From the NCBI GenBank assembly GCA_023271215.1, contig JALPYG010000003.1, forward strand, positions 1-36,927: a DNA stretch of 36,927 nt, read 5' to 3'. Positions 1 to 36,927 of this stretch are shown here, in pieces. Position 1 is the stretch's first letter. Every line of letters begins with the position of its first letter. A program made the position numbers and the translations under genes. The stretch is from Dehalococcoidia bacterium (GTDB lineage: Bacteria > Chloroflexota > Dehalococcoidia > SZUA-161 > SpSt-899). The notes beneath the pieces are model-generated. The model did not search any database. It saw only the letters and a list, made by a program, of their open reading frames with translations, and was not told the origin of the DNA.

Positions 1-114
1 CGGTAGGGTTCTTATTGGGGGTCTTACCCCCAACCCCCGCAAAAGGATGCCATTCATCCCCGTCCAAAGAACGGGGCATTCTGGCATAATCTCGTAAGAT
101 TTTCAATTTCCTGC

Positions 115-143
115 TTGACTTTTGGCGATCTTACAGTTATAAT
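115..143 (+). promoter_or_regulatory. Sigma70-type promoter of the IS4-like element
   Basis: TTGACT at 115-120 and TATAAT at 138-143 are separated by exactly 17 bp. A Shine-Dalgarno AGGAGG follows at 154-159. This close-to-consensus promoter would drive the DUF6788 gene and the transposase behind it. Confidence 0.75.
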
Positions 144-167
144 ACTGTTAGATAGGAGGTGATGGTC

Positions 168-479
168 ATGGGGCAAAGGCAACAGATGCGTGCCAAAGCC
201 AGGGGTTTGCGCTCAGAAATGCGAAAGTTGGGGCCAATGCTCCAGGGATCAGTAATCTTGAGGCGGATGAGGTGCGGGAAACCTAACTGCCGTTGTAACC
301 GGGGCTATCCTCACACCTATCTCTGTGTTACTTACAAGGAGAAAGGCAAGACCAAAACAGTGTACGTAAACAAGTCCCTCCAGGCGGAAGCACTTCTGTG
401 GTCTCGCAACTACAAGATGTTTAAAGTACTGCTTAAGGAACATAGCCAGGTAAATCTTGAGATACTGAAAAGTCGCTAA
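168..479 (+). CDS. DUF6788-type small transposon accessory protein
   Basis: A small basic protein of about 103 residues. Its core, LRRMRCGKPNCRC followed by a G-x-x-H-x-x-x-Y stretch and an aromatic/TKTVYV strand, is typical of the DUF6788 family found beside DDE transposases. The CGKPNCRC cysteines suggest a zinc or metal-binding knuckle. The molecular role is unknown. The ATG at 168 lies 8 nt after AGGAGG (154-159); GTG 159 and ATG 162 are in frame but too close to the ribosome site. The transposase starts 24 nt downstream, so the two probably share one transcript. Family assignment is by motif recognition. Confidence 0.7.
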   Translation: MGQRQQMRAKARGLRSEMRKLGPMLQGSVILRRMRCGKPNCRCNRGYPHTYLCVTYKEKGKTKTVYVNKSLQAEALLWSRNYKMFKVLLKEHSQVNLEILKSR

Positions 480-503
480 ATATAGTTTTGGGAGGGATTA
501 GAA

Positions 504-1712
504 ATGAGAGAGCTGATAAATAATGGCGAAGCAGTGAAGGATTTTGCCACGGAACTGAGAGGGAAATTAGACGAACATTTCTCCGCTTTGCCAAAGCCGG
601 TACTGAGAAACATAGTAGAGATAGTGATAGCGCTGCTGATACTTCTCCGAACGCCAAGGGGATGGTACGGAAGGCTGACTTTAAATGGGGTAGCCAGATG
701 TATGAGAACCGAAGGGGATATGCACACCAGATACAAAAGGCTGGACAGATTTCTGAGAAATGCAAGATTTGAAACAAGCAAAACTGCCCTTGGATTATTA
801 ATGATAACTCGGGGGAGAAATAACGAAGGGCTTTTTCCTGTTCTTATCGACCAAAGTACGATAGGGGATGTGCAGGTAATAGCAGCCAGTTTTCCGTATG
901 AGGGCAGAGCCATTCCATTTGCTATGAAAACTTTTGAATATGAGAGCATAGCAGTTAGCCAGAATAGAATAGAGAAGGATTTCTTTTCTCAGTTACAGGG
1001 AACCATCGGCAAAGAAAATACCCCGCTTCTTATAATGGACAGGGGGTACGCAGATGTAAAATACATTCTGGAGTTTAACAAAGAGGGAGTGTTGTACATA
1101 ATCCGGGGTTGCAGTAATGTGAAAGTAGAATATAACCAGGGAGGAAAATTGAAGCGGATTAGTCTTGGGAGATTACCTCATAGGCAAGGGCAGGCAAGAA
1201 GATACCGCAATGTTATATACCATGGCAAAGAGAGGGTATTGCTAGATATCATTGTCTACAGAGAAAAGGGGTTCAAGGAACCCTGGTTTCTCATTGTGCC
1301 GGCTGGGACAGAGGAGATTCTGCCAACCGAGGAGGTTGTGAAATGGTACCGGTCAAGAATGAGAATAGAAGTTAAGTTCCGAGATTTTAAATCATATCTG
1401 GGCGTTAGAGGGCTGAAGTTTAAGGTACATAAGGCAGAAAAGATGGGCCGGCTGCTAACCTGTATGGCTATTGTTTATGTGTTACTTATAGTCATGGGTG
1501 GCAGTGACTTGGCCAGACACTTGAGGAAGCGCATAGAAGTATTGCGAACGAAGCGCAGACATGGTACTCGCCGGACGCTGAGTGTGCTCTCTACGGCACT
1601 TTTTATGGCAACAGATTCGTTTTTATTAACTTTGTCCAACCTGATGGCACTTTTAGCTTCCATGCTCAGCTCATCAACAAATGGCCTTTGCTTTCTATTC
1701 TCTCCGGCCTAA
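504..1712 (+). CDS. IS4-family DDE transposase
   Basis: A 402-residue DDE transposase that appears intact. The first Asp is in DQSTIG (D116) and the second in MDRGYAD (D179). The Glu lies in the IS4 signature Y-(2)-R-(3)-E-(6)-K, seen here as Y282, R285, E289, K296. These motifs define the RNase H-like catalytic core of the IS4 superfamily. GGGAGGG at 490-496 precedes the ATG. The C-terminus (SSTNGLCFLFSPA) is unremarkable. I could not find convincing terminal inverted repeats around this gene and its DUF6788 partner, so element boundaries are not called. The gene is intact and promoter-driven, so the element may still be mobile. Confidence 0.85.
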   Translation: MRELINNGEAVKDFATELRGKLDEHFSALPKPVLRNIVEIVIALLILLRTPRGWYGRLTLNGVARCMRTEGDMHTRYKRLDRFLRNARFETSKTALGLLMITRGRNNEGLFPVLIDQSTIGDVQVIAASFPYEGRAIPFAMKTFEYESIAVSQNRIEKDFFSQLQGTIGKENTPLLIMDRGYADVKYILEFNKEGVLYIIRGCSNVKVEYNQGGKLKRISLGRLPHRQGQARRYRNVIYHGKERVLLDIIVYREKGFKEPWFLIVPAGTEEILPTEEVVKWYRSRMRIEVKFRDFKSYLGVRGLKFKVHKAEKMGRLLTCMAIVYVLLIVMGGSDLARHLRKRIEVLRTKRRHGTRRTLSVLSTALFMATDSFLLTLSNLMALLASMLSSSTNGLCFLFSPA

Positions 1713-1981
1713 ATGCCTCATTCCTCCGTGAACAGTCATTTCCCCCGTGTCAATTTCTCACTCATATGGTAGAATAGCAGGTGTCTGAGATTGGTTGTTT
1801 CACGCAATTATTGTTGTTGATTGAAATCGCGGTAATTATTGCCGGAACCAAAGTAAACCATGATTTTTGCTAACCATTTCCCCATTCATTGATAGTACAC
1901 TATCTTCGCACTTTGAAGGTAGGACTTGAGGGCATGACCCGCTTCGTGGATAACGGTATACCGTGAATCCGGAGGTGAGCC

Positions 1982-3302
1982 ATGCCCACACTCATTATAT
2001 GCCTGTCCGAGCCTTTGTGCTGGTTCACCGAGAGCTTTCGCGGCTGCTTCAGCCAGCGCCAGTTGAATTACTTCGTAACCGTACTCCTGGGACTGGTGGA
2101 GTGTCAAGAGCGCCGCCCTCTCAGCGGACTGTTGCGCCGGGTCGCAGCATAGGTAAGCTTATCGCGTTTGTCCCGCTTTCTATCCAGGTGGCCCTGGTCG
2201 GAGAGCGAGCCGGCAGCCATGTGGCAGAGTCGATTCCTGAACCCCTGCTTTCGCCGGGGCAAGCTCTGTGAGGAACAGATTTCGAGGGCAAATGGGACCA
2301 TTGATCCAGGCCGAGCATGCCCGCCCTGGCGATGGGCCAGGGATGAAGGGACTGGGCCGGCATCATTCGACGACCGAGAAACGGCGAGTGAAAGGGCATA
2401 GTTTGTTCAGCGGGCTCTATGAACTGCTGCGGCAACGCTGCCCTTTGGCACCACAGATGTACCGCCAGAAGGCCACTTACAAAGCCGAAGGGATACCCTT
2501 CCAAAGCAAGATCAACATGGCAGTAGAGCAAATCCAGAACTTCCAGTCCGTCGAAGGGATCCACACCCATCCGCTCATGGATTGCTGGTACCACTGCAAG
2601 CAAGTGCGAAGGGCAGCCCAAAAGCGAGGCTGGGATGTCGGCGGCGGATTGAGGAGCAACCGTAAGATGCCGATCAACGAAGCCGATGGTGTGCGCCGCT
2701 GGGCGAGCTTAACCGAGTATGCTTGCCTGAGCCGGAATGACTTTGAGCCGGTGGTGTGGCCCTTGCAACAGGGTGGGCGGGTTATTTATGCCCACATCGT
2801 GCGCAGTAAGGTACGCAAATTGGGGGCCTGCCAGGTGCTCATCAGCCGAGAGTCTCTGGATAGGCCAGTGGAGCAGGTCCGTTGCTGGGATACCACCCTG
2901 TTAACCAGATTGTATCCGGAATTCCGCTTCGCTCCACTCCGTATACAATCTTTAGTGTTAAACGCCGATGCTCAGGCAGTGGTCAATGTGCCGGCCATCG
3001 GCTGGGGTATCGAGGTGATGTTTGAAGACAACAAGGACCTGCTGGGCAGTGATCATTATCAAGTCCTCAGTGACAAGGCCATCCTGCGCTTCTGGACACT
3101 GATCGCTTGTATCTCCGTGTTCCTGGACGAGCAACGTGCCCAGATAGAAGCTGGCATGGAGAGCCACGTGACTTCGGGTGATGCCCGCCGAGCTGCCCAC
3201 GACATACACCAACGCAACTTTCTGAGTTGGATTTACCAGCAGTTTTGGGCTGGAGCCACTCCAACTGATGTCTGTGCCTTGTTGAACGCCAATTCTGTCT
3301 AA
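1982..3302 (+). pseudogene. Broken DDE transposase of the 1898-3319 element
   Basis: The N-terminus reads from ATG 1982 (MPTLIICLSEPLCWF...) with a good Shine-Dalgarno just upstream, but TAG at 2150-2152 ends it at codon 57. The same frame then continues as SRFLSRWPWSESEPAAMWQ until about 2250. After that the coding frame shifts to that of 2268-3302 (LIQAEHARPG..., GLGRHHSTTEKRRVKGHS..., IEVMFEDNKDLLGSDHYQ). From memory of the family, the segment carrying the first catalytic Asp, normally just before KKMEGLGRHH, is missing. A block of about 54 bp containing a hairpin (2907-2951) interrupts the region before LNADAQAVV in frame. Nonsense, frameshift, deletion and insertion make this a clear pseudogene. 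Confidence 0.85.
2907..2951. repeat. Small hairpin element inserted in the transposase pseudogene
   Basis: AGATTGTATCCGGA (2907-2920) and TCCGTATACAATCT (2938-2951) are inverted repeats matching at 13 of 14 positions around a 17-nt loop. The segment adds about 18 residues (TRLYPEFRFAP...) at a place where related transposases run straight from the TT(L/V)L motif into NADAQ. It looks like an inserted palindromic unit. Confidence 0.55.
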
Positions 3303-3325
3303 AAAGTGCAAAGATAGTGATAGTA

Positions 3326-3617
3326 GAATAGTGTCTGACTGGTGTCATTAATCACAGTAAGGCGAGAATCTATAGCCCTATTGAGGCGACGGCAACTATC
3401 TTTCTTGATTGCTATATTGGTGTTCTTGAGTAATGGTGAAAATTCTGGGGGATGGCAAGCCTTTTTTAGGGATTGCAACTGTGAGCTAAGTTGAGAAAGA
3501 CGTGTTAAGAAACGGCGCGAGCGTGCAGGCTGTGGATAGGGGTGAGACGTTGTGTTAGAATAAGTGAACGGCAAACTGAAAGCTGTCGGCTGACAACTTC
3601 AAGAAAAGGGATTGAGA
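3326..3617. other. Intergenic region, no gene seen
   Basis: About 290 bp between the right target duplication of the IS and the HIT gene. I see no supported ORF, no RNA gene and no clear terminator. AAAAGGG at 3604-3610 is the likely ribosome site for the HIT gene. Confidence 0.5.
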
Positions 3618-4091
3618 ATGGAACATCTATGGGCACCGTGGAGGATGGAATATATTCTGGGCGAAAAGGAAAGGGGGTGTATCTTCTGTGAAAAACCGAA
3701 ACAGGATACGGATGCGCAGAATTACATTCTCCATCGGGGTGAGAGAAATTTCTCCATGTTGAACATCTACCCCTATAATCCGGGGCATCTCATGGTAGCG
3801 CCGTACAGGCATGTGGCGAGCCTGGGGGAGATGAACGACGAAGAGCTGCTGGAGCATTTTCGACTGGTAGGCCGGTGTGTTTCGGTGCTCAGAGAGACGG
3901 TCAGCCCCTCCGGCTTCAATATCGGGATAAATCTGGGCAAGGTCGCCGGCGCTGGAGTCGAGGATCACATTCATACTCATATCGTGCCGCGATGGGAAGG
4001 GGACACCAACTTCATGCCGGTTGTATCCCATACGAGGGTTCTGCCCGAAGCTCTGGTCGAAACCTACGCCAGGCTGGTGGCAAAGTTCTGA
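3618..4091 (+). CDS. HIT-family nucleotide hydrolase/phosphorylase
   Basis: A 157-residue histidine-triad protein. It begins with the typical HLWAPWRMEYI block and CIFCEKP (a probable half zinc site) and carries the catalytic triad H117-x-H119-x-H121 followed by VPRW. This Ap4A-phosphorylase/HIT branch hydrolyses or phosphorolyses nucleotide phosphates such as Ap4A or adenylyl conjugates in the cytoplasm; the exact substrate cannot be read from sequence. ATG 3618 is chosen over TTG 3612 because AAAAGGG (3604-3610) sits 7 nt upstream of it. The length is normal. It appears monocistronic and unrelated to the downstream aromatic cluster, which has its own promoter. Confidence 0.88.
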   Translation: MEHLWAPWRMEYILGEKERGCIFCEKPKQDTDAQNYILHRGERNFSMLNIYPYNPGHLMVAPYRHVASLGEMNDEELLEHFRLVGRCVSVLRETVSPSGFNIGINLGKVAGAGVEDHIHTHIVPRWEGDTNFMPVVSHTRVLPEALVETYARLVAKF

Positions 4092-4207
4092 TGTTCGGAC
4101 CTTCCGCTCATTCTCCTTGACCCGGTGAGGATTATGTGGTAAGATGCGGTATGTCGCTGAATTGGCGCTGCATCAGTATTACGATATATGCCGGCAGAGG
4201 GATTATG

Positions 4208-4236
4208 TTGACATCTCCGGAAATATATGGTACAAT
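4208..4236 (+). promoter_or_regulatory. Promoter of the paaX-bam operon
   Basis: TTGACA at 4208-4213 and TACAAT at 4231-4236 are separated by 17 bp, which is close to consensus. It lies about 50-65 bp before the regulator start and is the only strong promoter seen upstream of bamB, so it probably drives the regulator and the whole reductase operon. Confidence 0.75.
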
Positions 4237-4240
4237 GAAT

Positions 4241-4263
4241 TATGGCGGAAAATTAACGCCATA
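4241..4263. promoter_or_regulatory. Candidate operator palindrome downstream of the promoter
   Basis: TATGGCG (4241-4247) and CGCCATA (4257-4263) form a perfect 7-bp inverted repeat with a 9-bp spacer, covering the expected transcription start. That position suits repression by the adjacent PaaX-family protein. It does not match the E. coli PaaX site as I recall it, so binding is inferred from position alone. Confidence 0.5.
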
Positions 4264-4299
4264 TAAATTATCTGACATATTACCATGTGGGATCTCGCT

Positions 4300-5154
4300 A
4301 TGAGTAAGCTTCGTCCGCAATCAGCCATGCTTACGCTCTACGGCGATTATGTCCTCCCTCGCGGGGGCGAATGCGGCATTGGCAGCCTGATAAAACTGCT
4401 GGGCAATTTTGGGTTGTCCAGTCAGGCTATCCGCTCAGCGGTGTCGAGAATGTGCCGCGCCGATATACTCAAGGCGAGGCGAGCGGGCCGGAGAAGCTAC
4501 TATTCACTGACGGAGAATGGTCATCAACTATTGACGAAAGGTGCCCGGCGCATCTTTGAACGGAAGAACAACCACTGGGATGGAGGCTGGAGTATTGTCG
4601 TCTACTCCATCCCCGAACCAAGGCGGCAGGCAAGGGACAAGCTGCGCCTTGAGTTGGGTTGGATGGGATACGGTGCCCTGAGCGAGGCTACCTGGATCTC
4701 ACCCTATGACTTGACCAATGAAGTGGAAGATCTGGTGGATAGACTTCAGATCAGGGAGCACGTCCAGATATTTCGGGCCAGACTGATGAGTTCCGAGTGG
4801 GGCGGGGGCTCAGGACTCAGTACTCAGGACTCGGTACTCGTTGCCCGCTGCTGGGATTTAGACCGGATTCATCAGAAGTATGCCGATTTCATAGCCAAGT
4901 ACCGTCCCAGGCTCGAAGATCACGGGAGGCGTCTTAAGGCCGGAGAAGCTATCCCCCCCAGCGAGTGCTTCGTGGAGAGATTTACTCTGATTCACGAATA
5001 CCGCAAGTTTCCCTTCTTTGATCCCGATCTACCCCGGGGGCTCTTACCGGAGAGCTGGCTGCGCCCTGAAGCTGCAGCCTTATTCCATGAATACCATGGC
5101 CTGCTGGCGGAGAAGGCCAACGAGTACTTTGACTCGGTGTTTAAGGAGTACTGA
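4300..5154 (+). CDS. PaaX-family transcriptional regulator of the bam cluster
   Basis: A protein of about 284 residues with the three parts of PaaX regulators. These are an N-terminal winged helix (MSKLRPQSAMLTLYGDYVLP, then SSQAIRSAVSRMCRADIL), a central domain (W-S-I-V-V-Y-S-I-P) and a C-terminal PaaX_C domain (FVERFTLIHEYRKFPFFDPDLPRGLLP). PaaX of E. coli represses phenylacetate genes and responds to phenylacetyl-CoA. Here the stop codon abuts bamB with no gap, so a related aryl-CoA such as benzoyl-CoA is the likely effector (inference). The start is uncertain: ATG 4285 is in frame, but MSKLRP at 4300 fits the family better; neither has a strong ribosome site. Four heptamer repeats (4813-4840) lie in frame and add a GLSTQDSVLV segment between the central and C-terminal parts. 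Confidence 0.82.
   Translation: MSKLRPQSAMLTLYGDYVLPRGGECGIGSLIKLLGNFGLSSQAIRSAVSRMCRADILKARRAGRRSYYSLTENGHQLLTKGARRIFERKNNHWDGGWSIVVYSIPEPRRQARDKLRLELGWMGYGALSEATWISPYDLTNEVEDLVDRLQIREHVQIFRARLMSSEWGGGSGLSTQDSVLVARCWDLDRIHQKYADFIAKYRPRLEDHGRRLKAGEAIPPSECFVERFTLIHEYRKFPFFDPDLPRGLLPESWLRPEAAALFHEYHGLLAEKANEYFDSVFKEY
4813..4840 (+). repeat. Heptamer tract inside the paaX-family gene
   Basis: Four consecutive heptamers of consensus GKACTCR, in the order GGACTCA, GTACTCA, GGACTCG, GTACTCG. The same family occurs inside the hdrA-gltD gene at 18944-18978. The tract is read in frame and does not break the protein. Confidence 0.8.
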
Positions 5155-7128
5155 ATGAGGTACGCAGAGACAGGGTTTAATTTAGAAATTGATCTTACCC
5201 GAGGAAACATCGAGAGGGTAGCAACTGACCCAGGAGACACCGAGCTTTATCTTGGGGGCCTGGGGACGAACGCCAAGATATTGTGGGATAGGGTTCCCCC
5301 TGAAGTTGAACCCTTTTCTCCTGATAATCTACTGATATTTGCCGCCGGTCTTTTATGTGGCACACCTGCTATCGGCTGTAATCGTACCATTGTTTCTACC
5401 ATTTCTCCTCAGACTTTGTTAATGGCATATTCAATGATGGGGGGTTTTTGGGCGCCGGAATTGAAGTATGCCGGTTATGACAAAGTGATCGTTCGCGGCA
5501 AGTCCCCGGATCTGGTTTATTTATGGATAAACGATGACGAAGTAGAAATACGTGATGCCTCTCATTTGCAGGGTAAAGGTGCTATTGAAACTGCAGAACT
5601 TATTAAAGAGGAGTTGAATGAGCCGAAAGCCCAGGTGGCGGCTATCGGCCTGGCCGGTGAAAACAGGGTCTATTTTGCTTCCATCGAGCAGGGCAGGGCC
5701 AGTGCCAGCCGAGGCGGAATAGGGGCCGTTATGGGGGACAAAGGGTTAAAGGCGATAGCTGTTCGTGGAAGAAAGGACGTCAATATTGCCCGACCGGTTG
5801 AATACCTGGAGCTTTGCAACGAAGTGCTGCAATACATCAAATGGCGAAATGAAAATCCAATCCCGGGAGTAATACCCATTTTAGCCGGGCTTGGCTCACC
5901 GCAGGAGATGAAAATCCATGATGAGAAGTGGCACACCGAGAATTTTATGTGGGGAAATTCACGCGTCCGCAAAAAAGGTTTCTGGAACAAGGAAGTCGAA
6001 GAGAAGTGGACGGAGACCATGGAAAATGCGCGGACGCGGCTAATAAGTTGCTATAACTGTCCGATGAAATGCGGGGCCACAATTTCCGTCCCGGGACTTC
6101 CAACATACATGATGAAATGCTTCTCGAAACTGACGTATACAATGGCAGCATTTTCAGACCTGGATTTTGGTTTAAGAATCGCTCAACGTGCCACGGAGTA
6201 TGGAGTGGACGCATACTCGACCCCGCAAGTTATGGCCTTCGCCCTTGAGCTTTACGAAAACGGCATTCTTACTGACGATGACATGTCGGGAATGCCGTCC
6301 GATAACGAGGGGAGATTCTACTGGTTACTTGACAGGATTGTTCGGCGGGAAGGGATAGGAGATGTTTTGGCCAATGGTACGTATTGGGCGGCCCAACAGA
6401 TTGGTAAGGGCGCAGAGGAATATGCTCATAATAATATTAAGAAACATGAGCAACTGCCTCTCAAGCTATCAATGCTGAATCCCATTTATTTCCTTATGTA
6501 TGCTACCGGCGAGAAGATAAACATTACCCAGATTGAAGGGCAGTTCCCCCAGACGCCTTTTCCTACGAGAGAGGAGAGAGAAGAGTTTGTAAAGGATTGG
6601 ATCCAGGTTCCTGATGAAAAGTTTAAGCAATATTTTTTGGATTGGGAACTACGAGGAGAAAACTCGATCCCCTATTACCCAACTGTTCCAATGACTTGCG
6701 ACATTGTTGACTGGCAAGAGAAGATGCACTATATTGATGATGCCCTCGGCATGTGCGCCGGGTTATCATCATTCCCCCTGAAGCCTCCCTATCATATCCA
6801 CAATTACCCGAGATTTATCTCATCAGGGGCCGGGATCGATATGGATGAAGCCAAACTAACGCAAGCAGCCAAGAGATACCGAACTTTAGTTAGGGCCGTT
6901 AACATAAGAAGAGGCATGAGGAGGGCTGATGACAAGCCGCCTGAAAACCATTGGAAGAAAAGATTCCCCGAGCTTGAAGCTCAGCTCTTAGATGAGTATT
7001 ACAAATTTAAGGGGTGGAATAACCAGGGTATTCCTACCAAAGAGTCTTTACACGAATTGGCTTTGGATTACGTTAGCGAAGACTTCCTGCGGAGGGGCAT
7101 CTTGACAGATAATGAAGGTATTCCGTAA
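5155..7128 (+). CDS. bamB: Class II benzoyl-CoA reductase, tungsten catalytic subunit BamB
   Basis: A 657-residue aldehyde:ferredoxin oxidoreductase-family protein. It reduces the aromatic ring of benzoyl-CoA to a cyclohexadiene-carboxyl-CoA at a W-bis-pyranopterin site. Cluster cysteines are C299, C302, C306 (CYNCPMKC) and C534 (LGMCAGLSSF). The residues I recall as active-site residues of Geobacter metallireducens BamB, namely E251, E257, H260 and C322, fall at identical positions here (QEM..DEKWHTEN and YMMKCF). That implies almost no indels over the first half. The length matches BamB (about 650), and motifs such as NNIKKHEQLPLKLSMLNP and GQFPQ also agree from memory. Its ATG follows the regulator stop directly, so it is translationally coupled. 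Codon use is AT-richer than in mfd or hdrA-gltD. Another AOR substrate cannot be excluded but is unlikely given the bamCDEFGHI neighbours. Confidence 0.92.
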   Translation: MRYAETGFNLEIDLTRGNIERVATDPGDTELYLGGLGTNAKILWDRVPPEVEPFSPDNLLIFAAGLLCGTPAIGCNRTIVSTISPQTLLMAYSMMGGFWAPELKYAGYDKVIVRGKSPDLVYLWINDDEVEIRDASHLQGKGAIETAELIKEELNEPKAQVAAIGLAGENRVYFASIEQGRASASRGGIGAVMGDKGLKAIAVRGRKDVNIARPVEYLELCNEVLQYIKWRNENPIPGVIPILAGLGSPQEMKIHDEKWHTENFMWGNSRVRKKGFWNKEVEEKWTETMENARTRLISCYNCPMKCGATISVPGLPTYMMKCFSKLTYTMAAFSDLDFGLRIAQRATEYGVDAYSTPQVMAFALELYENGILTDDDMSGMPSDNEGRFYWLLDRIVRREGIGDVLANGTYWAAQQIGKGAEEYAHNNIKKHEQLPLKLSMLNPIYFLMYATGEKINITQIEGQFPQTPFPTREEREEFVKDWIQVPDEKFKQYFLDWELRGENSIPYYPTVPMTCDIVDWQEKMHYIDDALGMCAGLSSFPLKPPYHIHNYPRFISSGAGIDMDEAKLTQAAKRYRTLVRAVNIRRGMRRADDKPPENHWKKRFPELEAQLLDEYYKFKGWNNQGIPTKESLHELALDYVSEDFLRRGILTDNEGIP

Positions 7129-7140
7129 TTACCCAGGTTG

Positions 7141-7169
7141 TCAGGCCTGCGGCCGGGGGGCAGGCCTGA
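7141..7169. repeat. GC-rich hairpin between bamB and bamC
   Basis: TCAGGCCTGC (7141-7150) and GCAGGCCTGA (7160-7169) are perfect 10-bp inverted repeats around a 9-nt GC-rich loop. No T-run follows, so it is not a classical terminator. It may stabilise the bamB mRNA end or tune the BamB:BamC ratio. A close relative, inverted and imperfect, occurs near 27482-27508. Confidence 0.75.
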
Positions 7170-7193
7170 GTAGTTATGTGGAGGGAGTGAACC

Positions 7194-7739
7194 GTGCAGG
7201 GTAAGAAAAAAACGAAAATAGTCAAAACAATAAAAATTGATCTTGATAAATGCAATGGTTGTCGGGCCTGTGAGGTAATCTGCTCCGCCTTCCACGCTAC
7301 CCCGAAATATAGCAGCACTAATCCGGCGAGGGCTCGTATTCGGGTGATTCATGACCCACTTAAAGACGTATACGTTCCTGTATACGCGGGTGAGTATACC
7401 GCAGCCGAATGTAACGGCAGAGACAAATATGTGATTGACGGAAAGGAATACGACGAGTGTGCCTTCTGCAGGGCCTCCTGTCCATCCAGGGACCTTTTCA
7501 AAGAACCCGATTCCGGTCTCCCCCTGAAATGCGATATGTGTGAAGACGATCCGCCGCAAAAAGAGCCCTTGTGTGTTCAGTGGTGCTTAAATGATGCCCT
7601 GACTTACGAAGAAAGGGAAGAGGAAGTAGAGGAAGAAGTGGAGCAGGCGGAGATGGAGATCGGATTGGAAGCATTGGCAAACAAATATGGCCTGGGCAAG
7701 ATAATGGATACCGTCGCCCGAATGTCCATGTCGCGGTGA
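7194..7739 (+). CDS. bamC: Benzoyl-CoA reductase electron-transfer subunit BamC
   Basis: A 181-residue polyferredoxin that would pass electrons to BamB. Cysteine groups are C20/C23/C26/C30 (CNGCRACEVIC), C89/C92/C96 (CAFCRASC), C113/C116 (CDMC), C127/C131 (CVQWC) and C73, enough for about three [4Fe-4S] clusters. The C-terminus has an acidic EEREEEVEEEVEQ helix and a short tail ending ARMSMSR. The layout is that of BamC from Geobacter and Desulfobacterota. The GTG start at 7194 is supported by GGAGGGAG about 6 nt upstream. It lies 65 bp after bamB, separated by a GC-rich hairpin. In the characterised system BamB and BamC purify together as a heterotetramer. Confidence 0.9.
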   Translation: MQGKKKTKIVKTIKIDLDKCNGCRACEVICSAFHATPKYSSTNPARARIRVIHDPLKDVYVPVYAGEYTAAECNGRDKYVIDGKEYDECAFCRASCPSRDLFKEPDSGLPLKCDMCEDDPPQKEPLCVQWCLNDALTYEEREEEVEEEVEQAEMEIGLEALANKYGLGKIMDTVARMSMSR

Positions 7740-7753
7740 TTAGTGAATAGTAA

Positions 7754-7887
7754 GTTGACATTGTCAGATTAGGTGGACGCCAATGAATTTCTTTCTGTCA
7801 TTGCGAGCGGAGCGAAGCAATCTCTTTTCTAGAGATTGCTCCGTCGCTTGCGCTCCTCGCAATGACACGGAAATGTGACAATGTCAA
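7754..7887. repeat. Nested palindromic (REP-like) repeat, bamC-bamD gap
   Basis: The outer arms TTGACATTGTCA (7754-7765) and TGACAATGTCAA (7876-7887) are exact reverse complements. Inside them lies a long imperfect hairpin running from TGTCATTGCGAGCGGAG (from 7797) to CTCGCAATGACA (to about 7867), with a short AT loop. The inner unit belongs to the widespread TGTCATTGCGAG...CGCAATGACA repeat type of anaerobe genomes. The nesting suggests one repeat inserted into or flanked by another. Confidence 0.75.
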
Positions 7888-7972
7888 GGTAATTAGTGAT
7901 TAGTAATCAGCAACTAGCTCGTACCACCAATCACCAATCACCAGTCACTCGATCACCAATCACCCGTCCGAA
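7888..7972. repeat. Heptamer tract (ATTAGTG / CCAATCA families)
   Basis: Degenerate heptamers related to ATTAGTG (about 7890-7910) are followed by CCAATCA-type heptamers (about 7926-7968). The two families are roughly complementary and could fold back. They fill the rest of the bamC-bamD gap, where no gene is seen. Confidence 0.65.
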
Positions 7973-7990
7973 GAGGATCAAAGAAAGATA

Positions 7991-9145
7991 ATGGAGAATG
8001 TAGCCGACTACAGAGAGATCGTAGAGGTCATAAGAGGAAGTGGTGGAGAAGCCCTGAAGAGATGCTTTCAATGCGGATTATGCGATGTTGTTTGTCCCTG
8101 GAATAGGGTTAGAGCCTTTAGTATGCGCAAGATGGTCCGAGAGGCTACGTTCGGTTTGACGGAGATAGAAAGTGAAGAGATATGGCGTTGTACTACCTGC
8201 GGAAGATGCCCTCAGCAGTGCCCCAGGGACGTAAAGCAGATAGATGACGTGGTAGCGCTCAGGAGGATCGCCACCGAAAACAGGGTGTTTCCTACTTCGG
8301 TCCGCTCTATCCATACCGTGAGCGCCGGTCTTGCTACCGGTAACCCTTTCGGTGAAGAACCGGCAAAGAGGGCCGATTGGGCAAAGGGTCTGTCTGTAAA
8401 AACGTTCGTCGAAGGGACGGAAGTTTTATATTTCCCCGGTTGCTACCTCTGCTATGACCCAAGATTAAAGAAGGTGGCTCAAGCCACAGCTAATATCCTG
8501 AACAGGGCCGGGGTAGATTTCGGGATACTGGGTGTCAAGGAGAATTGCTGTGGAGAAAGCATTCGCAAGACAGGCAATGAGGAATTATTCAAACACTTAG
8601 CCAGAGAAAACATCAAAACTTTTATCGAAAACGGGGTGATGAAAATCCTTGTTTCTTCCCCTCATTGTTACCACACATTCAAGAACGAGTATCCTGAATT
8701 CAAGGTGAACTTTGAGGTGGTTCATATCTCCCAATATTTATTCGAGCTCATTAATGAGGGAAGGCTTGAGCTCACCAGGGAGTATGGAAAGAAAGTTACC
8801 TGGCACGACCCATGTTACCTGGGTCGTCATAATGGCATATATGACGAACCCCGGGAGGTCTTAAAGAAGATACCTGGTTTACAGTTGAATGAGATGCCTG
8901 ATTCGCTGGAAGATAGTCTCTGTTGCGGAGGGGGAGGAGGCAGGATTTGGATGGAAACTCCAAAGGGTGAAAGATTCTCCGATCTCAGATTAGAACAAGC
9001 TATCGGGGTCGGGGCTGAGGTACTGGTTACTTCCTGCCCATATTGCATCAGCAATTTTGAGGATAGCAAATTAACCCTGGATGTCGGTGAAGGCATAGAG
9101 ATTAAGGACATCACGGAGATTCTGCAAGTGCAGACTGAAGGCTGA
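7991..9145 (+). CDS. bamD: BamD, HdrD-like iron-sulfur subunit
   Basis: A 384-residue protein with the HdrCB (HdrD/GlpC) layout. An N-terminal 2x[4Fe-4S] ferredoxin domain (C25/C28/C31/C35 and C67/C70/C73/C77) is followed by two CCG domains. The first has FPGCYLC, ENCCGES and SSPHC; the second has DPCYLGR, LCCGGGGG and SCPYC. CCG domains bind the unusual [4Fe-4S] cluster of heterodisulfide reductase. In the Bam complex this subunit links the HdrA-like BamE to BamC/BamB. The C-terminus QVQTEG-stop is encoded by a heptamer repeat (ACTGAAGGCTGA), so the repeat supplies the stop codon. The ribosome site (AAAGAAAGA) is weak. Confidence 0.87.
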   Translation: MENVADYREIVEVIRGSGGEALKRCFQCGLCDVVCPWNRVRAFSMRKMVREATFGLTEIESEEIWRCTTCGRCPQQCPRDVKQIDDVVALRRIATENRVFPTSVRSIHTVSAGLATGNPFGEEPAKRADWAKGLSVKTFVEGTEVLYFPGCYLCYDPRLKKVAQATANILNRAGVDFGILGVKENCCGESIRKTGNEELFKHLARENIKTFIENGVMKILVSSPHCYHTFKNEYPEFKVNFEVVHISQYLFELINEGRLELTREYGKKVTWHDPCYLGRHNGIYDEPREVLKKIPGLQLNEMPDSLEDSLCCGGGGGRIWMETPKGERFSDLRLEQAIGVGAEVLVTSCPYCISNFEDSKLTLDVGEGIEIKDITEILQVQTEG

Positions 9146-9147
9146 AG
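9122..9147 (+). repeat. Repeat providing the 3' end of bamD
   Basis: The 26 bp starting CTGCAAGTG and ending GGCTGAAG match 10178-10203, at the end of fdhD, at 24 of 26 positions. Both give a tail of LQV or QV, two residues, then TEG and stop. It belongs to the CTGAAGG/CTGAAGA heptamer family. Confidence 0.7.
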
Positions 9148-9185
9148 GGTCTAGCCTTTGCGTTCTGCACTTTGAAATTCCGTAA

Positions 9186-9415
9186 CCGTTCACGGTTTAC
9201 AGTTATCGGTTCACGGTTGATGAATGCATAAAAGCAAGAGGTTCGAAGGATTGTTGATTGTCAAAGGTGTTTACCGTAAACCGTTTTCAATATCCAAAAT
9301 GCTTCAATCGTTGCATAGTTTATTGAAAAAACTGTGAACCTTGAATGTTGAACCATCAACCATGAACCATGAACCATCAACCATGAACCATCAACCATCA
9401 ACCGTGAAAGGTGCC
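9186..9415. repeat. Heptamer tracts upstream of and inside the fdhD 5' end
   Basis: CCGTTCA, CGGTTTA, CAGTTAT, CGGTTCA and CGGTTGA occupy 9186-9220. From about 9332 to 9408 a longer tract of TGAACCA and TCAACCA heptamers follows, roughly the complement of the first. The second tract overlaps every candidate fdhD start codon and leaves no visible Shine-Dalgarno. No gene is seen between 9146 and 9341. Confidence 0.75.
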
Positions 9416-10201
9416 ACACGGGACGTAGTCTGCGATCGCTTTTCGGACCAGGGATGGGGCAGGGCCTCAGTTTATGTGCCTAGCGAGATGGAGTTCACAA
9501 TCTATGTAAATGGTCAGGAACTGGTGACCATCCTGTGCACTCCAACCAAGCTGAATTGCCTTGTCCTCGGATTCCTGTACACAGAGGGAATCATCTCAGA
9601 CATCGGCGACGTCGCGAGCATGCGGGTGTGTGAGGAGGAATCGCTGGCCGATGTGATGTTGAGCAATCCTGAGTATAAATTGCCAACGCTGCGGACACTC
9701 ACCTCCGGCTGCGGTGGGGGTGCAGTTTTCCAAACTCGGGGACAGAGGGTTGATTCGGATCTTGTTGTTACACCAACGAAAGTACTATCACTGATGAAGC
9801 AGCTTCAGGAGCAGATGGAGCTGTATCGGCTTAGTGGTGGCGTGCATACCTCAGCTCTGTCCGATACCAACAACCTGCTGGTAGTGGCTGAGGATATCGG
9901 ACGACATAACACCTTCGACAAGATCCAGGGCGAATGCCTATTGAGGGGACTATCAACCAGAGATGGATTGCTACTGAGCACCGGTCGCGTTTCGTCCGAG
10001 ATGTTGCTCAAGGCGGCAAAGATGCAGGCCTCGGTTGTTGTTTCGCGGCACTCGCCGACGGGGAGCGCCATTTCGCTTGCTCGTGATCTGGGCATTGCCC
10101 TGATTGGCTATGCGCATGGCAGCCGCCTGTCGGTGTATTCCCACCCGGAGCGACTTGGCCGCTCAACATTTAGTTCTCTGCAAGTAAAGACTGAAGGCTG
10201 A
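9362..10201 (+). CDS. fdhD: FdhD-like sulfurtransferase for Mo/W enzyme maturation
   Basis: FdhD carries sulfur from a cysteine desulfurase to the bis-pyranopterin cofactor of formate dehydrogenases. Here it sits between bamD and bamE and may serve BamB or another W/Mo enzyme. Supporting motifs are TLTSGCGGG (active-site loop), GGVHTSAL, EDIGRHNTFDKI, LLLSTGRVSSEM, VVSRHSPTGSAISLA and GYAHGSRLSVYSHPERL. The loop has one Cys rather than a CxxC pair. The start is unclear: TTG 9341, ATG 9362, ATG 9383 and GTG 9404 are in frame, all inside a heptamer repeat, and family similarity begins only at about DVVCDRFSDQGW. The upstream residues (NHEPST repeats) are repeat-encoded and perhaps not native. 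The C-terminus VKTEG-stop also comes from a repeat. Confidence 0.85.
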   Translation: MNHEPSTMNHQPSTVKGATRDVVCDRFSDQGWGRASVYVPSEMEFTIYVNGQELVTILCTPTKLNCLVLGFLYTEGIISDIGDVASMRVCEEESLADVMLSNPEYKLPTLRTLTSGCGGGAVFQTRGQRVDSDLVVTPTKVLSLMKQLQEQMELYRLSGGVHTSALSDTNNLLVVAEDIGRHNTFDKIQGECLLRGLSTRDGLLLSTGRVSSEMLLKAAKMQASVVVSRHSPTGSAISLARDLGIALIGYAHGSRLSVYSHPERLGRSTFSSLQVKTEG

Positions 10202-10275
10202 AGACTGAAGGCTGAACCGTGAACCGTGAACCTTGAACGGTGAACCTTGAACCTTGAACGGTGAACCTTGAATAA
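10178..10275. repeat. Heptamer tract fdhD-bamE
   Basis: CTGAAGA/CTGAAGG heptamers at the fdhD stop run into about nine GTGAACC, TTGAACC and TTGAACG heptamers up to about 10272. The tract fills the entire gap to bamE except for the ribosome-site region. Confidence 0.8.
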
Positions 10276-10287
10276 GGGCGGAGAGAA

Positions 10288-13200
10288 GTGAAAAAAGAAC
10301 CCGTTGAAGGGCAGCATTTTAGAATTCCCGCAGACAGCAATTTTGGAGATGTTATGGTTGTCGGTGGAGGGATCAGCGGTATTCAAGCCGCTCTTGATCT
10401 GGCCACTGCAGGTTATAAGGTTTATTTGGTAGAGAAATCACCGACCATTGGCGGCAAGATGGCCCAGCTTGATAAGACCTTTCCCACTAATGACTGCTCC
10501 ATGTGCATTGAATCTCCTAAGTTTATCGAATGTGACAGGCATCCCAATATAGAGATTCTGACCTATACCGAGGTTGACGGTATAGAAGGGGAAGCAGGAG
10601 ACTTCAAGGTAAAACTGATTAAGAAGCCCAGATACATTATAGAGGGCAGATGCACGGGTTGTACTACCTGCGTAGAGTACTGCCCGGTCCCGGCCGGTGA
10701 CCCATTTAATCAGAATTTATCGAATACTAAGGCTGTCCGTATATACTTCGCTCAAGCAATCCCCCTTGTCACTTATATAGACCCCGAAACCTGCCTTTAC
10801 CTTGAAGACGGGAAATGCACTATTTGCGAAGGAGTCTGTAAAAATGACGCCATAGACCTTCATCAAACGGCCGAGAAGGTAGAAGTAAGAGTAGGGGCGA
10901 TAGTTCTGTCTCCGGGCTATGAGGTATTTGACCCTAAATTGAGGGGCGACTATGGCTACGGAAAGTTTGAGAACGTGGTAACCAGTCTTGACTTTGAACG
11001 GCTATTATGTGCCTCCGGGCCATTCGAAGGTGAGATACTGCGCCCTTCCGACATGAAGCATCCACACAATATAGCCTGGATTCACTGCGTCGGTTCCAGA
11101 CGGGTTACCCCGGGCGATAACAGCTATTGTTCCGCGGTATGCTGCACGTATACCCAGAAGCAGGTGATTTTGACAAAAGACCACGACGCCGAGGCCAGGG
11201 CTACGATATTCCATAACGACATTCGGTCCTATGGCAAGGGTTTCGAACGATTCTATCAAAGAGCAGAGAATCTTCCCGGGGTTCGATTTATAAGAAGCTA
11301 CGTATCAATAGGAAAAGAGATCCCGGAAAGCAAGAATGTAACTATACGATACTCTACTACCGAGGAGGGAGTAAAGGAAGAAGAGTTCGATCTGGTGGTA
11401 TTATCTGTTGGAATGAATCCTCCTGCTGATGTGGAGGGCCTGGCAAATACGTTCGGCATCGAGCTCAATTCTCACGGATTCCTCAAAACCAATCCTGCCA
11501 ATCCCATTGAGACATCTCGCCCGGGAATTTTTGTAAGCGGAGCCTTCCAGGGTCCTATGGATATCCCCGAGTCGGTTATGACCGCCAGCGGGGCTGCTTC
11601 CTACTGCGGTCAACTCCTTTCTTGCCGGCGAGGGAAGCTGTCCAAAGAAAGGATGTATCCGCCGGAAAGGGATGTCTCGGAAGAGGAGCCCAGGGTGGGT
11701 GTTTTTGTGTGTCATTGTGGAGCTAATATCGGAAGAGTGGTAGATGTTCCTTCCGTAGTTGAATATGCCTTGACCTTAGACAATGTTGTCCACGCTCAAG
11801 AAAATCTCTTTTCGTGTTCTACTGATGCTGCCGAGCAAATATCAAACACGATCCGCGAAAAAGGGCTCAATCGCGTGGTTGTCGCCGCCTGCACCCCCAG
11901 GACACATGAGCCGCTATTCCGGGACACACTTCGGGAGGGGGGAATTAATCAATATTTCTTCGACATGGCTAATATTAGAGAACATTGCTCCTGGGTCCAC
12001 TCTCGAGAAAAGGAAGATGCCACCGAAAAGGCAAAGGATATAGTCCGGATGTCGGTAGCTCGAACTCTTAGTTTGCAGCCCTTGCAGGAATTTGATCTGC
12101 CCGTCAGCAAGACGGGGTTGGTGGTCGGAGGAGGCCTGGCCGGGATGACCAGTGCTCTGAGCTTAGCCAACCAGGGATTTGAGGTTCACCTGGTAGAAAA
12201 GGATACAGACCTGGGGGGAATGGCGCGAAGAATTCATTTCACCCTGGAAGGGCTGGATGTTCAAGCATATTTGCGTGATGTTATACGCAAGGTATATCAG
12301 CATCCCTTAATACATGTATCACATGATGCTACCATAACTGATGTTTCCGGTTACGTGGGGAATTTCATAACCACGGTGGAATCTGAAGGAAGGGTCAAAG
12401 TGATACACCATGGCGCAACCATCCTTGCTACTGGTGCCGACGAATATAGACCCACCGAATACCTTTACGGGGAAGGCAGGGTATTGACCCTGCTGGAGTT
12501 GGAGGAGCAAATCGCCAGGGGAGAAGAAAGGCTGATTAACTCCCAGAGTCTGGTGATGATCCAATGTGTAGGTTGCAGAGAAGAGGACAGAAATTACTGC
12601 GCCCGGGTATGTTGCAGCCAGGCTATAAAGAACGCCTTGAAACTAAGAGAGATAAACCCCCGGATGGATATCTACATTCTCTATCGGGACATGATGACGT
12701 ATGGGTTGAGTGAGGATTATTATCGAGAAGCGTCAGACAAGGATGTGAAGTTCATCCGCTATGAGGCGCATGATAAACCTCAGGTGGAAGCTGTTGAGGA
12801 GGATGGTCAGTCTATCTTAAGGGTTACCGTGACCGATCCTATTTTAGGTCAGACGCTTGCTATAGATGCGGATTCACTCGCTCTGGCTGCCGCCGTTATT
12901 CCCTCGGCAGGAAGTCAGGAAATATCCCGATTATTCAAGGTACCCTTGAGCCCGGAGGGCTTCTTCCAGGAAGCTCATGTAAAATTAAGGCCCGTGGACT
13001 TCGCTGCAGATGGCGTTTTCCTGTGCGGAATAGCTCACTATCCCAAGCATATATCAGAAACGATTAGCCAGGCTTATGGAGCTGCCGGCCGGGCCGTAAC
13101 TATTCTTTCAAAGGATTCAGTCATAGCCTCAGGTGCTATTTGCGAGGTAAATGAAAGTGAGTGCGTAGGGTGTGGGGCGTGTCAATCGGTTTGTCAATAC

Positions 13201-13416
13201 GGTGCTATAGAGCTTCATGATACACGACAAGGCAAAAAGGCCAGGGTTATTCCTGTTCTCTGTAAAGGAGATGGTCTCTGTAACGCAAAGTGTCCAACGG
13301 GGGCTATTTCACTAAAGCACTATACCGATGAAGAGGTCTTTCGCCAAATCGACGCCGCGGTTCCAGCCTTACGTGGAGAAGTCAGAAGTCAGAGAATAGA
13401 GAACAGAATCGTCTGA
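10288..13416 (+). CDS. bamE: BamE, duplicated HdrA-like flavoprotein
   Basis: A 1042-residue protein built of two HdrA units; HdrA flavins carry out electron bifurcation. Unit 1 has an FAD fold (VVGGGISGIQAAL, about residues 24-36), the NDCSMC motif (C70, C73) and a ferredoxin motif C122/C125/C128/C132. It continues with a second cysteine group (CTICEGVC) and the CVGSR...YCSAVCC block. Unit 2 starts at about residue 472 with the HdrA hallmark VCHCGANIGRVVDV, then ACTPRTHEPLFR, a second FAD fold (VVGGGLAGMTSAL, about 612-624) and C-terminal ferredoxin motifs (CVGCGACQSVC at about 958, CKGDGLCNAKC at about 991). The GTG start at 10288 follows GGCGGAGAG. The size and duplication fit BamE. The last codons and the stop run into a repeat hairpin (13384-13428). 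Confidence 0.88.
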   Translation: MKKEPVEGQHFRIPADSNFGDVMVVGGGISGIQAALDLATAGYKVYLVEKSPTIGGKMAQLDKTFPTNDCSMCIESPKFIECDRHPNIEILTYTEVDGIEGEAGDFKVKLIKKPRYIIEGRCTGCTTCVEYCPVPAGDPFNQNLSNTKAVRIYFAQAIPLVTYIDPETCLYLEDGKCTICEGVCKNDAIDLHQTAEKVEVRVGAIVLSPGYEVFDPKLRGDYGYGKFENVVTSLDFERLLCASGPFEGEILRPSDMKHPHNIAWIHCVGSRRVTPGDNSYCSAVCCTYTQKQVILTKDHDAEARATIFHNDIRSYGKGFERFYQRAENLPGVRFIRSYVSIGKEIPESKNVTIRYSTTEEGVKEEEFDLVVLSVGMNPPADVEGLANTFGIELNSHGFLKTNPANPIETSRPGIFVSGAFQGPMDIPESVMTASGAASYCGQLLSCRRGKLSKERMYPPERDVSEEEPRVGVFVCHCGANIGRVVDVPSVVEYALTLDNVVHAQENLFSCSTDAAEQISNTIREKGLNRVVVAACTPRTHEPLFRDTLREGGINQYFFDMANIREHCSWVHSREKEDATEKAKDIVRMSVARTLSLQPLQEFDLPVSKTGLVVGGGLAGMTSALSLANQGFEVHLVEKDTDLGGMARRIHFTLEGLDVQAYLRDVIRKVYQHPLIHVSHDATITDVSGYVGNFITTVESEGRVKVIHHGATILATGADEYRPTEYLYGEGRVLTLLELEEQIARGEERLINSQSLVMIQCVGCREEDRNYCARVCCSQAIKNALKLREINPRMDIYILYRDMMTYGLSEDYYREASDKDVKFIRYEAHDKPQVEAVEEDGQSILRVTVTDPILGQTLAIDADSLALAAAVIPSAGSQEISRLFKVPLSPEGFFQEAHVKLRPVDFAADGVFLCGIAHYPKHISETISQAYGAAGRAVTILSKDSVIASGAICEVNESECVGCGACQSVCQYGAIELHDTRQGKKARVIPVLCKGDGLCNAKCPTGAISLKHYTDEEVFRQIDAAVPALRGEVRSQRIENRIV

Positions 13417-13428
13417 CCTCTGACTTCT
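13384..13428. repeat. Inverted repeat over the bamE stop codon
   Basis: AGAAGTCAGAG (13384-13394) and CTCTGACTTCT (13418-13428) are perfect 11-bp arms. The bamE TGA (13414-13416) lies in the loop. AT-rich sequence with short T-runs follows, but a strong terminator is not evident and the operon seems to continue. Confidence 0.75.
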
Positions 13429-13462
13429 ATTTTCTGTCTTCTGCCTTAGGAGTGAGATAAGA

Positions 13463-14230
13463 ATGGGTACAGGGTTTGAGTTTAAGCCAAGGATCTTAGG
13501 TTTTTTATGCAATTGGTGCTGCTACGCAGGGGCCGACCTTGCCGGAGTTTCCCGGTATCAATACCCCCCTCACATAAGGGTGATAAGGCTGATGTGCTCC
13601 GGCAGAGTAGACCTGGCATTTATTCTCCGAGCTTTCTCAAACGGAACAGACGGGGTGTTTATCGGCGGTTGTTGGCTGGGCGAATGCCATTATATTACCG
13701 AAGGGAATTACGATGCATTAAGCATGATGCATCTATGTAGAAAATTACTGGAGCACATAGGAGTGAACCCCGACAGGTTAAGGCTTGAATGGGTATCTGC
13801 CTCTGAAGGAATCCGTTTCGCCGAAATTATGAATGACTTTACCAGGAAGCTGAAGGAGTTAGGTCCTCTTGGAATAGGCGAAGGAAGAGACGTAAATGGA
13901 TTGAAATTAAAACTTGAAGCAGCTAGAAATTTGGTTCCCTACATTAAGCTGGTGGAAAGGGAGAGATTGAGAGTACATTTTGATACCGAAGACGAATATA
14001 ACGAATTCTTCACCAGTGACGAGGTAAATTGGTTATTCGACGAATTAATTGGTGATAAATTGTCACTAAGCCAAATAATGTTACTCCTGCGGGAAAGACC
14101 CCTTTCAACCGGTGAAATCTCCGAGATTTTAGGCCTAAGCCTGTCTGAAGTATCAAGACACCTTAATATTTCAGCAAGGAAAGGATTGACCAGATTCAGC
14201 GAAAGGCAGAAACGCTTTGCGCCTGCTTGA
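13463..14230 (+). CDS. bamF: BamF, MvhD-like [2Fe-2S] protein with C-terminal HTH-like domain
   Basis: A 255-residue protein. Residues 9-135 are an MvhD/FrhD-type domain that mediates electron entry into HdrA, with C16-x-x-C19-C20-Y-x-x-A-D, C45 (MCSGRV) and C70/C75 (GGCWLGECHY). Geobacter BamF is reported as a selenoprotein as I recall; here all these positions are ordinary Cys codons and there is no in-frame TGA. Residues 200-245 (LSQIMLLLRERPLSTGEIS, EILGLSLSEVSRHLN) look like an ArsR/MarR-style helix-turn-helix, an addition to the basic MvhD fold. The ATG at 13463 is preceded by TAGGAGTGAG. It lies 46 bp after bamE. Confidence 0.85.
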   Translation: MGTGFEFKPRILGFLCNWCCYAGADLAGVSRYQYPPHIRVIRLMCSGRVDLAFILRAFSNGTDGVFIGGCWLGECHYITEGNYDALSMMHLCRKLLEHIGVNPDRLRLEWVSASEGIRFAEIMNDFTRKLKELGPLGIGEGRDVNGLKLKLEAARNLVPYIKLVERERLRVHFDTEDEYNEFFTSDEVNWLFDELIGDKLSLSQIMLLLRERPLSTGEISEILGLSLSEVSRHLNISARKGLTRFSERQKRFAPA

Positions 14231-14265
14231 GGGGAAAGCGAAAAGACCAGAAATAGGACAGAAGC

Positions 14266-14718
14266 ATGGATCACGATAAAACTGACCAGATCATAAATAA
14301 ATATCAGGGCGATGCCAGTTCACTAATTCAGATATTACTGGAGATTCAGAGCCAAAATCGTTGGCTTCCTAGAGAAGTATTAGAGAAGGTCAGCAAGAAA
14401 TTAGAAGTGCCTTTAAATCGGATACAGCATATAGTCACCTTTTATAAAGCCTTCAGTTTAATCCCTAAAGGACGCCATGAAATTCACGTATGTATGGGCA
14501 CTGCCTGCCATGTTCGTGGTGCGACGCGCGTCCTCGAGACGGTGCAAGACCTGACCGGAATTAAACCCGGCGAAACGGACTTTGATTTGAAGTTCAGCCT
14601 GGAAACTGTTAACTGCATCGGCTGCTGTGCTTTAGGACCGGTGATGGAAATCGATGGGAAGACCCACGGTAAGTTGGCGCCGGCCGAGACAGCAGACGTA
14701 TTGAAAAACTATGAGTAG
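14266..14718 (+). CDS. bamG: BamG, NuoE-like thioredoxin-fold [2Fe-2S] subunit
   Basis: A 150-residue NuoE/HoxE-type protein. Four cysteines bind the [2Fe-2S] cluster: C76 and C81 (CMGTAC, spacing C-x4-C) plus C117 and C121 (CIGCC, spacing C-x3-C). The N-terminal helical part (SLIQILLEIQSQNRWLPREVLEKVSKKL) matches the family, as does the length. With BamH it should form the NAD(H)-oxidising module of the complex. It lies 35 bp after bamF and 9 bp before bamH, clearly in the same operon. The assignment as BamG rather than a generic NuoE rests on this order. Confidence 0.9.
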   Translation: MDHDKTDQIINKYQGDASSLIQILLEIQSQNRWLPREVLEKVSKKLEVPLNRIQHIVTFYKAFSLIPKGRHEIHVCMGTACHVRGATRVLETVQDLTGIKPGETDFDLKFSLETVNCIGCCALGPVMEIDGKTHGKLAPAETADVLKNYE

Positions 14719-14727
14719 GATAAAACT

Positions 14728-16644
14728 ATGTCGCCGATAAATTCGCCCGCTGAATTGGAAGAATTCAGGAAGGGCATCATGTCGAGAAGAGACCCAGCCA
14801 CGCCCTGCGTTTCAATATGTGCCGGTACCGGTTGTATTGCCTCCGGTGCGGATGAAGTCATCGTAGCTTTCAAAGCAGAGATTGAAAAGCGGGACTTACA
14901 GGCTGATGTGGATATCAAAGGGACCGGGTGCCCTGGATTCTGTGAGCGAGGGCCGGTGGTGATTATTTATCCCGAGGAGATATGCTATCTCCAGGTAACG
15001 CCTGAAGATGTTTCCGATATTGTCTCACAGACCATAGAGGCATCAGGGGGAGACCCCCTGAAACCCCCCGTCGTCGATCGTCTTCTCTACGTTGACCCCA
15101 CCACGGGCGAAAAAGCAATCCATGAATCCGATATCCCCTTTTATAAGAATCAAAAACGAAACTTGATCTGCGATAATACTAAGATTGATTCAAAGAGCAT
15201 CGATGACTATCTGGCGATTGATGGTTATTCCGCATTAGCCAAAGCTCTTACCGGAATGACTCCCGAGGAAGTATTGGAGGAAGTAAAAAAATCAAACCTG
15301 AGAGGGAGGGGTGGTGGCGGTTTTCCCACGGGAAGAAAGTGGGAAGGTTCCCGCAATGTCCCTGAGCCAATAAAATATGTGATCGTCAATGCCGATGAGG
15401 GTGACCCCGGTGCATTCATGGATAGAGCTCTCCTCGAAGGAAATCCTCATTCAATCCTTGAGGGGTTGATCATCGGAGGCTATGCCATCGGTGCCCACGA
15501 GGGCTATGTTTACGTTCGGCAGGAATACCCCCTGGCAGTTGAAAATGTGACCCTCGCGATCAAGCAAGCTGAGGAATATGGTTTTCTGGGGAAAAACATC
15601 CTTGGCTCGGGCTTTGATTTCACGGTTAAGGTGCACCAGGGGGCCGGCGCTTTCGTTTCTGGTGAATCGACTGCTCTGATGAGGGCATTGGAGGGCAGCG
15701 TAGGTGAGCCCCGACCGAAGTATATTCGCTCCAACGTCAAGGGCCTTTGGGAAAAACCCAGCGTGATGAATAATGTTGAGACGTGGGCGAATGTGCCGCT
15801 GATCATCAATAGGGGCGCTGACTGGTTTACGCAATTCGGAACGGAAGGAAGCAAGGGTACGAAGATTTTTTCCCTGGTCGGCAAGATAACCAATACCGGC
15901 CTTGTGGAAGTACCCATGGGCATGACCCTGAAAGATATTGTCTACAAGATAGGTGGCGGCATCCCTGGAGGCAAGAGATTCAAAGCAATACAGACCGGGG
16001 GACCGTCCGGAGGATGTATCCCTGAAGAACATTTAGATATAAAAGTTGATTTTGACGAACTCACCAAAGCCGGCTCGATGATGGGTTCAGGCGGGATGAT
16101 CGTCATGGATGAAGATACCTGTATGGTTGATGTCGCCAGGTACTTCCTTAATTTCCTCGCTGATGAATCGTGTGGCAAATGTGTCCCATGCCGTGAAGGC
16201 ATCAGGCAGATGCTTAAGATTCTGACCAATATCACCAAAGGAAAGGGACGAGTGGGCGATATCGAGTTTTTAGAGGAGCTATCCGAGGTAACTAGAGACG
16301 CCTCTCTTTGTGCCTTAGGGAGGACTGCTCCTAACCCGGTCTTAAGCACCATACGCTACTTCAGAGACGAGTATGAGGCACACATCAAGGAGAGGAAGTG
16401 CCCCGCCTATGTCTGCAAGGAGCTAATCTCGTACTACATTGACCCCGACAAGTGCGAAGCTTGCATGATTTGCCTTAGGAAATGCCCCGTAGAGGCAATC
16501 ACAGGCGGCAAGAACCAGATCCATGTAATCGACCAGGAGAAATGCACAAAGTGTGAGACTTGCTTCGAAGTTTGTCCTCCACGCTTTGGTGCAGTGAAAA
16601 AGATTTCCGGTGAGCTTGTTCCGGTTTCTCAGCCTGAAGACTGA
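14728..16644 (+). CDS. bamH: BamH, NuoF-like NADH/FMN subunit with extra ferredoxin domains
   Basis: A 638-residue HndC/HoxF-like protein. In order it has an N-terminal thioredoxin-like [2Fe-2S] domain (C31, C36, C68, C72) and a glycine-rich loop at 193-205 (GRGGGGFPTGRKW). Then come NADEGDPGAFMDRALLEGNPH (FMN/NAD site), GAGAFVSGESTAL, the N3-type [4Fe-4S] motif SCGKCVPC near 480, and two [4Fe-4S] ferredoxin motifs near 575-625 (CEACMICLRKC, CTKCETCFEVC). It should exchange electrons with NAD(H). The last residues (SQPED) run into CTGAAGA heptamers that follow the stop closely. No key residue is missing. It could serve another bifurcating complex, but position and order favour Bam. Confidence 0.9.
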   Translation: MSPINSPAELEEFRKGIMSRRDPATPCVSICAGTGCIASGADEVIVAFKAEIEKRDLQADVDIKGTGCPGFCERGPVVIIYPEEICYLQVTPEDVSDIVSQTIEASGGDPLKPPVVDRLLYVDPTTGEKAIHESDIPFYKNQKRNLICDNTKIDSKSIDDYLAIDGYSALAKALTGMTPEEVLEEVKKSNLRGRGGGGFPTGRKWEGSRNVPEPIKYVIVNADEGDPGAFMDRALLEGNPHSILEGLIIGGYAIGAHEGYVYVRQEYPLAVENVTLAIKQAEEYGFLGKNILGSGFDFTVKVHQGAGAFVSGESTALMRALEGSVGEPRPKYIRSNVKGLWEKPSVMNNVETWANVPLIINRGADWFTQFGTEGSKGTKIFSLVGKITNTGLVEVPMGMTLKDIVYKIGGGIPGGKRFKAIQTGGPSGGCIPEEHLDIKVDFDELTKAGSMMGSGGMIVMDEDTCMVDVARYFLNFLADESCGKCVPCREGIRQMLKILTNITKGKGRVGDIEFLEELSEVTRDASLCALGRTAPNPVLSTIRYFRDEYEAHIKERKCPAYVCKELISYYIDPDKCEACMICLRKCPVEAITGGKNQIHVIDQEKCTKCETCFEVCPPRFGAVKKISGELVPVSQPED

Positions 16645-16700
16645 AGACTGAAGGCTTAAGCGATCAACCTTGAACCGTGAACCGTGAACCTTGAACCAGG
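16636..16700. repeat. Heptamer tract bamH-bamI
   Basis: CTGAAGA/CTGAAGG heptamers at the bamH stop are followed by TTGAACC and GTGAACC heptamers to about 16698. They fill the 66-bp gap to bamI. Confidence 0.75.
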
Positions 16701-16710
16701 GTAAAGAAAG

Positions 16711-17361
16711 ATGAGTGAAATCCTTTTACAGATTGACGGAAGAGAAGTTAAAACAAGGGAAGGGGCGACCATTTTGGAGGCAGCACAAAGCGCAGGAATT
16801 GACATCCCTACGCTATGTCATCATGAAAAATTGGAACCTTATGGGGCCTGCCGAATTTGTACAGTAGAAGTAGAAACTCGCGGTAGGACAAATTTCGTTG
16901 CTGCCTGCCTTTACCCTGTAGAAGAAAATCTGGTGGTAAGAACCAGATCGGAGAAGATAGATAAAATTCGCAAGGTACTTGTGGAGTGGCTGCTGGCTCA
17001 TGCTCCAGAATCCAGGGTATTGCAAAATCTGGCTCAGGAATATAGAGTAAAGGAAGCTCGTTTTGAAAAAGAGCCGTCATTTTGCATTCTTTGCGGTCTA
17101 TGTGTAAGATATTGCGCCGAGGTCAAAAAGAAAAACGCTATTGGATTTGCTGAGAGAGGAGTAAGACGAGAGGTGATTTTCATCCCAGAGATAGCCTCTA
17201 AGGAGTGCTGGAAGTGCCAGGAATGTTTTTCGCTTTGCCCCACAGAGGCAGTACAAGCAACATTTCTCTTAACTGAAGCGCTTTGTAACTACCCGGGTTC
17301 CAGGTTCCGGGTTCACGGTTCAACGGTTAGGCAGTGCCAACCTCGCAACCTTGAACCTTGA
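16711..17361 (+). CDS. bamI: BamI, NuoG N-terminal-like ferredoxin subunit
   Basis: A 216-residue protein equal to the N-terminal iron-sulfur part of NuoG or HoxU. It has a plant-type [2Fe-2S] motif C36/C47/C50/C66, then C125/C128/C131/C135 (CILCGLCVRYC) and C166/C169/C172/C176 (CWKCQECFSLC) for two [4Fe-4S] clusters. It would complete the NADH-side electron path BamG-BamH-BamI. From about residue 193 (NYPGSRFRVHGSTVRQ...) the sequence is translated heptamer repeat (GGTTCCG, GGTTCAC). The native C-terminus was probably nearer residue 190, and the repeat supplies the tail and the stop. Confidence 0.86.
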   Translation: MSEILLQIDGREVKTREGATILEAAQSAGIDIPTLCHHEKLEPYGACRICTVEVETRGRTNFVAACLYPVEENLVVRTRSEKIDKIRKVLVEWLLAHAPESRVLQNLAQEYRVKEARFEKEPSFCILCGLCVRYCAEVKKKNAIGFAERGVRREVIFIPEIASKECWKCQECFSLCPTEAVQATFLLTEALCNYPGSRFRVHGSTVRQCQPRNLEP

Positions 17362-17387
17362 ACCTTCAACCTTGAACCTTGAACCTT
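17290..17387. repeat. Heptamer tract overlapping the bamI 3' end and the hdrA start
   Basis: GGTTCCA, GGTTCCG, GGTTCAC and GGTTCAA heptamers (about 17298-17325) are followed by about six TTGAACC/TTCAACC heptamers (about 17349-17386). The second set is roughly the reverse complement of the first, so RNA of this gap could fold into a hairpin. The tract ends right at the ATG of the next gene and leaves no Shine-Dalgarno. Confidence 0.8.
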
Positions 17388-20300
17388 ATGGAGACAAGAA
17401 CCGGAGTTTACATCTGCCACTGCGGGCTGAACATCGCCGCCACGGTAAATCCGGGGGAGGTAGCGGGAGATGCCGCATCCCTTCGTGACGTGGTGGTGGC
17501 CCGTGATTATATGTTCATGTGCTCTGATCCGGGGCAGGAGCTGATCATGAAGGATATCAAGGAGCAGGGCCTTAACCGGGTAGTGGTGGCCTCATGCTCG
17601 CCGATGCTCCATGAGCGCACCTTCCGCCGTGTCTGCCAGGAGGCGGGTTTGAACCCCTATCTCTTCAAGATGGCCAACATCCGCGAGCATTGCAGTTGGG
17701 TACATAAGGATGGGGCCACGGAGAAGGCGAAGGCACTTGTACGGGCGGCGGTACTGCGGGGGCATTATCAGGAACCTCTACAGACGATGGAAGTTCCCAT
17801 TAACCCGAACACGCTGGTTGTTGGTGGAGGCATTGCAGGGATACAGGCGGCCTTAGACATCGCCATTGCCGGTTATAAGGTCTACCTGGTGGAGCAGGAG
17901 CCCTCGATTGGGGGGCACATGATACAACTGGACAAGACCTTCCCCACGCTTGACTGCTCGGCGTGCATCACCACCCCTAAGATGAGCGATGCGGGCTCAC
18001 ACCCGAACATTGAGCTGCTGACCTACAGTGAGGTAACGGAGGTAGCGGGCTACATCGGCAATTTCACCGTCAAGATAAAGAGGAAATCGAGGTATGTCGA
18101 TGAGAGCAAGTGTAACGGGTGTGGCCTGTGTTTCGCGGGATGTCCGGTGGTGATGGGAAACGAGTTCGATCTGGGTCTGAGGGAGCGCAAGGCGATCTAC
18201 GTGCCCTTTCCGCAGGCGGTGCCCAACAAAGCGGTGATAGATAAGCGCGAGGAGCGACTCTGCAAGGCTGCCTGTGTGGATGCCTGCCCGATCTCGACCA
18301 ATGTACTGGGTTACATCAAGCTGATTGCTGAGGGGAAGTTTAAGGAATCATACGAGCTTATAAGGGCAACCAATCCGCTTCCGGCGGTTTGCGGCCGGAT
18401 TTGCTACGCCCCCTGCCAGGAGGCCTGCAACCGGGGGCAGATCGACGAGCATGTGGCTATTTGCGATCTCAAGAGATTTGCCACCGATCAGGTGGATATC
18501 GCTAAGCTTGAAGTCCCCCAAATCACGGCGACGGGCAAAAGGGTGGCGGTTATCGGATCGGGGCCTGCCGGGCTGGCGGCGGCCAATGACCTTGCCCTAG
18601 AGGGGCATGGAGTGACCGTCTTTGAAGCCCTGCCCGAACCCGGGGGCATGCTTCGCTATGCCATCCCGGAGTATCGTCTTCCCCGGGAGCTTCTTCGCCA
18701 GGAGATAGATTACATCCGCAGGCTGGGGGTGGAGATAAGAACGGGGGTTGAGGTGGGAAAGGACATCTCCCTTGCCGAGGTAAGAAATGAATACCAGGCG
18801 GTCTTCATCTCCGCCGGTGCACAGGGGGGGATGAGGTTAGGGGTGGAGGGAGAGGATCTCCCCGGGGTGATGGAGGGCATCAGGTTCCTTCGGGAGGTAA
18901 ACCTTTCCGAGTTTCGAGTTCCGAGTTCCGAGGTGGGGGGTGGGGACTCAGCACTCAGTACTCAGCACTCGGTACTCGGTCGGGTGGCGGTGATTGGGGG
19001 AGGCAATACGGCTGTTGACTGCGCTCGGACGGCCAGGCGCCTTGGAGGGGAGGAGGTGAGGATCATCTACCGTCGCTCCCGGGCCGAGATGCCGGCCTCA
19101 AGCGAAGAGGTAACTGCGGTGGAGGAGGAAGGGATAGGGATAGATTTTCTGACGGCACCGGTGCGATTTCTCTCTGAGGACGGGAGACTCACGGGGATAG
19201 AGTGCATCAGGATGAAGCTCGGGGAGCCGGATGCCAGTGGCCGGGCCCGTCCGGTCCCCATTGAGGGGTCGGAGTTCAGGATGGGTGTGGATACGGTGAT
19301 AGCTGCTCTGGGACAGGTGCCGGAGACCGGATTCGTCCGGGAACTCGGGATATCACTGGGGAAGACGGGCACGATAGCGATCGATGCCCGTACCGGGGCG
19401 ACGAGCATCGAAGGGGTATTTGCCGGGGGGGACGTGGTGACCGGACCTGCCTTTGCCATCGATGCCATCGCTGCGGGGAAGAGGGCGGCGCGTTCGATAG
19501 GCCGCTATCTGAATGGCGAGCCGATGGAGGTTGAGGAAGAGGAGGGTAAGCCGGAGAGGCTCTCCGAGGAGGAGGTCAAGTCATTAAAGGAACAGTTTCC
19601 AGCGGAGAAGCGGGTGGAGATGGGGGAGGAACCGGTAAAAGAGAGGGTTGCTGACTTCCGAGAGGTAGCCCTGGGGTATACTGAGTCGGAGGCAGTTGGG
19701 GAGGCTTCACGGTGTCTTGCAGGGCAGATAGAGGGATGTATCGAGTGCCGGGAGTGCGAGAGGCGGTGTGAGCCCGGAGCGATCAATTATGAGATGAAGG
19801 ATGAAACTATCCAGGTGGAGGTGGGGAGCATCATCCTGGCCACTGGTTACGATCAGTTCGATCCCTCGGGTATACCGGAATACGGGTATGGAAGGTATGA
19901 GAACGTTATCACCGGGTTGGAATTTGAGCGGCTCTCAAATGCTGCCGGGCCGACGGCGGGGCAGATACTGCTGAAGAATGGCCGGCCACCCCGGAGTGTA
20001 GCCATTATTCATTGTGTGGGCAGCCGGGATAAGAACTTTCACGAGTACTGTTCCCGGGTTTGCTGCATGTATGCTTTGAAATTTGCGCATCTGATCAGGG
20101 AGAAGACCGATGCCGAAGTATATCAACTGTACATTGACATGCGATGTTTTGGGGAGGGGTACGAGGAATTTTACGAGCGTGTGGGGACCGAGGACGGGGT
20201 GAACTTTATCCGGGGGAAGGCGTCGCGGGTAACCGACCAGGCTTTGAACGAGGAGGAGGAAGGGAAGCTCATCGTCTGCGTGGAAGATACGCTGCTGGGC

Positions 20301-20813
20301 AGTTTCATGCGGGTGCCGGTGGAGATGGTGATTCTTTGCACTGCGCTGGAGCCGAGGGCGAACACGGAGGAGATGGCCCGGCTCTTCTCCATCGGGCAGA
20401 GAGCGGATGGATTCTTCCTGGAGAGGCATGTCAAGCTTGCCCCAATAGCGACCACGACCGAGGGGCTGTTCGTTGCCGGGTGCTGCGAAGGCCCGCGGGA
20501 CATCCCGGACACGGTGGCTCAAGCTAAGGCGGCCGCTTCCGATGTGTTGAGTCTGCTGGCACGGGGCAAGGTGGAGATCGAGCCCATCGTTGCCTCGGTG
20601 GACGAGGAGATCTGCGCCGGCTGCGGTCTGTGTGAGAAGATATGCTCCTATAGTGCGCCCTCGATTGACAGGCTTCGGAGAGTGACGGTGGTCAATCAGG
20701 CTCTGTGTAAGGGTTGCGGTGCCTGTGCCGTCACCTGCCCTTCAGGGGCGATGAGCTTAAGCCATTTCACTCGTCGCCAGATACTGGAGGAAGTGGAGGC
20801 CTTGGTCTATTAG
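17388..20813 (+). CDS. HdrA flavoprotein with inserted GltD/NfnB-like NAD(P)H domain
   Basis: A 1141-residue fusion. Residues 1-280 are the first half of an HdrA: CHCG near 8, ASCSPMLHERTFRR, an FAD fold VVGGGIAGIQAAL near 144, DCSACITTPK near 190 and ferredoxin CNGCGLCFAGC near 241. Residues 286-735 are a complete GltD/NfnB-like module: CKAACVDACPIS cluster domain near 291, FAD fold VAVIGSGPAGLAAAN near 385, NAD(P) fold VAVIGGGNTAVDCA near 532 with YRRSRAEMPAS, and GVFAGGDVVTGP near 674. HdrA resumes near 783 (CIECRECERRC...) and ends with two ferredoxin motifs near 1074-1115. It probably couples NAD(P)H to HdrA flavin chemistry, as an extra input or output for the Bam module (inference). 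ATG 17388 fits the family; no ribosome site is visible. A heptamer tract lies in frame near residue 505-531. Confidence 0.85.
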   Translation: METRTGVYICHCGLNIAATVNPGEVAGDAASLRDVVVARDYMFMCSDPGQELIMKDIKEQGLNRVVVASCSPMLHERTFRRVCQEAGLNPYLFKMANIREHCSWVHKDGATEKAKALVRAAVLRGHYQEPLQTMEVPINPNTLVVGGGIAGIQAALDIAIAGYKVYLVEQEPSIGGHMIQLDKTFPTLDCSACITTPKMSDAGSHPNIELLTYSEVTEVAGYIGNFTVKIKRKSRYVDESKCNGCGLCFAGCPVVMGNEFDLGLRERKAIYVPFPQAVPNKAVIDKREERLCKAACVDACPISTNVLGYIKLIAEGKFKESYELIRATNPLPAVCGRICYAPCQEACNRGQIDEHVAICDLKRFATDQVDIAKLEVPQITATGKRVAVIGSGPAGLAAANDLALEGHGVTVFEALPEPGGMLRYAIPEYRLPRELLRQEIDYIRRLGVEIRTGVEVGKDISLAEVRNEYQAVFISAGAQGGMRLGVEGEDLPGVMEGIRFLREVNLSEFRVPSSEVGGGDSALSTQHSVLGRVAVIGGGNTAVDCARTARRLGGEEVRIIYRRSRAEMPASSEEVTAVEEEGIGIDFLTAPVRFLSEDGRLTGIECIRMKLGEPDASGRARPVPIEGSEFRMGVDTVIAALGQVPETGFVRELGISLGKTGTIAIDARTGATSIEGVFAGGDVVTGPAFAIDAIAAGKRAARSIGRYLNGEPMEVEEEEGKPERLSEEEVKSLKEQFPAEKRVEMGEEPVKERVADFREVALGYTESEAVGEASRCLAGQIEGCIECRECERRCEPGAINYEMKDETIQVEVGSIILATGYDQFDPSGIPEYGYGRYENVITGLEFERLSNAAGPTAGQILLKNGRPPRSVAIIHCVGSRDKNFHEYCSRVCCMYALKFAHLIREKTDAEVYQLYIDMRCFGEGYEEFYERVGTEDGVNFIRGKASRVTDQALNEEEEGKLIVCVEDTLLGSFMRVPVEMVILCTALEPRANTEEMARLFSIGQRADGFFLERHVKLAPIATTTEGLFVAGCCEGPRDIPDTVAQAKAAASDVLSLLARGKVEIEPIVASVDEEICAGCGLCEKICSYSAPSIDRLRRVTVVNQALCKGCGACAVTCPSGAMSLSHFTRRQILEEVEALVY
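18909..18978 (+). repeat. In-frame heptamer hairpin inside hdrA-gltD
   Basis: GAGTTTC, GAGTTCC and GAGTTCC (18909-18929) precede a G-rich spacer and then GGACTCA, GCACTCA, GTACTCA, GCACTCG, GTACTCG (18944-18978). The two families are complementary, so the tract can fold. It adds about 25 residues between the two nucleotide-binding folds of the GltD part, a likely surface linker. Confidence 0.8.
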
Positions 20814-20852
20814 CCCCTAGAATCTGAAGTCTTGCGCCAAATGGCCAAATAG

Positions 20853-21337
20853 CCAACCACGGAGACACCGAGGCACTGAGAAAGCACAAAAGGGTTTATG
20901 CACTAATGTTATATGAAGGGGGTCTAACAGAAAAAAATAGTTGGGGCGGCGATTGAAGTACATCGTCATTTGGGGCCAGGGCTATTGGAATCCGCTTACG
21001 AAGAGTGTTTATGTCGTGAACTGGAATTACGAGGACTTTCCTTTGAACGACAAAAGCCTCTCCCACTGGAATACAAAGGCATTAAGTTAGATTGCGGTTA
21101 TCGGATTGATGTAATAGTTGAGAGTAAAGTGGTTCTGGAGTTAAAGTGTGTAGATGCCATCGCGCCTGTTCACGCAGCACAATTGTTAACATACTTGCGA
21201 CTTTCTGCTCTCAAAGTAGGCTTGATTCTCAATTTTCATGTTGCGGTGATGAAAGATGGGATTAAAAGATTGGTGCTATAACAGCGACAAACACAAACAA
21301 TTCTCCGCGTCTCTGTGCCTCTGTGGTGGATAGCCAC
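20853..21337. repeat. Imperfect inverted repeats flanking the GxxExxY gene
   Basis: Upstream CCACGGAGACACCGAGGCAC (from about 20860) and downstream the complementary-type GTCTCTGTGCCTCTGTGG (about 21309-21329) form an imperfect inverted pair bracketing the small nuclease-like gene. Strings of this CTCTGTG...GGAGACAC type seem to accompany GxxExxY genes in other genomes (from memory), suggesting a mobile cassette. Confidence 0.5.
20906..21281 (+). pseudogene. GxxExxY-family protein, frameshifted near its start
   Basis: GxxExxY proteins are small predicted PD-(D/E)XK-type nuclease-fold proteins of unknown role. The downstream frame reads [32 protein letters not shown], then [23 protein letters not shown] (the D...E-x-K core) and [16 protein letters not shown]. 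The natural start is ATG 20906 ([10 protein letters not shown]), but a run of seven A (20931-20937) puts it out of frame with the rest; six A would restore it. An assembly or sequencing error in the homopolymer is a real alternative. Otherwise the nearest usable start is the TTG at 20970 in HLGPG, which would lose the conserved N-terminal helix. Confidence 0.75.
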
Positions 21338-21374
21338 AATTTTGGGTCCGGCTTGTCCGGGATAGGAGGATAAA

Positions 21375-22145
21375 ATGGAGTATCGGGAAATAATCCTGCT
21401 GAAGCAGGGCGAAATGGCCAGGATCACCATCAACCGACCCCCGGTTAACGTGATGACCTTGAACACCATAGCCGAGCTGAACCAGGCACTAGGGGGATTG
21501 AGGGAAGATCCCGAGGTCAAGGTGGTGATCATCCGGGGAAGCGGGGAGCGGGCCTTCTCCGCTGGCGTGGAGGTGGCCGACCATCTGGGCGAGAAGTTGC
21601 CCCTGATGTTGGAGGAGTTTGGCCGGTTGTTCAAGTCGTTGAGGAACGTAGGCAAACCGGTCGTCGCCGTGGTAAATGGCATCGCTTTGGGCGGCGGCTG
21701 CGAACTGGTGGCCGGGTGCGATATGGCTATCGCCTCGGAGAAAGCTCAGTTCGGTCAGCCGGAGATAAAGCTGGGTGTGAACCCTCCGCCGGCAAGCGTG
21801 CTTTTCCCCAGGCTCATAGGGATGAAAAAGGCCCTGGAGTTGATCCTCACCGGCGATTCCATAGATGCGTGGGAGGCGCAGAGGATAGGTCTGGTGAACA
21901 AAGTGGTCCCTCACGAGGAACTGGACCAGGCTGCCGAGGAATTCGCCGGCCGGCTTCTGGAGAAGAGCGGGTACATACTGAAGTTGACCCGGGGGGCCAT
22001 CTACGAGGTTAGCGAGATAAGCGACTACGAGAAGGCCCTCGACCTTATGACCTACCGGTCGCGTAAGATCATGGAGTCTGAGGACGCCGTCGAGGGACTG
22101 ACCTCTTTCATCGAAAAGCGCAAGCCGGTCTGGAAAAACCGGTGA
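21375..22145 (+). CDS. dch: Enoyl-CoA hydratase family, probable cyclohexa-1,5-diene-1-carboxyl-CoA hydratase
   Basis: A 256-residue crotonase. Oxyanion-hole loops are FSAGVEV (61-67) and ALGGGCE (104-110), with acidic residues E110 and E130 in the positions of the crotonase catalytic pair. The blocks FSAGVEVADH, FGQPEIKLGV, PPPASVLFPRLIGMKKALELILTGD and the end GLTSFIEKRKPVWKNR agree, as I recall, with the dienoyl-CoA hydratases (Dch/BamR) that add water to the product of class II benzoyl-CoA reductase. The location 4 kb after bamI supports that role. ATG 21375 has a strong ribosome site (AGGAGG, about 5 nt upstream). The stop overlaps the start of the next gene (TGATG). A general enoyl-CoA hydratase remains possible. 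Confidence 0.72.
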   Translation: MEYREIILLKQGEMARITINRPPVNVMTLNTIAELNQALGGLREDPEVKVVIIRGSGERAFSAGVEVADHLGEKLPLMLEEFGRLFKSLRNVGKPVVAVVNGIALGGGCELVAGCDMAIASEKAQFGQPEIKLGVNPPPASVLFPRLIGMKKALELILTGDSIDAWEAQRIGLVNKVVPHEELDQAAEEFAGRLLEKSGYILKLTRGAIYEVSEISDYEKALDLMTYRSRKIMESEDAVEGLTSFIEKRKPVWKNR

Positions 22146-23306
22146 TGGCAAGTATAATAGACGAACTGGAGCCCATCTTTAATCCCCGAAGCATCGCCGT
22201 GATAGGAGCCTCAGATAATCCCGCTAAGCTGGGCTATCACTGCATGAAGAGCCTGAAAGAGAGCGGGCTTCAGTCCATACATCCCATAAATCCGCGCTCT
22301 TCGGAGATCTGGGGATTTCCGGCCTATCCCTCGCTGAGAGAGGTACATCAGGAAATCGACCTGGCTATCGTGATTGTGCCGGCCTCTGCGGTTCCTTCAG
22401 CAATAGAGGACTGTGCCCGGAAGGGGATAAAGGGCATTGTCCTTATGACTGGCGGATTCAGGGAAGCGGAAGACCCGGCGAGGGCCGAGCTTCAGGATGA
22501 GATAGCTTCGCTGGCCGTCAAGAGTGGAATCAGGGTGATCGGCCCCAACACATTTGGATTTGTCAATCTCTCGGTCCATCTGAATGCCTCCTTTACCCCG
22601 GAATTCCTCGCCACCCGAAGGGGCAACATAAGCCTCATAAGTCAGAGCGGCGGGGTATGCCACCTTCTGTCCCCCTTGCTGATGGAATCGGAGAGGGTGA
22701 TAGGTTTCTCCAAGATTGTGGGCCTGGGCAACCGGTGCAATCTTGATTTTGCCGACGTGCTGGAGTACCTGGCGGTGGACCCGGAGACCAGGGTGATCCT
22801 GATGTATCTCGAGGGGATAGATGATGCTCGCAGGCTTATCGAGGTTGCCCGGCGAGTGGCGCCCCAAAAGCCCATAGTAGCCTTCAAGTCAGGAAAGACG
22901 ACCACTGCGGACAGAGCGGCTTATTCTCGTACCGGTTCCCTGGCTGGAAAGCACGAGGTCTATCTCGCCGCTTTCAGGCAGGCCGGCATCCTGTTAGCGA
23001 GCGATTTCGAGGAATTGCTGGATATCTGACCCGAACATTGATGCCCTCTTGTTTCTCTCTGCCTATGCCTCAGCCAACGAGCCCGTAATCAGAGCGCTCG
23101 CTGCAGTGTTGAAGGAGGAGATCGAGGCTCGCCGGAAGCCGATCCTCACCTGCTTCCCGGCACCGCTGGGAATCTGGGAGGAAAGGGTCGAGCTGGAGGA
23201 GAGCGGCATTCCGGTTTATGCTACGCCGGAGAGGGCGGCTAGATCTCTGGCAGGTTTGGTCTGCTACGGGGATATCCCGGCTTTGGCGCTATTCACGAAA
23301 ACTTGA
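22145..23306 (+). pseudogene. NDP-forming acyl-CoA synthetase alpha subunit, internally deleted
   Basis: The first frame (22145-23029) has the CoA-binding Rossmann domain (SIAVIGASDNPAKLGY), then IGPNTFGFVN and the succinyl-CoA-ligase-like domain (SLISQSGGVCH, ILMYLEGIDD). It stops in DFEELLDI. A second frame (through 23306) resumes at DPNIDALLFLSAYASANEPV. In intact homologues about 110 residues separate these points, so roughly 330 bp are deleted with a frame change. In addition, the phospho-acceptor His of the SHTGSLAG motif is Arg here (R262, codon CGT at 22928), from family knowledge. The gene is therefore probably inactive. An intact version would make an acyl-CoA while forming ATP. Its end overlaps the convergent AAA gene by 14 bp. 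Confidence 0.8.
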
Positions 23307-24372
23307 ACCTCCCATATTTTTCCACCATTTTTTGGTCAATGGAAGGTCCCGTCTTGTGGATAACCTCCGCTAAGTCTCTCATTTCCACATCCCTTGCAAT
23401 GCCGGTCTGGATATTCTCTCTAAAGGGGATCAGCGAGGCTTTAAGGCAGATCTGCCTTATGTCCGCGCCGCTACGACCCTCGGTCATCTGTGCCAGGTTG
23501 TCGAAATCAATATCCTCTGCCAGCGGCTTTCCCTGGAGATTCAATTCAAAAATCTTTTTCCTCGCCTGAGAATCAGGGGGAGGAACGTAGATAGTCTCGT
23601 CAAATCTTCCCGGTCTAAGGGCGGCATGGTCAATGCTCCATGGCTCGTTGGTCGCTCCGATGAAGAGGAGGTTCTCATTTTTCGACTCCATCCCCTCCAT
23701 CTCCGCCAAAATCTGAGGAACAACCCGTTGCATCACCGTAGACCCGGAATCCTTCCTCTTTGGAATCAGTGCTTCAACCTCGTCAATAAAAATCACCGCT
23801 CTCTTCTGATTCCTCGCCGAAGAAAACAGCTTCGCTATATTCTGCTCACTCTCCCCGACCCACTTGCTCATAATTTCGCTCGGCTTTATGCTGAAGAATA
23901 CCGCATCCACTTCATTGGCAACCGCCTTTGCGATGTAAGTCTTGCCTGTGCCAGGGGGACCGTAGAGCAAGATTCCTCCCCCGGATCCGATCCCAAACCT
24001 CTTCGCCTCTTCAGGATATAGAAAAGGATAGATTATCTTGTTCTTGATCTCCTCTTTTATATTCTCCAGTCCTGCCACGTCGTCGAAGGTTACGGCAGGT
24101 CGTTCCTGCAAGATGAATTCTGCACCTTCTCCCCTTCCCGCAGCAGCCTCCTTTTCCTTAAGAGTGATAGACTTTGCCTTCTCCAGGAGTTTCTGGGCGT
24201 TTTCAACCCTTATCAACTTCACCCTCCCCTGCGATTCGGAAGACGCATTAAAGAGTTGTCTGCTCGCCTGCAGGTAATAGTCTCTGGCTTTTCGCAACTC
24301 GCTTTGCGCTTCCGCCTTCATTGCCTCGGCGATACATTCTTCGGCTTTTTGAAGAAATACGTCAATGCTCAT
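23293..24372 (-). CDS. Vps4-like AAA ATPase with MIT-like N-terminal domain
   Basis: A 359-residue protein. Residues 1-70 are three short helices (FLQKAEECIAEAMKAE, RKARDYYLQASRQLF, RVENAQKLLEKAKSI) with the size and Ala/Tyr spacing of an MIT domain, the module Vps4 uses to bind ESCRT-III tails. The AAA domain has Walker A GPPGTGKT (138-145), pore loop KWVGESE (170-176, as in Vps4), Walker B VIFIDE (193-198), sensor GATNEPW and the Arg-finger region RPGRFDE (254-260). The C-terminus GPSIDQKMVEKYGRF resembles the C-terminal helix of the meiotic-clade AAA proteins. It would disassemble ESCRT-III-like filaments using ATP. ATG 24372 lies 3 nt after the stop of the ESCRT-III-like gene. Other classical AAA proteins share parts of this pattern; the adjacent gene decides the call. 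Confidence 0.82.
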   Translation of the reverse strand: MSIDVFLQKAEECIAEAMKAEAQSELRKARDYYLQASRQLFNASSESQGRVKLIRVENAQKLLEKAKSITLKEKEAAAGRGEGAEFILQERPAVTFDDVAGLENIKEEIKNKIIYPFLYPEEAKRFGIGSGGGILLYGPPGTGKTYIAKAVANEVDAVFFSIKPSEIMSKWVGESEQNIAKLFSSARNQKRAVIFIDEVEALIPKRKDSGSTVMQRVVPQILAEMEGMESKNENLLFIGATNEPWSIDHAALRPGRFDETIYVPPPDSQARKKIFELNLQGKPLAEDIDFDNLAQMTEGRSGADIRQICLKASLIPFRENIQTGIARDVEMRDLAEVIHKTGPSIDQKMVEKYGRFKFS

Positions 24373-24375
24373 CGC

Positions 24376-24975
24376 CTACCCCTTCCGCATCATGTCCTCG
24401 ACTTCCTTGATACCCCTGGAAATCCTCTCATCCAGGCCCTTTTCCTCAGTCTCTACCTCCCCTTCCATCGTTTTTACAATTTCGTTAATGTCTCTATCAG
24501 AGAAACCTTCGGCACTCAAGATACCCTCGCTGGCCATGTCTAAAGTAGTGGACAACGCCTCGTCGATGCCCTCTGCCTGTGCCATCGCCTTCTCAAACTC
24601 CACCTGCATGCCGGCGATCTTTTCTACATCTGGGCCTTCGGTAATGGACTCGCTTATGTCCTTAGCAAAGGTTACAAAATCCCCGGAGATCTTGACCATC
24701 TCCCGTTGAAGTCTGGCCTCGTCCATCAGCAGGAGCATCCGCTGTCCCTTTCTTATCCGTTCCTGCAAGACCAGATATTTGGCAGCCTGCCTCTTCAAAA
24801 ACTTCTCTTCATTTAGTCTAGCTGCCTGCCTTCCCTGATCGTATATCGTCTTTTGCAGGTCCATCAGCTTCGAGATGTAGCCTTTAACCCTTGCTTTCGC
24901 CTTCCTGTACCTTATCTCCCTCTCGATCTCCTTCTCTTCCCTTGATTTTCCCTTCAACTTTTTCAATATGCCCAT
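24376..24975 (-). CDS. ESCRT-III (Snf7/Vps2/Vps24)-like protein
   Basis: A 199-residue, wholly helical protein with the charge layout of ESCRT-III. It has a strongly basic start (MGILKKLKGK...RYRKAKARVKG), a long helical hairpin (about 13-105) and an acidic end (EGEVETEEKGLDER). Residues 115-146 (DVEKIAGM, VEFEKAMAQAEGIDEAL, STTLD) resemble the CHMP3/Vps24 and Vps2 block around SKEMMKAGIIEEMLEDT and MEFEKQ. INEIVKTMEGEV (163-174) resembles the following helix. The last 20 residues (LDERISRGIKEVEDMM) look like a MIM-type helix for MIT binding, though the leucine spacing is one off. Such proteins polymerise on membranes. AAGGAGTG precedes the ATG. PspA/Vipp1, the known bacterial relatives, is the alternative, but the Vps4-like partner argues for the eukaryote/archaeal type. 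Confidence 0.75.
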   Translation of the reverse strand: MGILKKLKGKSREEKEIEREIRYRKAKARVKGYISKLMDLQKTIYDQGRQAARLNEEKFLKRQAAKYLVLQERIRKGQRMLLLMDEARLQREMVKISGDFVTFAKDISESITEGPDVEKIAGMQVEFEKAMAQAEGIDEALSTTLDMASEGILSAEGFSDRDINEIVKTMEGEVETEEKGLDERISRGIKEVEDMMRKG

Positions 24976-24989
24976 TCTTTCACTCCTTT

Positions 24990-25112
24990 ACGAGGTTCCA
25001 GGTTGACGGGTTTACGGTTCACGGTTCACGGTTCTGCATAGTCTAGAGTCTAGAGTCTAGAGTCTAGAGTTCCCCGCTCCACCCCTACCTTCAACCTTCA
25101 GCCTTCAGCCTA
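24990..25112. repeat. Heptamer tracts between the PP2C and ESCRT-III-like genes
   Basis: On the plus strand, GGTTCAC-type heptamers (about 24993-25036) are followed by four CTAGAGT heptamers (about 25041-25070) and CTTCAGC/CTTCAAC heptamers (about 25090-25112). The last set overlaps the 3' end of the PP2C gene and encodes its KAEG-stop. Confidence 0.75.
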
Positions 25113-25828
25113 TCCACCTGAGTAGCCAGGATTACAGTTATATTGTCCCTTCCGTTCGTTTCTTTCGCAGAGTTTATGAGCTTCTCGCAGGCTTCATCGA
25201 GGTCTTTTGAACTTATTATAATTCGCCTTATTTCTTCACCCCGTAAGGAATCTGTCAAGCCATCAGAGCACAACAACAGATATTGACCACAAATCCGGAT
25301 CTCGTAGAGGTCAGGTTTTATATCGGCATCCGTTCCCATCACCCTGGTAATGATATTCTTTTCCGGATGATCAAACGCCTCCTCTTCTGAGATAATACCT
25401 CTATCCACCAGTTCTTGAACGAAGGAATGGTCCTTGGTCTGCTGCTTTATCTCCTCTCCTATCAGATAAGCCCTGCTGTCGCCTATATTTGCGATCACAC
25501 ATCTTTCTTCTTCAATCAAGGCAGCCACCAGCGTTGTGCCCATATTACTATAGTCTGGATTTTCCCGGGCTAAACTGTATATCTCCCTATTTGTCTTCTC
25601 AAAAGCCTGCTGAAGCAGCATCCTGAAGTCAGTAATCCCCTCGCTAAATCCTTTGTTCACCGCCTCTTCTAGCTCTATCACTGCCAGCCCACTGGCAATC
25701 TCGCCGGCGCTGTGCCCGCCCAGACCGTCGGCAACGGCAAGGAGGTAAATGTCGCCGAAGCGCGTTACCGCAAGGCTATCCTCGTTATTTGCTCTCTTCC
25801 CGCTGTCAGTAAGAGATGCTATCTTCAT
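25091..25828 (-). CDS. PP2C-family Ser/Thr protein phosphatase
   Basis: A 245-residue Stp/PrpC-type phosphatase with all metal-binding motifs: NNED near 14-17, VADGLGGHSAGE (32-43), MGTTLVAA near 97, IGDSRAYL (115-122), SDGLTD (188-193) and GRDNITV (226-232). It removes phosphate from Ser/Thr residues in a Mn/Mg-dependent reaction in the cytoplasm. It overlaps the upstream 110-residue gene by 4 bp and precedes the ESCRT-III-like gene by about 115 bp of repeats. It may therefore control that machinery by dephosphorylation (inference); no kinase gene lies in the window. The last residues (LKAEG) are repeat-encoded. Confidence 0.9.
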   Translation of the reverse strand: MKIASLTDSGKRANNEDSLAVTRFGDIYLLAVADGLGGHSAGEIASGLAVIELEEAVNKGFSEGITDFRMLLQQAFEKTNREIYSLARENPDYSNMGTTLVAALIEEERCVIANIGDSRAYLIGEEIKQQTKDHSFVQELVDRGIISEEEAFDHPEKNIITRVMGTDADIKPDLYEIRICGQYLLLCSDGLTDSLRGEEIRRIIISSKDLDEACEKLINSAKETNGRDNITVILATQVDRLKAEG

Positions 25829-26157
25829 CCTTCTGTCCTCGCTTTGCGGATAATTCTATCCATATCGTCTAATCTACGGGGATCTAATGTTACATCACGC
25901 TCAACGCAATAGTTAAGGGCGGCGATTTTACGGTCGATCAAATCCTGTGTCTCACTGGATTTCACCTGGGTTTTTAAGGAATTCAGGTAATCGATACATT
26001 TGTTCAGCGCACTCAAGCGCGTCTCGCGACGTTCCGAGCTGCTATATGCCTGTCGTAAGAGCATATCCGACATCTCGCAATAGACCGTTATTCTCTCCAG
26101 TCGATCTATGGTTATCTTCACCTTTTGTTTGTGTTCTATTTCCAGAACGTCTGCCAA
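25825..26157 (-). CDS. Small helical protein of unknown function, first gene of the ESCRT-III-like operon
   Basis: A 110-residue, all-helical, charged protein that I do not recognise. It starts MADVLEIEHKQKVKITIDRLERI and contains AYSSSERRETRLSALNKCIDYLNSLKTQV, which could be a helical hairpin. Its stop overlaps the PP2C start by 4 bp, so the two are co-translated. The only start that fits the length is TTG 26157, with no Shine-Dalgarno and 6 nt after the stop of the truncated DUF5615 gene. The N-terminus may have been cut at the same junction that truncated that toxin. It may be an adaptor or sensor for the phosphatase or the membrane module (inference). Confidence 0.6.
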   Translation of the reverse strand: MADVLEIEHKQKVKITIDRLERITVYCEMSDMLLRQAYSSSERRETRLSALNKCIDYLNSLKTQVKSSETQDLIDRKIAALNYCVERDVTLDPRRLDDMDRIIRKARTEG

Positions 26158-26162
26158 GTGAT

Positions 26163-26369
26163 TTAAGTTTCGTGGAGACGATAGAAATCAGCAACATTGA
26201 AGCTAAAGAGGGCCCGCCCGAGCGCCGTTGCGTAATCCAGGTGGGCCTGGTCACTTCGCTCAATCATATTCTCCTCCAGAGCTGTGGTCACATTTACACC
26301 ACGCGCTCGCAATGAGCGAACCAGGTCCTGATCCATCGCATCTTCGTCGATGTACAAATGAATTGTCAT
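26163..26369 (-). CDS. DUF5615 PIN-like toxin, truncated
   Basis: A 68-residue protein reading MTIHLYIDEDAMDQDLVRSLRARGVNVTTALE, then ALGRALFSFNVADFYRLH. This is the N-terminal part of a DUF5615 (Mut7-C/PIN-like) toxin, a predicted RNase with the D-E-D site at YIDED. The family is normally about 110-120 residues, so the last 40 or so are missing and the gene ends just before the 110-residue gene. The start overlaps the stop of the DUF433 antitoxin gene by 4 bp, the usual arrangement of this pair. It is probably inactive as a nuclease. Confidence 0.75.
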   Translation of the reverse strand: MTIHLYIDEDAMDQDLVRSLRARGVNVTTALEENMIERSDQAHLDYATALGRALFSFNVADFYRLHET

Positions 26370-26671
26370 GAATCGTCTTGAACGAAGCGAATATGCCCCC
26401 GTTCGAGTGTTTTGGCCTCAGCTTCTTCAACAGCAATGTCGTATTCGACCTCTTCCCGGTTGGCATGGTAATAAGCCAGGGCAGCATATACTTGTGCCAG
26501 TGACAGGTGTCCGGTACGGTTTGCGATCTCCTCAGGGCTCAACCCCAGTTTGTACCACCCCACAACGCGCTGGACCGTGACACCGGTTCCAGCGATCCGT
26601 GGCCGTCCCCCGCGCACCTCCGGCGTTTGAACGATAAGCTCTCCTATGTCGGTCACCTTTGGCATTGTCAT
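26366..26671 (-). CDS. DUF433 family antitoxin
   Basis: A 101-residue DUF433 protein. The core GGRPRIAGTGVTVQRVVGWYKLGLSPEEIANRTGHLSLAQVYAALAYYHANREEV is the helix-turn-helix-like DNA-binding fold found with DUF5615 toxins in a VapBC-like module. ATG 26671 is chosen with GGAGGG a few bases upstream; GTG 26674 and ATG 26665 are in frame. It would neutralise the downstream toxin and repress its own promoter. The toxin half is truncated, so this is a relic operon. Confidence 0.85.
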   Translation of the reverse strand: MTMPKVTDIGELIVQTPEVRGGRPRIAGTGVTVQRVVGWYKLGLSPEEIANRTGHLSLAQVYAALAYYHANREEVEYDIAVEEAEAKTLERGHIRFVQDDS

Positions 26672-26791
26672 CACACCCTCCGCTTAAGAATCCTTCATCT
26701 GGTTCCAACGCTCCCTGTCGTGTCCGTGGCCCGTGTCCGGAAGTCCCCCTTCCTTCAGCCTAATCCCCTTCAGTCTAACCTACCTGAGTAG

Positions 26792-27043
26792 TTACCCGAT
26801 TTGTTTCTCAATCCCTCTCTCCCAAATGTGCTTTGCCTCTTCAATGCTCTCATCACTGATTCTAGCATCCTTCCAGATTCCACGTAGAGAAATCACCTCC
26901 CCCTCCGGCGGGGTTTTCTGGGGCTCCCCATGAAGGATTTGCATTCTTACTCGCTCGTTCTCTCTTAAGTCAACTTTGTCCAGAAGTTTGATCACCCCTT
27001 TTTGATAGACGCCCTCTATGACCTGGGGTCGAGTAGAAGTCAT
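26792..27043 (-). CDS. DUF104 (AF2212-like) antitoxin
   Basis: An 83-residue protein with the DUF104 pattern: IEGVYQKGVIKLLDKVDLRENERVRMQIL, a beta-hairpin DNA-binding start, then a charged helical tail for toxin binding. Partners are normally PIN-domain VapC toxins encoded directly downstream. The 120 bp downstream (to 26672) hold no toxin ORF, so it appears to be an orphan. AAAGGAGGTTGAG precedes the ATG, an excellent ribosome site. Confidence 0.75.
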   Translation of the reverse strand: MTSTRPQVIEGVYQKGVIKLLDKVDLRENERVRMQILHGEPQKTPPEGEVISLRGIWKDARISDESIEEAKHIWERGIEKQIG

Positions 27044-27157
27044 CTCAACCTCCTTTCAGTAAGCATCCTCAGCCGAATGAGCATGCTCAAATGCGAATAA
27101 CCTGTCTCGAAGATTTTGACTTGTGTTTGTCAGTCCGTAGGAATTATCCATTTCACA

Positions 27158-27436
27158 CTACACTCTCGACAGATTCACAAAAGACTTGTCAAAGCTAATA
27201 ATCTCTCTTTTAGATCCCGTCACGCCTCCCTCCAGGTCATAACCCGCTTCCAATAAGAATTCCTCCAGTGTGCCTAGCTCTTTCATTTCTTCAAATTGGA
27301 TCTCAATGACTTCAAGGAGATTCTGCCTCGCTTCCTCTAGAGAGTTCCCCTGAGCCACCATGTCTAATTCGGGAGAGCGAGCTATATAGAGATTACCCTC
27401 TCTCCAAAACTCTATGGTTGTCTTTAAGGCATTCAT
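27158..27436 (-). CDS. HicB-like antitoxin, no HicA neighbour
   Basis: A 92-residue protein with the HicB partial-RNase-H fold: EFWREGNLYIARSPELDMVAQGNSLEEARQNLLEVIEIQFEEM. The tail (EEFLLEAGYDLEGG...) lacks a clear DNA-binding domain. HicA toxins (about 60-80 residues) usually lie next to it; none is visible in the flanking 100 bp, so it is either a solitary antitoxin or a relic. GGGGGAAAGGAAAA precedes the ATG. Confidence 0.75.
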   Translation of the reverse strand: MNALKTTIEFWREGNLYIARSPELDMVAQGNSLEEARQNLLEVIEIQFEEMKELGTLEEFLLEAGYDLEGGVTGSKREIISFDKSFVNLSRV

Positions 27437-28247
27437 TTTTCCTTTCCCCCTTATTCTTGCTTTTCAGTAACGAGTCAGGTTGCCAGGCCTGGCCCCGGCC
27501 GCAGGGCGAGGGGCTCACGATTCCAGGTTCACGGCTCAGGGTTCTACCTTCAGGGTTCAGGCTTCACGCTTAACAGGTCACACATCACAGATCATGCTAT
27601 TCGCTACACGCTAACTGTGAACCCCGGAACTTTGAACCTGAGTCGTCACCTTTATTCTAAATCTTTTTGCAAAGAACTATAGTTGAATCCCTCCTTAGTT
27701 CTTCGTGGATAACAGTTACTGCTTTACAACATCCTTTCACCTCGATAACAAGATTTTATCCTCTTGCCGGATCTTCTCAATCTAACGGTCGTCTTGGGCT
27801 CTCCCTTTGCTTATTCGTAACCGCCTCTTCGTGAGATTCTTTCAACAGGATTACAGGACTGGCAACATTCTTGTAAGCATTCATCTGAAAACGGACAGTT
27901 AACAGGTGACGGCTGAACACTCACATAGGTAGAGGTGTGGATAATCACCAGGGGGGCAACATGCGGGAGCTTTTGCGGGCAACCCTGTTTCTCAAGGAGT
28001 CGCCGCCAGAAGAAGCTCTTTGCCTGGCAGTCAAGCACTTCTTTCATTGGGCTTGCTCCACCGATGGCCGCTTACAGGCTCAATTATCGGGCCAGGGGCC
28101 GTACCTGTGATTTAGCATTGTCAGGACGTGGCCCCATCAGTTTCATCTGTCTGGTTTGGTTTCTATTATATACTGAACGACTATTGATAGGCAAGATCAT
28201 TCCGAACGTACCTCCGAAACCTGATAAGGGAAAGGACTTTAGTGCGA
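27437..28247. other. Gene-poor region with repeats
   Basis: About 800 bp. From 27465 to 27645 it holds degenerate GGTTCAC/GTGAACC heptamers and a copy of the AGGCCTG-GGCCGG hairpin near 27482-27508. From 27650 to 28247 I see only short ORFs with no recognisable family, on both strands. It probably holds debris from the recombinase gene whose tail lies at 28248. Confidence 0.5.
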
Positions 28248-28427
28248 GATCCCATTGATGCTGCGCTGAGGGATGTGTGAAGCAGGCTCTCCCCGCTCTA
28301 CGAGGCGCTGGAAACACGAAAGCTTGACCTGGACGACCAGACTCCCAGAATCAAGCAACTAAGAGGTCGCCAAGATGAACTGCGGCGGGCACGGAATCAA
28401 ACAGATGGGGAGATGGCGGCGGAGCTC
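28248..28427 (+). pseudogene. Serine recombinase C-terminal remnant
   Basis: One frame reads DPIDAALRDV, a TGA, then SRLSPLYEALETRKLDLDDQ and PRIKQLRGRQDELRRARNQTDGEM before losing similarity. This is the coiled-coil region near the C-terminus of large serine recombinases (typical LYEALETGKLDLDDLAPRIKELR). No catalytic domain is found upstream. The in-frame stop and lack of the rest show a dead fragment of a mobile-element recombinase. Confidence 0.6.
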
Positions 28428-28443
28428 CTTTTCCTTTCCCTGC

Positions 28444-29820
28444 TCATACTATATCCGGAGGTATGAATCCCCGGGAGACAAAGTCACGCTCCCAGGCGGC
28501 ATCCAACACCCTGGCTACCTCCGCCGAGTATCTGTCCAATTCACCACAGAGGGTGGTGACCAGTGTCTCGGCACCCTCGTGAGTAGGGTAGGGGCGAAAC
28601 TCAGCGCAAACCTCCCGAAGCACATGGGGGTGATCGATAATCATGCATGGGCGCAAGAGGTTACCACTGTTGTATATATGTAGCTGGCGGGATCTGATTC
28701 CCCTGAAGTAAGGCGAGTTAAGAATTTCTTTCAAACTTTTCTGCTTGACATTGTCGGTTGCTAGATGGGCAAAAATACAGGGCTCTACATCGCCGTGTGA
28801 GTTGATGTGAAAGAAGTGGCGACCAGCGGCGATACAGCCACCAACAAAGGGGGCGTCGTTCCAGAAGTCGAAAACCAGGATTGGCTTCTCCTCGCGGATG
28901 CGCTGAGCCCCCCGTAGTCTCATCAACTCTCGCTGCTCGGCGGTGGGCATTAAGCTGACATTGGGGTCAATCCCTGAGGGCATATAGAGAAAATGCCAGC
29001 CAAAGAGGCAACCTTTCTCAATGAGCATGTCGTTAAATTCATCGCTGATAATGGTCTCCACATTCTGGGAGGTAACCATTACGGAATACCCAAATATTAC
29101 CCCTGCCTCCCGCAGGTTATCCATTCCCTGCATTACCTTCTGGAAGACTCCCCTGCCCCGCCGGGCATCTGTTTCCTCCTCAAAGCCCTCCAGGCTGAAG
29201 ATGATAATCACGTTGCCCAGCTCCGCCAGCTTCCCGGCCACCTCTTTGTTGACGAGAGTCCCGTTGGTATAAATGTGAAATGTAATGTCGCTATGACGCC
29301 GGTAAATGTCCCACAGGTCTGGCCGGATGAACGGCTCGCCACCCAGAATAGTCACAAAGAAGATTCCCAGATCCTTCCCTTCTGTCAACACCTGGTCGAT
29401 GACCTCAGTCTCCAGGTCGTCCTTCATACTGTAATTAGCGGCATAGCAACCAGCACAGCGCAGGTTACAGCGCATGGTGGGGCTAATGAGAAAGGTGTTA
29501 GGAATAGACAAGCCTTCCTTTTTTCTTATCTCCTCACGCCTCACGCTCCCGTACCAGTGGTTTCTAATCACAAAACTGTCCATCACTCTCTCCCTCACGT
29601 GAGGGTTTGCCTGACGAACAAATCTCCGGAAGAACTCGATGGTGGGGTGCTGCTTGTGGCACAACTCCTCTAGCGAGCTAAGTATAGATCTGGAGAATTC
29701 GGTGGGAGCGAACTTTCCCGCTACCCTGAGGACTTTCTCCAAATCCTTATCCGACATCCTGCTCACCAAAGGGAGCATCCGCTTCGCTGCCTGCCTGACG
29801 GCGAACTCTTTTAGGGCCAT
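28444..29820 (-). CDS. Radical SAM protein with SPASM-like C-terminus
   Basis: A 458-residue protein. The radical SAM cluster motif is C118-x3-C122-x2-C125 (RCNLRCAGC), followed by ILGGEPFIRPDLW (SAM-binding GGE) and IYTNGTLVN. Further cysteines (GGCIAAGR, EPCIFAH, RPCMII, EVCAEF) suggest auxiliary SPASM-type clusters. An N-terminal helical extension of about 100 residues (RMLPLVSRMSDKDLEKV...) precedes the barrel. Close relatives are annotated only as radical SAM proteins, so the substrate is unknown. GGAGGAGAAA precedes the ATG. It stands alone on the minus strand between a recombinase remnant and tRNA-Met. Confidence 0.85.
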   Translation of the reverse strand: MALKEFAVRQAAKRMLPLVSRMSDKDLEKVLRVAGKFAPTEFSRSILSSLEELCHKQHPTIEFFRRFVRQANPHVRERVMDSFVIRNHWYGSVRREEIRKKEGLSIPNTFLISPTMRCNLRCAGCYAANYSMKDDLETEVIDQVLTEGKDLGIFFVTILGGEPFIRPDLWDIYRRHSDITFHIYTNGTLVNKEVAGKLAELGNVIIIFSLEGFEEETDARRGRGVFQKVMQGMDNLREAGVIFGYSVMVTSQNVETIISDEFNDMLIEKGCLFGWHFLYMPSGIDPNVSLMPTAEQRELMRLRGAQRIREEKPILVFDFWNDAPFVGGCIAAGRHFFHINSHGDVEPCIFAHLATDNVKQKSLKEILNSPYFRGIRSRQLHIYNSGNLLRPCMIIDHPHVLREVCAEFRPYPTHEGAETLVTTLCGELDRYSAEVARVLDAAWERDFVSRGFIPPDIV

Positions 29821-29879
29821 TTTCTCCTCCGTTTAGTTTTGATTTCCCCTTCGACCTGCTGCATGGTGGGATGTCTAAG

Positions 29880-29951
29880 TGGCAGCGGAGGGATTCGAAC
29901 CCCCGACCAGAGGCTTATGAGTCCCCTGCTCTACCGCTGAGCTACGCTGCC
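29880..29951 (-). tRNA. tRNA-Met (anticodon CAT)
   Basis: Read on the minus strand it starts GGCAGCG and pairs with CGCTGCC at the 3' end, giving a full acceptor stem with discriminator A. The D arm is GCTC...GAGC, the anticodon loop CTCATAA and the T loop GGTTCGAAT. The CCA end is not encoded. The CAT anticodon could also be a lysidine-modified tRNA-Ile2. Elongator Met is preferred because of GGCAGCG; an initiator is excluded because G1-C72 pairs. Confidence 0.9.
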
Positions 29952-29961
29952 ACACGCTAAG

Positions 29962-29990
29962 AATATAGCACCTTACAACTCGGCTGTCAC
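29962..29990 (-). promoter_or_regulatory. Promoter of tRNA-Met
   Basis: On the minus strand GTGACA (29990-29985) and TATATT (29967-29962) are 17 bp apart, ending 10 bp before the tRNA 5' end. Spacing and position fit a tRNA promoter. Confidence 0.6.
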
Positions 29991-30032
29991 GCCGCCGCCC
30001 AGGGGTCGCACTTTACATAACATTAGCGCTCT

Positions 30033-30062
30033 TTGATTTTGGAGGACGGGCTGTGGTAGTAT
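30033..30062 (+). promoter_or_regulatory. Possible promoter of tRNA-Pro
   Basis: TTGATT (30033-30038) and TAGTAT (30057-30062) with an 18-bp spacer end 18 bp before the tRNA. The match is moderate. Confidence 0.45.
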
Positions 30063-30080
30063 AGTAATTGTCCAGCACGT

Positions 30081-30154
30081 CGGGGTGTGGCGCAGCCTGG
30101 TAGCGCACCTGCATGGGGTGCAGGGGGTCGGAGGTTCAAATCCTCTCACCCCGA
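30081..30154 (+). tRNA. tRNA-Pro (anticodon GGG)
   Basis: It starts CGGGGTG and pairs with CACCCCG, followed by discriminator A. The anticodon stem CCTGC/GCAGG encloses ATGGGGT, giving anticodon GGG. The T loop is GGTTCAAAT. The CCA end is not encoded. The C1 start is typical of bacterial tRNA-Pro. Confidence 0.93.
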
Positions 30155-30187
30155 TTTTCGTTGGAAATACTGTTGTCTTCTAAAACA

Positions 30188-30215
30188 GGGCTACTCGCTT
30201 GCGACTAGCCCTTTT
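30188..30215 (+). terminator. Terminator after tRNA-Pro
   Basis: GGGCTACTCGC and GCGACTAGCCC (30188-30211) form a hairpin with one mismatch, followed by TTTT (30212-30215). It sits just before mfd and likely ends the tRNA transcript. Confidence 0.65.
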
Positions 30216-30228
30216 GGTGTGAGCAAAG

Positions 30229-33200
30229 ATGAATCTCTCCGGCTTGCGGGCGCTGATGCGGGATGTTCCCGCTTACCACCAGCTTATCCAGGGTAATGGC
30301 AGACAAAAGACGGTAGTCCTCGAGGCCGCCACACCCTTTCTCCTGGCCTGTCTCTATCACGATCTCGGTGTGCCACTCTTGGTCGTCACTCCCGGAGTTG
30401 AAAGAGCGAAGGGACTACACGAGGAGCTATCAAAATGGTGTCATCCCGATGCTCCGGTGCGTCTATTTCCTGAAATTGACATTCCCCCCTACGAGCGCCT
30501 TGCCCCCGATCCCTCGACTGTCCAGCAGAGATTGCAGGTACTGTCCAGACTGAACGAGTGGGATAGGTTGAGCTTGCCTCCCCTGATCGTAGCCTCGGCT
30601 TATGCCGTAGCCCGGAAGACCCTATCCCCGGCTGATTTTGCCTCCGCCTGCCAGGTGGTGAAAAAGGGAATGCGCATTGAACCAGATACACTTATCGCGC
30701 AGTGGATACGCCTGGGTTACGAAATGGCCCAGGTGATAGAGACACCGGGAACCATCAGCAAGCGAGGCGGCATCGTAGATGTATTCTCACCAGGCAATGA
30801 CCTCCCGGCCCGGATCGAGTTCCTCGGAGACGAAGTCGAGAGCATCCGATGGTTTGACCCGGGCACCCAGCGCTCGGTGGGATTCACCGATTCGGTAGCA
30901 ATTGTACCCGCCGGGGAGCTCCCCCCGCCGGAGAGGGAACTCATCGAAGGGTCGTTTGGCGAAAACGGCGGCGCCATAACCGACTACCTCCCTCGCGAGT
31001 CGCTGGTTGTTCTTGACGACCCCGAAGGAATTGTCGCCGAAGCGATCTGGGAGTCTGAAGCCGCAGGATTGCGTCCCGACCATTTCACTTGGTCTGAGAT
31101 ACGGGAGAGGCTGGGGACAATCAAGCAACTGCTCTCGCTCCAGAAATGGGGAGATGAGAGGGTGAGCTCTCTATTTGACTTCGGCGCAGCCCCTGGCTAC
31201 GGGGGCCAAGTCTCCCGTTTTCTGGAAGACACAGAGACCGGTCTGAAGGGTGGCAGACGGATCGTGGTCGTTTCCCAGCAGTCCGAGAGGCTTTCCGAGC
31301 TTCTTCGGGAACGGGATATCCAGGCTTCTCCACAGGCACAACTGGATCAATTGCCACCATTGGGTTCGCTGACCCTGGTTCATGGCTCGTTGGCCGGCGG
31401 TTGGGCCTGGAATGGGACCCTGCTGCTCACCGATGCCGAGCTCTTTGGATTCGTAAAGAAGCGTCGGCCGGCTCCCAAGCGCCGTGCCGAGCAGAAGGTC
31501 TTACTTGCCGACCTATCCGTTGGCGACCATGTGGTCCACGTCGATCACGGTATCGCCATGTTTTCCGGGATAACCCGCATCGCCTCGGATGGCACGGAGC
31601 GCGAGTATCTGATCCTGGAGTACGCCGAGGGTGACCGGCTGTATCTTCCTTCCGATCAGGTGGACCGAGTAGCCCGTTATATCGGCTCCAGCGGTTATTT
31701 CCCCTCCCTCAGCCGGCTGAGCACCCAGGAATGGACTCGCACCAAAGAGCGGGTCAAGAAGGCAGCGGCTGAGCTGGCCCAGGAACTCGTCGCCATTTAT
31801 GCTTCACGGGAGATATCCTCCGGAATTGGCTTCTCGCCGGATACCGTGTGGCAGCAGGAATTTGAAGCCTCCTTCCCCTATGTGGAGACCCCCGATCAAT
31901 TGGAAACGATCCGCAGTGTAAAAGAGGACATGGAGAAATCCAGGCCAATGGACCGACTGGTGTGCGGCGATGTGGGCTACGGTAAGACCGAGGTGGCGGT
32001 CCGGGCTGCCTTCAAGGCGGTGATGGACGGTATGCAGGTGGCCGTCCTGGTGCCGACTACCGTCCTTGCCCAGCAGCACTTCATCACTTTTGCCGAAAGG
32101 CTGGCCGCCTTTCCCATAAAGATCGAAGCGCTGAGCCGGTTTCGTTCCCCCAGGGAGCAGCAAGATGTGCTGGCGAGATTGGCAAACGGCGCTGTCGACA
32201 TCTGCATCGGGACGCACCGTCTGCTGCAGAGGGACGTGGTATTCAAGGATTTGGGGCTGGTCATCATCGACGAGGAACAGAAATTCGGGGTGGCGCACAA
32301 GGAACGGCTCAAGCAGTTGCGCCGGGAAGTAGACGTGCTCACGCTGAGCGCTACTCCCATCCCGCGCACCCTCCACATGTCGCTCATCGGGGTTCGCGAC
32401 ATGAGCACCATGGAGACTCCCCCGGAGGCGCGCCTGCCGATAAAAACCTATGTCGCCGAGTATAGCGATGAGCTGATTCGAAGCGCGATACTAAGGGAGT
32501 TGGACCGCAATGGGCAGATCTTTTTCGTGCACAACCGGGTGCAGAGCATCGCCTATGTTGCCGGCCGGCTGAGGGATTTGCTGCCCGAGGCCAGAATTGC
32601 CGTCGCCCACGGGCAAATGCCTGAGGAATTACTGGAATCGGTGATGGTCGATTTCATCGCCGGCAAGGTTGACGTGCTGGTTTGCACCGTGATCGTCGAG
32701 TCGGGGCTGGACTTACCGAATGTTAACACCTTGATAGTCAATCAGTCCGACAAGCTGGGTTTGACCCAACTGTATCATCTGCGGGGCAGGGTGGGGCGGG
32801 GAGACGTCCGGGCATATGCCTATTTTCTGTATGAAAAGGGCAAGCGGCTGACCGAGCCGGCCCGGAAACGCCTCAAGACCATCTTTGAGGCCGCCGAGCT
32901 CGGTGCGGGGTTCCGCATCGCCATGAAGGACCTCGAAATCCGCGGGGCGGGCAATATCCTGGGGCCGGAGCAGAGCGGCCACATTGGGGCGGTGGGGTTC
33001 GACCTGTACTGCCGGTTGCTGTCCGAGGCAGTGGAGGAACTGAAAAGCGGGGAGGAGAAGCGAGGCCCTCGACGTGCTCCCCTCACCGTCGATCTACCCA
33101 TTACGGCCTATATTCCGGAAGACTACGTGCCTGATCTAAACACTCGCCTGGCCCTTTACCAGAGGCTGGCGAATCTCGATTCCATGAAGCGGATCGAGGA

Positions 33201-33504
33201 TATCCGTCAGGAACTCAAAGACCGGTTCGGCCGGATGCCTCTACCGGTTCAGAATCTGCTCTATCTGGTCAGAATCAAACTCCTGGGTACTGAAGCCGGC
33301 GTTCAGAAAATCTCCGCCGAGGGCAAGCAGATTCTGCTCCGGATGGGGAGCGAGGCGAAGGTGGACAGGGCCTTGCTGCAAAGCAGTTTTGGCAGTAGCT
33401 TGAAGGTGGGCACAACCCAGGTGAGACTGGACAAGAGGCAACTCGGTCAGCACTGGGCAAGGGTACTCGAAGCTGTGTTGCGGTCGATGGCCGCGAGTCG
33501 ATAG
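30229..33504 (+). CDS. mfd: Transcription-repair coupling factor Mfd
   Basis: A 1091-residue SF2 translocase that removes RNA polymerase stalled at DNA damage and recruits UvrA. The N-terminal UvrB-like part has EIDIPPYERLAPDPS and GTISKRGGIVDVF. The RNA-polymerase-interacting domain has VGDHVVHVDHGIAMF. The helicase motor has Walker A GDVGYGKTEVAVRAAF near 580, DEEQ (IIDEEQKFGVAHKERLK) and LSATPIPRTLHMSL. Motif VI is QLYHLRGRVGRGD, followed by the TRG region (GAGNILGPEQSGHIGAVGFDLY) and the C-terminal domain (LPITAYIPEDYVPD, RLALYQRL). The length is slightly below the usual 1150. The 3' end runs into GATAGTC heptamers (33500-33527), which supply the stop codon. Confidence 0.97.
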   Translation: MNLSGLRALMRDVPAYHQLIQGNGRQKTVVLEAATPFLLACLYHDLGVPLLVVTPGVERAKGLHEELSKWCHPDAPVRLFPEIDIPPYERLAPDPSTVQQRLQVLSRLNEWDRLSLPPLIVASAYAVARKTLSPADFASACQVVKKGMRIEPDTLIAQWIRLGYEMAQVIETPGTISKRGGIVDVFSPGNDLPARIEFLGDEVESIRWFDPGTQRSVGFTDSVAIVPAGELPPPERELIEGSFGENGGAITDYLPRESLVVLDDPEGIVAEAIWESEAAGLRPDHFTWSEIRERLGTIKQLLSLQKWGDERVSSLFDFGAAPGYGGQVSRFLEDTETGLKGGRRIVVVSQQSERLSELLRERDIQASPQAQLDQLPPLGSLTLVHGSLAGGWAWNGTLLLTDAELFGFVKKRRPAPKRRAEQKVLLADLSVGDHVVHVDHGIAMFSGITRIASDGTEREYLILEYAEGDRLYLPSDQVDRVARYIGSSGYFPSLSRLSTQEWTRTKERVKKAAAELAQELVAIYASREISSGIGFSPDTVWQQEFEASFPYVETPDQLETIRSVKEDMEKSRPMDRLVCGDVGYGKTEVAVRAAFKAVMDGMQVAVLVPTTVLAQQHFITFAERLAAFPIKIEALSRFRSPREQQDVLARLANGAVDICIGTHRLLQRDVVFKDLGLVIIDEEQKFGVAHKERLKQLRREVDVLTLSATPIPRTLHMSLIGVRDMSTMETPPEARLPIKTYVAEYSDELIRSAILRELDRNGQIFFVHNRVQSIAYVAGRLRDLLPEARIAVAHGQMPEELLESVMVDFIAGKVDVLVCTVIVESGLDLPNVNTLIVNQSDKLGLTQLYHLRGRVGRGDVRAYAYFLYEKGKRLTEPARKRLKTIFEAAELGAGFRIAMKDLEIRGAGNILGPEQSGHIGAVGFDLYCRLLSEAVEELKSGEEKRGPRRAPLTVDLPITAYIPEDYVPDLNTRLALYQRLANLDSMKRIEDIRQELKDRFGRMPLPVQNLLYLVRIKLLGTEAGVQKISAEGKQILLRMGSEAKVDRALLQSSFGSSLKVGTTQVRLDKRQLGQHWARVLEAVLRSMAASR

Positions 33505-33528
33505 TCGATAGTCGATAGTCGATAGTCC
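33494..33528. repeat. GATAGTC heptamer tract at the end of mfd
   Basis: About four or five direct copies of GATAGTC, the first including the mfd stop codon (TAG). A partial complement (GACTATTG) follows at 33547. The tract lies between the convergent mfd and ilvE genes. Confidence 0.8.
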
Positions 33529-33571
33529 CCCACCCCTCCCCATGTGACTATTGCCTGCCGACTGCTGACCG

Positions 33572-34486
33572 CTATATAAAGTCCAACCAGTGGTAGTATC
33601 GCTCGTCCTTGCCTCTGACAATGTCGAAGAACTTGGCCTGAATCCTGGCCGTCAACTCTCCGCGGCCGCCGTTGCCGATGACCCTTCCATCAACTTCCCT
33701 GATAGGCGTCACCTCCGCGGCTGTTCCGGTAAGGAAGGCCTCATCGGCCAGGAAGAGTTCTTCACGCGATATATCCCTGCTGACAAAGGGAATGCCCATG
33801 TCTCTGGCAATGGTTATCGCCGAGTCCATGGTGATTCCCGAGAGTGCGCCGGCGCTCAGAGGAGGCGTAATAAGCGTGCCATTCTTGATGATGAATAGAT
33901 TCTCCCCCGCACCTTCGCATACCTGTCCGGCGAGGTTGAGCATTATCGCTTCATCGTAGCCACACTCCTGGGCCTCCAGAACAGCGAGCACTGAATTGCC
34001 ATAATTGGCGCTGGCCTTTGCCTGCGGCGGCAGCATACGGGAATCTATCCGCAGCCACGAGGATATCTTGCACCGAATCCCTTTCTCCATCCCCTCGACC
34101 CCCAGATAGGCTCCCCATTCCCAGGCAACGAGCGAAACGTCCACCGGATTCTGGCCAGGATTAACTCCCATCTCACCGACCCCGTAGTAGGCGATCGGAC
34201 GTATATAGCATTCTTTGAAGCCGTTGGCCTTGACGACCTGTCTCACCGCGATGCACAACTCATCAACGGAATAAGGCATATTCATCTGGTATATCTTGGC
34301 GCTATCAGCCAGCCTTTGCATGTGGTCTCTCGGCCGGAAAAGCGCCGAACCTCTGGTGGTTTCATAACACCTCACACTCTCGAACACCGCTGTGCCGTAG
34401 TGCAGCGCGTGAGTCAAGACATGAACCCTTGCCTCACCCCAGGGGATGAGTTCCCCGTTTAGCCAGATTTTTTCTGCTTTTTCCAT
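33572..34486 (-). CDS. ilvE: Branched-chain amino acid aminotransferase
   Basis: A 304-residue fold-type IV PLP aminotransferase that interconverts Leu, Ile and Val with their 2-oxo acids. Visible are KIWLNGELIPWGEARVHVLTHALHYGTAVFE at the start, YIRPIAYYG, the PLP lysine in PQAKASANYGNSVLA, EAIMLNLAGQVCEGAGENLF, LSGITMDSAITIARDMGI and AFLTGTAAEVTPIREVDGR. The substrate loop fits IlvE better than D-amino acid aminotransferase. ATG 34486 follows AGGAGGGTGAC; the longer frame from 34522 adds residues without family support. It is transcribed divergently from nfeD. Confidence 0.93.
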   Translation of the reverse strand: MEKAEKIWLNGELIPWGEARVHVLTHALHYGTAVFESVRCYETTRGSALFRPRDHMQRLADSAKIYQMNMPYSVDELCIAVRQVVKANGFKECYIRPIAYYGVGEMGVNPGQNPVDVSLVAWEWGAYLGVEGMEKGIRCKISSWLRIDSRMLPPQAKASANYGNSVLAVLEAQECGYDEAIMLNLAGQVCEGAGENLFIIKNGTLITPPLSAGALSGITMDSAITIARDMGIPFVSRDISREELFLADEAFLTGTAAEVTPIREVDGRVIGNGGRGELTARIQAKFFDIVRGKDERYYHWLDFI

Positions 34487-34520
34487 GTCACCCTCCTGAC
34501 AGGAGCCTCTCACTGCTCTC

Positions 34521-34530
34521 ATTATAGCAT
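34521..34530 (-). promoter_or_regulatory. Extended -10 promoter of ilvE
   Basis: On the minus strand ATGCTATAAT (34530-34521) gives TATAAT with an upstream TG at the extended -10 position. No good -35 is seen. It lies 35 bp before the ilvE start and within 4 bp of the divergent nfeD promoter. Confidence 0.5.
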
Positions 34531-34533
34531 AGG

Positions 34534-34562
34534 TTTACAAAAAGGTGGAAATCAGTTATAAT
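34534..34562 (+). promoter_or_regulatory. Promoter of the nfeD-slipin operon
   Basis: TTTACA (34534-34539) and TATAAT (34557-34562) with a 17-bp spacer. It is divergent from the ilvE -10, and the upstream regions overlap. Confidence 0.7.
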
Positions 34563-34606
34563 GGAAGTTGAATGGGAGATACTGGTGGATTTGACGGAGG
34601 CATGCA

Positions 34607-35893
34607 ATGAGAAAATGTATGCGCATTTTCTTTCTATTGATCTTTATCCTGGGCATTCTATCCGCGGGAATGGCCAGTGCTGCTTCCCCGGTTATTCACG
34701 TGCTCCAGGTTGACGGAATCATCGTCCCGGTGGTGGCCGATTTTATCGACCAGGGAATCACCGAGGCCGAGGACCGCGGGGCCGCCGCACTGGTGATTAA
34801 GCTGAATACCCCTGGTGGTACAGTTCCCCCCACCAGAGACATCGTAGAGCGAATCCTCGCTGCTCGAGTGCCGGTGGTGGTCTATGTCGACCGCTGGGCC
34901 GGCTCTGCAGGCACCTTTATCACCCTGGCTTCCCACGTAGCGGCGATGGCACCGGGCAGTAATATCGGCGCAGCTACCCCCGTAGCATTGGGGGAGGGCG
35001 AGGTGCCAGACGAGGCACAACGAAAAGCGATTGAGGATGCGGCCGCTTGGATCAGAAGCATCGCCGAAATGCGCGGTCGCAACCCTGAGCAGGCTGACTT
35101 GACCGTCACCGAAGGTAAGTCTTTTACCGATAGCGAAGCCTTAGAGGCTAACCTCATCGATCTGCGGGCCGACAGCCTCCAGGATCTTATCTCGCAGCTT
35201 GACGGGATGGAGGTAACAATTCACGGAGAGGAGATAATCCTTAACACCGAAGAGTACGTACTGGATGAAATCGAGATGACCCTCGTCCAGCGCTTTCTCC
35301 ATGCGATAAGCGATCCCAATATCGCCTATACTCTCCTGAGCATTGGCTTGCTGGGGCTCACATTGGAGCTTTACAGCCCGGGCACCATCTTTCCCGGTGT
35401 AGTAGGTGCCATCAGCCTTCTGCTGGCATTCTATTCTCTGGCGATGCTCGAGGCCTACTGGGCGGGGATTATCCTGATCCTGCTTGCATTTGCTCTCTTT
35501 GCGACCGAGGTGTTCGTTGCCAGCGGGGGTCTGCTCACCGCCGGGGGGTTGGCGGCGCTGATATTCGGGTCTTTAATACTGTTCGATGGGCGGCCAGCGA
35601 TGCTCGATATAGACTGGTGGCTCATCGCCATTGTAGCGGTCAGCGTCGGAGCTTTCTTTATCTTTGTGGTTCAGGCGGTGGTGCGCACCCAGCGCCGCAA
35701 GCAACCGACGGGGCAAGAAGGGCTCATCGGCATGGTAGCAGAGGTCAAGAGTGCGCTAAATCCCAGGGGGACCGTGTTCGTACACGGTGAACTCTGGGAG
35801 GCTATACTGGATGAGGGACAGGCCGATCCCGGAGAGGAGGTAACGGTAACCGACGTAAGAGGTTTGAAACTCAGGGTGACCAAAAACAAATAG
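34607..35893 (+). CDS. NfeD-family membrane serine protease (long form)
   Basis: A 428-residue protein. It has a signal peptide (about 1-26, FFLLIFILGILSAG...ASAA), then a ClpP/SppA-like protease domain with LNTPGGTVPPTRDIV and the nucleophile loop WAGSAGTFIT. Four or so membrane segments follow (about 240-350: YTLLSIGLLGLTLELY, GVVGAISLLLAFYSLAMLE, AGIILILLAFALFATEVFVA, WWLIAIVAVSVGAFFIFVV). It ends in a C-terminal OB-fold NfeD domain (GMVAEVKSALNPRGTVFVHGELWEA). Long NfeD proteins cleave the hydrophobic tail of their partner stomatin. The slipin gene follows after 11 bp, which supports that pairing. GGAGG lies 6 nt before ATG 34607. Confidence 0.93.
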   Translation: MRKCMRIFFLLIFILGILSAGMASAASPVIHVLQVDGIIVPVVADFIDQGITEAEDRGAAALVIKLNTPGGTVPPTRDIVERILAARVPVVVYVDRWAGSAGTFITLASHVAAMAPGSNIGAATPVALGEGEVPDEAQRKAIEDAAAWIRSIAEMRGRNPEQADLTVTEGKSFTDSEALEANLIDLRADSLQDLISQLDGMEVTIHGEEIILNTEEYVLDEIEMTLVQRFLHAISDPNIAYTLLSIGLLGLTLELYSPGTIFPGVVGAISLLLAFYSLAMLEAYWAGIILILLAFALFATEVFVASGGLLTAGGLAALIFGSLILFDGRPAMLDIDWWLIAIVAVSVGAFFIFVVQAVVRTQRRKQPTGQEGLIGMVAEVKSALNPRGTVFVHGELWEAILDEGQADPGEEVTVTDVRGLKLRVTKNK

Positions 35894-35904
35894 GAGGTCT
35901 GTAA

Positions 35905-36687
35905 ATGGAAGGTTTGATACTGGTGGTCATAATATTATTTGTGGCGCTGATAGTCATCACGTCGGCGGTGAGGATCGTCCGGCAGTATGAGCTGGGGGTG
36001 GTCCTCAGATTCGGCCGGTTGGTGGGAACCAAGAAGCCGGGGCTTCGGATCATCATCCCCTTCGTCGACGAGATGCGGAAGATAGACACTCGCACCGTTA
36101 CCATCGATGTCCCCTCCCAGGAGGTGCTTACCAGAGACAATGTGACCACGAGGGTTAACGCCGTGGTATTCCTGCGAGTGATGGACCCGGAAAAAGCGGT
36201 GGTGGATGTGTTCGACTTCAGAGTGGCAACCTACCAGATGGCCCAGACGACCTTGCGCAGTGTACTGGGGCAGCACGAGCTCGATGACTTGCTTTCTCAG
36301 AGGGACAAGCTGAATCAGATGTTGCGACAGATCATCGATGACGCCACCGATCCCTGGGGGGTCAAGGTAAGCAGTGTAGAGATCAAGGATGTGGAGCTTC
36401 CCGCAGGTATGCAGCGGGCCATGGCTGCTCAAGCGGAGACCGAACGGGAGAGAAGGGCGAAGATCATCCACGCCGAAGGCGAACTCCAGGCTTCCGAGAA
36501 ACTGGCCCGGGCCGGGAAGATCATCGGCGAGGAGCCAACAACCCTCCAGTTGCGCTATCTTCAGACCCTGACTGACATAGCTACCGAAAAGACGAATACC
36601 GTGATCTTTCCCCTGCCTCTGGATATACTCCGGGCATTCATGTCCGACAGGGCTAAACGGGGCAGGGCTAAACGGGGCGAAGAGTAA
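35905..36687 (+). CDS. Slipin / stomatin-like SPFH (Band 7) protein
   Basis: A 260-residue protein. An N-terminal membrane hairpin (LILVVIILFVALIVITSAVRIV) is followed by the SPFH domain (QYELGVVLRFGRLVGTKKPGLRIIIPFVDEMRKIDTRTVTIDVPSQEVLTRDNV) and a coiled-coil tail (AETERERRAKIIHAEGELQASEKLARA). Slipins form membrane-associated oligomers and are partnered with NfeD proteases. AGGAGGTCTGTAA precedes the ATG. The last residues are RAKRG twice, encoded by a perfect tandem duplication of 15 bp (36649-36663 and 36664-36678). Confidence 0.93.
   Translation: MEGLILVVIILFVALIVITSAVRIVRQYELGVVLRFGRLVGTKKPGLRIIIPFVDEMRKIDTRTVTIDVPSQEVLTRDNVTTRVNAVVFLRVMDPEKAVVDVFDFRVATYQMAQTTLRSVLGQHELDDLLSQRDKLNQMLRQIIDDATDPWGVKVSSVEIKDVELPAGMQRAMAAQAETERERRAKIIHAEGELQASEKLARAGKIIGEEPTTLQLRYLQTLTDIATEKTNTVIFPLPLDILRAFMSDRAKRGRAKRGEE
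36649..36678 (+). repeat. Tandem 15-bp duplication at the slipin 3' end
   Basis: AGGGCTAAACGGGGC occurs twice in direct succession and encodes RAKRG-RAKRG. It is in frame and adds positive charge at the tail. Confidence 0.9.
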
Positions 36688-36756
36688 CCTGCTTTACCAG
36701 CAACTACTCAGGTTCAAAGTGCCGCGGTTCACGGTTCAAGGTTGTGGCCCCCTGCG

Positions 36757-36786
36757 AATCCTTGTGGACGGCACAGGGATTTTTTT
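36757..36786 (+). terminator. Rho-independent terminator of the nfeD-slipin operon
   Basis: AATCCTTGTG (36757-36766) and CACAGGGATT (36772-36781) form a 10-bp stem with one G-T wobble, a 5-nt loop and a T-run (36780-36786). Confidence 0.85.
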
Positions 36787-36805
36787 GGGCGTAACTGTTC
36801 AGCCA

Positions 36806-36927
36806 CTCTACGTCACCCTGACCCTGAACGCAGTGAGGGGGAAGGGTCTCTGAGATTCTTCGCGGAGCCTGTCCTGAGCGGAATGAGATTCTTCGCTGCG
36901 CTCAGAATGACAGAAGCGAAGGGCTCA
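36806..36927. repeat. Palindromic dispersed repeats at the window end
   Basis: Sequences of the GTCACCCTGA...AAGGGTCTC and GAGATTCTTCGCTGCGCTCAGAATGACA type, a repeat style common in anaerobe genomes, containing two copies of GAGATTCTTCGC (36852-36863 and 36884-36895). The element is cut by the window end. Confidence 0.6.

Follow-up and report, generated by a model that had tools for sequence, protein, structure and literature searches.

The gene hdrA-gltD in the window (the whole 36,927-nucleotide stretch of Dehalococcoidia DNA analysed here) encodes a single polypeptide in which a GltD/NfnB-type module interrupts HdrA, a large flavoprotein of electron transfer. We class it as a bacterial protein, NADPH-type by prediction, that belongs to an already described type of HdrA and is weakly tied to Bam. 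What is new is not the fusion but its mosaic composition, in which the HdrA shell and the insert resemble different families. The account that we hold to be probable is that of a bifurcating HdrA whose ferredoxin port would have become an NADP(H) port, with a recombined GltD module and a standing independent of bam.

Domain layout, fold and known counterparts

The open reading frame (17388..20813, forward strand, as are all features below) is single and intact and offers two starts in the same frame, one at 17379 (1,144 residues) and an ATG at 17388 (1,141 residues); we prefer the latter because base 17387 is where identity with two sister species, G002 and G003, sets in. Matches to HdrA cover residues 1–302 and 781–1140 (HdrA2 model, E=3e-253), PDB 5odc is matched by residues 2–287 and 782–1139, and between the HdrA matches lie Fer4_20 (292–369) and Pyr_redox_2 (385–697). 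The first part of HdrA (17388..18251; residues 1–288) comprises the N-terminal cluster domain, the first half of the TrxR-like FAD domain and the first cluster motif of the inserted ferredoxin domain, CNGCGLCFAGC (18111..18143; C242–C252). The GltD/NfnB-type module (18252..19733; about residues 288–782) contributes a Fer4_20 two-cluster domain, an FAD Rossmann fold (GSGPAG), an NAD(P) Rossmann fold (GGGNTA) and a C-terminal linker, after which HdrA resumes (19734..20813; residues 783–1141) with the motif C784–C794, the remainder of the FAD domain and a C-terminal two-cluster ferredoxin (C1076–C1117). The insertion site therefore lies between both cysteine motifs (C242–C252 and C784–C794) of the inserted two-cluster ferredoxin domain of HdrA.

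An AlphaFold2 model of the polypeptide (mean pLDDT 83, pTM 0.69) reproduces both folds, with a target TM of 0.90 for the HdrA shell against 5odh and of 0.81 and 0.78 for the insert against NfnB (4ylf and 5jca, respectively). The lowest pLDDT (residues 512–526) falls in an extra loop of ~17 residues before the NADP Rossmann fold, encoded by heptanucleotide repeats within the reading frame (18905..18977) that are common to the window and G003 and missing from the other aligned fusions. Cysteine motifs predict about eight [4Fe-4S] clusters, and the motifs would allow two FADs. Domain matches, cysteine motifs and the model bear out the preliminary description of an HdrA that is split after its first ferredoxin motif, receives a complete GltD/NfnB module and then resumes; its picture of one polypeptide with two FAD sites, an NAD(P) site and multiple clusters is likewise predicted from the motifs. 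An assembly artefact joining two genes, which that description had considered, is ruled out by the 99% identical reading frame in G003, a full-length paralogue on another contig of this genome and synteny of the outer flanks of the locus, on both sides, with G003 and G002.

The architecture of HdrA with an inserted GltD is already known and widespread. It has been published both as type III HdrA and as the Moorella HdrA. The name type III (classes A9/A10) was given in 2025 on the basis of nine archaeal sequences (PMC12054007). In the type III proteins of ANME-1 and Bathyarchaeota, the inserted ferredoxin domain is likewise the site of GltD, both K409 and E356 are kept and the domain order is otherwise A1-like (PMC12054007). 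The window protein has the same HdrA core (TrxR-like FAD domain, N- and C-terminal cluster domains), GltD in the inserted ferredoxin domain and equivalents of E356 and K409. It differs in being bacterial and encoded after bamI, and in carrying GGGNTA and YRR, predicted to be NADPH-type, whereas the archaeal proteins were read as NAD-preferring from GXGXXG (PMC12054007). Against the nine sequences and two insertions described in that study, we find the fusion to be widespread, and one tree shows at least six changes of insert state.

In the HdrA of the Moorella HdrCBA–MvhD–MetVF methylene-THF reductase, reported in 2022 (PMC9430772), GltD likewise interrupts the TrxR-like HdrA domain, but that protein is about 1,490 residues long, with a second HdrA and the motif CLES, as against 1,141 residues and YRR in the window. 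The GltD modules of NfnB and StnC/NfnABC (4ylf, 5jca, 8oh5 and 9bov) share fold, Fer4_20 and YRR with the insert but stand outside HdrA, and NfnB bifurcates with a Glu ligand in place of the Lys that the window shares with StnC. Methanogen HdrA (5odc/5odh) agrees with the window in its shell, bifurcation residues and cluster motifs; unlike the window protein, it has a ferredoxin domain without an insert.

Our survey of fusions is a sample, and its counts (at least about 50 other fusions, 52 aligned) are lower bounds. Within it, fusions occur in Chloroflexota, Bathyarchaeota, Desulfobacterota, Bacillota, Bacteroidota and Actinomycetota, among others, and nearly all 52 share the junction ..QAVPNxxxIDK..PCxxxCP. 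Neighbouring genes are mostly HdrBC-like, MvhD-like or other hdrA genes, nearly always outside bam clusters.

Cofactor motif, bifurcation residues and predicted electron path

The second Rossmann fold of the insert carries YRR (19068..19076; residues 561–563) at the NADP(H) 2′-phosphate site, as do the NADP(H) enzymes 5jca, 4ylf and 9bov. The YRR residues of T. maritima NfnB bind the phosphate of NADP, and DsrL-2, likewise with YRR, works strictly with NADP(H) (PMC7596348). On the strength of this motif, the GltD module is predicted to prefer NADPH, which is how the choice between NADPH and NADH, left by the preliminary description to this Rossmann fold, now falls. YRR is found in 36 of the 52 fusions sampled and a CLE-like motif in 11. 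All eight Moorella-genus homologues that were read contain CLES together with GXGXXA (GGGNVA), yet the Moorella enzyme has been shown experimentally to oxidize NADH (PMC9430772). This makes the GXGXXG/A rule for NAD preference doubtful, and we set it aside; the NAD-type GXGXXG, a descriptive trait of archaeal type III HdrA, is replaced in the window by the NADP-like combination of GGGNTA and YRR. From these comparisons, YRR or CLES seems a better guide to NADP or NAD use than the GXGXXG/A rule.

The same genome encodes a second full-length HdrA–GltD (L017, G000:C2), 60% identical to the window protein, with CLESR in place of YRR, similar to the CLES of the Moorella-genus homologues. Given YRR in one copy and CLESR in the other, this genome seems to encode one HdrA–GltD of NADPH type and one of NADH type. 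The paralogue is part of a GlcD–CCG–HdrA–MvhD–CoA-transferase operon (L017:6355-14135), likely a hydroxyacid oxidation system. Over 3.1 kb, a contig of this genome with a standard hdrA shares 95% identity with the Dehalococcoidia isolate AH-958-E16.

Alignment to HdrA identifies E847 (19926..19928) as the equivalent of E356 and K898 (20079..20081) as that of K409, the bifurcation signature. At the ligand position of the proximal cluster in the insert lies K362 (18471..18473), corresponding to E117 of NfnB and K170 of StnC; this ligand is Glu in bifurcating NfnB and Lys in non-bifurcating StnC (PMC7596348, PMC10482914). The insert thus has the YRR of NfnB and lacks its Glu ligand. By this Lys/Glu rule, behind which stand few enzymes, only the FAD of HdrA itself is predicted to bifurcate, and the GltD FAD would act as a relay that takes a hydride and passes on single electrons. 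The preliminary description had envisaged a second bifurcation site, which would place two tandem bifurcations within one polypeptide. The GltD modules of NfnAB do bifurcate and the fold of the insert matches NfnB; but K362 is the residue of StnC, whose GltD FAD does not bifurcate, where NfnB has Glu, and an NfnA-type partner is not encoded at the window locus. Such a second site is in our view highly improbable.

With a single flavin predicted to bifurcate, the GltD-type module (FAD, NADP site and two clusters), threaded between the halves of the inserted ferredoxin domain, would take electrons from NADPH at its FAD, predicted not to bifurcate, and hand them on singly by way of the clusters of GltD and then those of the inserted ferredoxin until they reach the bifurcating FAD of HdrA; the flow may equally run the opposite way. 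Beyond this FAD, the path may lead to an MvhD-type partner and an HdrD/HdrBC-like CCG partner. No mvhD or CCG genes adjoin hdrA in the window besides bamF and bamD.

Ancestry of shell and insert, and other modules in the same domain

In a tree of the HdrA shell, the window protein groups with that of G003 and then with a HoxU-bearing orthologue from a further sister species, G001; the same clade also holds insert-free HdrA (L146 and L223) and three other GltD-bearing proteins, all from Desulfobacterota. Placing the GltD-bearing sequences in a single clade on the shell is rejected (p-AU 1.4e-60), and with it the idea that the fusion arose only once in this shell; the tree is compatible with gains of the insert as much as with losses. 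Sliding identity locates mosaic breakpoints near residues 245 and 805. Residues 1–240 and 801–1141 of the window protein resemble L146 (60–95% per block) and G001 (78–100%), and residues 281–800 resemble a 910-residue HdrA–GltD family (G036, L118, G007 and L110; mostly 65–82%), whose C-terminal half is only 22–60% alike to the window. The GltD tree agrees with this grouping of the insert. Because the shell groups with a bam-linked, insert-free HdrA and the GltD module with another family, insert and shell have had different histories, in whichever order gain, loss and replacement took place. The GltD module would have come by recombination out of another HdrA–GltD family into this HdrA shell.

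The orthologue in G001 (L053:2-2242, G001:C266), encoded after bamFGHI, is 91% (residues 1–254) and 90% (786–1033) identical to the window protein and carries between these parts, where the window has GltD, a HoxU-type 2Fe-2S/4Fe-4S module ~230 residues long. The entry point of this module directly follows the first ferredoxin motif and lies some 30 residues N-terminal to that of GltD. Split HdrA-N proteins have a C-terminus that matches the tail CPVRYIPQ. The G001 contig is 5.7 kb long and ends within hdrA; among 393 genomes searched, no second one with the single-polypeptide HoxU form was found. In five genomes (G734, G814, G825, G006 and G013), hdrA is split at this point, giving HdrA-N, NuoE, NuoF and HoxU::HdrA-C, and G052 encodes HdrA-N::NuoE, NuoF::GltD and HoxU::HdrA. 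These split layouts are those of loci L246, L248, L249 and L105–L108, the break in hdrA falling at its inserted ferredoxin domain.

The GltD module looks exchangeable because close relatives carry another module, or none, in the same gene. We consider it reasonably likely that the inserted ferredoxin domain of HdrA is a general plug-in port, at which orthologues, including bam-linked ones, would swap GltD, HoxU, NuoE–NuoF–HoxU (with hdrA split) or no module by recombination within conserved HdrA sequence. If so, the nicotinamide pool of a bifurcating complex could be retuned with its partners unchanged. Near-identical shells that differ in what they carry (NADPH module, HoxU module or nothing), together with the split operons around NuoEF, amount to a natural swap experiment, which makes the choice of pyridine nucleotide by bifurcating HdrA complexes testable.

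The bam block and the leader of hdrA-gltD

Upstream of hdrA-gltD lies a PaaX–bamBCD–fdhD–bamEFGHI block (4104..17386), in which bamB (5155..7128) encodes a class II benzoyl-CoA reductase (1247 bits to PDB 4z3w) and bamI (16711..17361) is HoxU-like; hdrA-gltD starts 26 bp past bamI. Downstream follow enoyl-CoA hydratase (ech) and acyl-CoA synthetase-like (acs) genes (21375..23029), of which acs is kept beside hdrA in G003 and both in G002. In these two genomes, a HIT gene (window 3471-4103) joins hdrA-gltD directly and the 13.3-kb PaaX–bam block is missing between the same flanks, an absence that applies to this locus in MAGs that are 53–81% complete. Their hdrA-gltD is 98% identical to the window copy. 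The G+C content is 45–50% in the bam genes and 56–60% in hdrA, ech and acs, with hdrA itself at 57–60%.

The preliminary description had raised the idea of a direct NADPH branch into Bam, in which HdrA–GltD would be an extra subunit serving the class II benzoyl-CoA reductase. In support of this idea, BamB is a true BCR, the bamI–hdrA gap is 26 bp and bamI also lies 5′ of the orthologous HdrA in G001, where the bamFGH DNA is only 74% identical, so that the adjacency is no recent accident; moreover, in Desulfobacteraceae (L146) a related CCG–HdrA pair without an insert follows bamHI. By contrast, G002 and G003 keep the gene without the bam block, the block differs in G+C, and Desulfobacterota relatives (G465, G466 and G526; 76, about 75 and 63% identity) lie in mvhD–CCG–hdrA(GltD) cassettes without bam. 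No hdrA-gltD was found in the bam clusters of other Chloroflexota, and bamI–hdrA adjacency occurs in only this genome (G000) and, with the HoxU insert, in G001, rather than as a conserved presence beside bam genes. A role as a Bam subunit is in our judgement rather unlikely; the link to Bam is weak, and the NADPH branch is possible but unproven. A NuoEF-type NADH unit is already present among the adjacent bam genes.

A fusion specific to Bam is ruled out by the survey, the mvhD–CCG cassettes and G002/G003: other hdr clusters, in various phyla, house at least about 50 fusions, and the gene persists without bam in two sister species. A common generic HdrA variant unrelated to Bam, which the preliminary description had named as the contrary outcome, is close to what we found. 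We favour hdrA-gltD as an independent unit that was possibly recruited to Bam here, where BamF (MvhD-type) and BamD (CCG-type) could serve as partners. Adjacency alone does not assign such a gene to Bam. We found no literature naming both BamI and Chloroflexi with benzoyl-CoA reductase.

Directly before the ATG, the window has a leader of heptamer repeats, (AACCTTG)n (17346..17387), in place of the G002/G003 leader, TTTAGGGGGTCGAT-ATG in G003, which has a clear ribosome-binding site. This site is lost in the window copy, and expression is therefore uncertain. The bam adjacency might then be incidental, the block having replaced the native leader of a gene that is now decaying or silent and poorly expressed. 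The heptamer leader lacking a ribosome-binding site and the repeats inside the coding sequence fit such a history, but the frame is intact with all ligands present, identity to G002/G003 is 98% and G003 has the coding repeat too; we hold this reading as a whole to be very unlikely. Period-7 tandem repeats with differing units occur at window positions 9349-9408, 10187-10272, 17346-17387, 18905-18977 and 33483-33527, all in intergenic gaps except one, which lies within the coding sequence of hdrA.

Two further observations concern the bam genes. At its C-terminus, the MvhD-type BamF (window 13463-14230) matches an ArsR-like winged helix (Pfam HTH_5, E=1e-8), unlike BamF of other Chloroflexota, which has a ferredoxin-like domain there. 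BamB (window 5155-7128) is 86% identical to that of a Desulfobacteraceae MAG (G447:C31, L200), and this identity between Dehalococcoidia and Desulfobacteraceae suggests transfer of the bam cluster between phyla.
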